The notes under the pieces: generated by a model
Told to the model about the DNA's origin: nothing
Seen by the model: only the letters and a program-made list of their open reading frames with translations
Database searches by the model: none
From: Clostridium sp.
GTDB taxonomy: Bacteria > Bacillota > Clostridia > Clostridiales > Clostridiaceae
Direction: 5' to 3'
Length of the DNA: 37,842 nucleotides
Assembly: GCA_031292145.1 (NCBI GenBank)
Contig: JARLHR010000224.1
Coordinates: forward strand, 1 to 37,842
Shown: one piece after another, positions 1 through 37,842 of the stretch
Numbering within the stretch: the first letter of the stretch is position 1
Layout: the number at the start of each line of letters is the position of its first letter
Program-made: the position numbers and the translations under genes

Positions 1-398
1 CATTTACATTTTATATTTAATATTTTTTTGTTGTTGTTTGGTGTAATTAGATAATATCATTTTGTCTGAAAATTTAAAATATTAAGTAACTTTAATTTAT
101 GTTTAGTTACTTTAGAATTCTTTGTGTTTTTTTTAACAATTGCATAATCGTTGCAAATAACCGATTACATCGGATTTTTCATTTCAATTTTTTTATCTAT
201 TTTAATTAAGGCACATTAAAGAAAATCATTATTCCATTTGCATAACAATAATACAAATCCATAGAATTTCCCATAACTTTCTCTCATATATCTTAATTTT
301 TCAAATATATTTATAATACAGATTTTTAGTTTTGTTGCTACCTAACTTTGTTTTTATCTAAAATACTAATATTCACATTCATTTGGAGGGCTAATAAT
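1..398. other. Non-coding leading region
   Basis: No convincing gene is seen in these bases. The stretch is extremely AT-rich. Two small hairpins can be drawn: AAGTAAC at 84-90 pairing with GTTACTT at 106-112, and CCGAT at 161-165 pairing with ATCGG at 171-173. It probably holds the 3' end signals of a gene left of the window and the promoter of the membrane protein that starts at 399. No clear -35/-10 pair was found. Confidence 0.5.
161..180 (+). terminator. Weak terminator-like hairpin
   Basis: A 5-bp stem (CCGAT/ATCGG) with a 3-base loop is followed by ATTTTTC. It could end a plus-strand transcript entering from the left. The stem is short, so the call is tentative. Confidence 0.3.
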
Positions 399-947
399 AT
401 GAACAACACTTTTTTTAAACCAACTTTTTGGTTTCTTCTAGGTATCCCTTTTATTTTTTTATTGGGCTCATTTATGCATTTTGCATATAATTTAAGCGAG
501 AAATCAACCTTAATAGGAATCTTTGCTCCTGTTAATGAAAGTATCTGGGAACATTTAAAGCTTTCTGTATACCCAACCTTTCTATGGTATGCACTGGGAT
601 TTTTGTTATTTGAAAATAAAATAAATGTGTATAACTGGTTTACTTGTTGTGTTATTTCAGTTATTACTAGCGCTCTAGTAGTAGTATCATTTTATTACAC
701 TTATACTGGCGCTTTAGGAATACACTCTTTATTTCTTGATATCTTTTCATTATTCTTAGGACTTCTAATTGCTCAAGTCCTATCTCTTCATATTTATAAG
801 TATTCTGATATAGGAATATTGCTTTTTTGTTTATCTGTATTTATAAGTTTAATAATATTTATTACTTTTACTAAATTCACCTTTTCCCCTCCTAAATTAC
901 CAATATTTATGGATCCTGTAACTCAACAGTATGGTATTCAAAAGTAA
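399..947 (+). CDS. Small integral membrane protein, DUF6512-like
   Basis: A 182-residue hydrophobic protein with about five predicted membrane segments. The open frame extends to 348, but the ATG at 399 is preceded by a good ribosome binding site (GGAGGG, 385-390), so it is chosen. The early region carries an HFAYNLSE segment followed by APVNESIWEHLKL, a pattern I associate with the DUF6512 family (an NES.WEH motif near the first membrane segments); the function of that family is not known. The gene stands alone, convergent with the histidine kinase gene, and the two share a bidirectional terminator at 1001-1050. The family assignment is from memory of the motif and is moderately sure; membrane location is clear. 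Confidence 0.65.
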   Translation: MNNTFFKPTFWFLLGIPFIFLLGSFMHFAYNLSEKSTLIGIFAPVNESIWEHLKLSVYPTFLWYALGFLLFENKINVYNWFTCCVISVITSALVVVSFYYTYTGALGIHSLFLDIFSLFLGLLIAQVLSLHIYKYSDIGILLFCLSVFISLIIFITFTKFTFSPPKLPIFMDPVTQQYGIQK

Positions 948-1000
948 AATATAAATTAATATTATACAACTCAAAGAACTTTAATTTGTTTTTGTTGTCA

Positions 1001-1050
1001 AAAACGGCTATAAAAAACAGAAGTTTAATATCTGTTTTCATAGCCGTTTT
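1001..1050. terminator. Bidirectional rho-independent terminator
   Basis: AAAACGGCTAT at 1001-1011 pairs with ATAGCCGTTTT at 1040-1050, with further partial pairing inside (ACAG/CTGT). A-rich and T-rich flanks allow termination in both directions, which fits the convergent genes on either side. Confidence 0.8.
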
Positions 1051-1052
1051 AA

Positions 1053-2297
1053 TTAATAATCCATAAAACTAATAACAAAACTAGTTCCTTTACCTTCCTC
1101 ACTTAAAAGTTTAATTTCTCCACCTTGTTCTTCAATAATACTTTTAGCTAATGATAATCCAATTCCTATACTCTTAGGATTTACGCTATTTTCACCTTTA
1201 TAGAATCTTTTAAAAATTTTATCTTGTATCTCCTTAGGAATACCGCTTCCATTATCTTTAATAAATATTTTATTAATAAGCTTTCCTTTGCATACTTCTA
1301 TTATAATTTCTCCATTTTTCGAAGTATGCTCAATAGCATTCTTTACAATGTTTGATATAGCCTCAGCTAGCCATTGCCTATCATGCTTAATTCCTGTATC
1401 TAAATCTCCACATACTATTAAAGATTGATTTTTATTTTTAGCTGCTTCCTTTAATGAAGATATTGCCATTTCTATAGTATCCTTTATAGGCTGACATCCA
1501 GTTTTAAAATTAATTACACCAGCCTTAAGTCTTCCAACCTTCAAAAGATTCATTATAAGCCATTCCATTCTTCCAAGCTGTTCTTCACATCTATCTAAAA
1601 AGTTATTTCTATCTTCATAGGGCATATTTTCATTTTCTTTTAATAAATCATTAAACATAATTAAAGATGCAAGAGGTGTTTTTAATTGGTGAGATACATC
1701 GGAAAGAAAATCCTTAAGATAACTTTTTTCTTCTTTTAAGAGTTCAATAGAGTTATTAACCCTATCCCCCATATAATTTAAAGAGGATATCAGTATTGCC
1801 ATATCTCCTTCTTCAAATTTACCTTTAATTCTATTGTATTTGCCCTCTGACATACCTCCTGTCTCTTTTACAATATTATCTACCTGAGAAAATATCCCCT
1901 TTAATTCATTTAAAAATAATATATATATGATTATTATGTAAAACAAAAAAATTGGTATAAAAACTTTTATAATTTCATTAAATACCCCTTGAGTTATATC
2001 ATTACTTGCTAATGATATATTTTCATCATATCCATAAGCTTTTAGCAAGGTTCTTGCCTTTTTTAATTCTTCATCTGATTTTACAGTATAAAAATTTTTA
2101 ATTATATCTTCAGGAGAGTTATTATCTAAAATTTGTGCTAAAATCACAGTATTTTGATTAATTAAAGTTTTGTTAATATTTTTCACAATGTAAAAGGATA
2201 AAGAATATACGCTTATTATTCCTAACAATAATAAAATTATAAACTTACCTGTAATTCTTCTTACCTCTGGATTTACATAAAACCTGCTCAAGCTCAT
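1053..2297 (-). CDS. Sensor histidine kinase (HAMP-type, membrane)
   Basis: A 414-residue membrane sensor kinase. Two transmembrane segments (about 18-38 and 111-131) flank an extracytoplasmic part of roughly 70 residues. After a linker come the H-box (SDVSHQLKTPLASL, phospho-acceptor His203), an N-box near 311-323 (SNIVKNAIEH), a G1 box (DNGSGIP) and a G2 box (GIGLSLAK), so all catalytic motifs are intact. Its start overlaps the response regulator stop by 4 bases (ATGA), which indicates translational coupling. It lies just downstream of an ABC exporter and probably senses the exporter's substrate or envelope stress. The extracytoplasmic loop is longer than in BceS-type intramembrane kinases, so direct ligand sensing is possible. 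Confidence 0.93.
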   Translation of the reverse strand: MSLSRFYVNPEVRRITGKFIILLLLGIISVYSLSFYIVKNINKTLINQNTVILAQILDNNSPEDIIKNFYTVKSDEELKKARTLLKAYGYDENISLASNDITQGVFNEIIKVFIPIFLFYIIIIYILFLNELKGIFSQVDNIVKETGGMSEGKYNRIKGKFEEGDMAILISSLNYMGDRVNNSIELLKEEKSYLKDFLSDVSHQLKTPLASLIMFNDLLKENENMPYEDRNNFLDRCEEQLGRMEWLIMNLLKVGRLKAGVINFKTGCQPIKDTIEMAISSLKEAAKNKNQSLIVCGDLDTGIKHDRQWLAEAISNIVKNAIEHTSKNGEIIIEVCKGKLINKIFIKDNGSGIPKEIQDKIFKRFYKGENSVNPKSIGIGLSLAKSIIEEQGGEIKLLSEEGKGTSFVISFMDY

Positions 2298-2983
2298 AAC
2301 TCTTCACCTATCCACTTATAGCCCATTCCTCTTACGGTTTCTATATAAGGTTTGTCTTTATTTTCTTCAAGCTTCTCTCTTAATCTTTTAATATAAACTG
2401 TTAAAGTTTTTTCTTCTATAAAGTCGCCATCTACATCCCAAAGTTTTTGAAGTAATTGGAGTCTAGTAAGTACATTACCTTTATTTTGGAACAATAGTAA
2501 TAGTAATTTATATTCGACGGATGTTAAGACAATCTTTTCATCATTTTTAAACACTTCATACTTTAAGGGAAATATGGTTAAATCTCTATAAATGATTTTA
2601 TTTGAATTTCCATCATCTATTTTCCTTCCTCTTCTTCTTGCGACAGCATTAATTCTGGCAATTAGTTCTCTTACTCTGACTGGCTTAGTTAAATAATCAT
2701 CAGCACCCATATCAAGGCCAAGTACAACATTAACCTCTTCATCACAAGCAGTTAAAAATATTATGGGTGTGTCTTTTTCTATACGAATTTCCTTACAAAG
2801 CTCATAGCCGTTTCCATCTGGTAAAGTTACATCTAATAAAATCATGTCTATTTGTGGTTCTATAAAAGCTTGTCTTGCTTTTCCTAAAGTATTTACGTGA
2901 ATTACTTCAAAGCCTTCATTTTTTAAAGAATATTCTATTCCCATAGCTAAAGTCATATCATCTTCAACCAATAAAATTTTCAT
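2294..2983 (-). CDS. OmpR/PhoB-family response regulator
   Basis: A 229-residue protein with an N-terminal receiver domain (acidic pair D8/D9, phospho-acceptor D51 in LLDVTLPDGNG, Lys100 in YLTKPV) and a C-terminal winged-helix DNA-binding domain ending in TVRGMGYKW. The open frame runs 15 codons further upstream, but the ATG at 2983 follows a strong AGGAGGG site and begins the canonical MKILLVEDD, so it is chosen. It is translationally coupled to the kinase and preceded by its own promoter (3056-3084), so the regulator-kinase pair can be transcribed apart from the ABC genes. The likely target is the adjacent exporter operon; this is inferred from position. Confidence 0.93.
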   Translation of the reverse strand: MKILLVEDDMTLAMGIEYSLKNEGFEVIHVNTLGKARQAFIEPQIDMILLDVTLPDGNGYELCKEIRIEKDTPIIFLTACDEEVNVVLGLDMGADDYLTKPVRVRELIARINAVARRRGRKIDDGNSNKIIYRDLTIFPLKYEVFKNDEKIVLTSVEYKLLLLLFQNKGNVLTRLQLLQKLWDVDGDFIEEKTLTVYIKRLREKLEENKDKPYIETVRGMGYKWIGEEL

Positions 2984-3007
2984 GTTCCCTCCTGCATAAA
3001 TGGAATT

Positions 3008-3045
3008 AGGCATATTAAGGATAAACATTAAACCAAAATATGCCT
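3008..3045 (-). promoter_or_regulatory. 5' leader hairpin AGGCATAT-N22-ATATGCCT
   Basis: AGGCATAT at 3008-3015 is the perfect inverted repeat of ATATGCCT at 3038-3045, with a 22-base loop. It lies between the putative -10 (3056-3061) and the ribosome binding site of the response regulator, so the mRNA would begin with this hairpin. An identical 8-bp stem with a loop of exactly the same length occurs in the rsgA leader (33980-34017). Confidence 0.5.
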
Positions 3046-3055
3046 TTTAAAATAT

Positions 3056-3084
3056 ATTATACCGTAAACAAAAACTATTTTAAA
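3056..3084 (-). promoter_or_regulatory. Promoter of the two-component operon
   Basis: Read on the minus strand, TATAAT (3061-3056) follows a weak -35 TTTAAA (3084-3079) at 17 bases. The perfect -10 in the gap between the permease and the regulator suggests internal transcription of the regulator-kinase pair. Confidence 0.5.
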
Positions 3085-3093
3085 CTTATCCCC

Positions 3094-5655
3094 CTATTCT
3101 TCATCACTTATTCCTTCAACAATTGTAAGTTTTTCAATTCTCTTCAAAGGTGCTAGAGTTGAAATATAAGTCACTAAAATTGCACATACTATAGATAATA
3201 GAAATGGTATAACTCCAAATTTATATTTTATTTCGACAATTCCTCCACCAGCTCGAATTAATACTGCTAAAAGTATAGCTGAACCAATTCCTCCTAATAT
3301 AGCTGATATTATTCCATATAGAGTTCCTTCTAACATTACACTTTTCTTCAGCTGTTTTTCTGTCATTCCAATAGCCTTAAGTGTTGAGAATTCCTTCTTT
3401 CTTAATAATAAATTTGTAGAAATAGTATTAAATATATTAACTACAGATATTGCTGTAATTATAATTATAAAGCAATAAACAAAGAATGAAACTTGCTTGT
3501 ATATTTGATCAAATTTATCCATGCTTTCTTTACTATCATCGTACCGATATTTATTAGATGTTTTTGTACTCTGAAAATATTCTCCAGCCTGTTCCCTATC
3601 CTTGTCATTATCATAGTCAAAATAAATTGTTGTAGGATCAGAATTTCCTAGTAATGTATTACTTAAGTCTTCGTTGACAATCATTCCTATTCTAGAGCTG
3701 CTAGATCCAGAGAAAGGCTCTTTATTAGCAATTGCTATAACAGGCAATTCGTAGAATTCTCCATTATTTATAGCAGTTTTGATTTCATTTTCTCTTCTAT
3801 TATTCCATTCTTTTAAACTTATACTTTTATCTTCTTTGCTACCAAACTCAGCATAACTTTTTAATTTTGGTATTTTAATTTTATCTCCAACTTTATAGTT
3901 TGTAGCATTAACAGTTTCCAATTTCCCAGCACTATTTCTTATTTGACAGTCTTCAATAAGAATCACTCCGCCATTTTTTAATGCTGTTTCATCAAATTTA
4001 CCATCTATAATATATTTATCTATAATTTTAAAATTTTCAACCTTTCCTGAAATTAAACTTATTCTATCATACTTGGTATAATTTAAATTTTTATAGGTTT
4101 CATCATCAAGATTATTTTTAGTTTTTGCTGCAAAATCATTATTAACAAATTTATTTTCAATAATTAAATCTATATCTACTTTTTTATACAGAAACATATT
4201 CTTTAAGAAATTCTTATTTTTTAGTTCCTCAATTTCATCTTTTGAAAAAGTTTCTGCAGCATCATTTTCGCCTAAACTTGCTTCATAAGCTTGGTTTAAA
4301 AATTGTTGTGAAACTGATTGTTTTGCAAAATCTATAAATCCATAAAACACATTAAACATTATTATAGAAATTGTTAACGCCAATACTGTAACAATAAATC
4401 TAAAAGGAGTTCTTCTAATATTTTTATAAGCAATACTTCCTTCTACTCCAAATAATTTTGATATTATTCTGCCTTTTCGTCTTTTAAGCTTACCTATTTT
4501 AATTTCATTTCTGTTTCTCATAGCATCAACTGCTGATACTCTTTTTCCTTTGAAGGCTGGTCCAAGCAAAGATAAAAAAATAGTAATAGCAACTAGACCT
4601 AATGTAATTAATACAACTATTGGATAAAAATCCACTTTAAAATTCTCTAAATTCATAAGTTGATTACCAATAAATAACTTTATACCGAATTTAAGTGATA
4701 TAAAGCCTATTATACAGCCTATGGGAAATGCAATTGATCCCATTAAGAATCCTTCTTTAAAAACTATTCTCATAATTTGCTTTGGTGTAGCTCCTATAGC
4801 CTTAAGTATTCCAAAATATCTAATTCTCTCAATAACTGATATGTTAAACGAATTAAATATTACTATTATTGTACTTACCATTATTACTGCCAACACAAAT
4901 ATAATTATATTCTGTATAGCAGCAGTATCATAAGCATTCCTACCATTTCCAGTTAAATAAAGTAGATCACTATTATCGAGTTTTGTGTTATCGTTAACTT
5001 TTATATTAGCATCTGAAATCACATTATTAATTATCTTTTGCTTATTATTTTCGCTTTTTAAATTTACCGCTACATCATATTTATAATTCTTATCTAATTT
5101 GCTATTATCAAAGTATGAGTATATAACAATTCCACTATAATATTTCGGTTCAGATATTCCTACTATTTTAAACTTCTTATTTTCTCCTGCTTTACTTTCT
5201 AATGATAAAGCATCACCAACTTCGACCTTAAGATTTTTTTCAGTATAGGTATCTATTATCACTTCTTCAGAATTTGTTGGAGTATTTCCTTCAATTACTT
5301 TATAAGTATACATCCTTTTAAAATAATCTTTATCAACATAATTAACATATACATCCTTATCATCTTTCCCTTTTAATATATATCCACTATCATCATTTCT
5401 AACAATAGCTGAATTTTTAATTTCTGCATTATTAATTACCTTCTCCGCTTCTTCACTGCTTAAATGATTTAATCTAAATTCATAATCACCATCATTATGC
5501 TTGATATTTTCAATCATGGCATCTCTGAAGCTTAATAGAAAAGTACCGATTGCAAATATTAAAATTGTAGCTAAAACTATTCCCATAATTGTTAAAGTTG
5601 TTCTTTTCTTATTTTGTTTCATATATCTTAATGATATTTCACTATAATTCTTCAT
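3094..5655 (-). CDS. ABC transporter permease, double FtsX domain
   Basis: An 853-residue permease made of two tandem MacB/FtsX-like halves. The first half has a membrane helix at about 23-45, an extracytoplasmic domain to about 243, and three helices between about 247 and 370. The second repeats the plan, with a helix at about 418-440, a larger external domain (about 450-725) and three C-terminal helices. Each half carries the typical ILKAIGA/TLKAIGM coupling segment after its second helix. Eight helices in this arrangement differ from the 10-helix BceB type, so the system resembles MacB/YknZ/SalY-like exporters of peptides or lipids. The gene starts 10 bases after the ATPase stop and forms an operon with it. 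Export of an antimicrobial peptide or envelope component is inferred from family and from the linked two-component system. Confidence 0.88.
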   Translation of the reverse strand: MKNYSEISLRYMKQNKKRTTLTIMGIVLATILIFAIGTFLLSFRDAMIENIKHNDGDYEFRLNHLSSEEAEKVINNAEIKNSAIVRNDDSGYILKGKDDKDVYVNYVDKDYFKRMYTYKVIEGNTPTNSEEVIIDTYTEKNLKVEVGDALSLESKAGENKKFKIVGISEPKYYSGIVIYSYFDNSKLDKNYKYDVAVNLKSENNKQKIINNVISDANIKVNDNTKLDNSDLLYLTGNGRNAYDTAAIQNIIIFVLAVIMVSTIIVIFNSFNISVIERIRYFGILKAIGATPKQIMRIVFKEGFLMGSIAFPIGCIIGFISLKFGIKLFIGNQLMNLENFKVDFYPIVVLITLGLVAITIFLSLLGPAFKGKRVSAVDAMRNRNEIKIGKLKRRKGRIISKLFGVEGSIAYKNIRRTPFRFIVTVLALTISIIMFNVFYGFIDFAKQSVSQQFLNQAYEASLGENDAAETFSKDEIEELKNKNFLKNMFLYKKVDIDLIIENKFVNNDFAAKTKNNLDDETYKNLNYTKYDRISLISGKVENFKIIDKYIIDGKFDETALKNGGVILIEDCQIRNSAGKLETVNATNYKVGDKIKIPKLKSYAEFGSKEDKSISLKEWNNRRENEIKTAINNGEFYELPVIAIANKEPFSGSSSSRIGMIVNEDLSNTLLGNSDPTTIYFDYDNDKDREQAGEYFQSTKTSNKYRYDDSKESMDKFDQIYKQVSFFVYCFIIIITAISVVNIFNTISTNLLLRKKEFSTLKAIGMTEKQLKKSVMLEGTLYGIISAILGGIGSAILLAVLIRAGGGIVEIKYKFGVIPFLLSIVCAILVTYISTLAPLKRIEKLTIVEGISDEE

Positions 5656-5665
5656 GAGCTGCCTC

Positions 5666-6331
5666 CTATTTAACTACTTTACCATCTTTTATTCTAACTA
5701 TCCTATCAGCATTTTCAGCAATAGATAAATCATGAGTTATAATAATAGCTGTTTGATTATATTTTCTAATAGAAAGCTTTAACATCTCCATGATTTCCTT
5801 TGAAGTTTCACTATCCAAGTTTCCTGTTGGTTCATCTGCTAGAATTATAGCCGGCTTATTAATTAAAGCCCTTGCTAATGCCACTCTTTGCTGCTGTCCA
5901 CCTGAAAGTTCTGAAGGTAAATGATTTAATCTGTCTTCTAAACCAAGAGTTTTTATTAAATCCTTAAAATATTCCTCATCTACTTTTTGATGATCTAAAA
6001 GTGCTGGCATCTTTATATTTTCTTCTACAGATAAAACTGGAATTAAATTAAAGGATTGAAACATAAAACCTATCTTCCTTCTTCTAAAGATAGCTAAATT
6101 TGCCTCATTTAACTTATATATATCTTCATTATCAACAATCACTCTTCCAGATGTAGGGCTGTCCACGCCTCCAATTTGATGAAGCAAAGTACTCTTACCA
6201 GATCCACTAGCTCCAACTACTGCTACAAATTCTCTCTTATTTACTTCAATATTAACATTATCTAACGCAATAACATTGTTATCTTTTTTTCCATAAATTT
6301 TACTTAAGTTTTCTGTTTTTATAATAACCAT
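5666..6331 (-). CDS. ABC transporter ATP-binding protein (MacB/LolD type)
   Basis: A 221-residue ATPase with all motifs: Walker A GASGSGKST (40-48), Q-loop in MFQSFNLIPVLS, signature LSGGQQQRVALARAL, Walker B with ILADEPTGNLDS, and the switch His in IIITHD. The frame is open 23 codons further upstream, but the ATG at 6331 is preceded by a GGGGGGAAAG site and starts at the conserved domain edge. It is the first gene of the exporter operon and energises the adjacent double-FtsX permease. A terminator upstream (6428-6466) separates it from the isomerase gene. Confidence 0.93.
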   Translation of the reverse strand: MVIIKTENLSKIYGKKDNNVIALDNVNIEVNKREFVAVVGASGSGKSTLLHQIGGVDSPTSGRVIVDNEDIYKLNEANLAIFRRRKIGFMFQSFNLIPVLSVEENIKMPALLDHQKVDEEYFKDLIKTLGLEDRLNHLPSELSGGQQQRVALARALINKPAIILADEPTGNLDSETSKEIMEMLKLSIRKYNQTAIIITHDLSIAENADRIVRIKDGKVVK

Positions 6332-6419
6332 TTTTCTTTCCCCCCGTTGTTCACTATAATTATATAATAAAGTTAAATTATTACTATATGGTTTAATCAT
6401 TTATGACAATTTTGTAATA

Positions 6420-6466
6420 AACAAAAAAAATAGCAGTTCCCATCAATATTGAGAATCTGCTATTTT
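6420..6466 (-). terminator. Rho-independent terminator of the RpiB-family gene
   Basis: On the minus strand AAAATAGCAGATTCTC pairs imperfectly with GGGAACTGCTATTTT and is followed by a run of eight T. It lies just after the isomerase stop codon at 6480. Confidence 0.8.
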
Positions 6467-6479
6467 ATAATCTATGCTT

Positions 6480-6950
6480 TTATATTTCAGATAACTTCTT
6501 TAAATGTTTTTCTGAAATTTCTTTTACCTTATTTACGCGTCTTGCGTATTTTTCAACATCTCCTGCATGGTCAATAGTCATCCATGTCTTAACAATTTCC
6601 ATTGCAATTGCTGAACCAATTATCTTGCCACCAATACAAAGTACATTCGTATCAGAATGTTCACGTGCTAAACTTGCACAAAATGGATCCTGACAAACAG
6701 CTGCATATATTCCATATATCTTATTTGCAATCATAGCACTACCATAACCAACTCCATCTACAAATATTCCTCTGTCAGCTTTTCCTTCTGCAACTGCCAT
6801 TGATGCTGGATAAATATAATCTGGTAAATCACAAGCATCTTCATTATGAGTTCCAAAATCTATTACCTCATGTCCTTGTGATTCTAAATATGCTTTTATT
6901 TCTTCCTTTAAGTTAAATCCTGCATGATCATTTGCCATAGCTATTTTCAT
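6480..6950 (-). CDS. RpiB/LacA/LacB-family sugar-phosphate isomerase, altered active site
   Basis: A 156-residue protein of the RpiB/LacAB fold. Asp8-His9 (NDHAGF), the anion-hole and phosphate loop (GVGYGSAMIANK, about 66-77) and the AREHSD segment (His98) are all present. In RpiB the loop normally reads GILICGTGIG, and its Cys acts as the base in the E. coli enzyme; here the same place reads GIFVDGVGYG, so Asp65 replaces the Cys. Mycobacterial RpiB uses an acidic base at a different site, so loss of the Cys need not mean loss of activity. Ribose-5-phosphate isomerase is therefore not certain; another aldose/ketose phosphate may be the substrate. A GGAGG site precedes the ATG. The gene is monocistronic. 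Confidence 0.8.
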   Translation of the reverse strand: MKIAMANDHAGFNLKEEIKAYLESQGHEVIDFGTHNEDACDLPDYIYPASMAVAEGKADRGIFVDGVGYGSAMIANKIYGIYAAVCQDPFCASLAREHSDTNVLCIGGKIIGSAIAMEIVKTWMTIDHAGDVEKYARRVNKVKEISEKHLKKLSEI

Positions 6951-7095
6951 AATATACCTCCAAGTTATATATCATTGTTATACTCTTATTGATAATTCCA
7001 AGTAGTTTTATATTTTTTCAATAACTCAAACTACCCTAAAAGTATAACATAGATATTTAATTATTAATATATTTCTCAAAATCAATTCTATATAA

Positions 7096-7737
7096 TTATG
7101 ATATTTTTATTTCCTTTGATATACTTTTTCTTTTAGAATACCATTTAGGGAACATGATAGAAAAAGCTATCATAAGAGGAGTTGAAATATTTCCATACGA
7201 AGTACTTATAGTATAATAAGTGCTTACTGATACAGAATTCAATAATATAATTCTTATTGCTGCTTGGCTAACAGTTAAAACACCCCATGCTATAGAAAGG
7301 AATCTACAAGTTGATTTAAATTTAAGACTATTTTTTATCTCTTCAGAAGCATTTTTTAAATAACTTTGTTCAATTATTATTTGAATTAGTGATCTTTTAA
7401 AAAACAAAGATCCAAAGAACATAATAGCAAGTAAAATGTCTTGCACTATTGGAGCTACTAAATAGAATGCAGGATTTTTTGAAACAATAGTTCCAATTAA
7501 TCCAATTCCAGCAAAAGCTGCACTCATTACTGCAAGAGCATTTAGCTTATGATCTTTAATATAATTGACACAGACTCCCCCTATGCTCCACACTCCTGAT
7601 AATACTATTCCTTCAAAAGTCATTCCATACTTATCTAATATTGAAAAAATTAAAATAGGAATTATAGCACTTACAACAAAATCCTTATTAAACACATTCT
7701 TGATTACTGAATTATTTCTATTTGACATCTTTTCCAT
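7096..7737 (-). CDS. Integral membrane protein, VC0807-like
   Basis: A 213-residue membrane protein with about five or six hydrophobic segments and a basic C-terminus (FPKWYSKRKS). The frame opens at 7764, but the AAGGGGG site near 7745-7751 sits about 8 bases before the ATG at 7737, so that start is preferred over the ATG at 7743. The pattern of short paired helices resembles the VC0807 family of unknown function; the assignment is tentative. It lies 17 bases after the flavoprotein gene and is the last member of the PadR-controlled operon, so it may act with the flavoprotein or be a detoxification partner. Confidence 0.65.
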   Translation of the reverse strand: MEKMSNRNNSVIKNVFNKDFVVSAIIPILIFSILDKYGMTFEGIVLSGVWSIGGVCVNYIKDHKLNALAVMSAAFAGIGLIGTIVSKNPAFYLVAPIVQDILLAIMFFGSLFFKRSLIQIIIEQSYLKNASEEIKNSLKFKSTCRFLSIAWGVLTVSQAAIRIILLNSVSVSTYYTISTSYGNISTPLMIAFSIMFPKWYSKRKSISKEIKIS

Positions 7738-7754
7738 TATCATTTCCCCCTTAA

Positions 7755-8456
7755 TTATTCCCAACTTGCATTTGCATTTTTAATATAAATTTCTGGATCA
7801 ATAACATCTTTATCAAGTATTGCTTGAGTCTCATCAGTTATGTGTCCTAATGTTACTACTTCTTTTCCTGCATTTTTTAATGCTAAAATATATGGCTCAA
7901 ATATTTCTTTTAACATATCATGACTTTTTACTCCTCCAAGTACTCCTCCTTGTCCAAACAGTATAGCTCCTGATAAATTTCCTTTTGTCATAACATTAAA
8001 AGTTTCTAATAGTCCTAAAAAATTATATTCTCCTGGAAAACCACAACTTGAAATCAAAACATTCTTAGTTGGAGATTCTTTTTGATAGCGTGTAGGATGA
8101 GTATATTTATCACCAACTTTTATTATTTCTCGTTTGCATAATGGAAGCTTGCGATCCATGAAGTCTTTCATTATACCTGTAACTGTAAAATAATATAATG
8201 GTGTAGCATAAACCATTATATCTACCTGTGATACTTTAATAAGCAATTCTTCCATATCATCTTTATGGATGCACTTTCCTGGAGTTTTAGTCCAACAAGT
8301 AAAGCATCCTATGCAATGATTTATATTTTTATCCTTGAGATATATTGTTTCTATTTCCGCTCCTGCTTCTTCACAACCTTTAAGAAATTGTTCTAAAAGT
8401 ACTTCTGTATTACCATTAGCCCCTCTTGGACTTCCATTTATAGCTAAAACCTTCAT
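7755..8456 (-). CDS. NADPH-dependent FMN reductase / iron-sulfur flavoprotein-like
   Basis: A 233-residue flavodoxin-fold oxidoreductase. The N-terminal MKVLAINGSPRGANGNTE is the FMN phosphate-binding loop. A cysteine cluster follows (CIGCFTCW then GKCIHKDDM, about residues 49-65), which resembles the iron-sulfur flavoprotein subgroup (CxxCxxC plus a fourth Cys). ATPLYYFTVTGIMKDFMDR is the usual isoalloxazine-contacting segment. A GAGGTGA ribosome binding site precedes the ATG. It is the second gene of an operon headed by a PadR repressor, an arrangement typical of inducible reductases for quinones, nitro compounds or other electrophiles; the actual substrate cannot be read from the sequence. 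Confidence 0.88.
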   Translation of the reverse strand: MKVLAINGSPRGANGNTEVLLEQFLKGCEEAGAEIETIYLKDKNINHCIGCFTCWTKTPGKCIHKDDMEELLIKVSQVDIMVYATPLYYFTVTGIMKDFMDRKLPLCKREIIKVGDKYTHPTRYQKESPTKNVLISSCGFPGEYNFLGLLETFNVMTKGNLSGAILFGQGGVLGGVKSHDMLKEIFEPYILALKNAGKEVVTLGHITDETQAILDKDVIDPEIYIKNANASWE

Positions 8457-8503
8457 TTATATCACCTCATCATAATATTTTATATACTTAACATTTAATT
8501 TTA

Positions 8504-9061
8504 TTAATCATCTATACCTTCTAATACTTTCATAGTCTCTTCACACCATTTTATTTTTCCCTCTTCATCTTGCTTTCCATATTGAAGAGTAATGCGCGAT
8601 AATGCTAAATTCTTCTTATCCCCCTTAATTATTCCTGAACTAAATAAATTATCAATTTCTAAATACTTTTGAAGATTTTTTTCACATTCTTCTTTAATTT
8701 CTCTAATTCGTTCAATAATATTTTTTACTGGTATATCTTTTGATAAAAATATTTTTAATAATAGTTCTGACCTAACAGGTTGCTTATCTATTGGGAGTAA
8801 GAGCCATTCATTTAACTCGTTTCTTCCTTGTTCAGTTATAGAATAAATATTTTTAGCTGGCCTTCCTTCTGTTTGCTTTACTTCTTTTGTTATTAATCCT
8901 TCTTCATCCATTTTTTGCAGTACAGGATATATATGCCCATAATTTTCATTCCAAAAATGTCCTATACTAGTATCGCAAACTTTCTTAATGTCATACCCAG
9001 AACCTGACATATTATTTAGAATTCCTAAAAGTGCGTATTTTGTTTTATTTACTTTTGCCAT
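8504..9061 (-). CDS. PadR-family transcriptional repressor
   Basis: A 185-residue protein with an N-terminal PadR winged helix (TKYALLGILNNMSGSGYDIK, then HIYPVLQKMDEEGLI and the GRPAKNIYSIT wing) and a C-terminal Vir-type dimerisation helix region. Family members repress their own operon and a linked detoxification gene until an aromatic or hydrophobic ligand binds. Two palindromes and a half-site lie directly upstream (9072-9125), and the half-site reaches the ribosome binding site, so autoregulation is very likely. It heads an operon with the flavoprotein and the VC0807-like membrane protein. Confidence 0.9.
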   Translation of the reverse strand: MAKVNKTKYALLGILNNMSGSGYDIKKVCDTSIGHFWNENYGHIYPVLQKMDEEGLITKEVKQTEGRPAKNIYSITEQGRNELNEWLLLPIDKQPVRSELLLKIFLSKDIPVKNIIERIREIKEECEKNLQKYLEIDNLFSSGIIKGDKKNLALSRITLQYGKQDEEGKIKWCEETMKVLEGIDD

Positions 9062-9071
9062 TTGAATTCAC

Positions 9072-9126
9072 CTCTGATATATTTCACTCTGATATATTAT
9101 ATTTAAATTATATCACTCTGATATAT
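9072..9126. promoter_or_regulatory. PadR operator array
   Basis: CTCTGATATAT occurs three times (9072-9082, 9087-9097, 9116-9126). Two copies complete palindromes: TATATCA-CTC-TGATATA at 9109-9125 is perfect, and TATTTCA-CTC-TGATATA at 9080-9096 has one mismatch. Their centres are 29 bases apart, close to three helical turns. The third copy is a half-site next to the padR ribosome binding site. This is the expected layout for cooperative repressor binding. Confidence 0.7.
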
Positions 9127-9191
9127 AAAGTCAATGCTTTTTTCAAATATTTACCAAAATCATAAAAATAGTACTTAATCTATCTTTATAA

Positions 9192-9779
9192 ATGCATAAA
9201 AAAGTATTGTTTCTTCTTGCCAATGGTTTTGAAGAAGTTGAGGCAAGTGTCTTTACAGCTGTTATAGGTTGGAATAAACTTGAAGGTGATGGGAGTACCG
9301 ATCTAGTAACAATAGGATTGCGTGACAAAATAAAATGTACTTGGAACTTCACAGTGATTACAGAAATGGATATTAATAATGTTAATATTGATGAATTTGA
9401 TGCACTTGCAATACTTGGTGGCTTTAAAGAAGCTGGATTTTATGAAGATGCTTACAATGAGGAGTTTTTGAATTTGATTAGAGAATTTGATAAGACGTGA
9501 AAAATAATAGCATCAATTTGTGTAGGATCACCTCCTATTGGAAAAAGTGGTGTATTATCAGAAAGAAACGCTACGACTTATAATTCTCCTACTAGTATTA
9601 GACAAAGGCAGTTAAAAGAATTTGGTGCAAATGTTATTAGTGATGAACCGATTGTTATAGATAAAAATATAATAACATCTTATAATCCCTCTACCGCATT
9701 TGGTGTAGCGTTTAAACTTTTAGAATTATTAACTTCTAAAGAAAACTGTGATAATGTTAAGGATTTAATGGGGTTTTAA
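9192..9779 (+). pseudogene. DJ-1/PfpI-family protein gene, interrupted by in-frame TGA
   Basis: Reading one frame from ATG 9192 to TAA 9777-9779 gives a full-length DJ-1/PfpI protein of about 195 residues, except for a TGA at 9498-9500. The N-terminal part has KKVLFLLANGFEEVEA, with the conserved Glu. After the stop the frame continues without a shift as KIIASICVGSPPIGKSGVL, holding the nucleophile-elbow Cys, and ends in a normal C-terminus (TSYNPSTAFGVAFKLLELL). The residue lost is normally Gly (D-K-x-G-K), so a single GGA to TGA change explains it. There is no ribosome binding site before the ATG, and a TAA lies directly before it. A recently dead gene is the best reading; a split functional N-terminal piece would lack the catalytic Cys. 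Confidence 0.8.
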
Positions 9780-9838
9780 AAAATAATATGGTCTAGATAC
9801 TTTTATATAATATTCTTCATACTTCAGCCATTAAATTA

Positions 9839-11866
9839 TCACCATACAGAAAGTAATCCCACTATTTCATTTTTATCATAGCTTTCCCTTATTCTTCTCA
9901 ATGTGTCGTCATTATGCAGAATGGAACTAAAATGCGAGAAAAAACTTTTTATAAAGTTTTTATCCTCCACCTTTAATGCTAGAAGAAATATAATATCAAC
10001 TTCTTCTTCTCCCCATTTAATTGGATCTTCTAATGTAATAATTGCTATACATGATTTTTTCACTAAGTTTTCAGCCCCATGAGGTATTGCAACTTTTTTT
10101 CCTACTGCTGTAGATGTAATTTTCTCTCTATCTAAAACTGAATTATTGAATCCATCTTGCACAAAGTCTTTTTCAATAAATATTTGTGATACTTTTGATA
10201 GTATATCTACTTTTGATTCAGCTTTTTCTTTTAAGAAAACCAAATCATCATAAAATAATTGCTCTGAATTATTTAATATTTTATTTTTATTTATATCTAA
10301 AATTGCTTTCTTCTTCTCAATACTTTTGATTAATTTTTTAATTTCAGTTAACTCCTCATCACTTATAAGTGGTGATATCTTAATTATTGGTTTATCATAG
10401 TCTTCTAAATATTCTATAGGAACAGTTGATATAATCGCATCAAACTTCTCCTTGTCTAACTCCTTTACATCAAGCATTGAATATGTTCCTAATACCTCTA
10501 TATTGGGTATTTGCTTAGAAATACTTGCTTCAACCAGTTGACTTGTTCCAATTCCGCTACTGCAAACAACTATAACTTTTGTACTTGTATCTAATCTCTC
10601 TAAAGCAGCACCAATATGCAAAACTATATATCCAAGCTCTTCTTCAGATACTTTTATATGGTAAAACTTTTCGAACAACGTGCTAGCAGCCCATGTAGCA
10701 CTAAAAATTGTAGAGAATTGGGTTTTTATCTCATTAATCAAAGGATTTCTTAAACTTAGACCATAAGTCATTCTATTTATTGCTGGTCTCAAATGTAGAA
10801 TTAATCCATTATACAGGTTTCTATCATTATTTAAATTATATCCTAATATATTGCTAACAAGGCTGATCAGCTCTTTTGTAAATGACTTTAGTTCATTATC
10901 AATGCCCTCAATTATTTCACCTTCATCACTAAATTGATCATTTTTTTGAATCTTTGCACCCAATATATGTAAAGCTAAATAAGCTGTTTCATTTTCTGTA
11001 AATGCTATATAAAGTTCATCTTTAAACTTACTTACCAGCCACTGTGCAGCTTTATATTCCTTTGTGCTTTTGAGCGACATAAGTTGTTCATCTTTAAATT
11101 CCAAATCCTTTTTATAGTTCAATCTTTTTATACTTATGGCAATGTGGACAAACAATCCTTCAAATGCCTCATCTGTTAAATGAAAATCTAATTTATCCTC
11201 AGCTTCTCTAAGTATTCTTTCTATTGCCACTAAGTCTATTTCCGGAACAAATTCCTTTACTTTTTTATAATATTTAGGATTCACTCTACTTTCATAATGC
11301 TCATTAGATTGCTCCATAATTGATTTTAAGTCCTCTTTATTTTTAAAAACAACCACTAATTCTGATGCGGCTTTTCTCAAATTCTTTTCTTCTCCAGATA
11401 TTTGCAAGCCATAATTTTGTTTCCTTATTAAGTTTAAATCAAATTTATTTAACCATTTCTCAACCTCATTAAGATCGTTATAAATTGTAGTCCTACTCAC
11501 ATATAACTCATTAGCTAAATTTTGCATTTTAACAATATCTATTGCTTGTATTAGCTGAGATATTATATAATATGTTCTTTCTTCAGCAGAAAATGGCTTG
11601 ATATATGATTTATCATTATGAATTATCTCTTTTAGATAATTAAGTTTCTCTTCACTACATTCAAGCCAAATTCCAACTCTAGATTTTTTCCTTATATTTA
11701 TGTCATCATAGTCTTTCAAAAAATCATCAAGTTCCTCTAAATCATATCTTATGGTTCTATTGGACACATCTAATTCCTCAGAGATTTTACCTATAGTTAT
11801 TGGTTGATTTTTATCTAATAATACTTTTAATATATTTTTACAACGTTCATTTATATATTGATTCAT
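9839..11866 (-). CDS. PRD-containing transcriptional activator with EIIB/EIIA modules (MtlR/LicR/ManR type)
   Basis: A 675-residue regulator. Domains in order: N-terminal HTH (about 8-60, SEELDVSNRTIRYDLEEL), a second Mga-like HTH (about 95-160), PRD1 (His241, His300), PRD2 (His358, His417), a gat/fru-type EIIB-like domain (phosphorylatable Cys435 in VVCSSGIGTSQ) and a C-terminal EIIA-type-2 domain (His596 in VAIPHGAEN). All phosphorylation sites are intact, so activity should depend on HPr and on the cognate PTS IIB/IIA. It follows the activase by 17 bases as the last gene of the glycyl radical operon and most likely activates that operon and the PTS operon next to it when substrate drains phosphate from the PTS proteins. 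It lacks an RNA-binding CAT domain, so it is a DNA-binding activator and not a BglG-type antiterminator. Confidence 0.92.
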   Translation of the reverse strand: MNQYINERCKNILKVLLDKNQPITIGKISEELDVSNRTIRYDLEELDDFLKDYDDINIRKKSRVGIWLECSEEKLNYLKEIIHNDKSYIKPFSAEERTYYIISQLIQAIDIVKMQNLANELYVSRTTIYNDLNEVEKWLNKFDLNLIRKQNYGLQISGEEKNLRKAASELVVVFKNKEDLKSIMEQSNEHYESRVNPKYYKKVKEFVPEIDLVAIERILREAEDKLDFHLTDEAFEGLFVHIAISIKRLNYKKDLEFKDEQLMSLKSTKEYKAAQWLVSKFKDELYIAFTENETAYLALHILGAKIQKNDQFSDEGEIIEGIDNELKSFTKELISLVSNILGYNLNNDRNLYNGLILHLRPAINRMTYGLSLRNPLINEIKTQFSTIFSATWAASTLFEKFYHIKVSEEELGYIVLHIGAALERLDTSTKVIVVCSSGIGTSQLVEASISKQIPNIEVLGTYSMLDVKELDKEKFDAIISTVPIEYLEDYDKPIIKISPLISDEELTEIKKLIKSIEKKKAILDINKNKILNNSEQLFYDDLVFLKEKAESKVDILSKVSQIFIEKDFVQDGFNNSVLDREKITSTAVGKKVAIPHGAENLVKKSCIAIITLEDPIKWGEEEVDIIFLLALKVEDKNFIKSFFSHFSSILHNDDTLRRIRESYDKNEIVGLLSVW

Positions 11867-11883
11867 CGCCGCACCTTCTCTAA

Positions 11884-12726
11884 CTAATAACCACCAACTA
11901 TGCCTATTAGTGATTGACTTTCAATAAATTCCCTTGCCTTTAATATTTCTTCATCACTAAGGGGTTTTAAATCATATAATTTATATTCCTTACCTATAGC
12001 TTTATATTTTGAGCTTCCATATTGATGAAAAGGTAATATATGCACTTCCTTTATACCAAAAGGTCTTATAAAGTTAATTATATCCTGTATATTCTCCTTA
12101 TCATCAGTATATCCATGTATTAAAGGTAACCTAGGAATTATTTTCACACCAGTCTTTATTGAAAATTCAAAGTTTTTTTTCATTAAATCTATATCTTGAT
12201 TAATTATAGTTTTTGCTTTTTCCCTATTCATAATCTTAAAATCCCATAGTATTGTATCAATATATTTTGTCATTTCTAATAATATTTTAGTATCTCCAAT
12301 ACCTGTGGTTTCTATAGCTGTATTTATACCAAACTTTTTTATTTCTTTTAATAAATTTAAAGCAAATTCTCCTTGTGAAAGAACCTCTCCTCCTGAAAGT
12401 GTTACACCACCACCTGTAGTTTCATAGAATGCAATATCCTTCTTCACTTCCTCTATAACTTCATTAATTGTATATTCTTTTCCAACAACTTCTAAAGCAT
12501 TTGTGGGACAGTCCTCTGGATTTGCTGCACATTGGAAACAATCATCACTAACACAGTTAATACACAAACTGTGTTTTCTTATTATTTGTGGCTTAAAATT
12601 TTGTGACTCTGGATTTGAGCACCATGGGCATCCAAGCGGACACCCTTTAAAAAATATAACAGTTCTTATTCCTCCACCATCATGAAGGCTATATCTTTGT
12701 ATATTAAAAATCAAAGCTTTTTCCAT
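11884..12726 (-). CDS. pflC: Glycyl radical enzyme activating protein (PflC-type radical SAM)
   Basis: A 280-residue radical SAM enzyme. The SAM cluster motif CxxxCxxC is at Cys29, Cys33 and Cys36 (GCPLGCPWC). A ferredoxin-like insert follows with Cys55, Cys58, Cys63, Cys66 and Cys73, able to hold an auxiliary Fe-S cluster, as in activases of dehydratase-type glycyl radical enzymes. The SAM-binding GGGVTLSGGE is at 105-114. It would abstract a hydrogen from Gly739 of the neighbouring PflD-type enzyme under anaerobic conditions. The gene starts 11 bases after the pflD stop, with its ribosome binding site inside the end of pflD, which indicates tight coupling. The symbol follows the E. coli pair pflDC, supported by the partner identity. 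Confidence 0.9.
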   Translation of the reverse strand: MEKALIFNIQRYSLHDGGGIRTVIFFKGCPLGCPWCSNPESQNFKPQIIRKHSLCINCVSDDCFQCAANPEDCPTNALEVVGKEYTINEVIEEVKKDIAFYETTGGGVTLSGGEVLSQGEFALNLLKEIKKFGINTAIETTGIGDTKILLEMTKYIDTILWDFKIMNREKAKTIINQDIDLMKKNFEFSIKTGVKIIPRLPLIHGYTDDKENIQDIINFIRPFGIKEVHILPFHQYGSSKYKAIGKEYKLYDLKPLSDEEILKAREFIESQSLIGIVGGY

Positions 12727-12737
12727 AAAATCACATC

Positions 12738-15029
12738 CTAAAATGTATGTTCAGTTCTACTTATAATATCATTTTGTATTGATTTATCTAACTCTACAAA
12801 TATAGCGCTATAACCTGCAACTCTAACAACCAAGTTTTGATACTTTTCAGGATACTTTTGCGCATCTTTTAAAGTGTCTGCTGAAACAACATTAAACTGA
12901 ATATGCTGTATCTTAAGTCTGCTAAATGCTTGAATATAACCAACTAATTTATTTAAACCCTGTTCACCTTCCAGTGTAGCTGGAGAAAACTTTACGTTTA
13001 GTAAACTTCCATTGGAAGTTAAGTAATTGTCTAATTTACTTACACTTTTCAAACTAGCAGTTGGTCCCATTTTGTCCCTGCTAACCATAGGTGATAGCCC
13101 TCCATCTGCAAGCTGTTCTCTAGCCATTCTGCCGTCAGGTGTAGCTCCTACTGCTTCTCCAAGGGGTATGTGTGCTGAAACAGTATATGATCCTGGTTGG
13201 AATATTCCCCCTCTGACATTCTTATATTTTTCAACTTCCTGAGAATAATAAGATAAAATCTCTGCTCCTAATTTATCTACTTCATCAATATCATTACCAT
13301 ACTTAGCATACTTATTAATAAATCTTTGCCTTAAGATTTCATTTCCTTCCCAGTTTTTATTTAATATTTCCACTAAGCTTTCTAATGAAATTTGCTTTTC
13401 ATCATATACATATTTTTTTATTACATATAACGAATCACTTAAATTTGGTGCGCCAATACCTTGAACCCCTGAAAAGTTATATATAGCTCCACCTTCTGTT
13501 ACATCTTTTCCATTTTCTGTGCAGCCTGCAATGAAGTTTGATAAAAATGGTGTGGGTGCACATTCCTTATGAGCTGTATCTACAATATTAGAACCTTCAA
13601 CCATATCTTTAATATATTTTGAAATGTTTACTTTTATAGCTTTTAATAAAGATTCAAATGTTTCATAGTTCTTTGGATTTTCATTTAAAGTAACTTCCAT
13701 AGTTTTTAATAAGTTAAATAAAGCAATATCATGAAGACCATAGGTTTTTCCAGGAATAGAAAGTTCAACACATCCTACTACTGCATAATCTCTTGAATCT
13801 TTCAAAGAAACTCCCCTATTTGCATAGGCTAATATGTTTACTTCATCATTAAATACTTGAGGCATACCAGTTCCTAATCTAATAATTTCGGCAGCCTTTA
13901 TTAAAAAATCTCTTGGTGAGTTTTCACCAACACGAATACTTAAATTTGGTTGAGGAAGTTTTATTTCTCCTAAAATATCTAGCATTATATAAGATAAATC
14001 ATTGGTAATATCCTTACCATTTTCATCTACACCCCCAAGTACAATTGTATATCCTATAGGGAAGCCTGCAAAATACCTAGCACTTTCTGTACTTCTAAGT
14101 GCGACTATCGTATTAAACTTTATATAAAGTGCTCTAAGTAATTCTTTAAGAAATTCTATATCTTCACCATTTTCTAATGATCTCTTAAAATATGGATACA
14201 TGTATTGATCAAAACGCCCTGGTGAGATAGAACTAGCATTTGATTCATGTTGAAAAATTAAACTTATATACCAAAATAATTGTACTGCTTCATAAAAGTT
14301 TTCAGTTTTTTCACTAGCTACCTTGTAAGAAATTCTTGAAATTTCTTCAAGCTCTGCTTTTCTTTTTGAACTACTCTCCTTTTCAGCCATTGCTTTAGTT
14401 AATTTTCCATGACGTATTATATAATCCCTTGATGCTTCTAAAGAAATTAACGCTGCCTTATAGAAATTGTTTTGAGGATTTTGTTTTACTTTTACATTCA
14501 TTTCCTCTATCATAGTTCCAAGACCCTTGCTAAAAATAATTTCATAGTCAGGAATTATATGGCCTTGCCCTTTATCTGTTTGATTTAATGCAACTATCTT
14601 AGTTTTTGTAGTTTTCTTTATATGTTCAGGAATTGCAGCATTACAGTAATCCTTTAATGATTTTCCTTTCCAATAAGGGTATAATTCTTCTTTAAAACAT
14701 GTTTTATTATCTTCAAATATCTCAAACTTATCTTGAGGTCTTGTTGGAAACTCCTCCAACTCATCTAGAATCCAATAAGGAGACATTTCTGGAGAAATAA
14801 CACCAGCACGTGGTTTTGCAGTTCTATCCCCTATAATAAGTTCACCTGACTTAATATTTATTTCAACTTTATTTAATATATTGGCTAAAGCCTTTGCTCG
14901 TCTAACTATTACAGGCTCTCCTTCTGTCTGCTTCCAACTTTCAGTGTAAAGCTTAGCTCTTTCAAGAGATATTTGTCTTTTTTCCTTAAAAAGTTCTTCT
15001 TTTAATTTTTCAATTCTCTCACTTAGCAT
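12738..15029 (-). CDS. pflD: PflD-type glycyl radical enzyme, probable 1,5-anhydrohexitol-6-phosphate ring-opening lyase
   Basis: A 763-residue glycyl radical enzyme, almost the length of E. coli PflD (765). The thiyl Cys420 lies in VVGCVELSIPGKTYGLHD with the general-base Glu422, and the radical Gly739 lies in RVAGYSA near the C-terminus. From memory of E. coli PflD, many stretches are nearly identical, including NQTDKGQGHI, RFDQYM, RYFAGFP.GY and GCVELSIPG.TYGLHDIA.FN, so this is an ortholog and not a formate lyase or glycerol dehydratase (which read GCVEP). E. coli PflD was reported to open the ring of 1,5-anhydromannitol-6-phosphate to 1-deoxyfructose-6-phosphate. The frame opens at 15056, but ATG 15029 follows a GGAGGG site and is chosen. 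The neighbouring PTS and FSA genes supply the rest of that pathway. Confidence 0.9.
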   Translation of the reverse strand: MLSERIEKLKEELFKEKRQISLERAKLYTESWKQTEGEPVIVRRAKALANILNKVEINIKSGELIIGDRTAKPRAGVISPEMSPYWILDELEEFPTRPQDKFEIFEDNKTCFKEELYPYWKGKSLKDYCNAAIPEHIKKTTKTKIVALNQTDKGQGHIIPDYEIIFSKGLGTMIEEMNVKVKQNPQNNFYKAALISLEASRDYIIRHGKLTKAMAEKESSSKRKAELEEISRISYKVASEKTENFYEAVQLFWYISLIFQHESNASSISPGRFDQYMYPYFKRSLENGEDIEFLKELLRALYIKFNTIVALRSTESARYFAGFPIGYTIVLGGVDENGKDITNDLSYIMLDILGEIKLPQPNLSIRVGENSPRDFLIKAAEIIRLGTGMPQVFNDEVNILAYANRGVSLKDSRDYAVVGCVELSIPGKTYGLHDIALFNLLKTMEVTLNENPKNYETFESLLKAIKVNISKYIKDMVEGSNIVDTAHKECAPTPFLSNFIAGCTENGKDVTEGGAIYNFSGVQGIGAPNLSDSLYVIKKYVYDEKQISLESLVEILNKNWEGNEILRQRFINKYAKYGNDIDEVDKLGAEILSYYSQEVEKYKNVRGGIFQPGSYTVSAHIPLGEAVGATPDGRMAREQLADGGLSPMVSRDKMGPTASLKSVSKLDNYLTSNGSLLNVKFSPATLEGEQGLNKLVGYIQAFSRLKIQHIQFNVVSADTLKDAQKYPEKYQNLVVRVAGYSAIFVELDKSIQNDIISRTEHTF

Positions 15030-15121
15030 TACATACCCTCCAAACTTACTATTCATATTAATCTTGCCGAATGCTAACTAATAAGAATATTAATTTTCTT
15101 CATTCGTCTTATTTTCGCCTA

Positions 15122-15991
15122 TTACTTAAAATTTAATTTGTATTCTTTTATACATTTTGTTAATCCATCTTTAGTTGTTGAAAATTCAAGTCCATGTTTT
15201 CTTGATTTCTCTGTATTTAACCTTACATCTCTTGGACAATCTTTGTACTTTTCCTCATCTTTAACTAAAACTTCGTTTATTCTATTTTCTAATCCCATTT
15301 CAGTTAAAATGTGTTTTACTACTTCATATCTACTTAATTCATTAACACTTCCTAAATGATAAGTATCATATGGTAACCCGAATAATTTTTCAACATTCTC
15401 AACCATTTCAACTGCATAAGTCATCCCTCTAAATTCATTAGGAGAAGCATATATTTTTTCACCCTTTAATAAAGAAGTTATAGTTTCCCATAATACATTT
15501 GCAGCCATATTCATTTTTCTTTCTGTCATTCCAAACAGCCATGTAAATCTTACTATCCATAATTCATCTATGATTTCTTTTAACAATCCTTCTGCTTCCA
15601 ACTTGTTTTGACCATATACTGTATCCGGGACTGGTGTATGTTCTTCATCATATGGCCCTGGCTCTTTATTTCCGTTAAACACTTGCTCTGAACTTATAAA
15701 TACAAGCTTTGCGCCAATTTCCTTGCAAGCTTTTGCTACATTAACAGCTCCATCAACATTAATTTTATGAGCAATTTCCGGATTCTTATTACAAAAATCT
15801 GTTACAGCTATAGCTGCTGCATGTATAACATAATCAGCCTTAAATTCACTAAAAACTTTAAAAACATTTTCTTTATCTGTAATATCTAAATTATCTTTAT
15901 CCGTTGAAAGAATTTCGTACTCATTATTAAATTTTTGAGCAAATCTCGCACAAAAAAATCCTAAACCACCTGTTAATAATATTTTTTTCAT
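15122..15991 (-). CDS. Extended SDR, RmlD-like NAD(P)-dependent sugar reductase/dehydratase
   Basis: A 289-residue Rossmann-fold protein of the RmlD-like extended SDR type. The N-terminal motif is ILLTGGLGFFCARF (third Gly of the usual GxxGxxG replaced), followed by the LDITDKENV, VIHAAA and DVRLNTEKS signatures. Catalytic residues appear as SSEQVF (Ser) and the YGQNK Tyr/Lys pair. The frame opens at 16006, but the ATG at 15991 follows GGAGG by 8 bases. It is the first gene of the operon holding pflD, pflC and the regulator, 92 bases before pflD, so it probably handles the same substrate. No dTDP-rhamnose genes are near. Its reaction is not known; oxidation, reduction or epimerisation of a 1,5-anhydrohexitol or its phosphate is a reasonable guess. 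Confidence 0.8.
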   Translation of the reverse strand: MKKILLTGGLGFFCARFAQKFNNEYEILSTDKDNLDITDKENVFKVFSEFKADYVIHAAAIAVTDFCNKNPEIAHKINVDGAVNVAKACKEIGAKLVFISSEQVFNGNKEPGPYDEEHTPVPDTVYGQNKLEAEGLLKEIIDELWIVRFTWLFGMTERKMNMAANVLWETITSLLKGEKIYASPNEFRGMTYAVEMVENVEKLFGLPYDTYHLGSVNELSRYEVVKHILTEMGLENRINEVLVKDEEKYKDCPRDVRLNTEKSRKHGLEFSTTKDGLTKCIKEYKLNFK

Positions 15992-16053
15992 TAATAATTC
16001 CTCCATTTATTGTTTATAATTATTTTCACCTTACTTTTTATCCTTTTGTATTG

Positions 16054-16152
16054 TTTAATCTTATTTTATACTACAAATAATAATTTTTCAATACTTATAG
16101 TAAAATATTATGCTATTTTTTATCATTGTTTATTCTTTAATCTTGTTTCATA
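16054..16152. promoter_or_regulatory. Two copies of a TTTAATCTTGTTTYATA motif upstream of the SDR-pflD operon
   Basis: TTTAATCTTATTTTATA at 16054-16070 and TTTAATCTTGTTTCATA at 16136-16152 lie in the same orientation, 82 bases apart. A third copy (CTTAATCTTGTTCTATA, 20046-20062) overlaps the promoter of the UPF0303 gene. The last two also match in the preceding ten bases (TTGTYTATT). The first copy covers the predicted -10 of the SDR operon, while the second sits about 45 bases upstream of the -35. They look like binding sites of one regulator. Confidence 0.5.
16063..16091 (-). promoter_or_regulatory. Promoter of the SDR-pflD-pflC-regulator operon
   Basis: On the minus strand TTGAAA (16091-16086) and TAAAAT (16068-16063) are separated by 17 bases, about 70 bases before the SDR ATG. 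One copy of the repeated motif overlaps the -10. Confidence 0.5.
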
Positions 16153-16264
16153 ACTTAATTAATCTTATTAATTTTCAATCAAAAGAGAACTATATATTTA
16201 TAGGTATAGTTTTAAAACAAAAAAACAACATAAATGATTGATACAAATTTTCCATTATTTTAAA

Positions 16265-16305
16265 AGTTAAAAGTACCATTCCCACACAGAATGGCACTTT
16301 TGTAA
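16265..16305 (-). terminator. Terminator of the PTS operon
   Basis: AAAAGTACCATTC (16269-16281) pairs with GAATGGCACTTTT (16289-16301) with one mismatch. On the minus strand T-rich sequence follows. It separates the IIC gene from the SDR-pflD operon, so the two units are transcribed independently. Confidence 0.75.
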
Positions 16306-16352
16306 CTTAATAATATTCCTTAATATAGCTATTACATTTTGTTATTATTATT

Positions 16353-17426
16353 TTAACCTAATTCTATATCTAACTCTATATCTTGGTCTTCTTGAGACTC
16401 AACAGTTTCTTTTGCAGGTTTCTTTAATACTGCTATTAATGTTGCTCCTACTGCAGTTCCTACTGCTAAAGCGATTACATAACCTACCATATTAGTTATT
16501 GCTGGTAATACTATTAATCCACCCCAAGCAACTTTATTTGTTACATGTAGTAAAGCTGCAACTGAACATCCAACTGCTGAACCTATCATATTTGCAGGTA
16601 TAACTCTTAGCGGATCAGCTGCTGCAAAAGGGATTGCTCCTTCTGTTATTCCTATAAGTCCCATTAAGAATCCAGCCTTGCCAGCTTCTCTTTCCTCTGC
16701 TGTAAATTTCTTAGCTGCTATAAATGTAGCTACTCCAACGCTTAATGCAGGAACTGCCACACCAACAGAGTTAATACCAGCTATGTTATAATTGCCATTT
16801 GAAACAGCCATTATAGTAAAGGCAAAAGCAACCTTATTTACTGGTCCACCCATATCAAAAGCATCCATTGCTCCCATTATACACGCAAGAAGAACTATAC
16901 TTCCTCCACTTAATGAATTTAAGAAATCAGTTAAACCTTTAGTAATACCTGATATTGGTAAACCTATAACCCATTGCATTAAACCTGCAGTTATAAAAGT
17001 ACCTATAATTGGAATGATAAATATTGTCATCAAAGATGATATTGATCTTGGTAATTTTATTTTCTTAAGATAGAAAACGACTACACCACCTATCAACCCA
17101 GCTGCTAATGCGCCTAAGAATCCAGCTCCCATTTGATTACCTACTGCAGCTGCAATTGCCGCTGGTGCAATGGCTGGTCTGTCAGCAATAGAAAAAGCAA
17201 TAAATCCAGCAAGTATTGGAATCATTAATTCAAATCCTCTTACCCCAATAAAGAATAACTCATATAAAAATTGATGTGTTTCTTTATCAGGTACAGCGCC
17301 TTGTCCATATAATACGACAGATAATGCAAGAAGTATACCACCACCAACAACGAAAGGAATCATATAGGATACACCTGACATAAGATGTTTTCTAGTGTCT
17401 TTAAAAATACATTTTAATTCATTCAT
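16353..17426 (-). CDS. PTS fructose-subfamily transporter subunit IIC
   Basis: A 357-residue polytopic membrane protein with the fructose-type EIIC signature GITEGAIPFAAADPLRVIP near residues 258-276 and a typical N-terminus (HLMSGVSYMIPFVVGGGILLAL). IIB and IIA are separate genes in the same operon, so this is a three-part permease like the FrwBC/Frv class and not a IIABC fusion. The frame opens at 17441, but ATG 17426 follows a GGAGGAATTA site. The C-terminus is acidic (ESQEDQDIELDIELG). It is the last gene of the operon, followed by a terminator. The substrate is predicted from context to be a 1,5-anhydrohexitol; a fructose-like sugar is the family default. Confidence 0.9.
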   Translation of the reverse strand: MNELKCIFKDTRKHLMSGVSYMIPFVVGGGILLALSVVLYGQGAVPDKETHQFLYELFFIGVRGFELMIPILAGFIAFSIADRPAIAPAAIAAAVGNQMGAGFLGALAAGLIGGVVVFYLKKIKLPRSISSLMTIFIIPIIGTFITAGLMQWVIGLPISGITKGLTDFLNSLSGGSIVLLACIMGAMDAFDMGGPVNKVAFAFTIMAVSNGNYNIAGINSVGVAVPALSVGVATFIAAKKFTAEEREAGKAGFLMGLIGITEGAIPFAAADPLRVIPANMIGSAVGCSVAALLHVTNKVAWGGLIVLPAITNMVGYVIALAVGTAVGATLIAVLKKPAKETVESQEDQDIELDIELG

Positions 17427-17544
17427 GATTAATTCCTCCATAAATTCATTTTTTTAGAAGTTTAGTAATTAATAATAGATAATGGCTTTTTATTAGAATT
17501 ATATTTTAAATAAATATTATTAGTTTATTTTAGGCTTATGAATT

Positions 17545-17853
17545 CTAACCCAATTTCTCTATTAATTTTTTTATTATTCCATCTGCTTTCTTTAAGCAAT
17601 CTCCAGTACTAACTCTTACAATTGGTTTTCCTTTAAATCTCTCTTCATTTTTTATACCAATATCATTAGTTAATATAACAACATTTGCTTCTGCTATTTC
17701 CTTTGCTGTTAGCTCATTTTCAATTCCTATAGAGCCTTGAGTTTCTACTTTTATGTCTACATTATTTTTCTTTGCTGCTATTATTAAAGATTCTGCTGCT
17801 AAATATGTGTGTGCAACTCCTGATGGACATGCTGTAATTGCTACTATTTTCAT
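17545..17853 (-). CDS. PTS fructose-subfamily subunit IIB
   Basis: A 102-residue stand-alone IIB domain. The phosphorylatable Cys9 is in the canonical ITACPSGVAHTY loop, and VETQGSIG follows at about 37-44, as in FruA/Frw IIB domains. A GGAGGAA site precedes the ATG. It lies between the epimerase and IIC genes and would pass phosphate from IIA (His65) to the incoming substrate, giving the 6-phosphate. It may also phosphorylate the PRD regulator of the neighbouring operon. Confidence 0.93.
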   Translation of the reverse strand: MKIVAITACPSGVAHTYLAAESLIIAAKKNNVDIKVETQGSIGIENELTAKEIAEANVVILTNDIGIKNEERFKGKPIVRVSTGDCLKKADGIIKKLIEKLG

Positions 17854-17879
17854 AATATATTCCTCCTAAGCATTTTAAT

Positions 17880-18542
17880 TTAGTATATTAATTTTTTAAT
17901 ACAATCAATTTTTTTCATATAACTGCCATCAGCACTGTTAAATAAAGAAGAAGTTCCTAAAACTAAAACATTTGCTCCCGCTGAAACAGTCAATGGTATG
18001 GTATTAGTATTTATATTTCCATCCACCTCAATAAGAAGGCTTGGATTATGTTTTAACGACATTCCTTTAATTTCCTTGATCTTATCAATAGTTTCATAAA
18101 TAAAACTTTGCCCTTCAAAACCTGGATCAACAGTCATAACAAGTATCATATCAACATACTTCAAAACATGTTGAACTATACAGACTGGTGTTGATGGGTT
18201 TATAGCTATTGATGCTTTCATCCCTAATTCTTTAATCCTTTTAATAGTTCTATGCATATTTTTAGTTCTTTCTACGTGTACAGAAACCATATCAACACCA
18301 ATTGAAGCTAGTATATCCAAGTATCTTTCAGGTTCCATAACTGCTAAATGTATATCTAGTGGAATTTTTGTTGCTCTTTTTATTGCTTTTATTAAATAAA
18401 AACCCATTGCTAAATTATCCACATATTGACCATCCATTACATCACAATGAAGCATATCTATACCACATTCTTCAAGATGTCTTAATTCTTTTTCAACATT
18501 AAGTGGATCTGCACACATAATTGACGGTGCTATTTTAATCAT
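17880..18542 (-). CDS. Ribulose-phosphate 3-epimerase family (possible hexulose-6-phosphate 3-epimerase)
   Basis: A 220-residue TIM-barrel protein of the Rpe/AlsE family: IAPSIMCADPLNVEKEL at the N-terminus, metal-binding CDVMDGQYV (His of the usual MDGHFV is Gln here), LDIHLAVMEPERY, and MTVDPGFEGQSFI with the catalytic Asp. Rpe normally has MDGHFVPN and DVHLMV, so the substitutions in the substrate loops suggest a different pentulose or hexulose phosphate, as in D-allulose-6-phosphate 3-epimerase. It lies between the aldolase and IIB genes of the PTS operon, so a 3-epimerisation that turns a 1-deoxyhexulose-6-phosphate into one the aldolase accepts would make sense; this is inference. A GGGAGTG site precedes the ATG. 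Confidence 0.85.
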   Translation of the reverse strand: MIKIAPSIMCADPLNVEKELRHLEECGIDMLHCDVMDGQYVDNLAMGFYLIKAIKRATKIPLDIHLAVMEPERYLDILASIGVDMVSVHVERTKNMHRTIKRIKELGMKASIAINPSTPVCIVQHVLKYVDMILVMTVDPGFEGQSFIYETIDKIKEIKGMSLKHNPSLLIEVDGNINTNTIPLTVSAGANVLVLGTSSLFNSADGSYMKKIDCIKKLIY

Positions 18543-18575
18543 ATGTTACACTCCCTAATTATTAGATTAGTTACT

Positions 18576-19247
18576 TTAGCTGTTAGTTTTTACGCCTTTA
18601 CCAAATACATTTTCCCAATCCTCTATGAATTTATCCACACTCCAATCAGTTAATGGATGTTCCATCATAGCTTTAGCTATATCTGGTGGAATAGTTACAC
18701 TATGAACACCAACTTTCATAAGTTCAATAACTTGTTGGGCATTTTTGAAGCTAGCTGCTAAAACTTTAGTATTAAATTTGTATCTATCAATTATTTCAAC
18801 TAAGTTTTTAACAGTACCTACACCATCTGCAGATATGTTATCCAATCTATTTACATATGGAGCTACATAATCAGCCCCTGCTTTTGCTGCTAAGAACCCT
18901 TGATGAGCTGTGAATATTGCTGTAGCAGTAATTTTAATTCCTTGTTTCTTTAGTTCTTTAATAGCTCTTAAGCCATCACTTGTCACAGGAATTTTTACAT
19001 ACATGTTCTTGCGAAGACTACTGATAAATAAAGCTTCTTCAAGTATTTCTTCAAATTTAGTGCTTAACACCTGAGCATGTATAGGGGTATCTTCTCCTAC
19101 TACTTCATCAATTTCTTTTATTAAATCTATAAATTTCTTCTTTTCTTTTGAAACGATGGTTGGATTAGTTGTAACTCCATCTATTGGTAATATGGTGTAT
19201 AATTTCTTTATTTCTTTTACATTGCCTGTATCTAATATTAATTGCAT
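18576..19247 (-). CDS. Fructose-6-phosphate aldolase (FSA/TalC family)
   Basis: A 223-residue class I aldolase that aligns with E. coli FsaA without gaps through residue 131. The Schiff-base Lys85 is in MYVKIPVTS. Gln59 (HAQVLS) is the residue that marks FSA rather than true transaldolase (Glu there), and Tyr131 (VAPYVNR) is the FSA general acid/base. FSA cleaves fructose-6-phosphate, and prefers 1-deoxy or dihydroxyacetone/hydroxyacetone donors, so it suits cleavage of 1-deoxyfructose-6-phosphate to glyceraldehyde-3-phosphate and hydroxyacetone. It often carries the label transaldolase, which the residues argue against. A GGAGGAAG site precedes the ATG; it sits 28 bases after the IIA gene. 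Confidence 0.9.
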   Translation of the reverse strand: MQLILDTGNVKEIKKLYTILPIDGVTTNPTIVSKEKKKFIDLIKEIDEVVGEDTPIHAQVLSTKFEEILEEALFISSLRKNMYVKIPVTSDGLRAIKELKKQGIKITATAIFTAHQGFLAAKAGADYVAPYVNRLDNISADGVGTVKNLVEIIDRYKFNTKVLAASFKNAQQVIELMKVGVHSVTIPPDIAKAMMEHPLTDWSVDKFIEDWENVFGKGVKTNS

Positions 19248-19275
19248 TCTTCTTCCTCCTCATTGTTAAATCTAT

Positions 19276-19728
19276 TTATATTACTGAATTTATTAAATCA
19301 ACTAGTTCTTCTTCATTTTCAATAGAATTTAGTGCATTATTAAAATCTTCATGTAATAGCTTTCTTGATATAGCAGCTAGAATTCTTAAATGTTCATTAC
19401 ACGAATCTCCATCTGAAGGAACTGCTAATAAAAATATTATTTTTACCGGTTCTTCATCTAAAGAATTCCATTCTATACCTTTTTTATATCTACCAAAAGC
19501 TACTGTTGGAATTTTAACTGCTGGTGACTTTCCATGAGGTATTGCAATACCCAACCCTATTCCTGTAGTGCTCTGTTCCTCTCTATTAAAAACTTCTTCA
19601 ACATACTCATCATAATTTAAAAGTCTTCCTTCAGATTCAATTAATTTAGCTAGTTCAATAATCGCTTCATCTCTTGTTGAAGAGTTCAAGTTTAGCTTTA
19701 TGAGATTTTTATTTAATAAGTCTTTCAT
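19276..19728 (-). CDS. PTS fructose-subfamily subunit IIA
   Basis: A 150-residue EIIA type-2 domain. The phospho-acceptor His65 lies in GLGIAIPHGKSP, with EWNSLDEEPVKIIFLLAVP downstream as in fructose/mannitol IIA. It is the first gene of the five-gene PTS operon (IIA, FSA, epimerase, IIB, IIC). The ATG is preceded by GAGGAGAGGGG. It takes phosphate from HPr and hands it to IIB; the C-terminal IIA-like domain of the PRD regulator is its paralog. Confidence 0.92.
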   Translation of the reverse strand: MKDLLNKNLIKLNLNSSTRDEAIIELAKLIESEGRLLNYDEYVEEVFNREEQSTTGIGLGIAIPHGKSPAVKIPTVAFGRYKKGIEWNSLDEEPVKIIFLLAVPSDGDSCNEHLRILAAISRKLLHEDFNNALNSIENEEELVDLINSVI

Positions 19729-19740
19729 TTTCCCCTCTCC

Positions 19741-20035
19741 TCACTATAATTATTTTAATCCTTTACATTAAAGTGTTGCACTGTTCTAAGATTTTCTTAA
19801 TAGTTTATACATTCATTGGTATATTGATACGCTAAAGATTTCTATGCAATTTATTATTGTTTTTTATTACTTCATCAACTCCATCTTATTTTGTTATTAT
19901 TTAAATTGCTGAACCTTATGTCATTATAATAGCATGTAACATGTCTAAAACCAACAAAACAAAAGTAATTAATATTTCCACATTATTGTGGCAATATTGA
20001 AAATCCATTTATTTCTTTTGTATTATTCTATATTA
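19741..20035 (-). promoter_or_regulatory. Control region of the PTS operon
   Basis: About 295 non-coding bases lie between the divergent IIA gene and the UPF0303 promoter. On the minus strand a TATAAT (19928-19923) is the best -10, without a good -35, as expected for an activator-dependent promoter. The 11-base palindrome CATGTAACATG (19933-19943) lies just upstream of that -10. No catabolite-response element matching the consensus was found by eye. Confidence 0.4.
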
Positions 20036-20064
20036 TTGTCTATTTCTTAATCTTGTTCTATAAT
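20036..20064 (+). promoter_or_regulatory. Promoter of the UPF0303 gene with shared regulatory motif
   Basis: TTGTCT (20036-20041) and TATAAT (20059-20064) are separated by exactly 17 bases. The motif CTTAATCTTGTTCTATA (20046-20062) fills the spacer and the -10; it also occurs twice upstream of the SDR-pflD operon. Confidence 0.65.
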
Positions 20065-20108
20065 ATAATAAAAGACTTTTAAATAACGAAAATTTGTGGA
20101 GGTTTGTT

Positions 20109-20579
20109 ATGAATAATTTAGAAACACAGTTAAATGAAATTGAAAAACAAGAAAAAGAACTCCAATTTACCAAATTCAATAATTCTATCGCTTTAGATCT
20201 TGGACTTATGCTTGTTGAAAACGGGAAAAAACCAAATAAACCAATTTCAATAGATATAACCAAGAATAGTCACCAGCTGTTTCATTATTCCTTTGAAGGA
20301 AGCTCACCAGATAATGATGAATGGATAAAAAGAAAAAATAATGTAGTTAATAGATTTTATAGAAGTTCCCTATATGTTGGCTTAAAATTAAAGATTGCAA
20401 ATAAATCTATTGAGGAAAAATATCTTTTATCTCCATTAGAATATGCCCCTTATGGAGGTGCATTTCCAATAATTGTTGAAAATGTAGGGGTAATAGGTAC
20501 TATAACAGTATCAGGTTTAAGTCAAGAAGAGGATCATAATTTGGTAACAGAGACTATAGGAAAATACCTAAAACTTTGA
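20109..20579 (+). CDS. UPF0303 / heme-degrading-domain (GlcG/HbpS-like) protein
   Basis: A 156-residue protein of the UPF0303 group, a branch of the GlcG/HbpS-like heme-degrading domain family (PF03928). Conserved stretches are SPDNDEWIKRKNNVVNRF, SSLYVGLKL, APYGGAFPI and GTITVSGLSQEEDH. The frame is open five codons upstream, but ATG 20109 follows GGAGG (20098-20102). The family is often found near sugar or polyol catabolic operons, but its biochemical role is not settled. It is divergent from the PTS operon, and its promoter carries the same motif as the SDR-pflD control region, so it is probably part of the same regulon. Confidence 0.85.
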   Translation: MNNLETQLNEIEKQEKELQFTKFNNSIALDLGLMLVENGKKPNKPISIDITKNSHQLFHYSFEGSSPDNDEWIKRKNNVVNRFYRSSLYVGLKLKIANKSIEEKYLLSPLEYAPYGGAFPIIVENVGVIGTITVSGLSQEEDHNLVTETIGKYLKL

Positions 20580-20711
20580 TTATAAATTCAACATATTAAT
20601 AGCTACTTAAGTATTTCATAAAAAACATATAGATGCTAAATACTTATAAAATGTGATATATTGTATATAACTATTGAATTTATTTTATTATAATTATGAC
20701 TGATTTTTATG

Positions 20712-20766
20712 AAGTTCAACTAAATTCAGATGTAGTTTTATACTCCAGCTGAATTTAGTTGAACTT
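20712..20766. repeat. 18-bp perfect inverted repeat
   Basis: AAGTTCAACTAAATTCAG at 20712-20729 is exactly complementary to CTGAATTTAGTTGAACTT at 20749-20766, with a 19-base loop. No T tract follows on the plus strand, so a simple terminator for the UPF0303 gene is doubtful. It directly abuts the GC-rich patch at 20775-20860 and may be one part of the same element. Confidence 0.7.
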
Positions 20767-20774
20767 ATACCATT

Positions 20775-20860
20775 AGGGGGCACAATGTCCAGGAGCGCGC
20801 AGCCGTTATCTCCTACTTGAAGAAGCGGGAGTGTTACGGATGTCAGCTATCGGATAAATA
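20775..20860 (+). other. GC-rich structured patch, possible IS200/IS605-type end or its RNA
   Basis: About 85 bases with much higher GC than the surroundings. A hairpin can be drawn at 20803-20839: CCGT/ACGG outside, CTCC/GGAG in the middle and CTT/AAG inside, around ACTTGAAGAAGCGGGAG. Similar hairpins with a CTTGAAGAAG core occur, to my recollection, at right ends of clostridial IS200/IS605-family elements next to tnpB, where they form part of the guide RNA. No tnpA or tnpB is present here, so this would be a remnant or a non-autonomous copy. The base composition and structure are seen; the family link is inference. Confidence 0.4.
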
Positions 20861-20893
20861 TTAATGTCATACTATCTGGAAAGGAGTATTCAA

Positions 20894-21655
20894 TTGTTTG
20901 CTGAAGAGAGATTACAAGAAATCATTAAAATACTTAAATTAGAAGGAAAACTTAAAGTTAAAGATATTAGTACAAAATTTAATGTAACTGAAGATTGTAT
21001 ACGAAAAGATTTAAAAAACTTAGAAAAACAAGGTCATTTAAAAAGAACATATGGTGGTGCTGTTCAAATAAGAGAATCTGCCCACGAGCAAGATATTGTT
21101 TTAAGAAAGGAAGTTAATATATCAACTAAGACTACTATAGCAAAAAAAGCCTTTCAGATTATTGAAAACCGTGAAACTATTTTTTTAGACATTTCTACAA
21201 CTAATATAATACTAGCAAAACTTCTATCAGAAAGTACCAAAAACTTAACAGTTGTTACAAATATGCCTGAAATTATTAACATACTTTCTAATAAAAACAA
21301 TATAACTGTAATATGTCCTGGGGGAGTATTAAATAAAAATATTGGTGGCTTTGCTGGTGCTTCAACCATCGATTTTATTTCCAGGTATAAATTTGATAAA
21401 ACCTTTATAGGAAGTTGTGGCATTGATGTTTTTGATAGAAATATTACGACCTTTGATATAGAAGATGGAATCACAAAAAAAGCTATTATTCAATCTAGCA
21501 AGAAAAATTATATAGTTATGGAAAAACATAAATTTAATTATGATGGAAATTACAAATTTGCAACCTTAGATGATGTCAACTGTATAATAACAGATAGTAT
21601 ACCAACAGATGAGATAAAGAATATTATAGAAGAATTAAATATTGAATTAATTTAA
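20894..21655 (+). CDS. DeoR-family transcriptional regulator
   Basis: A 253-residue regulator with an N-terminal DeoR HTH (AEERLQEIIKILKLEGKLKVKDISTKFNV in segments, then EDCIRKDLKNLEKQG) and a C-terminal sugar-phosphate sensing DeoRC domain (LDISTTNIILAKLL, VVTNMPEI, GSCGIDVFD). The frame opens at 20864, but the TTG at 20894 follows AAAGGAG by a normal distance and gives the usual MFAEERLQ start, so it is chosen. It stands alone, downstream of a GC-rich patch that may be an insertion remnant. Its target may be sugar-phosphate catabolic genes in this window or elsewhere. The 3' end runs into a family A palindrome. Confidence 0.9.
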   Translation: MFAEERLQEIIKILKLEGKLKVKDISTKFNVTEDCIRKDLKNLEKQGHLKRTYGGAVQIRESAHEQDIVLRKEVNISTKTTIAKKAFQIIENRETIFLDISTTNIILAKLLSESTKNLTVVTNMPEIINILSNKNNITVICPGGVLNKNIGGFAGASTIDFISRYKFDKTFIGSCGIDVFDRNITTFDIEDGITKKAIIQSSKKNYIVMEKHKFNYDGNYKFATLDDVNCIITDSIPTDEIKNIIEELNIELI

Positions 21656-21677
21656 TATCTATAGTAAACAATATGTA

Positions 21678-21796
21678 TCCTAGACTTATGTTGTAACCAA
21701 CCGAAATTAGATACATCTGTGTTCCATAGTACTATGAAAATTTCACACAGATGTATCTAATTTCTTTGTTTATATATACACTTGAGTATAGTAAAT
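21678..21796. repeat. Family A palindromic element, copy 1 (short form)
   Basis: GAAATTAGATACATCTGTGT (21703-21722) is exactly complementary to 21745-21764, with a 22-base loop containing ACTATGAAAATTTC. It begins with CCTAGACTTATGTTG and ends with GTATAGTAAA, as in copies 2 and 3, but lacks their inner arms. It lies between the convergent DeoR gene and the fragment at 21770. Confidence 0.8.
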
Positions 21797-22066
21797 ATAA
21801 GGATACTCCTTTTCAAAAGCTTTAATTCTATCTGAGTTAAATTTATCAACTGCATCAAGATTTGTTTTTATTTCCTTTGCTGTAGGTGTATTTGCAGAGT
21901 TTCTTACTTCAAGAAGCTTTCCTTCTAACCAGCCATTTACATTTTCAGGAACAGTCTTAGTTTCTTCTGCTCTACTATTAATAAGTTCAGTTCTAATAGT
22001 TTCTCTAAATTGCAAAAAGTCTGTTGTACTTAAAACCGCATTCCAATGATAACAATAGGTAAAATA
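21770..22066 (-). pseudogene. C-terminal fragment of an unrecognised protein
   Basis: The minus-strand frame is open from just after a TAG (22067-22069) to a TAA at 21770-21772, about 98 codons. No ATG with a ribosome binding site starts it; the only early start is a TTG at 22015 without a site. The composition is protein-like (WNAVLSTTDFLQFRETIR, then NVNGWLEGKLLEVRNS and FEKEYPYIYY), and the reading continues sensibly upstream of that TTG, so it looks like the tail of a longer lost gene. I do not recognise the family. Its last codons lie inside the family A palindrome. Confidence 0.45.
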
Positions 22067-22192
22067 CTAATTAATAATTTCATTCTAAACGTTAATTAAT
22101 TTAAATAATGTAAATACCTCCCGCATTTCGACTTATTCTAAAAATTCTTATTTTTATGAATTTTATATTTTAAATATCTTTGTATTCTTATA

Positions 22193-22222
22193 TTGTAAAG
22201 TTTATACAGGTATTGTTATAAT
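22193..22222 (+). promoter_or_regulatory. Promoter of the MocR-type regulator
   Basis: TTGTAA (22193-22198) and TATAAT (22217-22222) are 18 bases apart, about 40 bases before the TTG start. AGAGAGGTG (22244-22252) serves as ribosome binding site. Confidence 0.55.
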
Positions 22223-22261
22223 ACTTATGGATAATACCCTTAAGAGAGAGGTGTTTTAGCA

Positions 22262-23767
22262 TTGATATTTTCTAATCTCGTTATAAATAAAGATGACCCT
22301 ATTTACATTCAAATAGAAAATCACATTAAACAAGGAATTAAAAATGGGGAATTAAAAAAAGAAAGTAAGCTTCCTTCCACAAGAGAAGTGAGTAAGTTTT
22401 TAAATATAAGTAGAAATTCCGTTATCTCTGCTTACGAAGAGCTTGAGAGCCTGGGGATAATAGTTACCAAAAGAGGGATAGGTACTTTTATTTCAATAGA
22501 AGGTGAACATGAAAGTTATGAATATAATGTAGATTATCTGAAAGAAATTAATACATATGGAGATGCTTTGAAAAAATTTGATATTATAAAAAGCGAACTT
22601 CCTTACAAAAAAGGAATGATATCTTTTAACTCTATTTCTCCAGAAAGCCACCTTTTTAATCTTGACGATTTTAAAAGATCTCTTTTAGATGCATGGAATT
22701 ATGAAGAGGCAAATCTATTAAATTATGGTTATGCCAAAGGTTATAAGCCTTTAATTGATTACTTTTTTAAATATATGGAAGAAAAACAAGTAATCACTAT
22801 TAACAAAGATATTTTAATTACAAATGGCTTTACAGAAGCATTCGATATAGTTATAAGTACTTTGACTAATAAAGGCGATATAATTTTATGTGAAGAACCA
22901 ACCCACAATACCGCCTTAAAAATCATGAAAGCTTATGGCCTTAAAATTGTTCAAGTAAAGATGGATAAAGAAGGCTTAGATTTAAAATCTCTTGAAGAAG
23001 CCTTAAATAACTATAATCCTAAGTTTGGATATTTAATACCTTCATATAATAACCCAACTGGAATTGTTACTAAGACTGAACGGAGAAAGGAAATATATAA
23101 ACTCTTCAGAAAATATTCTGTTCCTATAATAGAAGATGGTTTTAACGAAGAATTATTATATTCTAGTTCACCTATTGATCCTATAGCTTCATTATGTGGA
23201 AGCGGCAATGGAGTCATATATATAGGAAGTCTATCTAAAATATTGTTTCCTGGTCTTCGAATTGGCTGGATATTTGGAGATGAAAAACTTATTGATGTCT
23301 TGGAAAGTGTAAAACGTGGTAAAAACATTCATTCTTCCTTCTTAGATCAAAGTACTTTTTATTATTATTTAAAAAGTGGTGCCTTTAACAGATATGTTAA
23401 GAATGTACGGAAATATTACCGAGATAAATACACCCTTGTTATGAATATGGTTAAAAAATATATTCCTTATGAGTATATAACTGGTGAAGGTGGTCTTCAT
23501 ATTTTTATAAAGCTTAAAAATAACTTAAATGCAAGAAAGCTTTTAGAATTATGCTACAAAGATAATATACTATTTATGCCTGGTGATATTTTTTTCGAAA
23601 ATCTCAGCATTGATTTAAATACCCTTAATACTGCTATCTGTGATCAAAATAAACACTGCAAAAAGGGTGAGGATACCTTTAGAATAGGCTTTGGAAGAGT
23701 AAGTAATGAAGATATAGAAAAAGGAATTAAAATAATAGGAAAAAACATACATCTACTAGAAAGATAA
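22262..23767 (+). CDS. MocR/PdxR-type GntR regulator with aminotransferase-like domain
   Basis: A 501-residue protein with an N-terminal GntR winged helix (about 10-80: DPIYIQIENHIKQGI, LPSTREVSKFLNISRNSV, RGIGTFIS) fused to a fold-type I aminotransferase domain. The PLP Lys326 is in GSLSKILFPGLRIGW, with YNNPTG (about 262-267) and EDGFNEE (about 291-297) upstream. Such proteins sense PLP or an amino acid-PLP adduct and control pyridoxal, GABA, taurine or ectoine genes. No pdxS/pdxT or obvious amino-acid gene lies next to it, so the target is unknown. The start is a TTG, supported by AGAGAGGTG about 10 bases upstream. Confidence 0.92.
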   Translation: MIFSNLVINKDDPIYIQIENHIKQGIKNGELKKESKLPSTREVSKFLNISRNSVISAYEELESLGIIVTKRGIGTFISIEGEHESYEYNVDYLKEINTYGDALKKFDIIKSELPYKKGMISFNSISPESHLFNLDDFKRSLLDAWNYEEANLLNYGYAKGYKPLIDYFFKYMEEKQVITINKDILITNGFTEAFDIVISTLTNKGDIILCEEPTHNTALKIMKAYGLKIVQVKMDKEGLDLKSLEEALNNYNPKFGYLIPSYNNPTGIVTKTERRKEIYKLFRKYSVPIIEDGFNEELLYSSSPIDPIASLCGSGNGVIYIGSLSKILFPGLRIGWIFGDEKLIDVLESVKRGKNIHSSFLDQSTFYYYLKSGAFNRYVKNVRKYYRDKYTLVMNMVKKYIPYEYITGEGGLHIFIKLKNNLNARKLLELCYKDNILFMPGDIFFENLSIDLNTLNTAICDQNKHCKKGEDTFRIGFGRVSNEDIEKGIKIIGKNIHLLER

Positions 23768-23773
23768 ATTCTA

Positions 23774-23810
23774 AAAAGCACTGATCACCAAATGCGGTCA
23801 GTGCTAGTTT
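23774..23810 (+). terminator. Terminator-like hairpin after the MocR gene
   Basis: AGCACTGA (23776-23783, allowing for the A-run before it) pairs with TCAGTGCT (23797-23804). Only a weak T stretch follows, so it may terminate inefficiently. Confidence 0.5.
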
Positions 23811-23874
23811 AGGCTGAAAAACCAGTATATACTTAATTTGAATTTTTCTTCTGCAATGTCATTAAATTCTTTAT

Positions 23875-24040
23875 CTAAGGCACATGAAATAAAATAACAA
23901 GTCCAAAATGCCATGATTATTTTTCATCAGGCAAGGAAGCAGATTGGTCTCATAGCGGGCCTATTAGGGCAATCTGCTGACGCAGCATGATGGAAAATAG
24001 GCTTGGCAGATGGACTTGTTATTTTTTTGAATGTGCCTAA
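23875..24040. repeat. Family B palindromic element, long copy
   Basis: The left arm (23879-23905, from GGCACATGAAA to AACAAGTCCA) pairs with the right arm (24011-24037, TGGACTTGTT to GAATGTGCC) over 27 bases with three mismatches. Inside, GCCATGATTATTTTTCATCA pairs imperfectly with TGATGGAAAATAGGCTTGGC, and AGCAGATTG pairs with CAATCTGCT around a GC-rich loop. The right arm is base-for-base complementary to the left arm of the copy at 34089-34115. No reading frame of note lies inside. Confidence 0.8.
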
Positions 24041-24076
24041 ATACTTAGACACTTAAATTTTATGATTCTTTACACA

Positions 24077-24135
24077 ATAAAAAGCCAGTAAAGCAATTAT
24101 ATCAATAAAATACAAATTGTTCTACTAGCCTTTTA
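24077..24135 (-). terminator. Terminator of the spore protein gene
   Basis: On the minus strand AAAAGGCTAGTAGAACAATT pairs imperfectly with AATTGCTTTACTGGCTTTTT, ending in a T run. It lies 70 bases after the stop of the SASP gene. A smaller hairpin (ACCGTA/TACGGT, 24140-24162) lies in between. Confidence 0.55.
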
Positions 24136-24202
24136 TTAACCGTAAGGAAGGAGTCTACGGTATTTGGAGAAATGGTTACCTACATCCTTAGCTTACTAAT
24201 TA

Positions 24203-24409
24203 TTATAAGCCTTGTTCGTAGCTTTGTATCATGTGTTTTACCATGTTACCGCCAACGCTACCATTTTGTCTTGAAGAAAGGTTCCCTTTATCTTGATTTT
24301 CATAGTCTTGTAATCCAACTTCTGAAGCAACCTCAGTTTTTAATCTGTTTAAACCTGCCTTTGCTTCTGGTATTAATGTTCTGTTTCTTCCACTATTGTT
24401 TGAAGACAT
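24203..24409 (-). CDS. Alpha/beta-type small acid-soluble spore protein
   Basis: A 68-residue protein with the full alpha/beta SASP pattern: NRTLIPEAKAGLNRLKTEVA at the N-terminal half, the germination protease cleavage region KTEVASEVGL (E-V-A at the cut site) and the second conserved block GGNMVKHMIQSYEQ. These proteins coat and protect DNA in dormant spores and are degraded at germination. A GGGAGG site precedes the ATG. Expression is normally from a forespore sigma-G promoter; I could not point to one with confidence. It is a single-gene unit and marks the organism as a spore former. Confidence 0.95.
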   Translation of the reverse strand: MSSNNSGRNRTLIPEAKAGLNRLKTEVASEVGLQDYENQDKGNLSSRQNGSVGGNMVKHMIQSYEQGL

Positions 24410-24808
24410 AAATATTACCTCCCTTAATAATATAAATTTTGCTTGGCAGTAATATATTAACCACTATTACAAATTATAATCTATTAAAATATTAGTAAAA
24501 GTAACATCCTCCACTTCCATTGCATAACTTTAGATACTTTTCCTAGTTTATCTATGCATTAGTTATTTTTTCTAAAATTAAATATTCCGTATATTTATAA
24601 TATAATATTTCATCTTAAAGAGTAATATATGTTTTCTATTTTAAATAATATAATAATAAGATTATTTTTTAATAAAGTATATATGTTGTAATTTAAAATT
24701 CACATTATTAAAAAATAAATAAAAAGAATTTCCACAATATTTTTAACTATAATTGTAAATTGCACTATATATTAATTAAACTATTAAGAAAGATAAGGTG
24801 ATACTTGA
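24410..24808. other. AT-rich intergenic region, no gene seen
   Basis: About 400 bases between the divergent SASP and GH3 genes. The sequence is nearly all A and T with long runs. It must hold both promoters, but none could be fixed by eye. TTAATATATTA near 24452-24462 is a small palindrome of unknown meaning. Confidence 0.4.
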
Positions 24809-27067
24809 GTGGATATAAGAAATATAATCAATCAATTGACACTAGAGGAAAAGGCATCATTATGCTCTTTAAAAAATTTTTGGCAAACTCAAGATATTAA
24901 AAGACTTGGAATTCCATCTATAACTTTAACTGATGGCCCTTATGGAGTTGCAAAACGATTATCTGGTTTTTCTGATGTTATTCCATCCACTTGTTTTCCC
25001 ACATCTTCTGCTTTATCATCATCTTGGGATGTAGACCTAATTTATTCAGTTGGTGAAGCCATTGGCGAAGAATGCCAAGCAGAAGATGTTCAGATACTTT
25101 TAGGCCCTGCAATGAATATTCAACGTACTCCTCTTGGTGGCAGAAACTTTGAATATTATTCAGAAGATCCAGTATTAAGCGGTGAAATAGCCGCCTCTTT
25201 TATACAAGGCCTTCAAAGTCAGGGAATAGGTGCATGCGTAAAACATTTTCTTGCCAATAATCAAGAATATCATAGACAAATTATTAATAACATAATTGAT
25301 GACCAAGCACTCAACGAAATATATTTGCATAACTTTGAAATTGCCATTAAAAAAGGTAATCCCCTCGCTGCAATGGCTGCTTATAATAGCGTAAATGGAA
25401 CTCCTTGCTCAGAAAATACGTATTTTCTAACAGACGTTTTAAGAAATGAGTGGAATTTTGATGGACTAGTCATATCTGATTGGTTCGGAATAACTTCAAT
25501 TGTAGATGCTTTAAATGCAGGGGTAGATTTAGAAGCACCATATTCTTACGGTATCAACAGTAAGAATATAATTGAAGCTGTTTTAACTGGCATATTAGAT
25601 GTTTCTGTTCTTGATAAGGCTGTAGAAGATATACTAAATGTAGTATTTAAAGTTACTCAGGACAAAAAGGAAAATGCTACATATGACAAAGGAAAACATA
25701 ATGATTTAGCCAGGGAAGCTGCTGAAAATTCCATGGTTCTTCTTAAAAACAAGCATAATATTTTACCTCTAAAAAAAGAGAAATTAAAAAATAAAAAAAT
25801 AGGCATAATTGGTGAATATGCAAAAGAACCTAAATATCAAGGTAAAGGAAGCTCCGAAGTTACTCCTACTATGCTTGAAAATGCTTATGATGAAATAAAT
25901 AAATTGGTGGGAAACTCAATCAAACTACATTATTCAAAAGGATACAACACTTCAGATGAAATCATAGATGATGACGAAGCACTCCTTAGAGATTCAAAAA
26001 AAATCGCTAAAGAGTCTGATGTTGTTATATTATTTGTAGGTACATCTAAGTCTAGCGATTCTGAAGACATTGATAGGAAAAATATTGATTTGCCGGATAA
26101 TCAAATAAAATTAATTAAAGAAATTGGTAAGATTCATAAAAATGTTATTGTAGTACTTAGTAATGGCTCACCTGTCTCCATATCACCATGGGGCAAGTAT
26201 GTTGATGCTATTTTAGAAGCTTGGCTTGCTGGTCAAGCAAGTGGTGGTGCTATTGCAGACATTCTATTTGGAATAGTGACTCCATCTGGAAAACTCTCAT
26301 CAACTTTTCCTATAAAATTATCGGATATCCCAACATACTTAGATTATGTAGATCCAGGCAACAATTTAGAATATAAAGAAGGGATTTTTGTAGGATATAG
26401 ATATTATGACAAAAAAAATATGGATGTTGAATTTCCTTTTGGATTTGGATTATCCTATACTACCTTTGCTTATAGTGACTTAGTATTAAACAAAGATGTA
26501 GTTAAAGACAATGACACATTAGAAGTAAAACTCAAAATAAAAAATACTGGCAGATATTTTGGTAAAGAAATTATTCAACTTTATATTAAAAATCTTATAA
26601 GCACATCTCCAAAACCTAAAAAAGAATTAAAAGCTTTTACAAAAGTAGCGCTTTTCCCTGGAGAAGAAAAAGAGGTAAGTTTTATACTTAATACAAATGA
26701 TTTTTCACACTACGATATGACTAGCAACAATTGGGTTGCAGAAAGTGGACCTTATGAAATTTTAGTTGGTAAATCTTCCAGAGATATTGTGTTATCTAAA
26801 AACTTATACGTGCAATCATCCTATGTTCCAAAAATTGCATATACACAAAATACACTTATGGGAGATTTTCTTAAAAATCCAACATCTAAACCTATAATTG
26901 AACCATTCCTTATAAAGGCGGCACAAAATATAATGCCAGATGAAATTGAAAGAAATCAATTTTTAGAATATTTAAAAAGCATCCCAATTAGAAAATTAAT
27001 AATCATAAGCCAAGGAACTTTCACAGATGAAATGTTAGCCGATCTTTTAAAATCAATTAATAAATGA
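24809..27067 (+). CDS. Glycoside hydrolase family 3 beta-glucosidase (intracellular)
   Basis: A 752-residue GH3 enzyme: N-terminal TIM-barrel domain with TDGPYGVAKR (42-50), GPAMNIQRTPLGGRNFEYYSED in segments (99-120), KHF (145-147) and the nucleophile Asp224 in VISDWFG; then the alpha/beta sandwich domain (GKGSSEVTP, candidate acid/base Glu) and a C-terminal fibronectin III-like domain (FPFGFGLSYTTF onward). There is no signal peptide, so it acts on imported beta-glucosides or oligosaccharides in the cytoplasm. The start is a GTG at 24809 behind AAGGTG. No transporter is adjacent. The 3' end runs into a family A palindrome. Confidence 0.92.
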   Translation: MDIRNIINQLTLEEKASLCSLKNFWQTQDIKRLGIPSITLTDGPYGVAKRLSGFSDVIPSTCFPTSSALSSSWDVDLIYSVGEAIGEECQAEDVQILLGPAMNIQRTPLGGRNFEYYSEDPVLSGEIAASFIQGLQSQGIGACVKHFLANNQEYHRQIINNIIDDQALNEIYLHNFEIAIKKGNPLAAMAAYNSVNGTPCSENTYFLTDVLRNEWNFDGLVISDWFGITSIVDALNAGVDLEAPYSYGINSKNIIEAVLTGILDVSVLDKAVEDILNVVFKVTQDKKENATYDKGKHNDLAREAAENSMVLLKNKHNILPLKKEKLKNKKIGIIGEYAKEPKYQGKGSSEVTPTMLENAYDEINKLVGNSIKLHYSKGYNTSDEIIDDDEALLRDSKKIAKESDVVILFVGTSKSSDSEDIDRKNIDLPDNQIKLIKEIGKIHKNVIVVLSNGSPVSISPWGKYVDAILEAWLAGQASGGAIADILFGIVTPSGKLSSTFPIKLSDIPTYLDYVDPGNNLEYKEGIFVGYRYYDKKNMDVEFPFGFGLSYTTFAYSDLVLNKDVVKDNDTLEVKLKIKNTGRYFGKEIIQLYIKNLISTSPKPKKELKAFTKVALFPGEEKEVSFILNTNDFSHYDMTSNNWVAESGPYEILVGKSSRDIVLSKNLYVQSSYVPKIAYTQNTLMGDFLKNPTSKPIIEPFLIKAAQNIMPDEIERNQFLEYLKSIPIRKLIIISQGTFTDEMLADLLKSINK

Positions 27068-27091
27068 TTTTATAGATAAGTGACATTCATT

Positions 27092-27327
27092 TTAGACTTA
27101 TGTGGCGACCTACCGAAATTAGAAATATTTTTATTCCGAAAGACTATGAAAATATCGCTGAAGGTCCTAAGTTGCAGGTTGTACCAATTTAGCTTGCTCC
27201 AACTTTCAGTTTGACAAGCTAAATTGGAACAACCTACAACTAAGAACCTTTAACAGCTCATTTTCAAATGCTTTCTTCACAAAAATATTTCTAATTTCTT
27301 GTAGGGATACCACATTAAAGCCTAGTA
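27092..27327. repeat. Family A palindromic element, copy 2 (long form)
   Basis: A nested imperfect palindrome of about 235 bases between the convergent GH3 and amidase genes. Outer arms: GAAATTAGAAATATTTTT (27115-27132) pairs perfectly with 27281-27298. Middle arms run from about 27147 to 27190 and 27230 to 27272. Inner arms: CCAATTTAGCTTG (about 27184-27196) pairs with CAAGCTAAATTGG (about 27215-27228). The ends resemble copies 1 and 3 (TTTAGACTTATGTGG, GCCTAGTAAG). Confidence 0.85.
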
Positions 27328-27490
27328 AGTGTATATTTATTCCACAAATAAATCAATATTATAAATTGGATATCTATATAAATGTGAAATCAGTATATTA
27401 CGCACTGATTGTGCCTAATTATACACTATATATACTAGTAAGCCATAAAATCCTTTAAAAATCAAAAATACGATACTTAAGAAGTAGTCT

Positions 27491-28246
27491 TTAAATATTT
27501 GCTTTTATTGCACCTGCAATACTTTCTGCTAATTTTTGTTGACTAGCTGGATCTGCACATCTTTTTGCTTCTTCTTCGTTTGTTATAAAACCTGCTTCTA
27601 CAATTACAGATGGCATATTTGTGTTTTTTATAAATAATCGACTATCCTTTATGCCTCTGTTATTTAAGTTAAGATTTTTCGCAATACTATTATTTACAGC
27701 TGCTGCTAATTTCTTGCTAACTTCCAATTTATTCGGAGCTGCTCCACCTTTAAAGCCTTCTCCTTGTTCTGCTGAACTATAGTATGTTTCTACTCCCTTA
27801 ACTTCCGGCAGATTTACTGTAGCATTATGATGTATGCTTATAAAAAAATCTGCTTTTGCTTTATTGGCAAGTGTAACTCTGCTTGTTAAGTCCTGGTATA
27901 CGTCTATCTTTGCTTTCTCACCTTCATATCTAGTCATCACAACATTATAACCTCTCTTTTCAAGTTCCACTTTTAACTTAGATGCAATTTGCATATTTAA
28001 CTCTACTTCTTTATAAGTTATTCCTTTAATTGTAGATTGAGCACCTAAATCCCCACCATAATTATGACCTGGATCAATTACGATAGTTTTCCTAGTTTTA
28101 TCTAATTTTGCTATAGCTGCAATGGCTTGATTACTTATTGCAGATTTAGTTGTTGTAGCTGCTTGTACACCTATTGTCGGAACTAATCCTAATGCCATTG
28201 TAAATCCAAGTACACACATAACAATTTTCTTTTTAATTTTAAACAT
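27491..28246 (-). CDS. Secreted N-acetylmuramoyl-L-alanine amidase (Amidase_3)
   Basis: A 251-residue secreted peptidoglycan amidase. A signal peptide (MFKIKKKIVMCVLGFTMALG, cleavage near GVQAA, residues 26-30) precedes one Amidase_3 domain. Zinc ligands are His61 (VIDPGHNYGG), Glu80 (YKEVELN) and His139 (ISIHHNA); the catalytic Glu217 is in VIVEAGF. It cleaves the bond between MurNAc and L-Ala. It lacks a separate cell-wall-binding domain. A GGAGGTGGAG site precedes the ATG. The upstream minus-strand gene is a wall-binding LRR protein ended by its own terminator, so the two are separate units with a shared cell-surface theme. Confidence 0.95.
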   Translation of the reverse strand: MFKIKKKIVMCVLGFTMALGLVPTIGVQAATTTKSAISNQAIAAIAKLDKTRKTIVIDPGHNYGGDLGAQSTIKGITYKEVELNMQIASKLKVELEKRGYNVVMTRYEGEKAKIDVYQDLTSRVTLANKAKADFFISIHHNATVNLPEVKGVETYYSSAEQGEGFKGGAAPNKLEVSKKLAAAVNNSIAKNLNLNNRGIKDSRLFIKNTNMPSVIVEAGFITNEEEAKRCADPASQQKLAESIAGAIKANI

Positions 28247-28417
28247 ATCTCCACCTCCCTCCTCATTTAATATTACCAGACATATTTACATATTTAAAGA
28301 AAATATTCAATATTTTAACTTTAAATACACATTATCAAATAAGTACACTCCAATTACTAACTATATTTTATATTTTAGTTTTAGACTAAAAAAACATACT
28401 CTTCTAATAAATGTTTT

Positions 28418-28468
28418 CGAAAAAAAGCTATTGCATAAAATAATAATAAAAATCATTTTGCAACAGCC
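28418..28468 (-). terminator. Terminator of the LRR/cell-wall-binding gene
   Basis: On the minus strand GCTGTTGCAAAAT pairs with ATTTTATGCAATAGC (one bulge, one mismatch) and is followed by a run of T at 28426-28420. It lies 22 bases after the stop codon. Confidence 0.75.
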
Positions 28469-28489
28469 TTAATTAATAATATATATATC

Positions 28490-30175
28490 TTATTTAACCC
28501 ACGCCCCACTTGAATTAACATAATATCCATCTATGCGTGTATTATGTGCCATTTTGCCATCATAATAGAAATAGTACCAACTTCCATCTATATAAGCCCA
28601 GCAAGCTCTTTTCATAGCTCCTTTGTATCCATCTGCATTTGGATTAAAATAGAACCAGTTTCCGTTAATATACTGCCATCCTGTTACCATTGCTGCTTTA
28701 CCCTCTGAATCTGGTTTTAAATAATAGCTATATCCATCCCCAAGATCTATAAATTCTGTAGCCATTTGACCATTTCCATAGAAATAATACCAGTTATCCC
28801 CCTCATTATACCAGCCTGTTAATTTTGTTCCGTCACTCCATAGCCAGTACCAATAGTCACCGTCTTTATTCCACCCATATTCTACATCTGAAGATCCTAT
28901 ATTAATCTTTACATTTGGCCCACTTATTTTTTCTCCTATTTTTACTGTTTTGTTTGGAATATCAATGCTATCTCCAGCAAAACTACTAAATGCACCATCC
29001 CCTATCTCTGTTACAGTAGCAGGAATATTAATACTAGTTAAACTATGACAATCAGAAAATGCGCCGTTACCAATATTCTTTACTCCCCATGGAATTACAA
29101 CACTTGTTACACTTATGCTATTACCATATCTATAATGACGAGACCCATCAATATCAATATAAGAAAAGGCTCTATCCCCTATAGTAGTTACATTTGATGG
29201 AATTACTATATCTCCAGTTGCACTTCTGCCATCTATTAGAATATTATTTACAACTACAAGTGGATCTGAATTTCTTTGATTTGTAAGCCAAGGAGTATTT
29301 TCAAAAGCAGATTCCCCTATTTCACTTACACTCGCTGGAATCCCAATATCACTCAAGCTTGTGCAGCCAAGAAAAGCATATTTTCCAATGTGCTTTACGT
29401 TATTGGGAATTTTCACACTTGTAATCCCTGTATATGAAAATGCACTATCCCCTATCTCTGTTACAGTATCTGAAATATTAATATTAGTTAAACTATGACA
29501 ATCAGAAAATGCACCGTTACCAATCTTCTTTACTCCCGATGGAATTGTAACACTTCTTATACTTGGTGTATTAGTTTCTAACGAATTATCACTATAATCA
29601 AAAGCACTATCCCCTATAGTAGTTACATTTGATGGGATTACAATATCTCCTGTTGCACTTTTACCATCTATTAAAATATTATTTACAACTACAAGTGGAT
29701 TTGAATTTCTTTGATTTGTAAGCCAAGGAGTGTTTTCAAAAGCCATACAATCTATTTCACTTACACTTGCTGGAATATCAATATTGCTTAAGCTCGTACA
29801 TCCATAGAACGCAGCTGCTCCAACATACTTTACAGTAGTCGGAATTTTCACATTTGTAATATCTGTGCAGTCCATTAATCCATCTTCTCCTATACTTGAT
29901 ACAGTGTAACCATCAAGTTTCTCTGGAATCTCAATTTCTCCACTTAAATTACTATTTTCATTTACCCAAATAGATATTGTTCCATCAGGGCAAAAATCAT
30001 ATGACCATTTAATATTATTTTTGTCCACACCTATTTTTCCTGCACTCCCAAAACGTGATGCTATAAAATTCGTTGATGTAGAATCACTCGCTGCTAATGC
30101 TACTTTATAATTTGAAAAACTTATACTTAATGCAATAATTAATAAACCTATCATATGCTTTTTTTGTTTTAACAT
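28490..30175 (-). CDS. Secreted leucine-rich-repeat (BspA/LRR_5) protein with cell-wall-binding repeats
   Basis: A 561-residue surface protein. A signal peptide (about 1-28) is followed by BspA-type LRR_5 repeats (about 85-425; IPSSVTTIGDSAF-like units) and by a C-terminal set of aromatic cell-wall-binding repeats (about 430-561; GWYNEGDNWYYFYGNGQMA, GNWFYFNPNADG, GSWYYFYYDGKMA) of the choline-binding/CW_1 type. Residues about 117-247 and 262-396 are near-identical copies, including FENTPWLTNQRNS, PLVVVNNILIDG and GNGAFSDCHSLT, so the LRR part grew by a recent internal duplication. It is likely an adhesin or cell-surface scaffold held on the wall by the C-terminal repeats. GGAGGGATT precedes the ATG. 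Confidence 0.93.
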   Translation of the reverse strand: MLKQKKHMIGLLIIALSISFSNYKVALAASDSTSTNFIASRFGSAGKIGVDKNNIKWSYDFCPDGTISIWVNENSNLSGEIEIPEKLDGYTVSSIGEDGLMDCTDITNVKIPTTVKYVGAAAFYGCTSLSNIDIPASVSEIDCMAFENTPWLTNQRNSNPLVVVNNILIDGKSATGDIVIPSNVTTIGDSAFDYSDNSLETNTPSIRSVTIPSGVKKIGNGAFSDCHSLTNINISDTVTEIGDSAFSYTGITSVKIPNNVKHIGKYAFLGCTSLSDIGIPASVSEIGESAFENTPWLTNQRNSDPLVVVNNILIDGRSATGDIVIPSNVTTIGDRAFSYIDIDGSRHYRYGNSISVTSVVIPWGVKNIGNGAFSDCHSLTSINIPATVTEIGDGAFSSFAGDSIDIPNKTVKIGEKISGPNVKINIGSSDVEYGWNKDGDYWYWLWSDGTKLTGWYNEGDNWYYFYGNGQMATEFIDLGDGYSYYLKPDSEGKAAMVTGWQYINGNWFYFNPNADGYKGAMKRACWAYIDGSWYYFYYDGKMAHNTRIDGYYVNSSGAWVK

Positions 30176-30512
30176 TATTAATCCCTCCTATTAAAATTAA
30201 TTTACTATGTCTTAACATTTATTTTCCATAAAAATACTCCTTATCACATTGTTTATTATTAGATATCAATACAATAATATCCATAGCAATACTATCATAT
30301 TTTTTATTTCATCTGCAATTCTATTACTTTATTATTAATCTTAATTTTATCTTAAAAAATTTTAATGATACTTTAATTCTTACATCATATGAATAAACAG
30401 CATCAAATCTCGAGTTAAATGGTAAATTACTGGAATTATAAATACTATGTTTTCTTAAGATTATTACCAATAGTATTATTTTCCGAAATAAAAAAATATA
30501 CTAAAAAGAAAG
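30176..30512. other. Intergenic region between divergent genes, no gene seen
   Basis: About 340 AT-rich bases between the LRR gene (minus) and the GH8 gene (plus). No ORF, strong hairpin or promoter pair stands out. It presumably holds both promoters. Confidence 0.4.
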
Positions 30513-30515
30513 GTG

Positions 30516-31694
30516 ATGGTTAAAATTTATAATGATTCTTTTATTAATTTATATTCTCAAACTAGTTTAAATTTCGATTTATTATCTTTTTATAATGATT
30601 GGAAAGTGCGTTACTTAAAATCTGTAGAGAATTCTTCCCCCTTAGAAGAATATCTGTATTATGCCTTGGATCAGCCTACTGCTAACAACGCAGTTACTGT
30701 TTCAGAAGCTATGGGGTATGGTTTAGTAATATTTTCACTTATGAGTAAATTTGATGCTACAGCTAAAGCTCATTTTACTTATCTATATAACTATATAAAA
30801 TCATTTCCCAGCATTTATAATAATAACTTGATGGCCTGGCAGCAAATTAAGAATGCTAACGGCGATATTGTTAATGCTGAATCTGAAACCTCTTCTGCTA
30901 CAGATGGTGATATGGAAATTAGTTATGGTTTACTTCTTGCTCATAAAATTTGGGGAGTAAATGATGAAATTAATTATAAAACTGAAGCAATTAAGAGAAT
31001 TAAGGCTTTAATGGATAGCTGCGTAAATAAAAAAGATTATATATTAACTTTAGGGGATTGGGTAAAAGGAATAAAGGAAAATAACTATAAATTTGTTACA
31101 AGATGCTCAGATTTTTTAATATATCACATAAAGGAATTTATTGAATTTGATACTGAAAATAGCAAGGAATGGGAACTAGTAATAGAAAAAATTAACTCTA
31201 TAATTAGTGAGCAAATGAATAATCTATCAAAATACAATGGTTTAATGCCTGATTTTTTAATAAAAGATAACCTTAGTTATATACCACCAAAAGGTAAAAT
31301 TTTGGAATCTAATCATGATGGTGATTATTATTATAATAGCTGCAGAATCCCTTGGAGATATTCTATGGATATTATTTTAAATGGGACACCTGTAACTAAC
31401 CAGCTTCACAATCTAAATGAATGGATTAAAAACACAACTTTCTATAATCCTGACAATATAAAATCAGGTTATTACATAATTAATGACTATCCTGGTAAAC
31501 CCTTTGGTATTTCTAATGATTTATCTTTCATTGCTCCATTTTTGGTTAGTTCCATTATAGAAAAAGGAAATGATAATTGGACTATTTCTCTTTGGAAATC
31601 TTTAATGAATAAGCCAATAACTAAATGTACCTTTTATGAAAATACGTTAAAGCTATTGGCAATGATAGTTGTAACTGGCAATTGGATACCCTAG
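30516..31694 (+). CDS. Glycoside hydrolase family 8 (endoglucanase/licheninase-like), no signal peptide
   Basis: A 392-residue GH8 enzyme. The catalytic acid is Glu64 in AVTVSEAMGYGL. SATDGDMEISYGLLLA (from 127) holds the substrate-binding Asp130, and RIPWRYSMDIIL holds the expected catalytic-base Asp. GH8 enzymes cut beta-1,4 or mixed beta-1,3-1,4 glucans, chitosan or xylan; some act as exo-oligoxylanases. The N-terminus (MVKIYNDSFINLYS) has no signal peptide, unlike most bacterial endo-acting members, so an intracellular oligosaccharide-trimming role is possible, matching the cytoplasmic GH3 nearby. The AGAAAGG site lies close to both GTG 30513 and ATG 30516; the ATG is chosen. The stop codon TAG lies inside the family A palindrome. 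Confidence 0.85.
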   Translation: MVKIYNDSFINLYSQTSLNFDLLSFYNDWKVRYLKSVENSSPLEEYLYYALDQPTANNAVTVSEAMGYGLVIFSLMSKFDATAKAHFTYLYNYIKSFPSIYNNNLMAWQQIKNANGDIVNAESETSSATDGDMEISYGLLLAHKIWGVNDEINYKTEAIKRIKALMDSCVNKKDYILTLGDWVKGIKENNYKFVTRCSDFLIYHIKEFIEFDTENSKEWELVIEKINSIISEQMNNLSKYNGLMPDFLIKDNLSYIPPKGKILESNHDGDYYYNSCRIPWRYSMDIILNGTPVTNQLHNLNEWIKNTTFYNPDNIKSGYYIINDYPGKPFGISNDLSFIAPFLVSSIIEKGNDNWTISLWKSLMNKPITKCTFYENTLKLLAMIVVTGNWIP

Positions 31695-31927
31695 ACTTAT
31701 ACACTATCTACCGAAATCAAATACATTTGTGTCACGCAGGACTATGAAAATTTCGCTGAAATCACTAAGAGGAAGGTTGTTCCACTTTGGCTTGCTCCAA
31801 TCATTAGATTGGATAAGCTAAAGTGGAACAACCTTCCTCTAAGTGCTTTTAGCATCGAAATTTTCAAATGCCTGCTACACACAAATGTATTTTGATTTCT
31901 GGTGTAGATGTGAATTCAAAGTCTAGT
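31688..31927. repeat. Family A palindromic element, copy 3 (long form)
   Basis: A nested palindrome of about 237 bases between the convergent GH8 and GNAT genes. Outer arms: AAATCAAATACATTTGTGT (near 31704-31723) pairs with ACACAAATGTATTTTGATTT (near 31879-31898). Inner arms: GAGGAAGGTTGTTCCACTTT (near 31769-31788) pairs with AAAGTGGAACAACCTTCCTC (near 31820-31839). It starts CCCTAGACTTAT, where the TAG is the stop codon of the GH8 gene, and ends GTCTAGTAAA. Confidence 0.88.
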
Positions 31928-31949
31928 AAATATATTAATATCAATTAGT

Positions 31950-32888
31950 CTAATTCTTGTACTGTATATCTATAGTGTATTTATAATAATTCATCACTGA
32001 TATTTCTTTAAAATCACAAGATTTATACAAATTAAGTGCTTTGCTGTTTTTAGCTGCTACATCTAAGCTTACTTTATTTATATTTCTTTCATTTATTAAT
32101 TTCAAAGCTTCCTTTAACGCCGCTTTTCCATAACCTTTACCTCTAAATTCAGGCAATAATCCAAATCCAAATATAAAAGCCGAATCATTATTATACTCAA
32201 TATTAATTTTACCTATTACTTTATTATTTAGTTCAATCATATAAGCATCTGAAATTATAAATCCATCATCCATTTCAATTTTTTCAGTTTCTTCTGTATT
32301 TGAATCTACGCCACTTTTACTTTCTTCCTCATCACCAAAATAAATTAACTTCTGCCTTTCTATCTCAATTTTATCAGATTTATCTGCCTTCCTAAGATTA
32401 ACAACTTTTTTATTTTCCACGGTAGTATTATTTGATAACTCCATCCTATATTCTGAAAAATTATATTCTCCACCTAGAGATTTTATAAACTCAATTCCTG
32501 ATATTGACTTTTCATCTGATAGTAGTAGTATTTTATTAAAATTTCTATTATCACACTCATTTATTGCAAGTTTAAAGAGCTTTTTAAAGATACCTTTTCT
32601 CCTCCACTCCGGATGAGTCATACCATTTATTTCAGCTACATTTCCTCCAAAGCATGAAATACCCATATAAGCAACTAAAACATCCCCCACATAACACAAA
32701 AATTCATTTATTTTTCTCGTACCAGTTTTTAAATTTTTATACATTTCTAATTTATAATCCAATTCTAATTTTAAATTCACCTTATCTTTTGAACTTACAA
32801 TCTCTTGAAGTTCATTTATTTCTTCACATTCCTTTTGATATATATACTCTTTTATATAAATAACTTGATTTAATACCTTATCCTGCAT
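31950..32888 (-). CDS. Tandem GNAT-family N-acetyltransferase
   Basis: A 312-residue protein with two GNAT domains. The N-terminal half has CYVGDVLVAYMGISCFG and the acetyl-CoA loop HPEWRRKGIFKKLF (about 92-105). The C-terminal half is more complete, with LLPEFRGKGYGKAALKEAL (R/QxxGxG/A, about 240-258) and ALNLYKSCDFKEI. The substrate is unknown; resemblance is to amino-group acetyltransferases of the RimI or mycothiol-synthase-like two-domain type. The ATG lies directly after rsgA's stop region reading in the same direction (1 base gap), so the two are in one operon with rsgA first. An AAGGGGA site precedes the ATG and lies inside the end of rsgA. Confidence 0.85.
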   Translation of the reverse strand: MQDKVLNQVIYIKEYIYQKECEEINELQEIVSSKDKVNLKLELDYKLEMYKNLKTGTRKINEFLCYVGDVLVAYMGISCFGGNVAEINGMTHPEWRRKGIFKKLFKLAINECDNRNFNKILLLSDEKSISGIEFIKSLGGEYNFSEYRMELSNNTTVENKKVVNLRKADKSDKIEIERQKLIYFGDEEESKSGVDSNTEETEKIEMDDGFIISDAYMIELNNKVIGKINIEYNNDSAFIFGFGLLPEFRGKGYGKAALKEALKLINERNINKVSLDVAAKNSKALNLYKSCDFKEISVMNYYKYTIDIQYKN

Positions 32889-32889
32889 T

Positions 32890-33963
32890 TTAAAATCCCC
32901 TTTTTGCTTGCTTTTGAAATTTAGATATACTCTTCCACTTAGCTTTCTCTTTCTGTTGAAGATTTGCGCTTTCTTTTCTTTCAGCGAATTCTGCTTCTTT
33001 TTTTAACTTTAAATAATTGTTCCATCTATCCTTTGACAATTCCCCATTTTCCAAAGCAGCTTTTACTGCGCAACCTGGCTCTTTATCATGACTGCAATCT
33101 GAGAATTTACACTCTTTAGCCAATTTTTCTATATCCTCAAAGACTATATCAAGCCCCTCTGACACATCCCACATCTCTAGTTCACGCATACCAGGAGTAT
33201 CAATAACCATAGCATCATTTTTAAGCTTGATTAACTGCCTATGAGTTGTTGTATGACGGCCTTTACTATCATCTTCACGAATTTCTTTTACCTTCATTAT
33301 TTCTTCGCCAGAAAGTGCATTAACCAGTGATGATTTACCTATACCAGAAGAACCTAAAAATACAACAGTTTTATAAGGCTCTATATAACCCCATAATTCA
33401 TCCAATCCGTCTCCTGTAAGTGAGCTTACTGCTATAACAGGAACAAACGGTGCTATTTCCCCGACTATTTCTATATACGAACTATAATCATCACATAAAT
33501 CACGCTTAGTCAGTATGATAACCGGCATAGCTCCGCTTTGCCATGCAGCGGTTAAATACCTCTCAGTTCTTTTTACATTAAAATCATTATTTAGTGAAAC
33601 CATTATAAATACATAATCAAAATTAGCGGCTACAATCTGTTCCACCTTATTAAATGAATCTAGCCTTGAAAATTTACTTTTTCTTTCAAGTACATGATAT
33701 ATAATATCTTCCCCTAAAGGATTATGCTTTACTAGAACAAAATCTCCTATTGTAGGATACACATTATATACCCTATCATTATAGAACAATGAACCTTTTA
33801 ATTTTCCTAAACTTTCTCCATATTCTGTTGCAAGCTTATATTGTTCCTTTTGAACCTCAATAACTCTTGCAGGCATTAAATCATCTAAAGCTATATTGAG
33901 TTCATTTACCTTATTTTCAAAAAATTCATTATATCCGTATTTTTTTAAAGTATTATTTTTCAT
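32890..33963 (-). CDS. rsgA: Ribosome small subunit-dependent GTPase A
   Basis: A 357-residue circularly permuted GTPase that checks late maturation of the 30S subunit. An N-terminal OB fold (about 30-95) precedes the GTPase domain with motif order G4 (LTKRDLCD), G1 (GSSGIGKSSLVN) and G3 (DTPGMRE), followed by the zinc knuckle (CKFSDCSHDKEPGC). A basic C-terminus (KWKSISKFQKQAKRGF) completes it. The frame is open to 33978, but GGAGG (in 33968-33976) fits ATG 33963, or the ATG one codon before it. A short ORF with a strong ribosome binding site and a hairpin lie directly upstream. Unlike the common stp-prkC-rsgA-rpe order, here it is grouped with a GNAT gene. Confidence 0.95.
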   Translation of the reverse strand: MKNNTLKKYGYNEFFENKVNELNIALDDLMPARVIEVQKEQYKLATEYGESLGKLKGSLFYNDRVYNVYPTIGDFVLVKHNPLGEDIIYHVLERKSKFSRLDSFNKVEQIVAANFDYVFIMVSLNNDFNVKRTERYLTAAWQSGAMPVIILTKRDLCDDYSSYIEIVGEIAPFVPVIAVSSLTGDGLDELWGYIEPYKTVVFLGSSGIGKSSLVNALSGEEIMKVKEIREDDSKGRHTTTHRQLIKLKNDAMVIDTPGMRELEMWDVSEGLDIVFEDIEKLAKECKFSDCSHDKEPGCAVKAALENGELSKDRWNNYLKLKKEAEFAERKESANLQQKEKAKWKSISKFQKQAKRGF

Positions 33964-33977
33964 CATATTCCTCCACA

Positions 33978-34058
33978 TTAGGCATATGACATAGTTTTTA
34001 CTCTTTGAAATATGCCTCCAATTTTTTCAGTGCAAGTTTTAAAACTTTCATTATCCAT
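33978..34058 (-). CDS. Short upstream ORF (26 codons) in the rsgA leader
   Basis: ATG at 34058 follows AAAGGAGAG (34067-34059) and opens 26 codons (MDNESFKTCTEKIGG, then IFQRVKTMSYA) to TAA 33980-33978. The stop lies just before the rsgA ribosome binding site. A second start, ATG 34051, is better spaced from the same site and gives a basic, amphipathic-looking 17-residue peptide in another frame (MKVLKLALKKLEAYFKE, stop 34000-33998). Only one is likely to be used. The hairpin at 33980-34017 overlaps the end of the 26-codon frame, so translation of the leader would melt it. A leader peptide controlling rsgA or a small free-standing peptide are both possible; nothing here proves translation. 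Confidence 0.4.
   Translation of the reverse strand: MDNESFKTCTEKIGGIFQRVKTMSYA
33980..34017 (-). promoter_or_regulatory. rsgA leader hairpin AGGCATAT-N22-ATATGCCT
   Basis: AGGCATAT (33980-33987) pairs with ATATGCCT (34010-34017) around a 22-base loop, right before the rsgA ribosome binding site. Stem sequence and loop length equal those of the hairpin upstream of the response regulator (3008-3045), although the loops differ. It may belong to family B. Confidence 0.5.
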
Positions 34059-34084
34059 CTCTCCTTTCAATAATTGCTGTTTGC

Positions 34085-34250
34085 TTTAGGCACATTCAAA
34101 AAAATAACAAGTCCATGTGCCTTAATTTATTTCTAATATTATTAACTTCCTAAAAATGGGCAGAAAAATCCCGCAGATACAAACCTCAAAAATGGCTCCT
34201 ATCTGCGGGCATATAAAAACAGTACACCTGCCTTGTTATTCGTCCTTAAT
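34085..34250. repeat. Family B palindromic element, second long copy
   Basis: TTTAGGCACATTC starts a 27-base arm (34089-34115) identical to the complement of the right arm at 24011-24037. TGTGCCTTAA follows at once. Inside is a perfect hairpin, CCCGCAGATA (34170-34179) with TATCTGCGGG (34200-34209). The right arm is decayed; CCTTGTTATTCGTCC (about 34231-34245) is what remains. The inner part differs from the 23.9 kb copy. Confidence 0.7.
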
Positions 34251-34621
34251 AGTACATATATTTATAAAAGGTTAGTTATAGCCGCGAAAATATAACTCAA
34301 ATAAAAGGTACATACTACCCCATAATTTATTTTCGCCCATATTCAGTTTTAAACAGCAATCACCTTTACATTAGCTATCATAAAACATTTCCCCTTTCAT
34401 AAAACTTATCATATATTTATAATAAATCCTTTAATGAATTAACAATATCATACAAAGAAATATTTGTCAACAAATAAGAATTTACTATATTTTTATATAA
34501 TGCTATTAAAAATAGATATTTTTTTTACTATTCAAGCTATTTCACATCTTTTATTGTTGCATTTTCTTTCCCAAACATATTTGATTAAATTTTCTTTTAC
34601 ATTTTTTATCTTTATTTAGAA
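34251..34621. other. Intergenic region upstream of the rsgA leader, no clear gene
   Basis: About 370 bases. GCGAAAATA (near 34283) and TATTTTCGC (near 34330) form a 9-bp inverted repeat, and AAACAGCAAT (about 34351-34360) is the complement of ATTGCTGTTT at 34072-34081, so a larger fold may span the family B copy. On the minus strand AAAGGGG precedes two very short frames (5 and 10 codons) near 34380. No known riboswitch core was recognised. Confidence 0.35.
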
Positions 34622-35674
34622 TTATGATTTATATTCATGGTAAGGCATTTCAATTGTAATTCCTGTTTCATTAAATTTATAATTTGTATTTTCAATAGGA
34701 TTTAGATTATAAACTAAATTTTTTCCTACCTTATAAAGTGCTTCGGACGTTTCATTAGGATCCTGGAACACAGTCCCAGCCATAATTCCCTTATTAATTA
34801 AATCTATAGCTTCAGCTATTCCATCAATTCCAAAAACCGGAATATTTTTTGATTTATCACCTTCATTGTATCCATAACTTTGTAATGCCTGAATAGCTCC
34901 TATTGCCATAGCATCATTATTTGCAATAATTGCTTCAATTTTATCACCATATCTTAAAAATAATGCTTCAGTGTAATCTTTAGCACATTTCTCATCCCAA
35001 TTACAAAATGTTGATATAACTTCTTGAGTTTTTACCCCTGCATTATTAATTGTTGATATAGAATACATGCTTCTTGCAACTGTTTCTGTATTATTTTCTG
35101 GACCTTTTAACATGTAATATTGTAATATACCATCACCATTTCGATCCATTGTATCTTTGTGGGAATTCCATTCATCAATAATACGATTCCCTTCTAAAAT
35201 CCCAGATTCCATAGCATTAGTTGCTATAATGACAGCTCTATTATAAGATTTAACTGGTTCAACAATAAACGGCTCTGCATTAAATAAAATTATTGGAATG
35301 TTTTTTTGTTTTACTTTATTAATAAGTGATTCAACTGTAGATTTATCTAAACTAACTAAGTTTACTATAAAGAGATCATAATCATCTTGGATTGCTGAAT
35401 CTATAATTTCATTTTGTATATCTTGATTTCTTTTTCCATCATAAAAAGTATATTGAACATAGTTTCCAGGTTTATTTTCAATTGTTTCTAAATTTTTATG
35501 AACTAAAGACATATAAGGATCATCAAAATTAAATAATATTACAGCTGCTTTGATTTTCTTTTCAGAAGAAACTTGTGTATTAATACATATATTATTTTTA
35601 GTAAAATCTATAGATATATAAGCTGTTAAAGTTAATAAAGTTATTAATATAGTTATATTCTTTAATATTTTCAT
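34622..35674 (-). CDS. Galactose/glucose-binding-type substrate-binding protein (MglB-like), solitary
   Basis: A 350-residue protein with an N-terminal hydrophobic helix (about 5-22) that serves as signal or anchor, followed by a type I periplasmic-binding fold. A calcium loop DRNGDGILQY (177-186) sits where MglB has DLNKDGQIQ, and AIIANNDAMAIGAIQAL and GIDGIAEAIDLI match the galactose-binding group. A lipobox Cys is not evident; Cys30 lies too far from the membrane helix for a clear call. The frame opens at 35722, but ATG 35674 follows GGAGG. No permease, ATPase or chemoreceptor is adjacent, so it may serve a transporter elsewhere or act as a sensor's ligand-binding partner. Confidence 0.88.
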   Translation of the reverse strand: MKILKNITILITLLTLTAYISIDFTKNNICINTQVSSEKKIKAAVILFNFDDPYMSLVHKNLETIENKPGNYVQYTFYDGKRNQDIQNEIIDSAIQDDYDLFIVNLVSLDKSTVESLINKVKQKNIPIILFNAEPFIVEPVKSYNRAVIIATNAMESGILEGNRIIDEWNSHKDTMDRNGDGILQYYMLKGPENNTETVARSMYSISTINNAGVKTQEVISTFCNWDEKCAKDYTEALFLRYGDKIEAIIANNDAMAIGAIQALQSYGYNEGDKSKNIPVFGIDGIAEAIDLINKGIMAGTVFQDPNETSEALYKVGKNLVYNLNPIENTNYKFNETGITIEMPYHEYKS

Positions 35675-35690
35675 TGCAGACCTCCACACA

Positions 35691-35775
35691 ATTAGACATA
35701 TGAAGTAAAATAATAAGTCCATGACGTGAAATATACTAGCATACTGGCTTATTGTTTTTTTTAATATACCTTAAA
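35691..35775. repeat. Family B-related palindrome in the leader of the binding-protein gene
   Basis: TTAGACATATGAAG followed by AAAATAATAAGTCCA (ending at 35721) pairs imperfectly with TGGCTTATTG and TTTAATATACCTTAA (to about 35774). Order and spacing of TTAG.CATAT and AATAAGTCCA follow the long family B copies. It lies directly upstream of the ribosome binding site of the gene starting at 35674. Confidence 0.55.
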
Positions 35776-35828
35776 TTAAATCATAATGGTTAATAATAGA
35801 TTGTGCTTTTATATAAAATTTATCCTAT

Positions 35829-35890
35829 GTTAGGCACAAAAAATAAGCAGTCTTTGGTCCATTATTTTTTTTCATATGCATTAAGGCACA
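35829..35890. repeat. Possible decayed family B copy
   Basis: GTTAGGCACAAAAAATAAGCAGTC faces TGGTCCATTATTTTTTTTC and ATGCATTAAGGCAC. The order TTAGGCAC, AATAA, then TGG.C..TTATTTTTTT recalls the arms at 23.9 and 34.1 kb, with many mismatches. Confidence 0.35.
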
Positions 35891-35926
35891 AAAATATGCA
35901 AGATAACTTATAGATATCCTGCACTT
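35891..35926 (-). terminator. Terminator of the glycosyltransferase gene
   Basis: On the minus strand GCAGGATA (35922-35915) pairs with TATCTTGC (35905-35898) and is followed by ATATTTTTG. It lies 15 bases after the stop codon. Confidence 0.6.
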
Positions 35927-35938
35927 TTAAAAACTTAA

Positions 35939-37012
35939 CTAATCTATTCCTCTACTTTTAAAATATCTCTTATTATAAAGCATACGTTCATCATTAGGTC
36001 TAAATTTACTAGCAATTTCATTATGCTCATATGCTAATTTATAATTGCCTAATTTATCATAGCAAACGCATAATTGTAAGTGAGGTAACCATGTCCAACA
36101 TGAATCATCAAAGAATCCCCAACTATCTTTTGGTTTTTCGAGTTTTGTAGCTATTTCATACCAATAGGCTGCTTGGTTATATTTCTTTTCATGTAAAAAA
36201 GAAAAACCTATTCTACAGCAGGCTTCTGCTCTTGGCGTATCATATTCAAAGCTTCTAAAAGCATATTTTCTGCTTTCTTCCACTTTATCTATTGATTTAT
36301 AATAATCACATATCTTATCACAAACTCGAATATTATCTTCAGACCAGCCCTGTTTTGAATCTAAAAACCTGTTGTAATAATCTAAAGCTTCATCAAACAT
36401 AGCATGGTCATATAATTCATTAGCATAATAAAGAATATCTCTTGGCTTAAATTCTATTCCTGCCTTTAATTTACCCTGATAAATTTCAAGATTTCGCTTT
36501 GGAGTCTGCTTTAATTTTCTGTGAGTTACAGCAATTTCACTATTTATTATTTTTCCTCCAACTTGTAAATATTCATGAACAAAACCATCCCATTTAAAAT
36601 TATCAGCTCTTTTAACTAACCTATTACGCCTGTAGCTTGCAGTTACATTTCCATATTCATCAAAACCTATATTATACTTAGCAGTTACAGAATCTACAGA
36701 AGGATCTAAAGTTTCTTTTAGCAATTTAAATTTTTCTGCATCTTCTGGAAGTAAAACATCATCAGCATCTAACCAGAGGATGTAGTCTTTAGAAGCTTTG
36801 CTAAAAGAAAAATTTCTTGCAACAGAAAAATCATCAATCCATTTAAAATCATAAACCTTTGATGTGTATTTATTACATATTTCCTTTGTCTTATCATTTG
36901 ATCCAGTATCAATTATTACTATTTCTTCAATTATATCTTTAACAGAGTCTAGACATCTCCCTATTGAATCTTCTTCATTTTTAACTATCATGCAAAGACT
37001 AACAGTTATCAA
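35939..37012 (-). CDS. Family 2 glycosyltransferase with C-terminal TPR-like repeats
   Basis: A 357-residue protein. The N-terminal GT2 domain has VSLCMIVKNEEDSIGRCLDS, IDTGSNDKT and the metal-binding DADD (82-85) in LWLDADDVLLP. Helical TPR-like repeats follow (about 200-357; ALDYYNRFL, AFRSFEYDTPRAEACCRIG, AAYWYEIATKLEKP, KLAYEHNEIASKF). This layout is shared with SunS-like and exosporium glycosyltransferases. The best start is TTG 37012 behind AAGGTGG; the frame is open to another TTG at 37072. The next gene upstream encodes a threonine-rich collagen-like protein, so O-glycosylation of its GXT repeats on the spore surface is the likely job. The pairing is inferred from adjacency and family. 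Confidence 0.88.
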   Translation of the reverse strand: MITVSLCMIVKNEEDSIGRCLDSVKDIIEEIVIIDTGSNDKTKEICNKYTSKVYDFKWIDDFSVARNFSFSKASKDYILWLDADDVLLPEDAEKFKLLKETLDPSVDSVTAKYNIGFDEYGNVTASYRRNRLVKRADNFKWDGFVHEYLQVGGKIINSEIAVTHRKLKQTPKRNLEIYQGKLKAGIEFKPRDILYYANELYDHAMFDEALDYYNRFLDSKQGWSEDNIRVCDKICDYYKSIDKVEESRKYAFRSFEYDTPRAEACCRIGFSFLHEKKYNQAAYWYEIATKLEKPKDSWGFFDDSCWTWLPHLQLCVCYDKLGNYKLAYEHNEIASKFRPNDERMLYNKRYFKSRGID

Positions 37013-37180
37013 ATAACCACCTTCTTTAAATTTTTTACTATATAATATGGAATCCAGAATATTTTGATACAAGCATTACTTTATTAAGAAATGCTGCTTA
37101 TTTGAAAAGACAGATGATTTTATTATGCTTAGAATTAGTTAGAAACCCTCTGCATCAAAGCAAAGTGTCATTTATATAAA

Positions 37181-37842
<662 letters not shown>

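Follow-up and report, generated by a model that had tools for sequence, protein, structure and literature searches.

A PflD-type, probably anhydroglycolytic locus of Clostridium and its linked RmlD-like reductase

Organization of the locus

The window, that is, the whole 37,842-nucleotide stretch of Clostridium sp. DNA analyzed here (contig JARLHR010000224.1), carries nine co-oriented genes on the minus strand, spaced 11-103 bp apart except for a single 346-bp gap that separates EIIC from the genes of a second unit (Table 1). The gap contains a terminator-like hairpin, recognized by a consensus match, and the two adjacent units described in an earlier note on this DNA hold as anatomy. All genes named in that note lie on the minus strand at the positions it gave, and its assignments of the IIA, IIB and IIC components, the radical-SAM activase and the PRD/EIIB/EIIA regulator are borne out by Pfam and NCBIfam. 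Two genes that it omitted, encoding an Rpe-family epimerase within unit 1 and an RmlD-like SDR at the head of unit 2, set the locus apart from its E. coli counterpart. The named gene set is far beyond chance, with nine co-oriented genes and a glycyl radical enzyme (GRE) that scores 1197 bits, above the 1109 required by its model; an arrangement of GRE, activase, PRD, EIIA, FSA, EIIC and EIIB genes in one operon recurs in genome G082 (locus L152).

Table 1. Genes and sequence features of the locus
Feature	Coordinates	Strand	Evidence
PTS fructose-type EIIA	19276..19728	-	TIGR00848 above cut-off, PF00359
Fructose-6-phosphate aldolase (FSA)	18576..19247	-	TIGR00875 above cut-off; residues, identity
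Ribulose-phosphate/allulose-6-phosphate 3-epimerase family (Rpe-family) protein	17880..18542	-	TIGR01163
PTS EIIB	17545..17853	-	NF007783 above cut-off; FrwB identity
PTS EIIC	16353..17441	-	NF007787 above cut-off; FrwC identity
Terminator-like hairpin between the two units	16276..16294	.	Consensus match only
DeoR-type operator-like motif, reference copy	16126..16148	+	Motif comparison
Second operator-like motif	16044..16066	+	4 mismatches vs reference copy at 16126..16148
RmlD-like extended SDR reductase, PflD-linked	15122..16006	-	PF04321
PflD-type glycyl radical enzyme (GRE)	12738..15056	-	NF007437; preferred 763-aa start at 15029
GRE activase (radical SAM)	11884..12726	-	TIGR02494 above cut-off
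PRD/EIIB-like/EIIA transcriptional regulator	9839..11866	-	PF00874 x2, PF05043, PF02302, PF00359
Operator-like motif upstream of EIIA and the HbpS-like gene	20036..20058	+	4 mismatches vs reference
HbpS-like protein, divergent	20109..20579	+	PF03928; NF002696 above cut-off
DeoR-family regulator, divergent	20864..21655	+	Family recurs near PflD

Among 49 sampled PflD loci, a DeoR-family gene lies near PflD in 30 and an HbpS-like gene in eight, and the Rpe-family gene recurs in just one other. The Rpe-family protein exceeds the cut-off of TIGR01163 (236 bits vs 212.6), falls under that of the allulose-6-phosphate epimerase model, and is the second copy in the genome, 44% identical to the one on contig C143. 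The locus is probably controlled by the PRD protein as an activator and the DeoR protein as a repressor. The operator-like motif is common to SDR-bearing operons; it also precedes SDR modules that lie apart from PflD, with five mismatches in genome G147 (shuffle p ~0.02) and in weaker form in G201 (p 0.13). Searches of the window gave no match to a CcpA-like consensus, no Rfam match at gathering scores and no enrichment of sigma-70-like sites (64, compared with 67.9 in shuffles).

A PflD-type glycyl radical enzyme

The GRE passes the PflD model, the NCBIfam equivalog NF007437, with 1196.8 bits. Its longest open reading frame encodes 772 residues, and a start that yields 763 has the better ribosome-binding site; in the 763-residue numbering the catalytic Cys420 and the glycyl Gly739 are both present, as the earlier note had read them. 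In a tree built by a quick method, with long-branch warnings on YbiW and some other rows, the enzyme falls inside a PflD clade that comprises 56 of 89 rows, includes E. coli PflD and stands apart from YbiW (SH-aLRT 99). A placement beyond both the PflD and the YbiW clades, which the note had named as a refutation, was not observed. It retains 234 of the 235 near-invariant columns of this clade, with Ser659 in place of Gly as the exception, and all 19 columns found in PflD only and absent from 30 other GREs compared. These observations support the proposal, already made in the note, that the enzyme is a PflD ortholog, an identity more specific than "formate acetyltransferase" conveys. Two other identities were rejected: an ordinary pyruvate formate-lyase, on 140 bits with the true PFL model against 1197 with the PflD model, and YbiW, which forms a separate clade and whose E. 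coli representative is 38% identical to the window enzyme; a search of the window genome for YbiW at E 1e-210 gave no match. Position 275, within a SNASS motif, failed as a discriminator of PflD from other GREs, since a paralog group (C74) also has SNASS. The activase is 43.5% identical to E. coli PflC.

A predicted route for 1,5-anhydrohexitols

As in the E. coli pflD-type locus, an FrwBC-type PTS and an FSA aldolase adjoin the enzyme. The EIIB is 66% identical to FrwB and the EIIC 57% identical to FrwC; the aldolase, 42% identical to both FsaA and FsaB, has the Gln59, Lys85 and Tyr131 listed in the earlier note, residues of the FSA and not the transaldolase type. Together, the PflD identity, the FrwBC-like PTS and the FSA residues make anhydroglycolysis well supported by homology, and we put the probability that this is a PflD-type anhydroglycolysis locus at about 0.75. 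The E. coli pflD locus has been assigned to the manno branch of anhydroglycolysis, a pathway reported just in 2024 (Ma et al. 2024, JACS 146:26187, as cited in PMC12441222). From orthology to the enzymes reported in E. coli, we infer that the FrwBC-like PTS would import and phosphorylate a 1,5-anhydrohexitol; that PflD, activated by the radical-SAM enzyme, would open the ring of 1,5-anhydromannitol-6-phosphate to give 1-deoxyfructose-6-phosphate; and that FSA would cleave the latter into glyceraldehyde-3-phosphate and hydroxyacetone. The import and cleavage steps envisaged earlier fit this PTS and aldolase. For the end product suggested in the note, 1,2-propanediol, the locus offers no dedicated gene, and the genome lacks a close GldA, the best match to the E. 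coli protein being 27% identical. Three standard names in one operon (formate acetyltransferase, transaldolase and dTDP-4-dehydrorhamnose reductase) mislead; since the pathway has been published for E. coli, annotation is all that hides the locus.

A reductase linked to PflD

The new part of the locus is the PflD-linked SDR. No report of it was found in the literature examined, to which the primary paper of Ma et al. (2024) does not belong, and the literature on the nearest structures yielded nothing relevant. The protein has a sugar-ketone reductase fold, retains Ser105, Tyr131 and Lys135, and scores 141.1 bits on the RmlD equivalog TIGR01214, below its cut-off of 224.05; among solved structures it comes closest to that of Trichomonas vaginalis RmlD (9gpi; TM 0.85-0.87, 33-36% identity over its chains). 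As the rhamnose enzyme of the genome it was rejected, the true RmlD being encoded in a separate rmlABCD cluster on contig C75 (L256), away from the PflD locus.

Its distribution follows that of PflD. At 58% identity or more, the SDR is found in 16 of 24 PflD-positive and 6 of 170 PflD-negative Clostridiaceae genomes (Fisher 4e-13, without correction for phylogeny); the 16 span five genera, with the SDR inside the PflD locus in 12, and the other eight PflD-positive genomes lack a close SDR. Both this lack and a looser cut-off (E 1e-50), which places the family in 18 of the 24 and 28 of the 170, count against so close a link. Among 27 Clostridiaceae genomes that have YbiW without PflD, only one has the SDR at 58% identity or more, and none of 20 clostridial YbiW loci examined contains it. 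Among the best 80 named PflD loci, 14 carry an SDR of at least 54% identity, including those of Vibrio, Photobacterium and Pseudovibrio, and the gene stands upstream of, downstream of or divergent from PflD, in at least three orders across Bacillota and Pseudomonadota. As an accessory of the PflD branch, the SDR crosses lineages. Its linkage to PflD and not to YbiW places it at a step where the branches differ, and a reductase found alongside PflD and hardly ever with YbiW is a pointer to the natural source of 1,5-anhydromannitol.

Our best guess, a tentative one at less than even odds, is that the SDR would form the PflD substrate, 1,5-anhydromannitol-6-phosphate, by reducing a keto precursor with NADH, 1,5-anhydrofructose-6-phosphate being the simplest candidate; the cell could then use 1,5-anhydrofructose as well. 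According to a review, the known 1,5-anhydrofructose reductase does produce 1,5-anhydromannitol. It counts against such a role for the SDR that this reductase is a Gfo/Idh/MocA protein, of a different family. A Gfo/Idh gene of a PflD-linked kind lies near PflD in 11 of the 49 sampled loci; the window genome has no close copy (best match 26%). One might go further and posit, with slightly more doubt, that the PflD branch has a conserved and so far unrecognized upstream module, the SDR and, elsewhere, a Gfo/Idh enzyme, which converts a keto-anhydrosugar, in the simplest case 1,5-anhydrofructose taken up by the PTS, into the PflD substrate. If so, the SDR would represent a new function within the RmlD family, and what feeds many PflD loci in nature would be starch-derived 1,5-anhydrofructose, not scarce 1,5-anhydromannitol.

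Other readings of the locus

The main rival, in our judgment unlikely, is that the SDR reduces hydroxyacetone to 1,2-propanediol in place of GldA. Consistent with the lack of a close GldA in the window genome, a GldA of at least 50% identity occurs in 3 of 16 SDR-positive and 6 of 8 SDR-lacking PflD-positive Clostridiaceae genomes (Fisher 0.013; 0.055 after two genera are collapsed), the base rate being 30 of 170 PflD-negative genomes. The 50% cut-off was, however, chosen post hoc, and at 45% the contrast shrinks to 6 of 16 versus 6 of 8 (p 0.10); genomes with YbiW and without PflD need the same step, yet 9 of the 27 have GldA and one the SDR; and outside Clostridiaceae a match to GldA accompanies the close SDR in four of six genomes, in one case as a fragment where a contig begins. 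We consider equally unlikely a chance association with PflD, the SDR being either a bystander or a reductase of general metabolite repair. SDR orthologs with as much as 73% identity to that of the window do stand alone, with no obvious pathway context, in two PflD-less genomes (G152 and G132), and its role may therefore be wider, but the diverse gene orders across two phyla and the operator-like motif at the PflD-separated modules of G147 and, less clearly, G201 argue against chance association.

Less probable still is an epimerization by the SDR, with or without the help of a Gfo/Idh enzyme, that would pass through a 2-keto intermediate and turn 1,5-anhydroglucitol-6-phosphate into the manno form. 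This would let a YbiW-less cell use the commoner anhydroglucitol, and both the absence of YbiW from the window genome at the above threshold and the recurrence of SDR and Gfo/Idh genes near PflD would suit it; yet the genome has no ortholog of the PflD-linked Gfo/Idh type, and YbiW is also present in 9 of the 16 genomes with PflD and the SDR, where epimerization is unneeded. Finally, the standard annotation would make the locus a PTS operon for a pentose or fructose and its GRE an ordinary pyruvate formate-lyase, a reading to which the Rpe- and transaldolase-family genes in the PTS unit and the family name formate acetyltransferase lend themselves, but which the GRE model scores, the 19 PflD-only residues and the FSA-type aldolase residues make very improbable.

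Comparison with known systems

The E. coli pflDC-frwBCD-ptsA-fsaB-gldA locus has the same set of core steps, with PflD 60% identical and the other shared proteins similar to the degrees given above. The window has a separate EIIA where E. coli has the PtsA fusion, lacks FrwD and GldA, and has PRD and DeoR regulators in place of YijO; the Rpe-family and SDR genes are its extras. The anhydroglucitol branch of E. coli (YbiW, ybiY, fsaA) has a related GRE and likewise feeds FSA, but the window enzyme belongs to a separate clade, and the SDR is absent from the clostridial YbiW loci. RmlD, the dTDP-4-dehydrorhamnose reductase, shares its fold and catalytic Ser/Tyr/Lys with the SDR, which nonetheless scores under the equivalog cut-off and lies outside the rml cluster that the genome has of its own. 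The 1,5-anhydrofructose reductase of Sinorhizobium morelense (PDB 2glx), the 1,5-anhydromannitol producer reported in the review, comes from a family that recurs near other PflD genes, whereas the SDR is not homologous to it and the window genome has no close PflD-linked copy of that family.

Identity and gene content of the PflD locus

Gene calling and family searches in the window resolve nine co-directional genes on the minus strand, in the order, from 19728, EIIA, FSA, Rpe-family epimerase, EIIB, EIIC, RmlD-like SDR, glycyl radical enzyme (GRE), activase and PRD regulator. The earlier note's division into two adjacent units is reasonable because the 346-bp gap between EIIC and the SDR contains a terminator-like hairpin; the remaining gaps of the run are 11 to 103 bp. 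The core of its gene list and the residues that it named were correct, although the Rpe-family gene and the SDR went unmentioned. The former is present in the window and one other of 49 sampled PflD loci, and we therefore give it no firm role.

The proposal that the GRE is a PflD ortholog holds: it scores 1196.8 bits on the NCBIfam equivalog NF007437 (cut-off 1109), which among 14 control genomes matches in E. coli only, and among solved structures compared by sequence E. coli PflD ranks first (8yjo, 1017 bits), followed by 8id0 (979), glycerol dehydratase 1r8w (675) and YbiW (439). In a tree of 89 GREs, built by a quick method with long branches, that of YbiW included, flagged, the enzyme lies inside a 56-row PflD clade (SH-aLRT 99) and YbiW falls elsewhere. 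Columns shared by 54 or more of the other 55 PflD rows number 235; the enzyme retains 234 of these, among them all 19 that are absent from the 30 non-PflD GREs in the same alignment.

Identity to the E. coli counterparts is 66% for EIIB (FrwB), 57% for EIIC (FrwC), 42% for FSA (both FsaA and FsaB) and 43.5% for the activase (PflC). The FSA step and the 1,2-propanediol step, both named in the earlier note, are reportedly described for E. coli by Ma et al. 2024. By orthology and gene content this is a PflD locus, and we infer its substrate, product and physiology. In E. coli, according to a review (PMC12441222) that cites Ma et al. 2024, a PTS forms the 6-phosphate, and 1-deoxyfructose-6-phosphate arises when PflD cleaves 1,5-anhydromannitol-6-phosphate and when YbiW cleaves 1,5-anhydroglucitol-6-phosphate.

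Among 194 sampled Clostridiaceae genomes, PflD matches at E 1e-250 occur in 24 (23 over the family cut-off) and YbiW-type GREs (E 1e-210) in 39. At E 1e-150, GRE matches are present in 26 of the 68 genomes of the window's genus; judged by identity, PflD orthologs are confined to the window genome and a second one (74% identity), and no other match exceeds 47%.

Features of the window and of fetched loci (L numbers; host genomes as G numbers)
Sequence	Position	Feature	Remark
Window	6480-6950	RpiB/LacA/LacB-family sugar-phosphate isomerase	over RpiB cut-off; a short way downstream of the operon and separate
Window	9192-9500	DJ-1/PfpI-family ORF, 102 aa	aligns only with positions 1-90 of the model's 165; apparently truncated
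Window	9839-19728 (-)	nine-gene run	
Window	12738-15056 (-)	GRE	
Window	15122-16006 (-)	SDR	
Window	16126	23-base motif	upstream of SDR; reference copy
Window	16044, 20036	further motif copies	4 mismatches each
Window	17880-18542 (-)	Rpe-family gene	
Window	20690-20870	dispersed non-coding repeat	22 matches in the genome, own copy counted; no matching Rfam family
Window	20712-20766	inverted-repeat part of that repeat	tail more GC-rich
Window	24809-27067	GH3 glycosidase	
Window	28490-30175	BspA-type leucine-rich repeat protein	with choline-binding repeats
Window	30513-31694	GH8 protein	
L149 (G096)	2585-11000	adjoining YbiW-type and PflD-type enzymes	one FSA between
L083 (Vibrio variabilis)	12300-13200	PflD activase	split in two ORFs, as from a frameshift
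L193 (G197)	8944-12415	PflD-like and YbiW-like GRE remnants	both GREs seemingly decaying; SDR and FSA alongside are intact

Association of the SDR with PflD

Among the best 80 named PflD loci of 274 confirmed places in the scan, 14 carry the SDR at 54-68% identity, in Clostridium species, Geosporobacter, Marinisporobacter, three Vibrio, Photobacterium (where it is cut by the contig end) and Pseudovibrio; five more have weaker copies (32-44%), and the enterobacterial loci among the 80 have none. In Clostridiaceae, an SDR of at least 58% identity occurs in 16 of 24 PflD-positive versus 6 of 170 PflD-negative genomes (Fisher 4e-13, uncorrected for shared ancestry), and at the looser E 1e-50 in 18 of 24 versus 28 of 170. 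The 16 genomes span five genera; the gene lies within the PflD locus in 12 and elsewhere in G093, G128, G147 and G201. Of the six PflD-negative genomes, G197 has a PflD remnant adjoining its copy and G174 has its copy at a contig end. Purely PflD-dedicated function is disfavoured because G152, G132, G092 and G007 carry the SDR as a stand-alone gene without evident pathway, those of G152 and G132 being among the nearest kin of the window SDR.

Genomes with YbiW and no PflD have a close SDR in 1 of 27 cases (G092) and any match at E 1e-50 in three, and the SDR is absent from the 20 YbiW loci fetched out of 39. The SDR is associated with the PflD branch, not with anhydroglycolysis at large. From 1-deoxyfructose-6-phosphate onwards the two branches have all their steps in common, so that an upstream step fits an SDR confined to one of them better; the argument assumes them to be otherwise alike. 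We retain as an unlikely alternative that the SDR takes the place of GldA in hydroxyacetone reduction, because the GldA counts favour it: among the 24 PflD-positive genomes, a GldA at least 50% identical to that of E. coli accompanies the SDR in 3 of 16 versus 6 of 8 lacking it (p 0.013; 0.055 after collapsing two genera), although the contrast weakens at a 45% cut-off (p 0.10) and, outside Clostridiaceae, four of six SDR-bearing genomes have a GldA match, one a fragment.

An upstream step is what we prefer for the SDR, whose function is predicted. Its AlphaFold model (pLDDT 92.2) is nearest to Trichomonas vaginalis RmlD, then bacterial RmlD, and Ser105, Tyr131, Lys135, Arg193, Arg259 and Arg262 are invariant in 15 aligned copies, the three arginines being possible phosphate ligands. 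It fails the RmlD cut-off, and the genome's rmlD (32% match) lies on another contig, C75, with rmlA, rmlB and rmlC, gene names assigned by eye. The T. vaginalis "RmlD" (PDB 9gpi and 9gsc), at 33-36% identity closer to the SDR than the bacterial RmlD structures listed, was perhaps acquired laterally.

Regulation and relation to known PflD loci

In 35 upstream regions of other loci, each preceding a GRE or an SDR gene, the best match to the 23-base motif, which we take to resemble DeoR-family operators, averages 6.1 mismatches, and in dinucleotide shuffles 8.4 (Wilcoxon 4.5e-7, with no correction for relatedness among loci); 21 of the 35 individually reach p 0.05, and the motif is not evident in those of L149, L152 (the PflD operon locus of G082), L052 and L081. 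The 49 sampled PflD loci, a subset of those fetched, also contain a DeoR-family regulator (30), a Gfo/Idh/MocA oxidoreductase (11), mannose-6-phosphate isomerase (10), 1-phosphofructokinase (9) and an HbpS-like protein (8). For three scanned Gfo/Idh proteins, levoglucosan dehydrogenase is the top model, with scores well under its cut-off. The Gfo/Idh/MocA gene is missing from the E. coli pflD locus and the window alike. As a PflD locus, the window locus adds one more case to a kind already known, and the SDR makes it a variant.
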